Shown: in pieces, positions 1 to 47,993 of the stretch
Layout: every line of letters starts with the position of its first letter
Position numbering within the stretch: the first letter of the stretch is position 1
Assembly: GCA_014904985.1 (NCBI GenBank)
Contig: MU129072.1
Span: forward strand, 1 to 47,993
DNA length: 47,993 bases
Direction of reading: 5' to 3'
Source: Hydnum rufescens UP504
Lineage: Eukaryota; Basidiomycota; Agaricomycetes; Cantharellales; Hydnaceae
The notes under the pieces: generated by a model
Told to the model about the DNA's origin: nothing
The model's input: the letters and a program-made list of their open reading frames with translations, nothing else
Database searches by the model: none
Program-made: the position numbers and the translations under genes

Positions 1-365
1 TGTGGTCTGGAATGTATATAAAGGGGAGGGAGCATGTAAATAGTTGGTTTTTCCCCCTATCACAGTCTGAGGCACTGAAGTATTGCCACTGTTTGGAGGA
101 GATTTCCCACTTGTCAAGACTGTGTACAGCCACATTAAGACTGAATAGTCAAGAGGACAACTTCAGGGTGTGGCCTTGACATCTTATTTTGTGACACTGA
201 TCTATTCCCTTGAGCAACCACTGTTCATTGGGATTTTCTATTAACCAGAAAGACCTTCATTTCCCCGGACCTGAATATTCGAATTGTCCCTGTGGCTCCC
301 TTCATTTGTCCTCTCCTCAATGATGTGGACAGTAGTTGGATTGGTTCTTAACCATCCTGCTTACA
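1..365 (+). mobile_element. 3' part of a gypsy-type LTR (cut by the window edge)
   Basis: The sequence ends in CTTACA at 365. Read on the minus strand, its first part resembles the LTR starts at 24490, 33801 and 47594: all begin TGTAAGCAGG, followed by similar blocks such as CTACTGTCC, GAGGACAAA and TTCAGGTCC. A TATA-like TATATAAAG lies near 15-23, in the right place for a promoter reading along the plus strand. It is CpG-poor, unlike the 33801 copy, so it is an older member of the family. It stops 14 bp beyond the LINE ORF2 stop codon, so it appears to have landed in or replaced the LINE 3' UTR. Whether it is a solo LTR or the end of a full element to the left cannot be seen. Confidence 0.75.
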
Positions 366-2791
366 CCATCCATTGTCCTTCAATGTTTGTTGAGGGTGCC
401 GGAGGCCACTAGGAATGCTGCAAGGGGGATGATCCCCTCACTGCTTCCCAAGAGGGTCTTGATTTCATGATTGTCTCCATCCCCAAGGATATGGCAATCA
501 TCATCATACAGTTCACACTCCTGTAGGATATGTGACCATGTTTGTAAGTCTGCTCTGCATTGGCAAGATATGGACTCAGCTTGTACATGATGGGCATAAT
601 ATTCACCAAGGTGGGCATGGCCTGTCCAACATTGGACTGATCTGCTGAGGCCTTTCTGGCTTCAGTGATGGCTTGATGTGGTTGGCAGGAGTAAATGTGC
701 TGGGGTGGTGCTCCACTGATGCCCACTGTATCACCCAGTTTTGTGCCAGGGCACAGCATTGGGCACTCCCAATGAAAGACACAGAGGAGTACCATGGGTG
801 GGCAGGTCTGAGTTTGGACCCTTCCTTGGCTCGTTTGTCTGCCAGCTCATTTCCGACTATGTCCTCATGGCCAGGGGCCCAGTTGATAAAGATGTTGATG
901 TTCGATTTGCAGTCAATGATGTCGAGTATTGCTGCATGGAATCTTCTAGAGCAGTCCTGGGCTTTTCCTGGGCTGCCATCAAAAATCCTGTGTATGGCTC
1001 CTGTGTTATCAATGTAGATGTTGATTTTATTCACATCAGCAAGATGATTACTGTGTAGAATGAGGTGGCATGTCTGCTCAGCTGTGGATGCTAGTACCTC
1101 CATTTCAGCATCATACACCTCAACCTTGGGGCCCAGGGACCCAGCCATATTGAGGATGACATGATTCCTGTGATAAGCTACTGCACTGAATCCAGTTTTG
1201 CAGACCCCTTGTTCAGTGGTGAGAGACCCATCAGTGTAGACTAGGAGGTATTTGGTGTTGTAAGCAATAGATTGTACAAATTGAGCATGATCTTCTGCCC
1301 ATTTGGTCTTGAAAGAATGATTGGGCTGAGTTGGGGGTATGCAAATGCTGATCCTATCTTTGAGATCATCATCAAAGCATGTCCTCCACCAGGGGGTTCA
1401 GCAAATGCATCAATCCTTTCAGATTGGGGCACTCATTGTTGGGCAATTTTGATGAGGCGTGTCATGAGAGAGGCCTTGGATTTTGCCTCGGCTGCAGCCT
1501 TTCTGATTGGGTTGCTGTAGTTGCATATGGCAGGGCAAGGTGGTAGGGGTGGGGTGGACATAGGGCAAGGCCTACTGGCAGTGTAGGGGGAGGCATGCAT
1601 GCAACAATGGGGTTATGGCTGTCCAAATTTGTGAAATGTGTTGCTGCACAGTCATTATAGTAGTTGAGGAAGAGGGATTGGGGGCATGGAGGCTTCAATT
1701 TCCATTGCATAGATTGGAGTCATCTGAAAGGCTCCTGTGATATGGCAGATGGCCTTATTTTGCACAATAGTGAGTGGGTTCACCAGACTCCTAGGCCCAT
1801 ACCACCATGCCATGCTTGCATAGGTCATCATCAGGAGTATCACTCCCCTGTAGAGATTGTGTAGATGTTGCTGGTCGAGTCCCTGCAGTGAGTTGCTGAG
1901 CATGCCCAGTGCATCAGCAGCTTTTGCAGCTTTTGCTGCTGCATTCTTGACCTGGGTCCTGAAAGAGAGGTGGCAGTTGAACCAAACCCCCAGCCACTTG
2001 ATTGTTGGGGTTTGTTTCACAGTTTGGGGCATGTCAGGGTTGTGGGTGGGAAGGCTGATGTTGGGGAGGGCATCAGGGCCTGTCTTCCTAGATTTTGTGT
2101 GGTGTATCAGCTCTTTTTTAAGTGGATCAATCATTAAGCCATGTTCACCTAGCCAGGCACTGGTGGCTGTGTATGCTACTTGAAGGAGGCAGACACTCGT
2201 GCCCAGTGACTTTGATGCTACTGAAAGTTTGCCATAGTCTACATAGACAAAGAGGCATACCTCTGATGCTCTAGCAGCACAGGCAGACATTCTGTCATCT
2301 GCATTGGAGTTGAGGTGTGCAAGTACCTTTGTCTGCACATATTCCATAAGGGAGCTGAGAAGAAGGCCACTAATATTGGTGAGATGCAAGAACCCTGGGG
2401 GATCCCTGTTGAAACTGGGAGTAGGGTGTCACACTTGCCATCTAAGCATAGAGCTGTTGAGCAGTCTGACATGAATGATGTGATCCAATGGACCATTGGG
2501 AGTGGGACATGCTTGTCACATAGGGTACAGAGGAGTATGCCTTGGGGGACAAAGTCAAAGTACCCTGTTATATCAAAGGTAAGTGAGGAGGTATTAAGCT
2601 TATGATTCCACACAGCCTCAATGTCATGGATTGATGCCAGGATTGTGTCCTCTGCCAAGCAGCCTGGGGCACCACTGAATTGGTTTGGGGGAAGCATGCC
2701 TACCATACTGCTAGGAATGACAGTGGGCAGGCCTGAATTCACTCCAGAACCTTGCCCAGGACCTCCAAGAGCTGAATGAGATGGTGTGCCC

Positions 2792-2914
2792 TGTCGAAAA
2801 AACTGGTCGGCAAGAGCCGAATACGTTGCATAATACGTATATACACGACGGGGCCACATATCTAAATACGGACAGGATACGATCGGGACCATCTGCGGAC
2901 CCAATCCGCTGACA
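2792..2914 (-). repeat. 3' LTR of the Copia element
   Basis: 123 bp, termini TGTC/GACA, matching 4962-5084 with a few substitutions. On the coding (minus) strand it follows the purine tract GAGTGGGAG at 2915-2923. The duplicated target TGCCC abuts it at 2787-2791. Confidence 0.93.
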
Positions 2915-3170
2915 CTCCCACTCGCAGCGATAACGATCGGGTGGGGGTGTAGCAATAAACAAAGAGAATGCAAGGAAAAATGGGGGGGGACAAGAGGAGT
3001 GCTCCCACTGAAGTAGGAAAAGGCGAGAAAATAAAAGGCAATTTGCTCCCACTTGAGCAAAAAAAATGCAATATTGAGCAGAGAACTCCCACTGGAGCAA
3101 ATGGACTGGGATGAGCGAGACAAAAAGATGAAGAACAGAAAAGATGAGGCAGCAGGTATATACTCCCACT
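2915..3170 (-). repeat. Five polypurine-tract-like motifs before the Copia 3' LTR
   Basis: The minus-strand octamer AGTGGGAG occurs at 2915-2922 (the one abutting the LTR, so the functional PPT position), 3002-3009, 3046-3053, 3086-3093 and 3163-3170. All lie within 256 bp of otherwise A-rich, non-coding sequence. The four upstream copies are set in a context similar to each other (C[CA]AGTGGGAG[CT]). A PPT primes plus-strand synthesis, so extra copies could be spare priming sites. Confidence 0.7.
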
Positions 3171-3209
3171 GGATTAAAGAACAGAGACATGGCAATAATT
3201 ACCCCACAA

Positions 3210-4896
3210 TCACAAGTACCGTGAGCCGAGAGTTCCAATCTCCCTCGCGCAAGTAATGGTGGATGTCTTGATAGTGTCGTGTGCCGAGAGCTGGACATCC
3301 AAATCCCCTCCGCGCACCCCGATCGACAAGCCAGATCCATGGCAATCCCTCGCCCGGGCACCACCTCCATCCCACCCAAAAGAAAACATGATGTGAGTAT
3401 GTCCAAGTACTCTTTTAGAACAGCTCAATAGATTTGCTATTGGCAACTGCAACAGTAGCAGTTTCGGCATGAACGGGGGCAGGGCCATACAGTCACGCGC
3501 AAAGTGGCCAGGTGTCAGGGCCACGCTGCGATGAGAGCACCAAACAAATATAAACACAGATAAGTCCGACTAGGTCCGGCGTAAGTCCGGCTCAGTCCGA
3601 AGGAATCCAGGCAAGGCTGAGATAAGAGGAGTGGAGGAGAACAGAGGAGAGCTCCAGCAGCCCGGAAGGGTCTAGGCAGAGGTGAGTACAATGGTCCTTA
3701 AGCTCGAGGAGTCAGCTGGACCACACTCGGAACTGTAGTCCGGGGTAATAGCGGAAATCCTGAGTTTTCATAGAAGACATAAGGAAGTACAAGGACAAAC
3801 CTGTAGTCCGGGGTAATAGCGGAAATCCTGAGAGACCAAAGCTGAGGCCTCTGGACTTTGCCCCCGGACTACTTATACAGGACAGCTATACTACGAGGGG
3901 AGTGATCATCAAGGGGGAGGGTGGTTACAAGGGAGGTGGAAACAGGAACAGGGGAGCGGCCAGGAACAAGGACAGGTACTAGCGTGGGTAACTCGGAATC
4001 AAAGGAAATGAAAGAGAAATGAAACGTGACAGAACGAACTCGGAAGCAAACGGAAACAAACAGAAACAAGAAGAAATAAACTGACGAAGCCCGGAGAGCA
4101 CCGGAGACAAATCGGAAGCAAACCGGAGTTATCGGAAAAGAAGCGGACGAACCCTGACACCAGGCTGTTGACAGCGGTAACAACGGTTACCCTTCTTGGT
4201 GTCGTCTGCCGGCTTTGAGTTTGCTGACTTCGAGTCTGCCAGGGTCTTTACTCCACTAGGTTTCCCATGGCCACTTTTGGCAACATTCGCAGTGATTCGG
4301 TAATCGAGTTCACCCTCTTTTAGCCGCATCTCATACTCGAGGAGAGCAGCTGACACTTCGGATACGGTAGGTCGCCCATGATGGATGATGAGGGCAGTGG
4401 CAACAGAGTCATAGGAGGGGGGGAGGTTTGCAAGGAGGATGTCGGTGATATCTTGACCACTCACAGTGATCCCCATGGATCGGAGTTGGTTCGCATAGGT
4501 GGTGATGGTATTCAGGTAGTCCCCTACTGTGTCTCCAGGGGCAAGCTGTGTGTTTTGCATTCACTGCTTAATGGCAATTCGATTGGCAGCCGAGTTTCGT
4601 GAATAGAGTTGTTCGAGGGCACTCCATGCCGACAGTGCATCAGCGCAGTTACGAATATGAATCATTTGGTCCGGGTTCAGTGTCAGGCCAATAGCGGTAT
4701 AGCCGTCTGCAGATTTGGCATTCCAATCCTCAAGACGCGCGAGATCAGTGTGGCGGGGTCTGGAAACCGAGCCATTAACAACCCCCCAGCAGCCCGAGCG
4801 CATCATGATGAGCTGCATCTGAAAAGCCCAGTCATAGTAGTTATCTGCTCCAGACAACTTGGCTACAGCAGCCAGGAGGGCATTAACATTTGACAT
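3210..4896 (-). pseudogene. Copia Gag with zinc knuckle split by a solo LTR
   Basis: Starts at ATG 4896 (MSNVNALLAAV, then KLSGADNYYDWAF, the typical Copia Gag N-terminus). A TGA at about 4561-4563, consistent with a CGA-to-TGA change, splits it after NRIAIKQ. The frame resumes with MQNTQLAPGDTVGDYLN and a Gag core. The zinc knuckle begins CYRCQQPG and is interrupted at 4164. Beyond the solo LTR it resumes at 3512 as GHFARDC, restoring C-x2-C-x4-H-x4-C. A basic tail continues to about 3210. It would have bound element RNA in a virus-like particle and relied on pol from other elements. The stop and insertion mean this copy no longer makes full Gag. Confidence 0.85.
3513..4159. mobile_element. 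Solo LTR (647 bp) nested in the Copia gag
   Basis: Inverted termini TGTCAGGG (3513-3520) and CCCTGACA (4152-4159), flanked by the 5-bp duplication CCAGG (3508-3512 and 4160-4164). Removing it rejoins the Gag zinc knuckle exactly, which proves the insertion. No second LTR or internal coding is present, so it is a solo LTR left by LTR-LTR recombination. A 32-bp perfect direct repeat lies inside at 3733-3764 and 3801-3832. The termini resemble those of fungal gypsy LTRs. Orientation is not resolved. Confidence 0.88.
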
Positions 4897-4948
4897 GGTG
4901 GCGGGTGGCAGGTACTAGCTTAGAAGGTGGTATACGCTACAGGGCACA

Positions 4949-4961
4949 TGGGCCCATAACC
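4949..4961 (-). other. Primer-binding site, half-tRNA iMet type
   Basis: Reads GGTTATGGGCCCA on the minus strand, directly after the 5' LTR. This is the complement of the anticodon loop and stem of initiator tRNA-Met (CAU in the loop), as used by Copia and Ty5, where a cleaved 5' tRNA half primes reverse transcription. The tRNA match is from general knowledge of the iMet sequence. The host tRNA is not in this window. Confidence 0.75.
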
Positions 4962-5084
4962 TGTCGAAAAAACTGGTCGGCAAGAGCTGAATACGTTGCA
5001 TAATACGTATATACACGATGGGGCCACGTATCTAAATACGGACAGGATACGATCGGGATCGTCTGCGGACCCAATCCGCTGACA
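4962..5084 (-). repeat. 5' LTR of the Copia element
   Basis: 123 bp, termini TGTC/GACA. On the minus strand it precedes the primer-binding site and the gag ATG at 4896. The second copy of the target duplication TGCCC is 5085-5089. Confidence 0.93.
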
Positions 5085-6733
5085 TGCCCTTGGTGCTGAG
5101 TAATCAGGCTTTTTGGGTTTGCATAGCGCAATTGCCACTGATGTCCTCCATAGTTGGGGGTGGTACCCAATGTTGGCTGCTGCAGCTAGGAGCCAGAATA
5201 TTTCATCTTCTGCACATGACCATGCCCAACAGTATGTGAGGCCCGTCAGGCCACTCATACCTGGTGCATTGGCAGTTGCTGCTGCAAATAGGGCATCTCA
5301 GACTTCACCCTTCTTCAGTGCCTCATATGGGATGTCATCATTGTGGGGGAGCATGTCTGGCAGTGCATCATTTGCAATTTCTGGTTGGTCCAGGAATAGT
5401 ATGTTCCATAGTAGGTCACACTTCTCTTTATGCAGGACAGCTGGCAGCTTGCCTGGGCCATGGGAGAGTGCAGGGGAGGGGTACTGGTGAGATCCAGAAG
5501 TCCACTGCCTAAAATCCCAGAAGTTCTGATATGTAGCTTTCTCTACTTTTTCCAAGTAGAATATCTTCTTCTCTGACTTCAGTACCCAGTCAAACAAGTT
5601 CCTGGTGTGCTTGATGGTTTGCATAAGATCATCATTTACCTCACCATGGAGCTGGAAGAATTTGCAGGATGCATTATGGGCCAGGTTGATTTTGTCCCAG
5701 GTGACAGTCAAGTGCCTAGTCCACCATGGTTTGGCCCACTTTGAGGGGTTATGATGGGGCACTGCAGCCTCAGCTACTGTTGACATATAGGTCTGTAGTG
5801 ATACAGCTGCCTGGTCAACCTCTTCTGGTGTTGCTTGAGTTATATGGTGGTCTCTGAGGGGGCCAAAGACTCTCTCATATTCTAGTTCATCAGCATGCAG
5901 ACTATCTGTGAGTGATTGGACAAATGACATCTTGTTGGCCTCCTTCCAGTTCCATTTGAGTTCCATTACATCAACCATTTCCATGTCATCATTCCCAACT
6001 GAGAAGATTGTTGCAAAATGGTCTGAGCCACAGTGATTGTCTGCATCAATTCTCCAGCCATTAATTGAGCCTGCCACAGTGGCTGCCTCATTCACAAAGG
6101 ACAAGTTGAGTGGGGTGAAGAAATGCCCACAGAATGACTGGTAGGTCACCTGATTGCAGGCATTCAGTAGGCTGAAGCTATTCTCACCCAGCCATGTGAC
6201 AGTCTCCCAAGCTCTTAATGAGGGGGCACCCTCCATATCCCTCCAGAGGGGATGGTGTAGGTTCCAGTCCCCCATTAGTATGGTGGGAGTTAGGAGGTCT
6301 TGGTTCAGGAGCTGGAGATGGTCAGCTGCATACTCACCATCTTCTGCTGTAGGCTGGTTATATATATTGATTATGCGGGTTGCTGTATGGCTTGACCCAT
6401 TGCACTTGATGTCTAGGGCCATTATGTCTAGGTCATTGATGAGGTCAGTGCAGAGAGTGATATCAAGGTTTGCTTCAACTTGTTGATAGGCCATGACACA
6501 GGGTCTCCTATCATCAGGGATTGTTGTGCAGGGGAGGATGGGTTGCCAACCTGGCATACTTACTCCCCCTCTTGCATTATCACCCCTGATGGCACCATAC
6601 CATGGCTCCTGGAATAAAATAATACTATAGTCATCATTAGAGTTTGATGCATAGTGAAGGGCTGCATGCCCATTTTGGTTTGAGCATGCTGTGTTCAAGC
6701 TGAATACGTTAATTGGAGTAGCAGGTGTAATAT

Positions 6734-8515
6734 TCATTGGGATAGGGATGGGGTGAGTTCATTTATGGCACCATTATCTTCCTCCATTGAGTCTTCTGCC
6801 CCCTGCTGTGTTGATTTGGGCTGATCCTTGTCTGATGTCTTGTGTGGAGTCTTCCAATCACTGGCCTTGAATGTAGGTTGCTGGGGTGTTGTGGGTGCCA
6901 TCAATGTGCTTGGCTCCTGCTGTGCAGCTTGGTTAGGCAGAGGGTGCAATGGGCCTTTACCTTTTGTTTTTGAAGTCCCTTTTCCTTTGGCTGTCAATGG
7001 GCTACCACCTGGAGTTTTCATTGGGCCTGGCATTGGATGGCCTTCTCTGCACATACAGATGGGGCAATTTTTGTTAGTAGAGGTGTGGTCGCCATGGCAA
7101 TCAATACATTTGGCCAGGGTCCCCACTGGGTGGTTATGTGTGTCATGATCTGCAGTGGGGACTGAGCAAGTCTTGCATCTGTCACTGTTCCTACTGGTCA
7201 CAGTGCTGTGGTGTATAGATCCACACTTCTTGCAGTACCATATTGGCGCACAGTCTTCATATCTAGTTATTGTACACACCTCACCAAAGAGAAAGACTCA
7301 CCTGATACTCAGTAAACTTTTTGCATCCTCAGAGTTTGTGAAGGAGGAGACTACTGTCCCTGTTGTCTTGCAGCTTGGTGTGGTGGCACTGCCTAGCCAG
7401 ATTGGTTTGGCATATTGGCCCACGGGTCTGTAAGCGGCACATTGTTCTGCCAATTCATGCATTACATCTTCTGCATCATATGGGGTCCCAGATGATGAGT
7501 AAGTTTGGGTTGGGACCCCATTTACCTTGACTTTATGATACTCTATGTCAGCATGAGCATCTGTCTGGAACTCTCCTACTGTATTTCCTATCAGGGAAGC
7601 CACAATAATATCTTTATGCAGCAGGAGATCCATTGCTGAGCATCCATCCACTGTGATGATGATTGGGTTACCTGTGTGGGACCATGTGATCCCTGCAACT
7701 TGTAGCCATGCTGGGATCTTGTTGATTTCTAGGGCAAGGTCAATTTTCTCTCTCACAAACCACCCTTGGGCTTGGGCTTCAGCAGGGAGTTTTGGTTTGA
7801 ACTCCACAATTAGACAGCCTGGGTGGCCGCATTGGGTTGGATTCACTGGGGATGGGCATGGCAGTGCAACTTTCTTCATCATTGATGGTTTGGTTGGGGT
7901 GGAACTAGCTGATGGGGTTATCCGAGGTTGGCTTGACCAATTTGGGGGGATTGTGAGGACTTGTGAGATGGGTTGGTCTTGGTTATTGGCCGTGTGGTTA
8001 CTGGTCCCGAGTTTGGGGGTGATCCTGTGATATTTAGCAGTGACATTGATAAGTTTGGGGCTAGGGACATACTAGCTTCGAGAGACTGTGCCAGTGCCTC
8101 TGCAGTGCAGTGTTCCTTGCAGCATATATAGGTGTAGACCTCATGTACCTTTGATTTGGTGGATTCATCACTGTCAATAAGCACAGATACTGCCTCCCCA
8201 CCAAGACTGAGTTGTCTGTCTAGGGTCTCCCAGAAGGTGTGTACAGTCTGTTTTACAAGTGTAAGTATTTCATATGCCTGTTGCTCACTATGAGGGTTTC
8301 TTTCTCAATGTCTTGGGCATCATCTGTCAGGGTTACATCTTCAGGCTCCCTGTTAGGGGCCCTAGTTAGGATGCCTTTTTTCCTTTGGCCGAAAGCCTTC
8401 ACTGCCTTTTCACAATGGGACTCCGTAGCTGAATCTACGAGAGCTTTGTGTTTTGCATTATTTGACCTGGGGCCTTTTTTGGCTTTGCAACACTTTCAGA
8501 GTGGAGCGGCGACAT
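6734..8515 (-). pseudogene. LINE ORF1 (gag-like RNA-binding protein), broken
   Basis: ORF1 starts at the ATG at 8515 (MSPLHSES, then a lysine-rich stretch) and continues through several frames to 6734. It has an early stop near 8436 and later frame breaks near 7900 and 7290. The C-terminal third carries Cys/His clusters (CKKCGSIHH, CKTC, CIDCHGDH, CPICMCREGH), like the zinc knuckles of LINE ORF1 proteins that bind the element RNA. A proline- and lysine-rich tail follows. Its TGA overlaps the ATG of ORF2 (AATGA at 6734-6738), which would suit stop-restart coupling in the original element. Family assignment is by domain layout. The exact original sequence is not recoverable by eye. Confidence 0.75.
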
Positions 8516-8776
8516 GGGGGGTGGATTTAAAGTCGCTATGAGACTAGGAAGATGGTGGTATATGTAGCTACTCTGATCAAAGTCGTTAGACTTTTGATTT
8601 TTTCCCCCGGCTGGTGAGTTGACTAATAGTATTGGACAAAATGCCGCCCATCCCTCGGATGTAAAATTTCCGCCGTGCCTTGTAAATCGCAAACAGCTGT
8701 AATCAGACTGTGCACGAGGCCTCAGCGTGTCTTCAGGATGCGCCCTGTTGCTGGATTCCATTTGTTAGCCAATAAT

Positions 8777-10640
8777 GCCGTTCTTCAAGTTCCCCGTTGG
8801 GGACGCCGCGTTCCTCCTCCGGATCGTGCAGCTACCTCTTATACCATGGATTCCACTGATCCAGGTACTCCAGGTACTTAAACTTCGAGCCAGACTGCGA
8901 TAGTTCAACCACCAGCATCAACCAATCCTACCAATGCATTGTGGCTCAGACCCACCGTCGACTCTCTCCTAGACGATTCTAGGTATGCTACATTCGTCGT
9001 CGATACCTCTGCCAGCGCTCAAGTAGCGTCGTTAGGCTCATATTATTCGTGGGCAAAGTGAGTCATACATCCCTTCCGTACATTTCACTCATTGTAGAAT
9101 TCGCAGTCAGGAGTGGGAGAGCCTTCTTTGATCAATGCAGTATTCCGCGCCAGAACTCTCGCTGTGCGTGCACCTTGCTTCCCCGAGTCTCGCATTACTT
9201 GATCTGCATACGATAGAGTACCTCCGATGATCATGCCACTCCAACGCGATATTAATCAAGAACTCGCCTCAGATGACAGCCATCGACTCATTCTACACAA
9301 TTCACAAGGACTGACTGGTGGAGCTATCGAGAATCTTCGAACCGCACAAGAGTTCATCAAGAGGGGCGCGGAAATGGTGTTTAAAGACAGGTTACATGCT
9401 ATTTGGTGCGCATGACATTGCCTTTTATTTAGTGTACCCCCAGAAATTGTGATTTCTCATGGCTCTGGGTTGTGCTGCAGGATCCCATTTCCTGGAGGTC
9501 GAGTTTTTGAGCGAGGAGATGGGGCACTCCCCCAGAATCCTGCCAATGAGGGTATATTGATCAGTTCTCTTGAAACTAGTGTCTCCATGCTGACTGCTGG
9601 CAACGTATCCTCCCGTATCCCAAGTTCCAATCATTGAAGTATGGTCAGCTTGTGCTGCGAAAGAAGAGTGTTCTCGCACGGTTGCTTGGTAGTAACGTAG
9701 TCGGACGGGAGGGTTGACCCAAGGGGACCCCTATGGAGGCCGTCAACGTTAGTTGCGAGAAGCCCCTCAACGCAGCAGCAAGCAATCGACCTACGTGGAC
9801 CGAGGTCTGTACTATTGGTTGGGCGACTATTCTCACACTGATAGGCCTTTATTTCCCAGTGACAATCGAGTACAAAGACCCTATCGAGAAACTGATCAAC
9901 CTCGCCATGAACACTATCGTCGATGCTCCCACAAAGACCGGCCCGAAAACCCAGACAGCGACGGGCGAGGCTACTGGTGATTCAGAGCAACCGAACCTTG
10001 GAACCTGGCTCCTCACGGTTGCTCAAAGAGGTAGTCTCGGCACAAAGATCTCGACATCGATTGAGTGAGTCCAATCCGTTCACTATTGCTTGTCTGGTGT
10101 TCGCATTATGATGCGATATCTTCCAGTGTTGGGTGTTGGGCAACACGGTGCGTCCGTTTTGGAAACACGAGCAACTCCCCCCCCTTTCTCGCATACTTTT
10201 TAATTTCTATAGATTATTGGGGTTATATGTTCTCTGGAATCTTTAGTGTAGTGTCTAAAGTCGACAGAATTTCCAGCCCTAATGATGCATCTGGTTACAG
10301 ATGTAGCAAGCGACCATCCGAATCCTCCGGGTCTGTACGGATCGTCTCATCCTGTGGATCTAAGTGACAAAGCATGATATGGAAACATCTCAGTGTCAAT
10401 CCCACCATAAAGGTTATCAGACCCGCGGCTACTATGGTTGGGGCTCTCCCTCCAGTACCATTTGTCCTCTCGGCTGCAATCGCTGTGTCACTACCTTCAT
10501 AGGCCTATGCAATTTGTCAAAGAACATGGATATCCATTGTGTGTAGATAGGGTTTCTGTTACTGGATCCTCGCGAACCAATCGCGTGAAGGGGATTGTCA
10601 ACGACCCTCTGGCCCGATTGGTATGTGTTTGACCAGAATC
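8777..10640 (+). pseudogene. Decayed multi-exon G-domain (P-loop GTPase-like) gene
   Basis: Spliced pieces match the gene downstream. An exon ends at 9057 before a 40-nt GTGAGT...TAG intron (9058-9097). The next exon gives SQSGVGEPSLINAVF, a P-loop in which the Lys-Ser of GK[ST] is lost, then RLILHNSQGL, where the G3 Asp is Asn, and FKDRLHAIW. An intron at 9406-9480 and an exon IPFPGGRVFERGDG follow, then an intron at 9552-9624 and a frameshifted VPII...KYGQLVLRKK where the G4 TKxD should be. Later pieces include CTIGWATILTLIGLYFP and an Ala/Val-rich segment (RPAATMVGALPPVPFVLS) near 10410-10490. Stops (for example near 9200) and frameshifts make it a pseudogene. The start is uncertain. Confidence 0.65.
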
Positions 10641-10860
10641 CATCCTAGTCACTCAGACAAAATCGGACCGTGGTGGTAGGCCATACCTGTCCTCAGAAGG
10701 GTCCTATCTCGAAGAAGCGACCAGGAGAAGTTTGTGTTTCTCTGACAGAAGCTAATCAAGTTGACATAACAGGAATGCTCTCGCTGCATGCTTGCCTTGT
10801 GACATTTTGTAGCATGTGCACAAATGTATTTACAATAACATTTTACATACACCACTCACA

Positions 10861-10900
10861 CGCACCAACGCCCTCTGTCTCCTTCTCTAGTCCATCAACC
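10861..10900 (+). promoter_or_regulatory. Pyrimidine-rich core promoter/start region
   Basis: A CT-rich run (CCCTCTGTCTCCTTCTC) ends about 12 bp before the ATG at 10901, with CATCAACC just before it. Pyrimidine tracts next to the transcription start are common in filamentous and basidiomycete fungal genes. No clear TATA box is seen. The assignment is inference. Confidence 0.4.
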
Positions 10901-12169
10901 ATGTGGAAATCTATCCGCAAGCATTTTAAACTCACCAAGAAAGTATCCACCGAGGAGGAAGTCCCCGGTGGAGAGATCCCCGACAAAAATAGGCGCTTTA
11001 GGGTCCTCATACTTGGACCGGCGAACGCGGGAAAGACCACTCTGCTCGAACGACTAACTGACTGCCCTGCCGGTGCAAGTATAGTGACCCGGGACGGAAA
11101 ACGTGTAATTACTACAGAGCTCAGTAGAGATGCTGTTCTAATTCATCCCTTTATCTCTCAGATTGAGGAGGTCCCCAGGGGATATGATCAAGTAAGAATC
11201 ATCCTATCAAAGGCACGCTGTGGTTACTCGATGTTTTCATACTATCTAGCGAGGGATCCACACCATCGACGATGAGATCACTTACAAATCAAACCCTGAT
11301 CTTGTTTTCCATGACTCTGGCGGTTTCGAGGCGGGAGGGGTCGAGGAGGTCGAGGCCGTCTGGCAATTTATTCAACAGCGCTCGTTAGCCTCACCTTCAG
11401 AGCAGTTGCATGCGATTTGGTGCATTTACATTTTGGCTCATACCCCCTCACACTTGGACTCATCGGTTGCTCCAGGCTCTGCATCCCAACCGATAATGAC
11501 AGGCCCTTTGGATTCCTGCAGTCGGGCTTTTTCTCCAAGCCCACAGCATCAGGTATGTCCCATGAGTCGCACCATTCGATCCTTTCTCTTACGTACTGGT
11601 CCATGTGTCCGTTCAGTGCCTGTGATCGGGATTTTCACCAAGCTGGATGGAAGAAAGACGAAAATTATGACTGAGGTTCTCGGCCCTGCTTCCGAACCAT
11701 CCGATTTCCTCGCTCGTGCCCCGGAGGTGGAGCAGAAAGTGGCTGAATTTGTTAACGGACTTGAGACACAATTTCGGAACCAGCGGTACCCACCTGCTGG
11801 TTTTCTCAGGGTTGGAAGTATGTATATCCTCTCTGAGTAGCAATTTTTCCCAGTTAAATTTTGGCATAAAGACATGCATGAAGTTACCGAGCAGAGCATA
11901 GCATTGTGCAACCAACTTCTTGGAGCCACTATGGATTCCCTTCCCAATGAGACCCAGAGATTGTTGCTTCGCCTCACGGTTTGGAAAAGAAACCGCCGGA
12001 TTCATACTGTGTATGTTTTAGAGCGGTGAGTGTGGATGTCCGATAGATTGAGAGTGACTAACAAGGATGTTTATCTCATAGAGTCCTTGATGGTGGAGCT
12101 GAAGGTGTTGTCTCAAGCTATATCCATGAGATGATGGTACAATTTGACTATGCTCAGGGAACATCATGA
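10901..12169 (+). CDS. G-domain (P-loop GTPase-like) protein, six exons, 332 residues as modelled
   Basis: Exons by eye: 10901-11191, 11250-11419, 11476-11552, 11617-11817, 11854-12025, 12082-12169. Introns are 58, 56, 64, 36 and 56 nt, all GT-AG, and the joined length is 999 nt in frame. Residues show G1 GPANAGKTT (39-47), G3 DSGG (119-122) and G4 TKLD (187-190), so the nucleotide-binding motifs are intact. This fits the large agaricomycete family of single-domain G proteins of unknown function. The N-terminus is basic (WKSIRKHFKLTKK). The C-terminus follows family-like sequence (GAEGVVSSYIHEMM) and then stops at TGA 12167, exactly where CpG-poor array DNA begins, so the last few residues may be acquired and the gene truncated. 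The biological role is unknown. Confidence 0.72.
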
Positions 12170-15100
12170 CCAAACCCCACCTGGGGAAGATGAAGAATCC
12201 CAGTTATGTGCAGATAAAGGGTTCAGGATTCTCATGGTGAGTGACTGGGCAAGTTGTGAGCAATGTATTGATTGTCTCACATGCTGTAATGGCAACAACT
12301 GGTGATACATTGTTGGTTTGTTGGATGGCATCAACACCATAGGAGGTATAGCCACAAGGACTAACATTCAGTCCACACTGACTGACTTACATGTTTCTTT
12401 GTGGCATTGACAATGTAGTTGGTCAGTCTGGATCTCCAAATTTGATACATGGTGTCTGGCTGATACATTTTTTGATACCACTGGGGATGCAGTATGTGAG
12501 TGGATGTCCCACCATTGGATACATGGCCATTTCCTGATACAGCTTCTGCTGGAATCTGCAATGCAGGGGGTGAGTTTGCATCTCATAGTTAATGTGAGGT
12601 TGCTGGGTGTATCTTTTGTTGACATGGATAACATAGCATGTGAGTGTGCATCTCCCACATTTGGATCCACTGTTCCTGGCTGATATATCCCTCTGTGACA
12701 TTGATACTGTAGGAGGTAAGCATCTCACAGTTTGGCATGTGGTCACCACCTGATGTGATATTTGGTGGCATGAACAACATAGAATGTGGGTTGGCTTCCT
12801 CTACTATTTGATGTGTGATGACTGACTCATATATCTTTTGGTGCAACACAGGATGTAGGTCTGGATGTCTTGGGATTTGATGCTTAGTTGCTGACTGACA
12901 AACCTTTTGTTGGCATTCACAATCTAGTATGTGAGTGTGGATTCAGTATGAGGTCCATGGCTGATATATTATTGGATGGGATGGGTAAAATAGGAGGTGA
13001 GTCCATATCTCCCAGCATTCATGGTGGTTTCTGGCCAGTGAATCATTTGGTTGCATGGATAATGTAGTATGTAAGTCAGAATTTCCTATAAGTTAGGACA
13101 TGCTCACTGGTTGATCTATTGTCTGATGGCATGGACAATGTAGAAAGTAAGTCCAGATCTCTTGCCATTTGATGCACATGGGCAGGCTGATATTTCTTTC
13201 TCTCTCATGGACAATGTAGGCTGTAGGTCCAGGTCTGCCACAAATGTGTGGTCCCTCATTGACACATTGTTTGGTCCTCTTGACACTGCAGCCTGTAAGT
13301 TTGTATATTCCCCAATTTGGTGTGTGGCAGGCTAATTCATTGTTTGGTCACTGATAATGCAGTATGTAAGTCTGGATCTCCTCCTCCACCTTAATGCACT
13401 GTTACTGTATGACACATCACTGGATGATATCAACAATCAAGAATGTGGGCACTTATGATTTTGTGTGTGATCATTAGCTGATCCATCTTCTGGTGGTATT
13501 TGCCATGTAGCTGGTGAGCAGCTTCTCTTACAATTTCAAGCAGGGTCACTGACTGATACATCAATGGGTGGTATTCACAATGTAGGATGTGAGTCTGCAT
13601 CCCCCATGATCATTAGTTGCTAGCTGATACATTTTTCAATGCCATCAACAATGTAGGCTGTAAGTCTGGTTCTTGTCAATGCAATGCACAAGTGCAGGCT
13701 GATATTTCTTTGTCTGACATGAACAATGTAGGAAGTAAGGATGTCCCACAATTTAACTCATGGTCACTATCTGATACATTGTTTGGTCCCATTGAAAATG
13801 TAGCATGTAAGCTCAAATCTCTTCTAATTCAATGTGGGGCCACTGGCCAATATATTCTTTGGTGACATTAATAATGTAGCATGTAAGTTCTGATCCCTGG
13901 CACCTTGCTGCAGAATCACTGGCTGACATATTGCTGGATGACATTAACAACCTAGCTGGTAAGCCTTTTGATTCAGTGTGTGGTGATTGGCTGACTCACC
14001 CATGGGATCAATAATGTAGCTGGTGGGTCTATGACCTTGCACAATTTGATGCAGGAATTGCTGGCTGATTCATCATGTGGCATTGACAATGTAGGATGTG
14101 AGTTGCATGCCCCATCTGGTGTATTGTTGGCTGATACATTGCCTGGGGTATCAAAAATGTAGGGGGTATGTTGAGATCTCTGGCAATTTGGTGTGAGGTC
14201 ACTGGCTGATACATTGTTTGGTGGCATTGCCCATGCAAGGTGGTGGGTTTTCATTTCCCACCATCCATTGTGTGGCCCTTGGTTAATATACCTTTGGATT
14301 ACATTGTGACTATAGTATGTAAGTCCAGATCTCAGACTGATCAATGCATGATTGTGGCCTGATTCATCTTCTGGTATCTGCAACACAGAGGGTAGGTCTG
14401 GAGCTTTGGATTCCATACACCACTGCTGGGTGATTTATCTATTGGTGGTGTTGATCACATAGAGTGTAAGATGAGGTCCATTAGAATTTGATGCAGGGTG
14501 CCTGGCTGATAGATTGGTGGGTCACCTGAACACTGTAGGATGTAATGCCATATCACCCTCTATCTGAAGAGTGGTTAGAGGCTGACACATCTTTGGGTGG
14601 GATTGACAATGCAGGATGTAAGTGCGGACATGTTAGAATTCAATGCATTGTCCCTTGATGATTCATCTTTTGGTGGCATTCGCAACATAGTCTGTAAGTG
14701 TGGATGTGTTCAAATTCAATGCATTGTCCCTTGCTGATTCATCTTTTGGTGGCATTCACAACATAGCTTGTAAGTGTGGATGTGTTCAAATTCAATGCAT
14801 TGTCCCTTGCTGATTCATCTTTTGTGGCATTCACAACATAGCATGTAAGTGTGGATGTGTTTAGAATCAATGCATTGTCCCTTGCTGATTCATCTTTTGG
14901 TGGCATTCACAACATAGATGTAAGTGTGGATGTGTTAAAATTCAATGCATTGTCCCTTGCTGATTCATCTTTTGGTGGCATTCACAACATAGGGTGTAAG
15001 TGTGGATGTGTTAGAATTCAATGCATTGTCCCTTGCTGATTCATCTTTTGGTGGCATTCACAACATAGTATGTAAGTGTGGATGTGTTAGAATCAATGCA

Positions 15101-17468
15101 TTGTCCCTTGCTGATTCATCTTTTGGTGGCATTCACAACATATATGTAAGTGTGGATGTGTTAGAATTCAATGCATTGTCCCTTGCTGATTCATCTTTTG
15201 GTGGCATTCACAACATAGGATGTAAGTGTGGATGTGTTAGAATTCAATGCATTGTCCCTTGCTGATTCATCTTTTGGTGGCATTCACAACATAGGGTGTA
15301 AGTGTGGATGTGTTAGAATTCAATGCATTGTCCCTTGCTGATTCATCTTTTGGTGGCATTCACAACATAGCTGTAAGTGTGGATGTGTTAGAATTCAATG
15401 CATTGTCCCTTGCTGATTCATCTTTTGGTGGCATTCACAACATAGGGTGTAAGTGTGGATGTGTTAGAATTCAATGCATTGTCCCTTGCTGATTCATCTT
15501 TTGGTGGCATTCACAACATAGCTTGTAAGTGTGGATGTGTTAGAATTCAATGCATTGTCCCTTGCTGATTCATCTTTTGGTGGCATTCACAACATAGCTT
15601 GTAAGTGTGGATGTGTTAGAATTCAATGCATTGTCCCTTGCTGATTCATCTTTTGGTGGCATTCACAACATAGCTGTAAGTGTGGATGTGTTAGAATTCA
15701 ATGCATTGTCCCTTGCTGATTCATCTTTTGGTGGCATTCACAACATAGGTGTAAGTGTGGATGTGTTAGAATTCAATGCATTGTCCCTTGCTGATTCATC
15801 TTTTGGTGGCATTCACAACATAGCTGTAAGTGTGGATGTGTTAGAATTCAATGCATTGTCCCTTGCTGATTCATCTTTTGGTGGCATTCACAACATAGTT
15901 GTAAGTGTGGATGTGTTAGAATTCAATGCATTGTCCCTTGCTGATTCATCTTTTGTGCATTCACATAGTGTGTGTGTTAGATTCATGCATTGTCCTTGCT
16001 GATTCATCTTTTGGTGGCATTCACAACATAGCTGTAAGTGTGGATGTGTTAGAATTCAATGCATTGTCCCTTGCTGATTCATCTTTTGGTGGCATTCACA
16101 ACATAGTTGTAAGTGTGGATGTGTTAGAATTCAATGCATTGTCCCTTGCTGATTCATCTTTTGGTGGCATTCACAACATAGCTGTAAGTGTGGATGTGTT
16201 AGAATTCAATGCATTGTCCCTTGCTGATTCATCTTTTGGTGGCATTCACAACATAGGTGTAAGTGTGGATGTGTTAGAATTCAATGCATTGTCCCTTGCT
16301 GATTCATCTTTTGGTGGCATTCACAACATAGTATGTAAGTGTGGATGTGTTAGAATTCAATGCATTGTCCCTTGCTGATTCATCTTTTGGTGGCATTCAC
16401 AACATAGGATGTAAGTGTGGATGTGTTAGAATTCAATGCATTGTCCCTTGCTGATTCATCTTTTGGTGGCATTCACAACATAGGTTGTAAGTGTGGATGC
16501 CTTGGAACTGAAAGCACCACCCTCACTAACCCATCTTTCAATGACCTTGACAATGTAGGCAGTAAGTCTGGATGCCTTGCAATTCAATGCATCACCCCTT
16601 GCTGATTCCTTTTTGGTGTCATTCCCAATGCAGCCAGTATGTTCAGATCCCTTAGGATTCAATGTATCATTGCTTCCTGATGTCCCACTTGGTGATTTTG
16701 CCCACATAGGAGGTCTGCCCACATCTCCCACCCCTTCATCCATCATCTCTCAATCTCTTCCTTGGTGGCATGTATGCCTTAGGATGTATGTCCACACCTC
16801 TTACTATTCAGTCTATGGTCCCTGGCTCATACACATTTTTCTGATATTTACAATTCAGCTTGTGAGTTCCTAGATCTATACAATGCAGTAATATTCTGTT
16901 TTCCAACTGCACTCCTTACAATTTCATTGATCACAGGATAATGTAAGTCACATATAATGTGGAAAACCCAAATGATTCTGTCCAATTGCAATATTAATCA
17001 TTGCTCACCTGTGCCTTCATTCTATCTGGTAAATATACTCAATCCTCACTCCCAACCTTACCCCTATCTCACATAAGTTTTATTAGGTGCTCAAATATCA
17101 GGGGAGCAAGGCCTGTGCACCCTTCCTCAAACTGTTGGTCAGTCTGGGTTTTCATTAATTCCCCACCTCCAGGGCATCTAAGCCTTCATTCCAGCATCCC
17201 CAGTCTATCCCATCCAATAATAATGTTCAATATCTGGTGTTTATTTGTTGTCAGTGTTGAGACCAATTCTAAGTGCACAGGAGATTGCTTATCTTGGCTT
17301 GTTAAACTAGTGGTCATTCTTTGGACTCGGGGGGAGAGGAATGCAGATTTGGCTACTGCTAGGTCTATCCAGGACCAAATCAAGGATGATGGAGGTTTCC
17401 AGGGATCTACTTCATTTTATATTGCAAGGAAACTTGCCAAGCTCATTGATGAATATACAGCATTGTAG
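12150..17468 (+). CDS. Candidate micro-exon gene: 5' exon, about 60 exons of 2-3 nt, two 3' exons
   Basis: Model: 5' exon 12150-12236 (29 codons, MLREHHDQT...GFRILM), then GT-AG intron-like units of about 73 nt separated by 2-3 nt, last micro-exon 16937-16942 (6 nt), exon 17087-17137, terminal exon 17255-17468 ending in TAG. If junctions are joined as read, skipping unit 39 (acceptor AG changed to AT near 15143) and unit 50 (damaged near 15967), the sum is 528 nt with no internal stop: 175 residues. The micro-exon part is polar and acidic in its first half and hydrophobic in its second. The terminal exon has a hydrophobic stretch (CLSWLVKLVVILW) then a charged tail (RKLAKLIDEYTAL). No known family is recognised, though DKGFRILM resembles the start of G-domain proteins. 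The frame depends on chosen exons. The region is CpG-poor like old repeats, which counts against an ordinary host gene. Confidence 0.5.
12237..14614 (+). repeat. Diverged part of the intron-like array: 32 units, every junction spaced by exactly 3 nt
   Basis: Triplets between AG and GT, by start: 12343 gag, 12419 ttg, 12493 tat, 12567 ggg, 12637 cat, 12713 gag, 12783 aat, 12852 gat, 12928 tat, 12994 gag, 13068 tat, 13144 aaa, 13220 gct, 13292 cct, 13363 tat, 13442 aat, 13511 ctg, 13586 gat, 13657 gct, 13732 gaa, 13804 cat, 13880 cat, 13956 ctg, 14020 ctg, 14095 gat, 14163 ggg, 14240 gtg, 14316 tat, 14389 agg, 14463 agt, 14539 gat, 14615 gat. Donors are mostly GTAAGT or GTGAGT (weak ones: GTATAG, GTGGGC, GTAATG). 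Acceptors are TAG or CAG, twice AAG. Most units keep CTGAY near 30-35 nt before the acceptor. The first unit is 106 nt, the rest about 61-76. Unit bodies are strongly diverged, so the retained signals and spacing stand out. Confidence 0.93.
14618..16483 (+). repeat. Homogenised core of the intron-like array: about 25 near-identical units of 75-76 bp
   Basis: Each 73-nt unit starts GTAAGTGTGGATG, contains TTGCTGATTC and ends CACAACATAG. Bodies are almost identical. Differences concentrate in the 2-3 nt between units: 14691 tct, 14767 ctt, 14842 cat, 14918 at, 14993 ggt, 15069 tat, 15144 at (acceptor lost), 15219 gat, 15295 ggt, 15371 ct, 15446 ggt, 15522 ctt, 15598 ctt, 15674 ct, 15749 gt, 15824 ct, 15899 tt, about 15967 damaged, 16032 ct, 16107 tt, 16182 ct, 16257 gt, 16332 tat, 16408 gat, 16484 gtt. 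Near identity implies recent amplification or gene conversion. Long open frames that run across these units are by-products of the 75-bp period and are not coding in themselves. Confidence 0.95.
16487..16942 (+). repeat. Right-hand diverged units of the intron-like array
   Basis: Six more junctions continue the pattern with diverged bodies: 16560 gca, 16634 cca, 16710 gag (donor GTCTGC, weak), 16783 gat (donor GTATGT), 16859 ctt (GTGAGT), 16937 gataat (GTAAGT). Units are 71-75 nt. After 16943 the next in-phase acceptor seen is TTATTAG at 17080-17086, giving a last intron of about 144 nt without internal repeats. Confidence 0.85.
17255..17468 (+). CDS. Terminal exon of the candidate micro-exon gene
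   Basis: Follows TTTGTTGTCAG (acceptor at 17254) and encodes 70 residues before TAG at 17466-17468. It starts VETNSKCTGDC, has a hydrophobic stretch and then a charged helix-like tail (RNADLATARSIQDQIKDD, IARKLAKLIDEYTAL). It is the only part of the model with ordinary exon length apart from the 5' exon and 17087-17137 (51 nt, donor GTCAGT at 17138). Phase agrees with the joined micro-exons. No domain is recognised. Confidence 0.5.
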
Positions 17469-18404
17469 GCATCATGTGCAATCCCTGTATCAGAAGTGAT
17501 GTCCCCCAATTTCATTGTGCTCAATAATCAACTCTGACAGGCATTATAATTAATTGACATCATTTCCCCTTCAAGTGGAGACTGTAAGCTGAAGTCATCA
17601 CCTTGGTCAGCCACTTGGACTGATCTCAAAAGGCATGTCCAACCACATCATATTAAATGCCTATGAGGCATCACAATCCTTTGATATCAAATAATTTCAA
17701 GAGGGTGACTTTGGGACTCTCAAACAAAGGTTTTTGATGTCAAATGGTCTCAAAAGTGTGACCTATATCCAAATATTAACAATGTACAATTATCCACAAT
17801 TATTTTTAATTACATAATGCCCAAAAGTGGAAATTACATCAATGTACTTGGCCATTCCCATTTATGGTACCAGATATTGCTTCCAGAATATTTTCATATT
17901 CATCATACTAACAATTACCTCATCATCAGGCCTGGAATCAAACAGTGGAAGCAGATGGATATATTGGGCTATTGGGATGGGTGCATTACACCATGAGACT
18001 GTTATATAATCATTCCTGAATAGTATCCAATTACATAATCACATGTTTCCTATGTAAAAAAAATGCCCAAATGCCAACCTAGTCAGCCACAAATGTATAT
18101 GTAGTTAGATACAATGAGCCTTGCATTTAAATAGTCTAACTAGATGTTTTTAGGTGGGGACCCCTGGGACCTCCAGCAGTGATTTCAGACCCTCAGACAA
18201 GGGGCCCCAGGGGCCCCTGGCTCTGAACTTAGAAAATGACCAGGGTGAACTCATATGGAGGGGGGTATCAGGATAGGTCCTGGCAAAGCTTGGGAAGGCC
18301 CCTGAATGGGTCAGCAGGCTACATGGGCTTATTGGAGATAATCACAGTTACTACAGTATCCTGTGTTTTATTCTTATTGACTTGTTTATTTTTTATTTAT
18401 TATA
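17469..18404. other. AT-rich, CpG-poor sequence without a supported gene
   Basis: No convincing coding sequence. It holds degenerate short repeats such as TGATGTCAAATGG and a block at about 18004-18075 (ATTCCTGAATAGTATCCAAT..., then poly-A and ATGCCCAAATG) similar to the foldback arm at about 40930-41000. A GGGGCCCCAGGGGCCCCTGG-type self-complementary stretch lies near 18200-18222. Confidence 0.6.
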
Positions 18405-18606
18405 TAAAAATTCACTTGCTGGTGTGGTACCATCCATAGAAATCCAAAAAAAACTAGCTAGTAGTACCACACCTGCTTTGGTGGGTGTGGTACAGTGCAT
18501 GGAAATTAAATAAAAAAAAAAAAACTGTATAGTAGCACTACACACCCACTTGGGCAGGTGTGCAGTACCATCCACAGAAATTTAAAAAAAAAAAAAAGAA
18601 CTGTAT
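18405..18606 (+). repeat. Three poly-A-ended repeats of about 65 bp
   Basis: Each copy has GGTGTGGTAC or a variant, then CCAT[CG]NA[TC]AGAAAT, an A-run (8 to 14), then ACTNG/ACTGTAT and a TAGTANCAC/TAGCACTACACAC segment that is partly complementary to the next copy's start. Copies lie at about 18415-18480, 18481-18548 and 18549-18606. The pairing of GTGTGGTAC with GTACCACAC suggests small hairpins. Origin unknown (SINE- or MITE-like tails are possible). Confidence 0.55.
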
Positions 18607-19054
18607 ACAGGCTGGTCAGCCATATAGCCTTAGCTCAAAAGGAGTACCATTTTGATGATTTGTCTTGGCCTGAGAGGGTTAAATTGGGGTTGATGTCAAA
18701 TGATGATCAAAAAGTGAATTTTGACCTTGGATTGATGGGTTTGACATCAAATTTGACATTAACTATTGTCAACAGCCTGAAGATGAAGGACTTCTCAAAT
18801 ATTCAGTACAACCCCATATGTGCAACTAAGGCTGACAGCTCAGTAGCTTGACTCAATCATATGAAAGAGGTCACATAGTGCATTGAGTACCACATCAAAA
18901 TACAGGTGGGTGGACTAGGTATAGTACAATGGGGGGCATGCATGATAGATTCACCATGAATATACTAGTACATAGGGAAGGAATGATAGAAGAATTTGAA
19001 GGACAGGAAAAAAAGGGCACAGGTTTGGGTGGTAAGAGGAATCAAACAAGCCTA
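18607..19054. other. Non-coding stretch
   Basis: CpG-poor, no supported gene. Contains TTTGACATCAAATTTGACATTA-like direct and inverted short repeats near 18745-18775. Nothing else is recognised. Confidence 0.5.
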
Positions 19055-19880
19055 ATAATGCTTGAAACAGCAAATATTTGAGCATCCCTGGTGGTGTTGA
19101 GGGAAGGGGAGTGGAAGATGAGGAACAGTGCAGCCAGAAGTTATCAGAAAACCCTGAAAGTGGGTGTGTTGAAAAGCTGTGATTTGGGTGCACAGAATGC
19201 ACCCACACACAGACTGAACAACAATGCCTAGCCCCCAGGGGGGCACATGAACCCAAAAGGGAAGATTGAGGATAGCACAATGGAAAGTGGTTGGTTCGTG
19301 GCATAAATATCCTTGATGGATTTGGATGAATGAGATGAATCAATTAAGCCTAAGAACATCAAAATCAGGCATGATTGGACTCCCCCAGGTGATGTTGAGT
19401 GGGAGATGAGGGGAAGATGAGGAATAGTGAGGCCAGAAGTTATCAGAAAACCTTGAAAGTGGGTGTGTTCAAAAGCTGTGATTTGGGCACACAGAATGCA
19501 CCCACACACAGCCTGAACAACAACACCTAGCCCCCAGGGGGGGCACATGAACCCAAAAGGGAAGATTGAGGATAGCACAATGGAAAGTGGTTGGTTCATG
19601 GCATGAATGTGCTTGATGGATTTGGACAAATGAGATGAAGTGATTAAGCCTAAGAACATCAAAATCAGGCATGATTTGACTCCCCCAGGTGATGTTGAGT
19701 GGGAGATGAGGGGAAGATGAGGAATAGTGAGGCCAGAAGTTATCAGAAAACCCTGAAAGTGGGTGTGTTGAAAAGCTGTGATTTGGGTGCACAGAATGTA
19801 CCCACACACAGCCTGAGCAACAACACCTAGCCCCAGGGGGGGCACATGAACCCAAAAGGGAAGATTGAGGATAGTGCAAT
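19055..19880. repeat. Tandem repeat, three copies, period 300 bp
   Basis: The block GCCAGAAGTTATCAGAAAACC recurs at about 19131, 19431 and 19731, with the neighbouring GTGATTTGGG, CACCCACACACAG, CACATGAACCCAAAAGGG and CCCCCAGG blocks at the same spacing. Copies 2 and 3 are closest to each other. The third is cut at 19880, where a different repeat starts. Because 300 is a multiple of 3, long minus-strand open frames run through the copies with a 100-residue period. They lack recognisable domains and I do not call them genes. Confidence 0.8.
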
Positions 19881-19986
19881 TAGGGATGCCTAGGTTCAGT
19901 TTTGGTTCAGTTTTTGCCAATTTGGGCAAAACCTAAACCAGACCTGAACCTGAAATCACCCATGAGGGCAAAACCTGAACCTGACC
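19881..19986. repeat. GGTTCAG/CTGAACC-rich terminus, possibly of a DNA transposon
   Basis: Starts TAGGGATGCC right where the third 300-bp repeat is cut, then has repeated GGTTCAG, GCAAAACCT and CCTGAACCTGA motifs in both orientations until the LTR at 19987. Clustered subterminal repeats after a TAGGGATG end recall hAT-type ends, but the other end is not identified. Confidence 0.35.
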
Positions 19987-20536
19987 TGTGTAATAAAGTA
20001 CTATAGATTGGACAAGTAAACCGTCGTGAACTGAGGGTAGTTGAACACGTAGCCTAGGGAAGCGCGTAGGGAGATACGAAAGGGAAAAGCAAGGAGGTAG
20101 GATACGAAGGAAATAGGCAAAGCGGGCGATATGAGCGGCTCGAATGAGCACGGTCATGCGAGTTCGAGGAGGGCATAGCAAGGGGCGCGCTTTGTAGTGC
20201 ATCCTCAGTTCGACCGACTCGAAGATCCTACCTAGCCTGGCTAGGTAGTAATCTCACTTCCCATTTGGCCTGGCCTCATGTGGAAGTGGAGTGGATGGGC
20301 AACGGAAGAAGGCAGAGGGTTACCTGGAATGGTGATTTGTTAGTAGCTTAGCTGATAGTGAGTACTCACTGCTCGGCTCTTGTATTCTCGCGTTCCTACG
20401 AACGGCGTGTTACTTCGACTCGCACTGGGAGTGAAAACAACATAGAATTCGATGGGAGAAGCCACGGGTTCGCCGCGGCAGCTCCCTAACGTTGCGCAAC
20501 GTATGTACACTACTATTACATAATCGCTATACTACA
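19987..20536 (-). repeat. Putative 3' LTR of Gypsy-C (550 bp)
   Basis: On the minus strand it starts TGTAGTATAG after the purine tract CAGGGGGCAC and ends TTATTACACA, next to GGTC. Boundaries are inferred from the TG...CA ends and the purine tract, since no second copy lies in the window. The plus-strand base context before it (TGACC) would be the target duplication. Confidence 0.55.
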
Positions 20537-20586
20537 GTGCCCCCTGTATATACTAAGCGCGATGGCTAGTCCGTCGATATTTCGTC

Positions 20587-23165
20587 CTATACAATTTCGT
20601 AGACCTCCCGAGCGCTTACCCATCTGAAGTATTCTGTGTCGTAAGTGCCGCGGGCTAGTAGCAATGTGGGGGAGACCAGGGGTGAGGTATGCGCAGCGGA
20701 GGCCAGCAATTTACGGATGACGCTGGTGGAGTCCAAAGGGACCGAGAAACCCAAAGGGGAGACGTAGGAGAGATGCTTACGAAGGAGGGCCTCTAAATCC
20801 ACAGCTTGGTTTCGCTGCGAGGCCGAGGACGTTGGCCCCAGAGCGCGGAATTGATGAATCCATTTGATAAGGAAGGCCGGTGAGAGTGCGTACCGCGACA
20901 TTAGTCGGGAGCTAGAGCCCTGCACCCTGGGTGGGAGGCTCGTCACTCCATGTAATAGAAGGATCAATTCTTCCTGCTGAAAGTGAGGGACGGGGTGCAA
21001 GGGATTCCCTTGGGGGTCCAAGGGGATTGGGAAGCTTTCAAGGCGTTCCCTGCCTCTCACTCGTATCCTCTGTATGACTTCGGCCTTAGCTCTAGGGCTG
21101 AACTCTTGCAGAGTGCCAGGAATCGCGCTGGGGTGTATCCCTGCGGCTGAGGGTTTGGCAGGGTATTGGAGAAATGCTGCTCTTTGGTTCTGAACCGCTA
21201 GGAGGGCCTGGTCCCGATCCTTGTAAGCAATAATAGTCGTTCGTAGGAGACAGAGCCACAAGTGTACGTAGGGGCTGTACTTCTCAAATAGTTCATGTTC
21301 CAGTTCGTCCTCAGACCCGAAATAGAGGAAAGGAGCGAGGTGTACTGGGAAAGTCCCTGCGCGCATGCATTCGTCGTCCCAATCGGCCTCGGTTCCAATG
21401 GTCGATGAGCCCAGCTCCACCCCCGACGGCAATGGGACCTCCTCCCGGGACTCCTGGGGTGCCGAAAAGTCTTCAAAGGGCGGGAGATTCACGTCCTCAG
21501 AAGATGGGGGATTCACATCTTCGAAGGACAGGGGATCCTCGGCCATAGGTGCGGCTGGGATCGGTGGAGGAGGAGGGCGTGGCATGTTCCGCGGGCCGAA
21601 GGGTATAAGGGATCTGCTTCAATACATTCTAGCAGGTCCGGTGGGGCCCCGTAAGGGCGGGTGTATGGGTCCACTAACCGCTGGCGCAGAGGGGCAGTGT
21701 GGAGGAAAGTGGGGAACGTCGGGGGAGCAATCCAGTTCCCTTGGTTTCGCTCAGCCCACCTCTTGCAGGTCTTGTAGTTTTCATGGAATAGCGGTAGTGG
21801 GGGTTCGTAGCGTTTCCGATCCGCAAGCTCTTTAAGGGAGACGGTCTCCTTCCCTAATGCCTCCTGCATCTCCCGGAGGACCGCCGTGGTATTAGGCTCC
21901 TTCGTGCTCGTCAGCCAGCGGATCATCCATGCCACATAGACCTCGTCCTTTTCTCCCCTGGGCCACCTGTAATTGGCTCCATGGAAGCGATGGTGGGGGC
22001 CCGGCGCTGGTGCTTCAGTGGCATGCCCTGGGTGTACCACCCAAACATCCATCGGTCTCAGTACCTCCTGTGTCATGATAGCCCGGCCCAATTCCCTATG
22101 GAATTGCACCCGCATCTTCTCCCACGTGAACCCTTTGCCGAACCGGTGCGAAGGGAAGTGCTCCTCAGCGTGGGCCCGGGCTCGTGCCCAGAGGGGTGAT
22201 TCTTCCACTGAGCCTCAAGGGAAGAGCTCCACGGGTGGCTGGGAGTTAGCCTCGTGGACGGTCCACACTGGCACTCCCAGCTCGGCTAGACTTTCACCGA
22301 TGAGCCTCAAGCACGCGTCGCTGACCCTGACCATTAGCCCCATTTGGCGTACCGTAGAGCGGAAGGTCAGGGGGTGAAACCGTCCCCGGTATAGCCTGAA
22401 ATACAGGAGGAATCGGATTCCCAAGGTTAGGAATCCCAGGCTGTCCATGAGTCGCCGGCACAGCTCCTGTGCAATTTGCGCGATCCTCCAAGGAGGGGCA
22501 GGCTGGATGGCCTGTCCCAGTAGAGTGAACCACGACTGTCCGAAGTGCCAATCGGGGTCCCGTGAAGAAGGTAAGGTAAGGGCGTTTTCCCTGACCGAGC
22601 TCTCGAGCTTCATCATGTTCGTTAGTACGATCGAACCTGACGTATGCAGGTATTGGACGCAGCCTGCAGCTAACGTGAAAAGATCAGGCCTGGGGCCGGT
22701 AGATGCGATGAGGTGTAAACGCGGGTCAAAGTCGAAGGAATGAAGATCGAGCGGGATACAGGCTCGGTGGATGGGGAAAGGGCTGCTTGTTGGGAGAAGC
22801 TGGGTTCTCATCGTCCAGTCGAACTTCCCCAAACGCCCCCATTCGTCCAAGTCCGCCCAGCTGTAGCCATACGGATCGCTGTGGTACGGCGGAAGTCCTT
22901 GCACTCTCAGGAGAGGGCCTGGGAGGTTAAGAGTGCGTATTTCGTAGTCGAAGAACCGGGCAGAATGTGGGAGGCTTGGGCTATCGCCTGGTCTTTGGGC
23001 AGGATTGTCCAGCCAATCCGCGTATTGCTCGTGGTCGTAATCGTCACGGTCGGTGTTCTTCCCCGGCATCGCATAGCAGCAACCCTCCCAAATTCCCAAG
23101 TGTTGTTGCGACTCCTGCTCAGATGACATAGTGGGGTTAGCTAGGATAGGTGAGCGTCGCCTCAT
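20587..23165 (-). pseudogene. Extra ORF (about 860 codons) downstream of Gypsy-C integrase, unknown function
   Basis: Begins 15 bp after the integrase stop (ATG at 23165; a later ATG gives MSSEQESQQHLG) and runs to 20587. One TGA interrupts it (near 22216, F-P-stop-G-S-V-E-E, in frame; CGA to TGA is likely) and one 1-bp frameshift lies near 21600, after which it resumes as MPRPPPPPIPAAP with an acidic repeat (SFEDVN, SSEDVN, PFEDF). No RT, protease or envelope signature: no signal peptide and no clear membrane anchor. The position is that of env in errantiviruses, but the sequence is proline- and tryptophan-rich and looks soluble. Tight spacing, same strand and LTR downstream argue that it belongs to the element. 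It could be a captured host gene. Confidence 0.6.
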
Positions 23166-23179
23166 TGTATACTCATGGC

Positions 23180-24489
23180 TTATATCTCCACTCCAGGATC
23201 TCCGCCTGCGGCTTTGCCAGGGCTCCCGGTGGCCACGTTTCCTTTGTATTCCCTTAGTCTTGAAAATGCGTTGTGGAGAGCACTTTCAGGTTCGAATGTG
23301 TCATGTTCAGGGCCGTACCCATTCCAATGCACTAGGTATTCCTTACGCCTCTGGCTAGCATTATAGCAATGTCCCACTATTTTTTCTATCTTGTACTCTT
23401 CCTCAGCTGCTAGTTCTCTTAAGTCGGGCAATTTCGTGCGCTCACTCTCGTCGGGGGCTCTGTAATATTTTGTCAAGTGCTGTATGTTAATGATGGGATG
23501 CAGCTTATATTCTGGTGGAATGTTTAAACGATAGACGACCGGGTTTATTTTTTCAGTGACCGTAAAAGGCCCTACGCGTCGCTGCAGGAGCTTGCATCCC
23601 GTGCCTTTAACATCCACCAGCTCTAATGAGTGAGGGTTGAGGAGGACCTCATCCCCTTCCTCAAATTCCTCTTCTCTTCTCTTCGCGTCGTACACTTGCG
23701 CTTGCCTGGCTTGCACTCGCACCAACACGTCTCTTGCCTTAGTTCGATGGACTTCCAACTCTTCAATGAAGGGTGTTGCAGCTGCGCTGTGAGTAAAGAG
23801 TCACTGTATCCCTCGCGGAACGGGGTCGATGGCTTGTGTGCCTGTGCGAGGGGAATAGCCCATCAATAGAAAGGCTGGCAAGTATCCCGTAGAGGAGTGG
23901 GGGGTGGAGTTATAGGCGGATGCCAGAGGTCCCAGCCACTGCGCCCAGTTTCCCCTATTACCTGCGACGTACGCTCTGAGCGCCACCTCCAGGGTATCGT
24001 TGGCTTTCTCTGTCTGCCCATCGGTTTGAGGGTGATGGGAAGTCGAGAGCAGGAGGTTTAGGTCCAGGTGTTTAGCTACTGAAGCCCAGAAGGCTTTGGC
24101 CCACCGCACATCCCTGTCAGTGATCATTCGTTTGGGTATGCCGTACTTGTAGACCACATGGTCGATGAATAATCTGGCGAAGCCTCCTGCTTCAGTGTCG
24201 AGACCGTAGGGATGTATTGTACGTATTTCATGAGCTTATCCATGATCACGAGTACTGTGTCGTGGCCTAATGATTTGGGAAGACCTGTGATAAGGTCTAG
24301 CGAGACGACTTCGAAAGGTAGTAATGGGATCGAGTGGGGCAGCAGCTTGCCGTTAGGCCCCTGCTTATCTGGCTTCATCTTCTGGCATATGTCGCAGGTT
24401 CTCGTGAACTGGACGATGTCGGCCCACATCCTGGCCAGTAAAATCGGGCGCTAGGCGGTGGTAGAGGCGGGACGAGCCCGCATGGGCGC
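23180..24489 (-). pseudogene. Gypsy-C integrase with C-terminal chromodomain, broken
   Basis: Starts at the Gypsy-A border with AHAGSSRLYHRLAPDF, then needs two 1-bp insertions to read as the usual YWPG...MWADI. CDICQKMK completes the zinc finger. The core has LDLITGLPKS, TDRDVRW and HHPQTDGQTEKAND, covering the catalytic D, D and E. A frameshift lies near 24175 and a TGA at 23801 (RGIQ-stop). The last piece holds DEVLLNP, the GPF motif (RVGPFTV) and a chromodomain (EEEYKIEKIVGH, YLVHWNGYG, DTFEPE) at about 23260-23400. The chromodomain would direct integration to histone-marked chromatin. The copy cannot make active integrase. Confidence 0.85.
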
Positions 24490-25848
24490 TGTAAGCAGGA
24501 AACTGTGGAAGAAACCAGCTACAGTCCGCGAAATGGAAACGAGGACAAAGAAGGGGGATCACGGGGCCAATCCGAACGTTAGGGTCCGAGGGAAGGAAGG
24601 GTCTTTGGACGGGTAGAATTGTCCTGTATAGACGGAGCCTATCCAGACAATAAATGAAGGGGTTGTTAAATCAGAGAATCACACTCTAGGTCCTCCTCTT
24701 GAGAGCCTATCAGAAGTGTGATTAGTGGGGGTTGAGTTTTGGAATTTACCCTGACACCAGCAGCAGTTCAACTAGCTTTTCAACTGGGGATGGGGGGAAA
24801 GACGATAGAAATTCGCATCTCCTGCACTTAATATACATCACAGAAAAATGCTATGGTAACCGGCGGAAAGATGGGATTAAGGCGAAAATGAGGAAAAAGA
24901 AATCAAGTCAAAAGCTTCAAAACTGAAGGAGATATTCAATTAACAAGTGAGAATGGGAGAATATGGCTTAACCAAGGTATTCCTCCTCTTCTACTGGACC
25001 AAATCCCCTGAGGAATGGTGGAACTGGTCGTCCTAGATGTACCCTCCATCGGGCATAGGGTGCCGGAACCATAATTGCCTTTAGTAATCAGAAAAGCGGA
25101 GGTAAAAGTGAAATGAGCCATGAGGAGACTAAATTACAGGAGGCCGAGTTCTAATCCGCTCGTTTTGCCCTTGGTACCGTTCGATGCGGATTTTCAGCGT
25201 CTTTCCAGGGGTGATCGTTTCGAACGAATCGGATCAAAACTGATGGAGTTATTCGCGAAATACTGAAGAATAGTGTGGAACATGAGGTAAAGTCGACCTG
25301 GAGGATGCAGTTCTCATCCGATAAACGTGTGTGTGGTACCGTTAGACAGGTATTAATCGTAGCTTTCTGGGCGCTGTCTTGCCGAGTCGATCCGATCGAA
25401 ATTGGTGGAGATATTCGCGAAATACTCCTTGAGAGTATTGGAATAGCCCCTATTCCACATGTGACAAGTCCGCGAGTCAAAGTGGGAGTCGTGTTACGTA
25501 ATACAAGGTCAAATACCGCCCTTGAGGCAATTGGATAAGCCGGTGGTGATACAATAGATGGACGAAAGTAAGCAAGTTGAATTGCTATAGCCTGGTTGAA
25601 CTGGCTTGGAGATAAGTACAAATTTGATGGCCTGTTGAAGTGCCAAGGACGGACAAATAATTGTCTCGTATATAGGGTGGAGGAAAAGTAAAAAGGGACC
25701 ACGGATCCTGGGATGTGAATCCATGCTATTTGACGGCCAGAGGAATAACGAGTGTGGATACGAGAGAAATGTAAGAATATGGATTCGTTTGAGGAGGTAA
25801 TTGGGCCCGGATGAGGTATGTACGTAATGGGATTTTATCCCTCCAACA
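24490..25848 (-). repeat. 3' LTR of Gypsy-A
   Basis: 1359 bp, matches 33801-35159. On the minus strand it is preceded by AGCTGGGGCCTAATA (polypurine region) and runs TGTTGGAGGG to CTGCTTACA. It contains a diverged tandem duplication of about 160 bp: GGTACCGTT and ATTCGCGAAATACT occur twice. Confidence 0.95.
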
Positions 25849-25924
25849 TATTAGGCCCCAGCTAAGTCGTGGTCCCTCGCGACAAGATAAAAGAATGTGT
25901 TTGGTATATAATTGGCCACGACTC

Positions 25925-28900
25925 CTATTTACGGCGTGTCTGTGTGGCCTGGCGATTGCCGGATCCAGATGGTTTGTTCGCGCTGTGTTCGGATCGTCCT
26001 CTCGTCTCGTCTCCATCCTTGCCTTTAAACACGAGCGGAGTGGTCCTAGGGTTCATGTCGATCACGGGCCGTTTCTTCTCCTTGGCCTTGCCGATGATGT
26101 TGATCAACTCCGCCATCCAGGGATTATCGTATGCGGCAAGGGGTACGATCGAGTTCCAATGCTGGAACACACTTCGGATCTCGACTTTAAGAGCTTTGAA
26201 TCTAGGATCCGATTCGTCTGCGTGGTCTGCGAGTACGGTAAGAGCTCCTCGGAACAGCTCGTTTATTGCGGCGAAATAGTCGTCTAACGAAAATGACTCG
26301 TTGTGTAGCCTCAACAGAACGTCCTTCAGCGCATACGCCGTGTCCGCAGCTTGGCGTTGTTGCACTTCAATTGCATCCAACCGCTTGTACATCCCGGATG
26401 TCGATTTCTTGAAATTGAACATCAAGTCCTCAGTGCGTCTCGAAATAGTGCTTGCGTCGTCCCGAATACGCTCGAATTCTCCGCGTAACGACTCGAATTC
26501 CCTTGCGTGCCTGTTCTGCATCTCGCGATACCCTCGTTCGTAAGTGCCCATCCGAGAAGATACCGTTTTGATATTCTTCATGACCTCATCAGACACGCTG
26601 ATAAAGACATTGCCACGGGGTGCAGTCGACTTGGCCAACTCTTTCCCTTTAGTAGCCGGATTGACGGGAGGAGGTGAGTCCGAAATATCCATGCTAATTT
26701 CGCCCATGTTGCGCCCTCCTTTCTTGTGCGAGCGATGCGAGTTTCGAACTGATGTCTCAATCGTCTCCATTGTCTCCGATTGATTTGTGGAAGGTGCAGG
26801 GCTACTCTGTCTCGACATAGTGTCCGATTCAGGTTGACGTCGTTTAGCCGTGTCCCTTGGTGGTGCTCGAGGTCGCCTATCGTCACGTCGATACGACTCA
26901 TCCCTTCTGTGTGGGATCTCGCGGTCTGCGTCCGATCTGGGCGAGTCTGGATAACGGGGGACGTAGCGGTCCATCATGTTGCAGGTGAAGGTGAGCGGCC
27001 CGACCTCGGTTAGTTCTTCGACCGGCATGATAATATGCTCCACTTGATTATTGCTAGTTTGATCATACTCATTTCCTACGGTGATGGTGCGCTGTTCTTG
27101 AAACTTGACGACCGTCATCATGCTAATCCTAATAAACTGGTTCAACGTCTTCATTCCGCCCACGACATGGGCATCTCTCGATCCCCACGGCAACCAGTTG
27201 AAGAGCCTCGGAGGGAACTTGATCCCTGAGGGGAATCGAGGTGGGTCGTACTGTGCATCCGGATTCTTGTGATAGAAACGCCACATTTCTTCGTCAGCCG
27301 CGACATCTGGGTCGGTTTCGTCTTCGAGTTTCGATTCTGGATCAAGGCCTAATGCACGTCGTTGCCAGGATTCGTACTTGGATGTCCAATATTTATCGAC
27401 TTCATCAGGATCAGCCAAATTCCAGGGCTGGGACCTTCGAGGTGGAATTCTCCTGTGGGATACGGCAGATACGTCCATTTCCTCCTCATCCTGATTCCAA
27501 ACCGGGGTTCTAACAACCGGCTCCTGATTGTCCCGAAAATGATAGAGCTTAAGTCTCTTCCATGCGATCGGTCTACGTAATACGATGCCGTCGGGTTGCT
27601 GAACGACGTATGCTCCAGATGGCCTGCGTTGTACGATGATGAAAGGTCCAAACCATTTGGCCACCCCCTTGGATCCGTGTTGATTATCCAGCGCTTCGTT
27701 GTACACAATTACCCATTCGCCGGGAGCATATTCACCGGCGGCCATTCGAGCTGCGTGCTTCTGGTTGAATGCGTCAGCCGCCCGTAATCGCGACTTCTCG
27801 TTTGCCAGAACTGCTTCTTCCAAGAGCTCTTCCTTTTTACTTAACTGTATAATCCTTAAAGCGAGGAGATCCTCCGTCGTCTGAACTGAAGGCCAGTCTA
27901 ACGAATGAAAGGTGCGATCCTTAACGTCGTACGGCATCAATGGGTGTTGACCATAAAGTAAGTAATACGGCGTGTATCCCGTGTTTCGCTTCACAGTAAC
28001 GCGGTCCGCCCAAATAGCATACCCTAGGTAATCCGGCCAATCGTAGATACGGATACCACGTATTTTCCAAAGCGCGCTGATCCAAACCGCATGGCCGCGT
28101 TCGGACTTCCCATTTGCTTGGGGATTGTAAGGTGAGATTCGTACGACTGGAACCTTGTATTTATCCATCAGCGTCTGAACTGCGCCTTTAAATTCGGACC
28201 CGTTATCGATCGTGAGCTGGAAAATGCACCCGTAACGACACATAACCTCGAAGAGGAAGTCTGCGACCTTGTCCGATGTGATATGTTTTAACTTGGTCGC
28301 TTCAAGGAAACCGGTGAGATTGTCGACCAAGTCAACTATATACTTATAGCCATGTTTGCCTTTAGGCATGTTGACGGAGTCCATATCGAACCGCCTGAGG
28401 ACCGACTTTGTATATTGAGGCTGGACAGGTATCTTGTTCCTATACGTCGATCGAATCTGACACTCATGGCATGTCTGACAGTACCGGGCTACGAAATTGT
28501 ACATATTCGGCCACCAGTAGGAGTCCCTTATCTTGCGAAACGTAGGATCGCGACCTCGATGTCCCGATTCGTCATGCGCATCCTTGCAAATCCTGGTTCG
28601 GATATCCATACTAAGAACAACCTGGAGAGGCGGTTTGTCCCCATTCCGTCGCCACAGCATGTTTTCCAATAAAAAGAAGTGCCTTGCTCGGTTGGCTATC
28701 TGTACCCGCCGTTTACGATCCTCCGGCAGCTTCAAGTTCGTTAGGTATGCGAGTAATTCGTCCCAATGTTCCGGAGAATCGTACTCATAGACCTTATGTT
28801 TATGATCTAGCTTTTCGGACAAAACCTTGTCATCGGGAACGATGGCCTCGCCTTCAAAGATCCCAACTAGCGTGTTTAACTCGAGGTCGTCCTTCTCGAT

Positions 28901-31900
28901 TACAATGGGAGCCGTCCATTCGACTTCCAGTGGATTACATTCCCCGGGTTGACGGTTTAATGCGGTATCGGGTGAGTCCTGTGTGTTATCTTCGTCGTCT
29001 ACGCTAATCTTTGGCATTTTCACCAACTTGATGCCTTCATCGGTCTCTGATTCATAGGCTGAGTCGCTCGAGTCATCTTCCGCCTGCCTCCGCCGTGAGA
29101 GACCATCTGGACCGCGATGTTTCGTTGCGCTCCTATGCAGGATTTCGAAATCAAACAGAAGTATGTACGCAATCCACCTGGTCATTGCTGCGTTCGGTAG
29201 CCCTGGATTATTAATCATTTTCCCGACATAGCTCGCGTCCAGAATCAAACGGAAGTGTAATCCATGAAGACGATATCGTTCTGCGGTCAGGGCTCGAAAT
29301 ACACCGTATAGTTCAAGCTTTGGCTGCGAGTAGCGGCTTTCTACATTGTTAAAGGTGAGTGAACCAAATATTATCGGATATTCGCCATCCTCGAGCTGTT
29401 GGCTAACTATCCAACCACATCCGATAGGCGATGAGTCCACGGCAATGGAGACTAATCCGAGATCAGTCGAACGTTGCGACTTCAAAGTGACCTCGCGCGC
29501 AAGGTCATAATCGATCGTCCTAATAGGAACTGCCGTAGAAGCGAGGTATTTCAACCTGTCCATGGCCTGTTGGGCATCCTGAGTCCAGCTGAATTCACTA
29601 GGTAACATCTTGCGAGTCAACAGGGTCAAAGGTTTCGCGATGATTGCGAAGTTCTCAATCCATCGACGGACGACACCCACAGTCCCAAGGAAACCGCGTA
29701 CGTCTGTCGAGTTCCTACAAGTCGGCCATTTACTTAACTTAGCGTTGATCTCATGGGATACGTGCGCTCCGTCCTTAGAAACTACCGCCCCCAGTAGAGC
29801 CAATCGAGGTGTCGCGATAACGGTTTTCTGACCTGCGATCGTCGCTCCGGATTCTTTAACGCGGGCCAATAGCTCTTGGAGCATCGTGGCAAACTCGAAT
29901 ACGAACAAACGGATATTTTTATTGTCAGGAATAGTACCTTGATTGTAATCTGAGCGCGGTCCCATTCCGGCGCAATCGTCTACAAAGACGTTCGCCCGGT
30001 CTGGGGCCATAGATCCTATCATATGTGATGTCGCCCGGCAAAATACTTGCATGGAATTGGTATAGCCTTGGGGTAGCCTTGTGAGTCTAAGCGGTCCAAG
30101 GCCATAGCCATGAAAGGTAGTCAAATCCCGAGACTTCTCGGCGAGTAAATAGCTATCATAGCCACTTTTCAAGTCGCAGATGCAGTAACATGTCCGGCCT
30201 GTGAACTGGTCGATCATTTCGTCGATTCTGGGTGGTAATCCGGCATCGCGAATCGTTACTCCGTTCAGAGGCTGTAAATCGTGAACAAGACGTAAGAGAC
30301 CGGATTTCTTCTCGACTGCGAAGATAGCGGAACGGTAGGAAGAGGCGGAACGCTCGTATTTTCCGCTGTCAAATTGTTCTTGTAAGAGCTTTAACACGTC
30401 GTCCATCCGTCCCAGAGGAATTCTGATATTCTTCTTCATCCATGGCTCGTGAGGTACGGTTGGCATCTCGTAAGGCGGAAAATAGTCCGTATTGAACGTT
30501 CCTCTCTCGTGTTCCTCGAAAGCAAAGGCTTCTTGATATAGGAGAATTAAGTACGCGAGTAGATCTACTTCTTCTGTAGATAGAAATCCAGCAGGAATCT
30601 TCCCTAGCATAAGAGACATGCGATCCTTCGTAATTCGATCCGTGTATTCAAGCTCGTCCCGTCTAACGGGTTTCGTCGGCAAGGGAGGCAGGTCTCCTAG
30701 TTTGAGTGGTTTGAAGACCAATGGTCGTGAATCCGGGTTGTATGACGCGACCGGGTGGACCTTGATACCGACGGGTTTGTATTTGCGATTACCGAATATG
30801 AATCTTGTGACGTTGTCCGATCCTTCGACTGCCTGGTGGTACGAATAACCATCCCGTATGAAGGTCTTGATAAATTGTTGTTCGAGGTCGCGTTCGCGGA
30901 TAACGTCCTGAGTGTGGAATCCTCGGTATAAAGCATCACGAACCGCGGGGGATGCCATAGCGTAAGCAAGTATCTCTGTAGGGCTGACACTAGGCCCCAG
31001 CTTTTTCGAGTCAACGTCCCCTCCAGATATAGTAGACGTGATACTTGAGAGGAACTCTGGTATGGAGTTCTGATTTGACGAGGTTATCTCGATAGAATTG
31101 ACAGCCGCAGTTCGGCGCTTGGCTAACTGAATCGGAAAGACGTTCCTTGGCGCCGACATGATAGGCAGGGTGACGCGGACTGAACGGCCTTGTCGATCTC
31201 CGTCTTGCCATACCTGTAGATTCATTCCTTCCCCGTGCGCGTACTCGATCCTTGCTGAGTAGGAAAATAGCCAAGGTTGGCCGAGGATGATGTCCTTCTG
31301 ACCGATATTATCGGACGTAATGAAGAAATTATGTGGGAGGGGTACTCCTCCGACCTGGATTGGAACGTCCCGACAAAGGCCTACGAGATTAACCTGGTGG
31401 CCCGAGACTCCACGAAGGATCCAGTCCTTGCCGGACGGATCCATAGGTAGCTCCAGTTTGACTTGTGTCGACTGGACCATCATGTTCAATTCACTACCGC
31501 TATCAATTAGCATGGTACAAGGCTGTCCCATTATCGTGCCTTGGATTTTTGCCGTTACCATCGCTAGGAAGGAGGGACGAAACGAAAAGTCCGAGTCTCT
31601 TACGTTGAACACGCGGTTGTGTTCTTTTTCGAGTTGTCGCCTGTAGTATTGTTCCGCTTGGCCTTCAGTGTCGAGCCCGCTATCGTCCGAAGTATAATTG
31701 TCCTCTGAGTCGTCGGATTCAAAGGCAACCACATTGATTTCTCGATCTAGCGGTTTCTTAGGCGGGCGATTGATTAGCGGCCGTTTAGGTGGTTTACCAG
31801 GTTTGAATTCCGTGGGCTCAGTAGGTGTCAGATTGTCAGATAGATCGCCCAGATCCTTAGAGGGAAGACCCAAAGATTGCTCAGGCGGAAAAGAAATCGG

Positions 31901-33733
31901 CACTACGTCTTTAGATTCAACGGTACGTTCTAGCGAGCTGACTATGGCCTCGACATTATGAGACCCGGCAATCTCCGGCTTGATTGGAACGCGCTGCGTT
32001 TTGGTCGCTGTCTGAAGCCTCTTGCATAGCTCGAACGAGGATCCGAGAACGTCGCCCAATTTAACAGTAACCTGTTTCTCCATAAGGGACTTGTACAAGG
32101 CCTCGACATCGACGTTTTCCTGGAGTTCGCTGGCGAAACGGTACGCAGGAGATGCCCTTTTCTTGCTATGCTCAGTTTTAGACCGCACGACTACGTCTTC
32201 CAATGTAGGGTTTGTTTTAGACTTTGCTTTCGCCACTGGAGATCCCTTATCGTCAAGCGTTTCCTTGTGTTTGCGACTCGCAGGCTGATCCATGGTCGCA
32301 TCGCGCATTTCGATATCCTCGTTCGGTAAAGTTGGCGCGGGCTCGGCGGTGCGTGTCTCTTTCTTCAAGATAGTGGGTACCTTTGGGTTATCGGTAGGTG
32401 GAACTTGTCTGACCGGGCGTTGGGGCAACTCGACGTACGCCCTGTTCGGGCGATCTGCTTTCTTTCCTTTAGGATCGTCTTTTACATACGGCTCACTTCG
32501 CTTCGGTTCGACTTCCTCCTGCTTTCTTTCAGCCGGAAAGACTTCGTACTCGTAATCGCCAAACACGGCGAACTCTTGATTCAACAACTCAAAGCTTCGT
32601 AAGTGCTCTGTTTCCACGTTCGATGCGTTCGCAATCTGATCGCGCAGGATACGGGCTACTCCTCCGTTATCGATGTCACCGCGTGGCAGGTCGCTGCCGT
32701 CAAGCTGCACGAGGCGACCCTCGTTAGAAATCTTCAAAACCTTTTTCGCGATGAAGGCTTTCGTTTCAGGGCATTCCCTAAGTGAGTGTCCTTGTTCTCC
32801 GCACATAAAGCACTTGATTGACGAAACGTTAAATTTGCCTGGGCGACGCGCAACCTTATCGGGATCGAATTGGCCCAGAGCTATGGTCAAGCGCCCTATT
32901 TTCTCCGCAAGATCGTCGATGTTCGACTTCATCGGATCCCCTGGCTCTTGGACTTTACTATCCAAAGGTTTAGTTGTACCTTCTTCTTTCTTCTGCTTGA
33001 TTTCAAGCTTTGCCTGATGCTTCTTGCTTTTGACCTTCCTAGTCTCGTCGTCCGAATCGTCCGTACCCGAATCGTCGTCCGAGTCCGTCGTGTCAGCCGA
33101 CTTGTCGTCTTCCGAGGCTTCGTTCGATCCATCGTCATCCGGAACGCGGTATAGGTCTCGTTTAAGACGCAGCTTGATGGCCTGGGTGGCCTCGTTCATG
33201 GGAGGAGGATTGGTTAGATCCGTCCAGAGCTTGGAGTTCCTTAGTACATTGCCAATTTCTTCGCGAAACGACACGGGTTTGACACCCCTCCAGAAATAGT
33301 CGTACTTATCGGTTTGCGATAGAGCCTTGCGATCCTCAAGCGCTCTCGCGATAACCATGAACTCACGGATGTAATTATCGAATTTCTCGATAGAAGAAAG
33401 TTTCCTGTCCTTGCGGACGAGTTTGAGTAAATGATCTACCTTGTAATAAGGCTTCTCTTCTTCCGAAGGGTAGTAGTCCAGTAAACGGGACTTGAAAGCA
33501 TCCCAGTCATCATTATAATATTCATCTAACGACTCGATAAACCTTTCGGATTTAGTATCACAGTAACGAGTAATTTGACGAATTGTTTGGGTAGGGGTGA
33601 GATGGGCCGCGGTAGCGCAGAACTCATATTCCGCGAGGAAGCGTAAGATCCTTTTTCCTTTGAATCGCGGAGCGTCCCTGGAACGTGGTCCGGGCATGCG
33701 AGCGAACGTAGTAGTCGACATGTTTGTGACCAC
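25925..33733 (-). CDS. gag-pol: Gag-Pol polyprotein of Gypsy-A, 2602 residues, intact
   Basis: One frame from ATG 33733 to 25925 encodes the whole replication machinery. Gag occupies about 1-300 with an acidic Asp/Ser run near 200-230, and a CCHC knuckle CFMCGEQGHSLREC lies at about 306-320. A low-complexity linker runs to about 690. Protease has LIDSGSELN near 743. RT shows FVDDCAG near 1249. RNase H shows AVDSSP near 1428, KLELYG, LILDAS and GPDGLS. Integrase has an HHCC finger at about 1719-1757 and catalytic residues in DMDSV (1784), TIDNGSEF (1843) and GKSERGH (1876). From about 2063 a 540-residue tail follows: a basic/arginine-rich part, a predicted coiled coil near 2378-2478 and a Lys/Arg end. 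All catalytic motifs are present, so it looks active. It is much longer than usual gypsy polyproteins (about 1300-1700). Confidence 0.93.
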   Translation of the reverse strand: MVTNMSTTTFARMPGPRSRDAPRFKGKRILRFLAEYEFCATAAHLTPTQTIRQITRYCDTKSERFIESLDEYYNDDWDAFKSRLLDYYPSEEEKPYYKVDHLLKLVRKDRKLSSIEKFDNYIREFMVIARALEDRKALSQTDKYDYFWRGVKPVSFREEIGNVLRNSKLWTDLTNPPPMNEATQAIKLRLKRDLYRVPDDDGSNEASEDDKSADTTDSDDDSGTDDSDDETRKVKSKKHQAKLEIKQKKEEGTTKPLDSKVQEPGDPMKSNIDDLAEKIGRLTIALGQFDPDKVARRPGKFNVSSIKCFMCGEQGHSLRECPETKAFIAKKVLKISNEGRLVQLDGSDLPRGDIDNGGVARILRDQIANASNVETEHLRSFELLNQEFAVFGDYEYEVFPAERKQEEVEPKRSEPYVKDDPKGKKADRPNRAYVELPQRPVRQVPPTDNPKVPTILKKETRTAEPAPTLPNEDIEMRDATMDQPASRKHKETLDDKGSPVAKAKSKTNPTLEDVVVRSKTEHSKKRASPAYRFASELQENVDVEALYKSLMEKQVTVKLGDVLGSSFELCKRLQTATKTQRVPIKPEIAGSHNVEAIVSSLERTVESKDVVPISFPPEQSLGLPSKDLGDLSDNLTPTEPTEFKPGKPPKRPLINRPPKKPLDREINVVAFESDDSEDNYTSDDSGLDTEGQAEQYYRRQLEKEHNRVFNVRDSDFSFRPSFLAMVTAKIQGTIMGQPCTMLIDSGSELNMMVQSTQVKLELPMDPSGKDWILRGVSGHQVNLVGLCRDVPIQVGGVPLPHNFFITSDNIGQKDIILGQPWLFSYSARIEYAHGEGMNLQVWQDGDRQGRSVRVTLPIMSAPRNVFPIQLAKRRTAAVNSIEITSSNQNSIPEFLSSITSTISGGDVDSKKLGPSVSPTEILAYAMASPAVRDALYRGFHTQDVIRERDLEQQFIKTFIRDGYSYHQAVEGSDNVTRFIFGNRKYKPVGIKVHPVASYNPDSRPLVFKPLKLGDLPPLPTKPVRRDELEYTDRITKDRMSLMLGKIPAGFLSTEEVDLLAYLILLYQEAFAFEEHERGTFNTDYFPPYEMPTVPHEPWMKKNIRIPLGRMDDVLKLLQEQFDSGKYERSASSYRSAIFAVEKKSGLLRLVHDLQPLNGVTIRDAGLPPRIDEMIDQFTGRTCYCICDLKSGYDSYLLAEKSRDLTTFHGYGLGPLRLTRLPQGYTNSMQVFCRATSHMIGSMAPDRANVFVDDCAGMGPRSDYNQGTIPDNKNIRLFVFEFATMLQELLARVKESGATIAGQKTVIATPRLALLGAVVSKDGAHVSHEINAKLSKWPTCRNSTDVRGFLGTVGVVRRWIENFAIIAKPLTLLTRKMLPSEFSWTQDAQQAMDRLKYLASTAVPIRTIDYDLAREVTLKSQRSTDLGLVSIAVDSSPIGCGWIVSQQLEDGEYPIIFGSLTFNNVESRYSQPKLELYGVFRALTAERYRLHGLHFRLILDASYVGKMINNPGLPNAAMTRWIAYILLFDFEILHRSATKHRGPDGLSRRRQAEDDSSDSAYESETDEGIKLVKMPKISVDDEDNTQDSPDTALNRQPGECNPLEVEWTAPIVIEKDDLELNTLVGIFEGEAIVPDDKVLSEKLDHKHKVYEYDSPEHWDELLAYLTNLKLPEDRKRRVQIANRARHFFLLENMLWRRNGDKPPLQVVLSMDIRTRICKDAHDESGHRGRDPTFRKIRDSYWWPNMYNFVARYCQTCHECQIRSTYRNKIPVQPQYTKSVLRRFDMDSVNMPKGKHGYKYIVDLVDNLTGFLEATKLKHITSDKVADFLFEVMCRYGCIFQLTIDNGSEFKGAVQTLMDKYKVPVVRISPYNPQANGKSERGHAVWISALWKIRGIRIYDWPDYLGYAIWADRVTVKRNTGYTPYYLLYGQHPLMPYDVKDRTFHSLDWPSVQTTEDLLALRIIQLSKKEELLEEAVLANEKSRLRAADAFNQKHAARMAAGEYAPGEWVIVYNEALDNQHGSKGVAKWFGPFIIVQRRPSGAYVVQQPDGIVLRRPIAWKRLKLYHFRDNQEPVVRTPVWNQDEEEMDVSAVSHRRIPPRRSQPWNLADPDEVDKYWTSKYESWQRRALGLDPESKLEDETDPDVAADEEMWRFYHKNPDAQYDPPRFPSGIKFPPRLFNWLPWGSRDAHVVGGMKTLNQFIRISMMTVVKFQEQRTITVGNEYDQTSNNQVEHIIMPVEELTEVGPLTFTCNMMDRYVPRYPDSPRSDADREIPHRRDESYRRDDRRPRAPPRDTAKRRQPESDTMSRQSSPAPSTNQSETMETIETSVRNSHRSHKKGGRNMGEISMDISDSPPPVNPATKGKELAKSTAPRGNVFISVSDEVMKNIKTVSSRMGTYERGYREMQNRHAREFESLRGEFERIRDDASTISRRTEDLMFNFKKSTSGMYKRLDAIEVQQRQAADTAYALKDVLLRLHNESFSLDDYFAAINELFRGALTVLADHADESDPRFKALKVEIRSVFQHWNSIVPLAAYDNPWMAELINIIGKAKEKKRPVIDMNPRTTPLVFKGKDGDETRGRSEHSANKPSGSGNRQATQTRRK

Positions 33734-33778
33734 GGCTTAAAGAATTGAATTGGGTTGATACGGATTGAGAGTTGTGAC

Positions 33779-33796
33779 CCCCTGTAAGGACCACCA
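33779..33796 (-). other. Likely primer-binding site of Gypsy-A
   Basis: Reads TGGTGGTCCTTACAGGGG on the minus strand, 4 nt after the LTR end, the usual place and start for a site matching a tRNA 3' CCA end. The tRNA is not identified. Confidence 0.5.
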
Positions 33797-33800
33797 GATT

Positions 33801-35159
33801 TGTAAGCAGGAAACTGTGGAAGAAACCAGCTACAGTCCGCGAAATGGAAACGAGGACAAAGAAGGGGGATCACGGGGCCAATCCGAACGTTAGGGTCCGA
33901 GGGAAGGAAGGGTCTTTGGACGGGTAGAATTGTCCTGTATAGACGGAGCCTATCCAGACAATAAATGAAGGGGTTGTTAAATCAGAGAATCACACTCTAG
34001 GTCCTCCTCTTGAGAGCCTATCAGAAGTGTGATTAGTGGGGGTTGAGTTTTGGAATTTACCCTGACACCAGCAGCAGTTCAACTAGCTTTTCAACTGGGG
34101 ATGGGGGGAAAGACGATAGAAATTCGCATCTCCTGCACTTAATATACATCACAGAAAAATGCTATGGTAACCGGCGGAAAGATGGGATTAAGGCGAAAAT
34201 GAGGAAAAAGAAATCAAGTCAAAAGCTTCAAAACTGAAGGAGATATTCAATTAACAAGTGAGAATGGGAGAATATGGCTTAACCAAGGTATTCCTCCTCT
34301 TCTACTGGACCAAATCCCTTGAGGAATGGTGGAACTGGTCGTCCTAGATGTACCCTCCATCGGGCATAGGGTGCCGGAACCATAATTGCCTTTAGTAATC
34401 AGAAAAGCGGAGGTAAAAGTGAAATGAGCCATGAGGAGACTAAATTACAGGAGGCCGAGTTCTAATCCGCTCGTTTTGCCCTTGGTACCGTTCGATGCGG
34501 ATTTTCAGCGTCTTTCCAGGGGTGATCGTTTCGAACGAATCGGATCAAAACTGATGGAGTTATTCGCGAAATACTGAAGAATAGTGTGGAACATGAGGTA
34601 AAGTCGACCTGGAGGATGCAGTTCTCATCCGATAAACGTGTGTGTGGTACCGTTAGACAGGTATTAATCGTAGCTTTCTGGGCGCTGTCTTGCCGAGTCG
34701 ATCCGATCGAAATTGGTGGAGATATTCGCGAAATACTCCTTGAGAGTATTGGAATAGCCCCTATTCCACATGTGACAAGTCCGCGAGTCAAAGTGGGAGT
34801 CGTGTTACGTAATACAAGGTCAAATACCGCCCTTGAGGCAATTGGATAAGCCGGTGGTGATACAATAGATGGACGAAAGTAAGCAAGTTGAATTGCTATA
34901 GCCTGGTTGAACTGGCTTGGAGATAAGTACAAATTTGATGGCCTGTTGAAGTGCCAAGGACGGACAAATAATTGTCTCGTATATAGGGTGGAGGAAAAGT
35001 AAAAAGGGACCACGGATCCTGGGATGTGAATCCATGCTATTTGACGGCCAGAGGAATAACGAGTGTGGATACGAGAGAAATGTAAGAATATGGATTCGTT
35101 TGAGGAGGTAATTGGGCCCGGATGAGGTATGTACGTAATGGGATTTTATCCCTCCAACA
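33801..35159 (-). repeat. 5' LTR of Gypsy-A
   Basis: 1359 bp, nearly identical to the 3' LTR. On the minus strand it ends CTGCTTACA, then four bases, then a TGG-starting primer site. Open frames inside it occur equally in the other LTR and show no domain. Confidence 0.95.
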
Positions 35160-35773
35160 ACGGCGAACGTGTTCATGGTGTTCTTCTCACGAATTGGAGA
35201 AAATGAGGATGTCTTCGAGATATACGATGACGAACAGATCCACCATATCCTGGAATGAGTCGTTCATGAAATACTGGAACTGCGCTGGGGAGTTGGCTGC
35301 TCCCATTGGCATTACGAGCCACTCATAGGCACCGTACTGTGTGCGAAATGATGTGAGCCACTCATGTCCTTCGGCAACTCTGATGTTGTAGTAGCCATCG
35401 CGAAGATCGATTTTTGTATAGATCGTGGCACTGTGAAGGCGATCGAGGAGGTCGTTGATGAGGGGGATGGGGTAGCGACTCTTTTTCATGATGCAATTGA
35501 GTGCTCTATAATCAATGCAAAGGTGAAGCCCACCACCTTTCTTTTTCATGAAGAGGATTGGCACACCTGTGGGGGAGGTTGAAGGGCATATGAATCCTTT
35601 TGCAAGGAATTCATCGATGAACTCATGTAGCGCGGCAAGTTCACTTTCCGACATTGGGTATATGGGGCCTCATGGTATGTCACGACCTTCCTCAATGTTG
35701 AACCAAAGGTCATATTTGTGATGCGGTGGTAGATAGCTGGCCGCTGTACCAGTGAAGATGTCATGGAATTCAT
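35160..35773 (-). pseudogene. Gypsy-B reverse transcriptase, truncated
   Basis: Contains [62 protein letters not shown] and [10 protein letters not shown] near 35195, where the usual YLDD reads YLED. A TGA follows FSNS, then EEHHEHVRR up to the Gypsy-A border at 35159. Thumb, RNase H and integrase are missing. Not functional. Confidence 0.85.
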
Positions 35774-35789
35774 GGTATTCCAGGGGGAG

Positions 35790-36600
35790 TCATTGTGCGA
35801 GGTCTTGGCATTCCTTGATGGGGATTGATTCGGGTAACGCAGAGGTGGGGGGAGTGTCGTGAACCACTGATGCGGTTCGTGCGTGGGTTGGATTGGTGAC
35901 GACGCATGCGTAGAGTGTCACGCTTTCGTCACTGGCTGCTTGAATGAAGTCTTCAGCTTCATAGACTTCAATTGTGATGCTGTGGGTTGGGGGCCTTGCC
36001 ATTATCAGTTCTGGGGTCGAGGCGGTCGTCGCAATGACGTTGATGCTTAATGGCGTCGTTACAAGTTCCGAGTGGTGCGCCATGTGCTCGATTCACATTT
36101 CCGCCCACAAGATTTGTGGATTGACTTGTCGCAACCAGGGGAGTCCCAGTACGATGGGGGTCAAGGAGTGGAGTTGTGATTTGACAAACTCAATATTTTG
36201 TTGCGATGAGTTCGCGAAAGTGACTGGGAGTGTAACTATACACTCAAGGTTGTTCGCGATCAATCCGTCGAATAATTGCAAGGGGTGTGGTGTCACCAAA
36301 CGATGACGGTGTGGCGTGGCACGTGAGTTCTGTACTCGCAATGTGTCAATGAAGTTTTCGGAGGCACCACAGTTGACGAGTGCTGAGATGGGGCTGTCTG
36401 AGAGGAGGGGGATTGAGACCATCATGATGAATGACGATGGGGAGAGGGAAGAGATGGTGGCTCTTAGATGAGCGGTTCCATCGGGGGGGGGATGATGATG
36501 AGATCTCAGTGATGCAAGGTTCCTCTGTTGTGCTGGGGCCTCCTGAGAAGGTGAACATAGCGTGAGCTACTGGGGTTCGTGACATTGCTGTCGCGGTTGT
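35790..36600 (-). pseudogene. Gypsy-B protease and linker, active site lost
   Basis: The protease motif reads ALVNCGASENFID near 36370 where active relatives have D-S-G, so the catalytic Asp has become Asn. The downstream part (IVLGLPWLRQVNP) is well kept. A linker (from MAHHSELVTTPLS) leads toward RT. Stops separate it from Gag and RT. Confidence 0.75.
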
Positions 36601-38184
36601 GCTGCTGGTACTGGTGGACGTCGCGGCAGGTGTCGTCGCGGTTCGCGGTGCGTTGCGACGACTGGGGCAACTATCTACTGCATGGTTGCTATTCCCACAG
36701 TATGCACAGAGCTTTTCACGTCTTCGTCATTCCTTTTCCTCTTCGGTGAGCACGCCATTAGACTTGTGAACTTTCGGGTCGCGCAGGGGGTTTGTTGAGG
36801 ATGAAGGGGATGTTGACGATGAGGGGTTCGCGGTGTGGGGTTGTGTGCCGTGATCTGAGGTCCTCGTGGCTTTGAGTTCCTCTTGGCATTCCCAATACTG
36901 GCCATCAAATCTTAGCGCAGCTTGGTACATGCCTTGGAGTTTCACGGGCTTGCCGTCTTGCGAGATGTCATCTTGTAGACGGTTTGGTAAGCCTTGGTAG
37001 AACTGCGAGCGGAGTGCGTCGTCGTTCCACCTGGTGAGGCTCGCTACTTCCTTGAACTGGTTGATGTAGCGGAGGACATGGTGGTTGTCATTCATATTGA
37101 GCACACGTAGTTTTCGCTCTTGAGTCGCGACCTTGTCTGGGTCTCTGAAGTACATGTGGAGCTCTTCCTCGAAGAGCATCCAGCTGGAGAGTGTGGGGGA
37201 TTCCTCCATCTCCATGATGAGGCATTGGAACCATTGCCTTGCTGTATCCGTGAGATACAATCTGGCCCAGATGATGTGCGCGCTTTCTAGCATGAATCAC
37301 GATGGTTGCGATCAGAATGCCATTTTGCAGTGCGCAAGGAATCCATATAGTTTAGAGGGGTCGTGCCCCGAGAACATCTCCGGCTCTTTGATTTTGGGTT
37401 CGCGAAGTGCATGTCCCGATGGCGCGGAGGGTTGGGCAATTGTCACTGTTTCACGGTATCGCAGAGTGGTGGGGAGGTGTTCGAGTTTGGTTCCTCAATG
37501 GTCCATGCCTGGAGTTGGGGCCTGAACACAGAGCCCAGGTGCGGGGGGTGGAGTGCGCATCCTCGAACATTGCGCGTTGCGGAGTTGGTTGCACGATGTT
37601 GCTAGGTGGTGCGTACGTGACTGAATTGCCTCGCAGTGTGTCGTCAAGGTTTTGAGGTGAAAACTCATTGTTTTCCTCAGGGTAGGTTTGGGGCTCGAAG
37701 TGGGGGGCTTCGAGTGAGGGTGCAAGGTGCGAATTGTGAGTTGTGTGCTGCAGGCGAGACTATTTGTCTCAGTCGCGTATTTGTGTCGAGGATGGCGACC
37801 GCGAGTTGCGGTGTGCGATTTCATTGCGCAGCTCTCAGTTTTTGTTCGCAAGTTCTTTGAGGCGAGCATTCATCTGGGCGTTGGTGCACGCCATTTCCGC
37901 TTGTATCTGCGTGCTGCATGCTAGGTCTGCCTGCATTTGTTGCAGCATGCGCAGGAGCATTGTCTCAGTGCTCGAAGTTGACATGGTGCTGGGAGGGTTT
38001 CCATGTGCGGACCTTGCATCGAGTTGGGTGGTGTTTGTATCATGGGATACGTCGTCCAGGGGGTGATTGGCGCCTCAAGGACGATTGGAGAGGAGAGGGC
38101 GGAGGTGGTTTCGACGGTGGCTGTGTCATTGCGATAGTCATCGGCGACTGGTTGTGGGTGTGGGTTCCATCGAGTGGAGGGCAT
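36600..38184 (-). pseudogene. Gypsy-B Gag, broken
   Basis: Starts MPSTRWNPHPQP at 38184, continues through several frames, then PKIKEPEMFSGHDPSKLYGFLAHCKMAF near 37330-37420 and a Gag core (SAHIIWARLYLTDTARQWF, WMLFEEELHMYFRDPD) at about 37000-37290. A CCHC knuckle CAYCGNSNHAVDSC lies near 36670-36712. At least one stop (near 37293) and frame changes separate the pieces. Confidence 0.75.
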
Positions 38185-38226
38185 ATTGAGTCTTTCAAGG
38201 AAGTCGGTTATTTAGATCGAGAATAC

Positions 38227-38683
38227 TGTTAAGGGTTGTACTCAAGGCGAAAGATATGATGACGTAATCAACACAAATACAAGAAAGGCCCTTAAGGCAA
38301 TTGACAAGGGAGTCGCGAAGTGGGGATTATGTAAGTCACAAGAGACGAGTACATACGAGGAAGACCGGCTTCTTGAGACTTAATAGGTGAAGGTTTTAAG
38401 ATGAGAGTCGCGAGCGATAACTGAGATCGCGAGAGTGGAATTCAATCGGTTGACAATATATTCTCAATCTTCTAAAGAGTGAGTGTACATCAAGTAACTA
38501 CTTATACTATTAGAGATCAAAAGGGTTTATGGATAAAGGGGTGTTGAATAAAGGAGGGATGTATATAATAGGAAATGCTGAAAGAGGAAGGCACAATGGC
38601 GGCTAGGGGGAAGGTCACATGATGGCGCGTTTGGCTTGGTTATTCTGTGTATGTAAGCGAGGTTACGAGTACGACTCGTAACA
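38227..38683 (-). repeat. 5' LTR of Gypsy-B (457 bp)
   Basis: Terminal inverted repeats TGTTA (38227) and TAACA (38683). Immediately downstream on the minus strand lie a short leader and the Gag ATG at 38184. There is no partner copy in the window. At 38684 the CpG-poor Gypsy-D sequence starts, so this LTR was inserted into Gypsy-D. Confidence 0.65.
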
Positions 38684-40013
38684 CCTACCACATAAGATTA
38701 TCTGAATTAGGGTTCAGCCCCAACATTGGTGATATTGAAGAATTAGAAACACTTGCCTTGCGAGTTGAGTCTGCACAAAGCCTGCTGAATTATGAAGACA
38801 GATGTAACCAGAAGACCAATCAACAAGAGCATGGGCACCTTTGCTGAGTGCAAGGAATATGCCCACCAGATAGCATACAACCAACATCCAATCTGGTGGC
38901 TGGAATCTCCCAGGTTACCCCAACTAGTTCCCAGAAATCACAAGCAAGATCCCAGACATATGCCATAGCTCGAGCATCAAGTGGAGGGTGTGTGGTGGAC
39001 ACCCACTGCCTAACTCCAGCTCAGATGGACCAATACTGTGCTGAAAACCATTGCTTTGACTGTGGAAAAGTGGGCCATGTCCAAAAAGACTGCCCTGATC
39101 ACTGATCCGCTAAGCCCAGTATATGCACCAATGCAGTATCTATCAAGACATTACAGAACATGGATGGCTCACATCATGGCTACTACTGAAATGCCACAAC
39201 ACCAATGCTGTAAGGACAAACTTGTTAACAGAGCCCTTGAATGAAATACTGCTCACCCAAAAGACATCAGTAGGGTTCTACCTAACTCTATGGTTGTGAA
39301 GGTGGCCATCAATGGCCATACTTGTCAAGTGCTCATTGACACTGGTTCTTTAGCAGACTTTATCTCTACCACTTGTGCTGACCAACTAAAGCTACCCATT
39401 GAGAACCCAGTTAACCCACTGCCAATGCAGTTAGCTGTTACAGGCTCTCAGTCACTGATCCACCATGAGACCTGTGTCTTATTTGAGTTGCAAGGTATTC
39501 ATATCCAGTGATGATTTGATATCATGAACCTAGACTCATATGATATCATGCTGGGCATGCCTTTTCTATACCAACACTCAGTTACCCTTGGGTTCAATCC
39601 CACCCATTTTGTAATTGGGAATACAGACCCACTTCCACTATGAGGTCAGGATATTTCAGTCATCCCCTCTCACCATGCCACTATTATCAAAGAGAATATT
39701 GAAACTCTGCAGCAACAGCTCCACACTGAGTGTGCAGATCTCTGTAAGGCTGTAGAGGAAACCCCCCTTCCTCCCTTCCATAACATCAACCACTCCATAC
39801 CACTTATTGATGAAACCAAGGTCTGTAAGTCCTGGTGGTCCACATGCCCTGAGGCTCTTTGACCCCTGTGGAATAAGAAATGTGATGCCATGATTAATAC
39901 TGGCTGCTGGGAATACCATGTAGGACCAAATGTGGTGTGGAAGATAAAAACATCCAGTATCAGAAAATGTGAAATCACACCACTTCCAGCCTTTGGATGA
40001 TCACATGACCAAT
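38684..40013 (+). pseudogene. Gypsy-D Gag C-terminus and protease, broken
   Basis: Plus strand, CpG-poor. A Gag piece (HIRLSELGFSPNIGDIEELE), a knuckle CFDCGKVGHVQKDC near 39055-39096, a protease VLIDTGSLADFIST near 39330-39370 with the DTG intact, IMLGMPFLYQHS, then a linker to WEYHVGPN near 39910-39930. Several stops interrupt it. The 5' end is cut by the Gypsy-B LTR. The 3' end fades into SINE-like sequence, and the RT part lies at 46020. Confidence 0.75.
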
Positions 40014-40165
40014 TATGAAATTAATTATAGCTACATGCAGAAACCAAATTTGTTCTATAACTCTGTCAGTGTTGATCAGAGACATACACCCATATAACTC
40101 TTGGAAAGCTACAATTCACACCTTTCTAATGGTACCAAACACAAGTTGAACAGACCAAAACTGCA

Positions 40166-40173
40166 CTCTCCAG
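40166..40173. repeat. Target-site duplication CTCTCCAG of the foldback element
   Basis: Same 8 bases at 44882-44889, immediately outside both element ends. Confidence 0.8.
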
Positions 40174-40379
40174 CACCTAACACATCCTCAAAAAGGTACC
40201 TCTTAGGTGGGTTCCAGTTGCATTGGCCTTTGACCTAAGAGGTGGTTTTTATATAGGCACATCTAGGCGGTGTCTAAAGGTGTTCAAAAGATGAAAAATT
40301 TCTAAGTCCCTATAATAGGCACACCTATCTGTGCCTGCTGCAGGCACTCCCAGGCTTTTTAACTATTTGATAGGCATTC

Positions 40380-40620
40380 TGGGGTTGATTTAGGCATGCT
40401 TAAATCAGTTGTGTCTAATGATGTCTAGAGCTTAATTATTGACTTTGAATTGAAGAGGCTTATCCAGGGTTGATTTAGACATGCCTAAATCAGTGATGTC
40501 TAGTGATGTGTAGAGTCAGGTGCTGCTCCAGGGGTTTTACAATGACTTGATGGACACCCTGCAGTTGATTTAGGCATGCCTAAATCAGCTGTGTCTAGTC
40601 ATGTCTAGAGCTTGCTATAT
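40380..40620. repeat. Three copies of a self-complementary 22-mer in the left arm
   Basis: TGATTTAGGCATGCCTAAATC-type palindromes at about 40387, 40469 and 40566 (two with single changes), each followed by NTGTCTANTNATGT[CG]TAGAG, forming 80-100 bp units. The same blocks appear inverted at about 44435-44670. Confidence 0.75.
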
Positions 40621-40723
40621 CTCATTAGAGTTTCCTGGTGTGTCCATGAGGGCTTAGTATGCAGTGTGTCTACTAGTGGATAAATTAGAACAGGTTGACC
40701 ATCACCAGGAGGTGTCTAATTGT

Positions 40724-40905
40724 GTGCCTAAGCAAGTCTAAGCATGTCTAGGGGTGTCTAAGCTTGTCTGGGCATGTCTAGGTGTCTAGGTATGTCTAAG
40801 CATGTCTAGGCATGCCTAGGTGTCTAGGCATGTCTAGGTGTCTAGGCATGTCTAGGCATGTCTAGGCATGTCTAGGCATGTCTAGGCATGTCTAGGCAGG
40901 TAACT
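40724..40905. repeat. 10-bp tandem repeat (TCTAGGCATG)n
   Basis: Degenerate then regular copies of TCTAGGCATG, cleanest at 40835-40900. The mirrored array is at about 44150-44330 in the right arm (CATGCCTAGA). The 10-bp period is close to one DNA helical turn. No function is claimed. Confidence 0.85.
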
Positions 40906-43900
40906 TGGGACTGAGTTTAGTACAAATATTATGTAATTATTCCTAAATGGTATCCAGTTACATAATACATGTATCCTATCTTAAAAAAATGCCAAAATGC
41001 GGAAATTAAATGAAGTACATCCAAAGAATATTTAGGCATCCAGCCCAATGGGGGCCCAGGACCAGGGGGAGGTGCCTGGGATGGACCCCTGGGGACCCTG
41101 ATCAAGTGAAAAAATTAGGCCCAGGACCAATGGTTAATCCCTGAAACAATGAGGGCAGGAAGAACAGCTCCGGAACCACCGGAAGTTGCCAGAATCTAAG
41201 CGCTGAGCGGATCGGTCTGAAATTTGGGACATGACTAAAGACTATCTGGCTGCAAACCATATTAAAATTTCAGCCAAATCCATGCATTAGTTATTGAGAT
41301 ATGAGGCAAACAAGTTTGGATATTGAAAATTGATTTTCTCCTCCCATAGAATAGCTGGGGACTTGAAAATTTACAGGGAGCATAAACATATAGTGTACTA
41401 ATTATGTGCCAAAAATTATCTCAATCCATCCAGGTTAAGGCAGTGAACTGGACAGGGGGTACCAGAACAACCAGAAATTTCTGAAAAAGAACCACTGTTC
41501 AGATCGCTCTGAAAATTGGCATGTGATTAGAAGCTCCTTAGGCGAAAATCATATCAAAATTTCAGCCATACCCATCCACTAGTTATGGAGTTATGGGCCA
41601 AACAAGTTTGAACATTGAAAATTAATTTACTCCCCCTACAGACAGGATATGAACTTGAAATCTTGCATGGGGTATGACCATATGATGAGCTACATATGTG
41701 CCAAAAATCAGCTTTTTTGGTTTACTTTTAGGCATGCCACTCCCTTGGCAGGACAAATGGGAACAAAACCCTACCATGAATGTGAGCCACTCCACCTCAG
41801 GCCTAAACTGGATGGAATAAGCTTTGACTAGTATGACCCTGACTATATCCAAAAATAGAATTAATTGGATGTGTGGAAGTGCCTGAAATTGAGGGGGAGG
41901 GGGAGGAAGGTCAAAAGGGAATTACATCAAATGTAGAGCTGGGGTGGCTCTGATATTATACCACTAGTCTAGCACATATATAGGGAGTACACATACCAAA
42001 TATCAGCCTAACTGGACTCCATTTAGGCCCTGCTCCACAGCCCTCCCCCCAAAACAACAATTTCCCCCCCAGAGTCTTCCATCCATGCAATGGCCCTGAA
42101 AATTCACCCTTTGGTCATCCAAATACATTTATAACATCCCCCAAAATTTCAGATTCATGACTGCAGTGTGAGAGTTTCCATAATATTTTCAAGTTTCACT
42201 GACATACCCCCTCCAATTGGGGCACTTCCAGAGATCCAATCACTCCCATTTTTTGTAGGCCACACCCGGCCACTATTTGAGGCTCAGGCCCAAAATTTCA
42301 GCCCATTCTAAGCACTTTTGACATTGGTCACATGACCAAGATCCTCCCCTCCCCCTGCTTCACTCAGTGATCCAATCTGTATGAAAGTTGTTTGCTATCT
42401 GTAGTAGTAGTATGTAACAGTGTATGATTCAAATTTCAGAACATCCCATGCAATATTGATTGAGTTATTCAAGAAATATTCTAGATCTATTCAATTTGGG
42501 GGTTAGAGGTATGGTATGTAGTGAAATTTCACTATATACCGTACCTCTAACCCCCAAATTGAATAGATCTAGAATATTCCTTGAATAACTCAATCAATAT
42601 TGCATGGGATGTTACTGAAATTTGAATCATACACTGTTACATACTACTACTACAGATAGCAACAACTTTCATACAGATTGGATCACTGAGTGAAGCAGGG
42701 GGAGGGGAGGATCTTGGTCATGTGACCAATGTCAAAAGTGCTTAGAATGGGCTGAAATTTTGGGCCTGAGCCTCAAATAGTGGCCGGGTGTGGCCTACAA
42801 AAAATGGGAGTGATTGGATCTCTGGAAGTGCCCCAATTGGAGGGGGTATGTCAGTGAAACTTGAAAATATTATGGAAACTCTCACACTGCAGTCATGAAT
42901 CTGAAATTTTGGGGGATGTTATAAATGTATTTGGATGACCAAAGGGTGAATTTTCAGGGCCATTGCATGGATGGAAGACTCTGGGGGGGAAATTGTTGTT
43001 TTGGGGGGAGGGCTGTGGAGCAGGGCCTAAATGGAGTCCAGTTAGGCTGATATTTGGTATGTGTACTCCCTATATATGTGCTAGACTAGTGGTATAATAT
43101 CAGAGCCACCCCAGCTCTACATTTGATGTAATTCCCTTTTGACCTTCCTCCCCCTCCCCCTCAATTTCAGGCACTTCCACACATCCAATTAATTCTATTT
43201 TTGGATATAGTCAGGGTCATACTAGTCAAAGCTTATTCCATCCAGTTTAGGCCTGAGGTGGAGTGGCTCACATTCATGGTAGGGTTTTGTTCCCATTTGT
43301 CCTGCCAAGGGAGTGGCATGCCTAAAAGTAAACCAAAAAAGCTGATTTTTGGCACATATGTAGCTCATCATATGGTCATACCCCATGCAAGATTTCAAGT
43401 TCATATCCTGTCTGTAGGGGGAGTAAATTAATTTTCAATGTTCAAACTTGTTTGGCCCATAACTCCATAACTAGTGGATGGGTATGGCTGAAATTTTGAT
43501 ATGATTTTCGCCTAAGGAGCTTCTAATCACATGCCAATTTTCAGAGCGATCTGAACAGTGGTTCTTTTTCAGAAATTTCTGGTTGTTCTGGTACCCCCTG
43601 TCCAGTTCACTGCCTTAACCTGGATGGATTGAGATAATTTTTGGCACATAATTAGTACACTATATGTTTATGCTCCCTGTAAATTTTCAAGTCCCCAGCT
43701 ATTCTATGGGAGGAGAAAATCAATTTTCAATATCCAAACTTGTTTGCCTCATATCTCAATAACTAATGCATGGATTTGGCTGAAATTTTAATATGGTTTG
43801 CAGCCAGATAGTCTTTAGTCATGTCCAAATTTCAGACCGATCCGCTCAGCGCTTAGATTCTGGCAACTTCCGGTGGTTCCGGAGCTGTTCTTCCTGCCCT

Positions 43901-45204
43901 CATTGTTTCAGGGATTAACCATTGGTCCTGGGCCTAATTTTTTCACTTGATCAGGGTCCCCAGGGGTCCATCCCAGGCACCTCCCCCTGGTCCTGGGCCC
44001 CCATTGGGCTGGATGCCTAAATATTCTTTGGATGTACTTCATTTAATTTCCGCATTTTGGCATTTTTTTAAGATAGGATACATGTATTATGTAACTGGAT
44101 ACCATTTAGGAATAATTACATAATATTTGTACTAAACTCAGTCCCAAGTTACCTGCCTAGACATGCCTAGACATGCCTAGACATGCCTAGACATGCCTAG
44201 ACATGCCTAGACACCTAGACATGCCTAGACACCTAGGCATGCCTAGACATGCTTAGACATACCTAGACACCTAGACATGCCCAGACAAGCTTAGACACCC
44301 CTAGACATGCTTAGACTTGCTTAGGCACACAATTAGACACCTCCTGGTGATGGTCAACCTGTTCTAATTTATCCACTAGTAGACACACTGCATACTAAGC
44401 CCTCATGGACACACCAGGAAACTCTAATGAGATATAGCAAGCTCTAGACATGACTAGACACAGCTGATTTAGGCATGCCTAAATCAACTGCAGGGTGTCC
44501 ATCAAGTCATTGTAAAACCCCTGGAGCAGCACCTGACTCTACACATCACTAGACATCACTGATTTAGGCATGTCTAAATCAACCCTGGATAAGCCTCTTC
44601 AATTCAAAGTCAATAATTAAGCTCTAGACATCATTAGACACAACTGATTTAAGCATGCCTAAATCAACCCCAGAATGCCTATCAAATAGTTAAAAAGCCT
44701 GGGAGTGGTGCCTGTGGCAGGCACAGATAGGTGTGCCTATTATAGGGACTTAGAAATTTTTCATCTTTTGAACACCTTTAGACACCGCCTAGATGTGCCT
44801 ATATAAAAACCACCTCTTAGGTCAAAGGCCAATGCAACTGGAACCCACCTAAGAGGTACCTTTTTGAGGGTGCATTAGGTGCTCTCCAGACCAATTTTAC
44901 TATCAAAATCTGGAATTTCCAGTAAAAAAAATGAATTTCTCCATCAGTCCATGTCCAATCCTCTCGAAACCACTGCGCCTAGAAAGATGTTAGAAATCTG
45001 CATCAAACAGTACTGAGAACTAGAAGAACAGATCAAAACTGCACTCTACAGAATGATATTACTATCAGAATCAACACCCATTAGTATTGTACAAATTTCT
45101 CTGACAGTTCGCATCTGATCTGCTTGGAACCACTGCAACCAGAAAGCTATTAAAAATCTGCATCAAATGATACTAAGAACACCTATTATGGATACAAACT
45201 GCTG

Positions 45205-45287
45205 TCTCTGCATCAAACCCCACCCCATGCACTTGTTCCTATTATTAACCAGTAACACAAACATCTTAACCACTGGACTACAAACAA
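45205..45287 (-). other. tRNA-like promoter head (A and B boxes)
   Basis: Minus strand: A box TAGTCCAGTGG at 45270-45280 and a decayed B box GGTTTGATGC at 45210-45219 (consensus GGTTCGANTC), 50 bp apart as in tRNA genes. The middle TACTGGTTAATAATAGG resembles an anticodon arm with a TAATAA loop, perhaps isoleucine (AAT). It is too decayed for a working tRNA, so I read it as the Pol III head of a SINE. Confidence 0.5.
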
Positions 45288-46020
45288 ATTAATCTCCAAG
45301 AACTTGGAAATATTCTTTGATTTCATCTCCCATTGCCACAAATAACTTCTAAAACTTCACAGATAAGAAAGATAATGCCTCCTTGACAACCCTTTTGTTC
45401 TGTTTATGAATGACTCACCTTCCTTGCAATGACCTTATGAATGACTCACCCTCCTTGACAACCCTATTGTTCTCACCTATGACTCACATATGACTCACCT
45501 AGGAGTGAGTCATATTCTTTAAACACAGCCACCTTCAGAAAGGTATAAAAGCTGGTAGATTTTCCTGTATCCCCCCATCTCCTCACTACTGGGAATATAC
45601 TACTGTCTACAAATCTGCTTGCATCTAAAGAGAGTACTGATCTGAAGCCATCTGGAGCTAAGTCATATACAAGGTTGTTAAGACTAAGTCACTAGAAGCC
45701 CTCTATGTGAAATACTAAGCCAAGGATAGTTTCAGGACCTAAGGTTAGAGTTGCTGGACATCCAAGGGAAGCTTAAACTAGTCTAGAACCCTCTTTAGAA
45801 TCCGCATTTTGACCAGGAGAACACAAATAGGTACACACAAATACCAATAAACAGTCTAACACAACATGTATAAGCCTTTCATAAGCATCTCATGATATAT
45901 CATTGACTATAGCTAGTCCATACCACAATCTTATCCTCCACTGAACACCATACACAACTTGTTAGAGAGTGATCAACTGTCAGAGCAAACCAGCCCATTG
46001 ATTAACAACAGAAATACAGT
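45288..46020 (+). promoter_or_regulatory. LTR-like promoter with a TGACTCA cluster and TATA box
   Basis: TGACTCA occurs at 45411, 45442, 45480 and 45491, and its reverse TGAGTCA at 45506. The last two form the inverted repeat ATGACTCAC-6-GTGAGTCAT (45490-45513). A TATA box (TATAAAA, 45544-45550) lies 31 bp downstream, then a pyrimidine-rich stretch (CCCCCCATCTCCTC). TGACTCA is the classic Gcn4/AP-1 bZIP site. The layout suits a retrotransposon U3/R region, and the RT remnant begins at 46020 on the same strand. LTR boundaries are not resolved and the rest of the stretch shows no gene. Confidence 0.6.
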
Positions 46021-47593
46021 CTCCCATCTACACACTGGCTGAACCAGAGTTTGATTTGACAGTCATCAGAGCTCCCAATCCTTCTTCTATAGTGGCCCCA
46101 ATGTTAATCATCAAAAAGAAACCTGGTCTGAATGGTGAAGTGTGTATCCACACTGTTATTGACAAATGAGAGAAAAATGTTAATACAGTGAAAATGGCCT
46201 TGCCCTACTGGATATCCAGGAGCTGCTGGATCAAATTGCATGCCACCCTTACTGAACTGTGATAGATGGGTGTGATGCCTATGAAAAAATTAGAGTACAT
46301 CCTGATCATGTCAACCCTAATCTACTTATGATGCCAGATGGTGCAATGCAGAGCTTGGTCATGCTCCAAGGTGACTGCAACTCTGGTGCAACCTTCCAAC
46401 AGATCATGGTAGCTGCCTTATCCTCATATATTGGTGTATTTGTCAATGTCTACTTGGACAACATTCTGATATACTCTAACTCCATTGATGACCACATGAA
46501 GCACTGCCATATGGTCTTCAATGTCTTTGTGGCAGGAGAAATTCTACCTGACCACACTAGATAAACTCCAATTCTTTGCCAAGAAATTGGAGATTCTTGG
46601 GCATGTAATTGATAAAGATGGCATTGTGATGGACCCCCACAAAGTGGACTCTATCATGAAGTGGAAAGTCCCTACTAATGCCTCCCTCCTGCATGGATTT
46701 TTCAGTGCTGATGGCTACCTTGCCCCGAGCCACAAGGATTTATGCCACCCAATGGGTGTTCTCACACCTCTCATGAGTGCTAAGCAGCCCTGGAAATGGG
46801 ATGAAGTACACCAGCATGCTTTGAAGACATCCAATAGATCATCTCAGACTACTGTGATCATCACCAAAGACCCATAAACTATGCCCCTGGAGCCCCACCA
46901 GTGAATCTAGTCACTGATGCATCCCTTAACCAGTGCAGGTGGAGTAGTAAGCCAAGGAGAAAATCTTGACACTGCACAGATTGTTGCCTTTTGGAGTGGT
47001 AAATTCAATTCTGTGCAACAGAATTATCCTGTACATGAACAGGAACTATTAGCCATCATTGAGTCTCTGAAGCAGTTCAAGGATCTTTTGATTGGGCTTC
47101 ACTTCTGCCTATACACAGACCATAAACCCCTCCAGTTCCTTCAATCTCAGTTGAAATTGTCAGCTCACCAAGCTCAGTGGCTTGATGCCCTAAGTGATTA
47201 TGATTTCACCATAATGTACCTCCCCTGAAACTACTTCAGCCCCTATGGAAAAGCTGAAGTTACAAATTAAAGTACCAGAACATCTCCATCAGAAATCAGC
47301 TGTCTTTCAGCTGCCACCCCTAGCTGAAAATGTACTTGGAGATGAAATTGATGAGCTAACAAAGAGACCTCCATTACTGGTATCACTGACTTCTGGATCT
47401 GCCCCCAGACTAGTCCTTCCAGACTATCTGGCAGGGAAATATTCTGAAGACCCTTTCTTCTCTATAATTGTGGACTCACCAGAGGTAGCCAACACCCCAG
47501 ATGGATATCCATCATGGTACAAAAACTTTATATACCAAGATGGGAAGTACCTCTATATGGAGAATGGTCCTTACAGTATCCTTTGCATTCCAG
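46020..47593 (+). pseudogene. Gypsy-D reverse transcriptase and RNase H, broken
   Basis: Pieces on the plus strand: VAPMLIIKKKPG near 46095-46130, IDGCDAYEKIRVHPDHVN, GATFQQIM, VYLDNILIYS near 46450-46480 (YLDD changed to YLDN), the thumb/connection GHVIDKDGIVMDPHKV, then RNase H with TDAS (frameshift), HEQELLAI and YTDHKPLQFLQ. A spacer PPLAENVLGDEID...SWYKNFIYQDGKYLYMENGPYSILCIP ends where an LTR begins at 47594, before the integrase zinc finger. It is probably the same element as 38684-40013, though the join is not proven. CpG-poor and inactive. Confidence 0.8.
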
Positions 47594-47993
47594 TGTAAGC
47601 AGGTTGGTTATAAACCAATCCAACTACTGTCCACAAGGTTGAGCCAGGGACAAAGGAGGGAATCATAGAACTAATCCAGATGTTCAGGTCCAAGTAGGGG
47701 AAGGTCTTTTGAACAGGGGAAATTGCAGTGAGCCAACAAAGCCCAAGCAATTAAGTGAGAATGTGTGTTTCAGTCAAATTACCACACCCTAAGAATCTCT
47801 TCTTAAGACCTTAGTCAAAGTGTAGTTAGAATTCTCTTTTTGTAGTGAGAAATCACCCAGGGACCAGCAGCTGTTCAAGGAGTTCAAACTGGAGGGAGGG
47901 GGAGAACTACTGAATTTGTGTGCTAGCTGCACCTAATATACAATCCAGACTTCGACTCAATAGAAAGTGACAAAGTTGGACTTAAGGGATACA
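47594..47993 (-). mobile_element. Start of a Gypsy-A-family LTR (cut by the window edge)
   Basis: Begins TGTAAGCAGG and stays alignable with 33801 onward and with the reverse of 1-365 (CTACTGTCC, GGGACAAAGGAGGG, CCAGCAGC...GTTCAA, CACCTAATATAC). It is CpG-depleted, so older than Gypsy-A. It cuts the Gypsy-D element within the spacer before integrase. In this orientation the rest of the LTR or element lies to the right. Confidence 0.75.

Follow-up and report, generated by a model that had tools for sequence, protein, structure and literature searches.

A predicted GTPase gene family of Hydnum rufescens with a protein tail very probably encoded one amino acid per exon

Micro-exon systems and the Hydnum arrays

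Several exons of only a few nucleotides in succession are held to be impossible to splice, on account of exon definition and of the bulk of the spliceosome. The source passages cited here do describe ultra-short exons that can be spliced, namely the 1-nt exon of Arabidopsis APC11 (PMC4674806), the 3-bp exon of Drosophila homothorax and the 1-nt exon of Fusarium CYP621A (PMC7392893, PMC12940212), but they describe a single such exon in a gene, whereas the genes of Hydnum rufescens that we describe carry dozens in a row. The micro-exon genes (MEG) of Schistosoma resemble the Hydnum genes as a fast-changing multigene family with many short symmetric exons; the passages cited give exons of 3–81 bp (exons down to 3 bp being reported), introns up to 5 kbp and secreted products (PMC10526429). 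Many very short exons in multiples of three are also what we found in Hydnum, where 1259 of 1400 exons over 22 arrays (the array under study included) were exactly 3 nt long in a segmentation with a flat exon-length prior. Introns flanked by 3-nt junctions had served to train the splice-site weights, but exon length itself was unweighted. However, the Hydnum introns are not long (mode of 73 nt, in the homogeneous core of the arrays and in their diverged framework alike) and stand in tandem, the exons of the chain are nearly all one codon, and the N-terminus of the protein leads into a P-loop GTPase domain.

Long chains of micro-exons also occur in the aphid bicycle and megacycle genes; as excerpted from PMC9168663, a megacycle gene has more than 100 micro-exons and approximately 2000 amino acids, and by arithmetic from these figures its exons average tens of nucleotides. 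These exons are not single-codon, the products are putative secreted effectors, and the excerpts mention no repeat of intron plus codon (PMC9168663). Fungal introner-like elements and stwintrons are, like the Hydnum introns, families of near-identical short spliceosomal introns, but in the passages cited the former are single gained introns and the latter are nested (PMC4457414, PMC8469720), whereas the Hydnum introns follow one another in tandem, one codon apart. Every Hydnum unit comes with a complete set of donor, branch-like motif and acceptor, and the nesting of one intron in the splicing motif of another, which characterizes stwintrons, was not found in the arrays.

Sites of recursive (ratchet) splicing regenerate a donor and leave no exon. 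The Hydnum arrays resemble this process in that pieces would be taken out one after another at regularly spaced sites, but their junctions leave 3 nt at every step, and exons of zero length made up 3 of the 1400 in the segmentation of 22 arrays, as against 1259 of length 3. Finally, the high-internal-conservation repeats of fungal NLR-like proteins, a P-loop protein family, are near-identical and in tandem as well, with a small number of hypervariable codons. The repeated sequence in those proteins is coding, whereas in Hydnum it is the intron that repeats and the codon between two introns that varies. Our searches of the open-licence PMC literature listed no chain of single-codon exons.

A predicted GTPase gene and its array

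The array in the window (the whole 47,993-nt stretch of H. rufescens UP504 DNA that was analysed) forms the 3' half of a predicted GTPase gene that exists in many copies, its GTPase part being present at at least 40 loci of the UP504 genome. All features lie on the forward strand. Exon 1 (10901–11104; MWKSIRKHFK..., with the P-loop GPANAGKTT) opens the GTPase part, its joined exons translating to the start of NCBI model P0002, and NCBI gene models place exon 2 (11162–11191; IEEVPRGYDQ), exon 3 (11250–11419; RGIHTIDDE...DSGGFEAG...), exon 4 (11476–11552; LCIPTDNDRPFGF...), exon 5 (11617–11817; VPVIGIFTKLDG..., with a TKxD motif), exon 6 (11872–12025; NMHEVTEQS...VYVLER) and exon 7 (12082–12104; VLDGGAEG). 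Exon 8 (12158–12236), placed by alignment of nine copies, reads NIMT...GEDEESQLCADKGFRILM in relatives and ends in phase 0; model P0002 reads NIMTKPHLGKMKN... at this exon. The assembled window copy lacks 4 nt of exon 8 relative to the other copies and is out of frame, and the joined length of its exons 1–8 is not a multiple of 3. An intron at 12137–12203, chosen to avoid a TGA in nine copies, was dropped; the NCBI models show an intron at 12105–12157.

Motifs of regulatory P-loop GTPases (TRAFAC-type) were found in the NCBI models (GPANAGKT, DSGG and TKLD), and the structure model of the GTPase part (pLDDT 80) resembled P-loop GTPases including EngB and IRG proteins (TM approximately 0.3–0.46 by query length). 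Pfam returned no family above the cut-off for the GTPase part and no hit at all for two other pieces. In the NCBI annotation each member of the family is broken into two genes, one for a truncated GTPase and another, further 3', for an "uncharacterized protein"; as standard annotation misses such genes, similar ones may hide in other intron-dense genomes.

Downstream of exon 8 we found 62 micro-exons between intron-like units (12343–16861), 58 of them by segmentation (flat exon-length prior, 0–12 nt) and four by string location (GAG 12343, TTG 12419, GAG 16710 and GAT 16783). This bears out the array of about 62 units that a first-pass annotation of this DNA had placed here, together with the donor, acceptor and branch-like motifs that it described. 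Fifty of the micro-exons are 3 nt long, ten are 2 nt and two are 1 nt. All of the first 35 (12343–14844) have exactly 3 nt, and the last 27 comprise 15 of 3 nt, ten of 2 nt and two of 1 nt.

The framework exons (12343–14617), each of 3 nt, were delimited by segmentation, string location and columns common to other loci. Their first bases are 12343 GAG, 12419 TTG, 12493 TAT, 12567 GGG, 12637 CAT, 12713 GAG, 12783 AAT, 12852 GAT, 12928 TAT, 12994 GAG, 13068 TAT, 13144 AAA, 13220 GCT, 13292 CCT, 13363 TAT, 13442 AAT, 13511 CTG, 13586 GAT, 13657 GCT, 13732 GAA, 13804 CAT, 13880 CAT, 13956 CTG, 14020 CTG, 14095 GAT, 14163 GGG, 14240 GTG, 14316 TAT, 14389 AGG, 14463 AGT, 14539 GAT and 14615 GAT. A variable segment with near-identical 73-nt introns follows (14618–16558; exons 14691 TCT to 16484 GTT), in which the first 2-nt or 1-nt exon lies at 14918 and an indel-rich stretch at about 15955–16000. 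Five 3' framework single-codon exons (16559–16861; 16559 GCA, 16634 CCA, 16710 GAG, 16783 GAT and 16859 CTT, reading A P E D L) lead to a 6-nt exon, GATAAT (16937–16942; DN), placed by string location and by predicted protein P0080. The exon GSKAC.PFLKLL (17102–17137) is joined in P0080 and P0079, and both the exon HPQSIPSN.NVQYLVFIC (17195–17249) and the last exon, which runs to the stop (17311–17468; ...LIDEYTAL), are joined in P0075, P0078 and P0080.

For comparison we used 20 other 10-kb loci of the UP504 genome, selected by match to a 501-nt array query; among loci so selected, arrays were present at all 20, at least one flank of the gene family at all 20 and both flanks at 15. The recurrence of the structure at these loci indicates that the array is no chance pattern. 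The copies of the gene hold about 45 to 90 three-letter stretches in succession, with intron-like sequences of about 73 nt between them. About 35 codons common to paralogs make up a framework (ELYGCENDYEYKASDNLDHENAEHDELENVYGRDE in one subfamily), after which comes a variable segment of about 6 to 52 codons, almost all of them NNT, that differs between the paralogs compared; VESMD or CxPEDLDN and then ordinary last exons complete the gene. The first-pass annotation contained neither membership in a GTPase family nor the framework codons shared by paralogs nor the paralog-specific core.

Single codons joined in one reading frame

The triplets continue in phase 0 from the exon ending FRILM, and none of 1271 triplets is a stop codon; with independent codon positions, about 42 stops would be expected in the 736 framework triplets, although these are homologous columns and so not independent draws. 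When 14 arrays with clean junctions were read from anchors inside the intron, the splice dinucleotides were intact at 419 of 430 donors (GT or GC) and 420 of 430 acceptors (AG), versus 392 of 430 for one intron-internal control dinucleotide. At 11 of 35 framework columns every aligned copy (10–19 per column) has the same codon. However, the near equality of between-copy identity in framework exons (0.844) and their introns (0.832), with 843 nonsynonymous to 182 synonymous single-base differences between framework codons, gives no general sign of purifying selection on amino acids, and, per nucleotide, exon indels are so rare that length by itself does not prove selection for the frame.

The codons deduced from the arrays stand joined in frame in independent public sequences, six predicted proteins on JGI contigs of 0.9–1.6 kb, which we infer to be cDNA because the introns are missing from them. 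After FRILM, P0077 joins 9 codons, P0076 11, the overlapping entries P0072 and P0073 28 (all 28 matching locus L035) and P0028 33. P0080 joins 42 single codons (17 framework, 22 variable and 3 more), then the 6-nt exon and the last exons, its 3' part reading ...CKP-EDL-DN; its variable part, LLLHGGLFPLHFLCFHLDPCKP, aligns with the single-codon exons LLLPGLFPLHFLCRHHHFHLDPCKP of locus L024, with nearly all variable codons in common and 4 of 17 framework codons different. The joined parts are bordered by translated intron sequence at places where an intron is expected from the genome: YVSVDSI corresponds to intron 9 of many copies, and MTHHWMISTIKN is exact in the window, L021 and L024. P0073 ends in DSRYHID, inside a downstream intron, an end that fits only mis-splicing to a cryptic acceptor, and VSPDPY of P0028 had no match in the fetched copies.

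These observations argue that the tail of the GTPase is encoded one amino acid per exon and that the single-codon exons are spliced into one frame, a reading to which we assign a probability of roughly 0.9. The spliceosome would remove the introns of about 73 nt one by one, leaving a single reading frame of 3-nt exons. Codon-sized exons joined by splicing had been one of the two proposals of the first-pass annotation, and this one is supported; the entries do not show the strict 5'-to-3' order implied by its term "sequential", as four of them have lost their 5' introns and kept a later one, whereas P0080 keeps an upstream intron with everything downstream joined. With 45–90 such exons in a row in a natural family, and with sequences in which they are joined, a single transcript would allow a direct test of how small an exon can be and in what order introns are removed.

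Origin of the arrays and of the variable codons

The [intron + codon] unit may behave as a tandem repeat whose copies come and go through exchange between near-identical introns, so that each event would add or remove exactly one residue with the frame unbroken; the core would then be younger and still expanding, and the framework older and diverged. Protein growth of this kind would be novel, in that it is the intron that is repeated and residues are added singly. In L037 a large internal duplication has all 23 framework codons intact but is degenerate further on, and it therefore allows no clean dating.

Ordinary mutation and selection may not be what varies the codons: it is possible, at odds that we put well short of even, that they are randomised by targeted, junction-specific diversification, such as imprecise joining at AG-NN-TGTAAGT. 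Mean within-array diversity was 0.56 at the first and 0.67 at the second base of the codon, as against 0.04 at the adjoining T and 0.074 in intron columns. Among unit pairs with both flanking introns identical (one array), 139 of 161 differed in the exon, the value for random pairs being 0.89, and exons also differed in 103 of the 124 pairs that had an identical upstream intron in the 14 clean arrays. Strong diversifying selection could nevertheless produce a like pattern, the identical introns may partly reflect over-correction in assembly, and between P0080 and L024 the variable codons are not changing faster than the framework ones.

It is improbable that the introns are introner-like mobile elements that invaded an older, uninterrupted coding sequence at each of its codon boundaries. 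Short introns that are nearly identical and occur in many copies do recall the fungal introner-like elements, as far as the cited passages describe them (PMC4457414), but insertion at exactly every phase-0 boundary is implausible, framework introns of the 14 clean arrays differ from each other and from the core by 17–36 edits (mostly 20–33), and diverged edges around a homogeneous core are the structure of a tandem repeat. We consider it very unlikely that intronless DNA retrocopies account for the joined sequences and that the genomic arrays are a decaying non-coding satellite. A retrocopy would lack introns too, but it would itself need introns that were once spliced; moreover, splicing breaks off at points that differ between the entries, with intron sequence retained in frame as in partly processed RNA, and a contiguous tail peptide had no match in the genome (a search with no positive control, which shows little). 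A non-coding satellite was rejected on these grounds and on the kept splice dinucleotides. Barely tenable is the removal of the array as one large intron or by zero-nucleotide ratchet splicing with the triplets discarded, the other proposal of the first-pass annotation having been that AG-NNN-GT ratchet points remove a 4.7-kb insertion: a skipping product may exist, as NCBI model P0018, an annotation and not a read, joins FKILM straight to D-Y and omits seven codons, but in P0080 a total of 42 single codons are retained across the variable segment, 3 nt and not 0 lie at the junctions, and the genes behind P0080 and P0073 contradict it, so that both a single 4.7-kb intron and zero-exon recursive splicing were rejected.

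If single codons are spliced together as we propose, the variable tail might give each paralog a surface of its own for binding or recognition next to a common GTPase switch, which is the weakest step of the model; the tail of P0080 was modelled with low confidence (pLDDT 51). More tentatively still, and with considerable doubt on our part, the arrays could be a dedicated protein-diversifying device in which copy number sets tail length, exon skipping keeps the frame and dozens of paralogs carry variable recognition tails, for example in nonself recognition or symbiosis. NNT codons cannot turn into stops by changes at the first two bases, and as any set of exons could be skipped in frame, one gene could yield many tail isoforms.

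The 2–3 nt between units that the first-pass annotation reported for the core were seen as lengths but are probably not a biological feature: the 2-nt and 1-nt exons of the window core are probably assembly error or decay. This is the likelier origin because the introns of the eight arrays with many odd junctions (that of the window among them) were indel-rich and substitution-poor, with 1.03 substitutions, 1.18 deleted nt and 0.41 insertions per intron, versus 2.81, 0.47 and 0.07 in the 14 other arrays; as the arrays were divided by junction length, the intron contrast is independent evidence and junction length is not. A hypermutation reading of the 2-nt junctions was dropped for the same reason. 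The passages cited from PMC7550596 give Illumina, PacBio or both across that study, the technology for UP504 not being stated in them. Pooled linkage between intron windows within and across exons (0.10, −0.007 within and 0.08 across) does not point to any particular copied unit. Between paralogs, similarity of the variable segment was strongest for L022 and L026 (25 shuffles per pair, 231 pairs).

Probable single-codon exons in the array

The array of about 62 intron-like units that the first-pass annotation described was recovered at window positions 12343-16861, where 62 micro-exons lie between the units; the first 35 consecutive micro-exons are all exactly 3 nt long, as are 15 of the 27 after them. 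When 22 arrays were segmented by scoring the donor, acceptor and branch-like motif alone, with exon lengths of 0-12 nt taken as equally likely, 1259 of 1400 exons were 3 nt. The rest measured 2 nt (65), 4 nt (19), 7 nt (14), 1 nt (8), 0 nt (3), more than 12 nt (16) or other lengths of 6-12 nt (16). The 7-nt exons are mostly a 3-nt exon plus an unusual donor (GTCAGT, or GCAAGT, a minor GC donor), and after correction of these cases no stop codon was present among 1271 triplets. Were codon positions independent, some 42 stops should occur among the 736 framework triplets (those common to paralogs), which come from related copies and so are not 736 independent draws. Only 0.6 would be expected among the 535 triplets of the variable segment, because 523 of these end in T.

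Exon 8 (window 12158-12236) ends ...FRILM in phase 0, and about 35 framework codons come next. Alignment of these codons between copies relied on the introns alone; in 11 of the 35 columns, all aligned copies (10-19 per column) carried one and the same codon. Paralogous loci L032 and L020, for example, read ELYGCENDYEYKASDNLDHENAEHNELENVYGRDE and ELYGHENDYEYKAPDNLDGEHDLLEEVYRRDE, respectively. The variable segment follows the framework; its introns are mostly 0-12 edits from one 73-nt consensus, and framework introns in 14 clean arrays are 17-36 edits from it (mostly 20-33). The 3' end of the array reads VESMD or CxPEDLDN, followed by ordinary exons.

Genes with a single exon of 1 or 3 nt are known, and a large number of short exons is a feature of micro-exon genes and of bicycle/megacycle genes. 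No report of a chain with one codon per exon and the intron as repeated unit was found in the open-licence PMC literature. We rate the gene architecture as categorically new, and its chemistry as likely to be ordinary spliceosomal splicing.

Joined codons and the order of intron removal

When the deduced sequences were used as queries in protein searches, six predicted proteins came up, on JGI contigs of 931-1641 bases; we infer that the contigs behind the joined proteins are cDNA. After FRILM, the reading ELYGCEKYY in P0077 is followed by VSVDSI, with which intron 9 begins in many copies, and ELYGCENDYEY in P0076 is followed by a reading like that of intron 11. P0072 and P0073, which are identical over their overlap and are perhaps one molecule, continue with 28 codons identical to those of locus L035. 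In P0028, the 33 codons are those of a diverged relative (identity to a framework consensus, 31 of 51), and VSPDPY follows; this reading resembles GTAAGTCC and is absent from the fetched copies. An intron is retained at the start of P0080, as MTHHWMISTIK, a reading present exactly in the window and in loci L021 and L024; downstream of it, 17 framework codons, 22 variable codons, the single codons E, D and L, the 6-nt exon (DN) and the last exons are all joined. The last junctions were confirmed by P0075 and P0078. The P0080 variable segment is recognisably that of L024, except for one H-G for P difference and units RHHH. The ELYG continuation was absent in nine other retrieved ILM-ending proteins (P0003, P0011, P0012, P0013, P0014, P0016, P0017, P0018 and P0026) and likewise in P0030; most read into intron 1, or follow other models.

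In four of the five entries beginning upstream, the 5' introns were gone and a later intron was present. The DSRYHID ending of P0072 and P0073 would fit best with the use of a cryptic AG, within a downstream donor, as acceptor. P0080 showed the opposite pattern, with an upstream intron kept and everything 3' of it joined. Therefore, each intron appears to be removed on its own, and a strict direction is not supported by these entries. Of the sequential splicing proposed in the first-pass annotation, the joining of codon-sized exons is supported by the JGI proteins, but a strict order is not.

Variable codons and sequence constraint

Within-array mean diversity over the 22 arrays was 0.56, 0.67 and 0.04 at exon bases 1, 2 and 3, and 0.074 in intron columns; the first base of the 535 variable triplets was G in 219, C in 215, T in 91 and A in 10. 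Exons differed in 139 of 161 pairs whose two flanking introns are both identical, and, among the 124 pairs of the 14 clean arrays whose upstream introns are identical, in 103. Either the variable codons are set at random as units arise, or they are driven apart by selection, or the introns are homogenised. P0080 and L024 differ at 4 of 17 framework codons, yet hardly any difference is seen between their aligned variable codons, which argues that variable codons, once set, would be kept.

In the other 8 arrays, the window's included, many junctions are not 3 nt, and indels are numerous in the introns, substitutions few; the division into clean and odd arrays by junction length is our own. This intron pattern fits a collapsed repeat with consensus errors; a fair alternative is decay.

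Evidence against the single-codon reading is that framework exons are overall conserved no better than their introns (0.844 vs 0.832), that nonsynonymous framework codon differences (843) exceed synonymous ones (182), and that exon 8 of the window copy is not in frame as assembled. The GTPase domain was modelled confidently (pLDDT 80), and the model resembles P-loop GTPases generally, immunity-related GTPases included, with modest TM; no Pfam family scored above cut-off, and the tail has no confident structure model.

Gene family and other features of the window

Contig C164, on which the window is located, belongs to the 63.2-Mb, 539-contig genome of Hydnum rufescens, an ectomycorrhizal species of the Cantharellales (PMC7550596). 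Translation of the window's joined exons gives the start of NCBI model P0002 (hypothetical protein BS47DRAFT_1321037, Hydnum rufescens UP504). An array core query matched at least 342 places in the genome. Twenty stretches around such matches were fetched, a choice by array that therefore does not give the share of the family without one; at least one flank was homologous to the window in 20 of 20 and both in 15 of 20, with the GTPase part upstream and the last exons downstream. For the GTPase part, 40 of 61 candidates were scored, which gives a minimum of 40 loci with the window counted; for the 3' part, 40 of 56 were scored, giving a minimum of 40 places.

A second copy with array and GTPase part lies on the same contig outside the window (C164:76420-84433, minus strand), and L026 (C252:57500-67400) holds two oppositely oriented arrays about 4 kb apart. 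At L037 (C74:155500-165400) most of the framework is present twice, and a variable segment follows each copy; the 23 aligned framework codons are identical and their introns 0-4 edits apart. A whole block of single-codon exons can thus be duplicated. Several copies (L027, L031) carry a short acidic, DEEVP-like repeat upstream of the P-loop, near the N-terminus, whose length is very different between paralogs, making it a second, ordinary length-variable segment.

Elsewhere in the window, a perfect inverted repeat at 40345-44707 has 2.0-kb arms of 100% complementarity around a 268-nt centre; the arms are made up of two pairs that adjoin each other (1172 nt and 883 nt), and the CTAGGCATGT arrays are mirrored. 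The repeat may be a real palindrome, or it may have arisen in assembly, for example from a hairpin adapter that was missed. Two direct copies of a stretch with the same 227-aa reading (25151-25834 and 34462-35145, minus strand) flank a long reading frame of 2603 aa with gag-pol-like parts (25925-33736); judged by eye, the whole is likely an LTR retroelement. Open frames at about 380-8300 on the minus strand resemble, also by eye, a non-LTR retroelement (endonuclease, reverse transcriptase and RNase H), and a 300-nt tandem repeat of 2.6 copies with 92% matches occupies 19086-19874.
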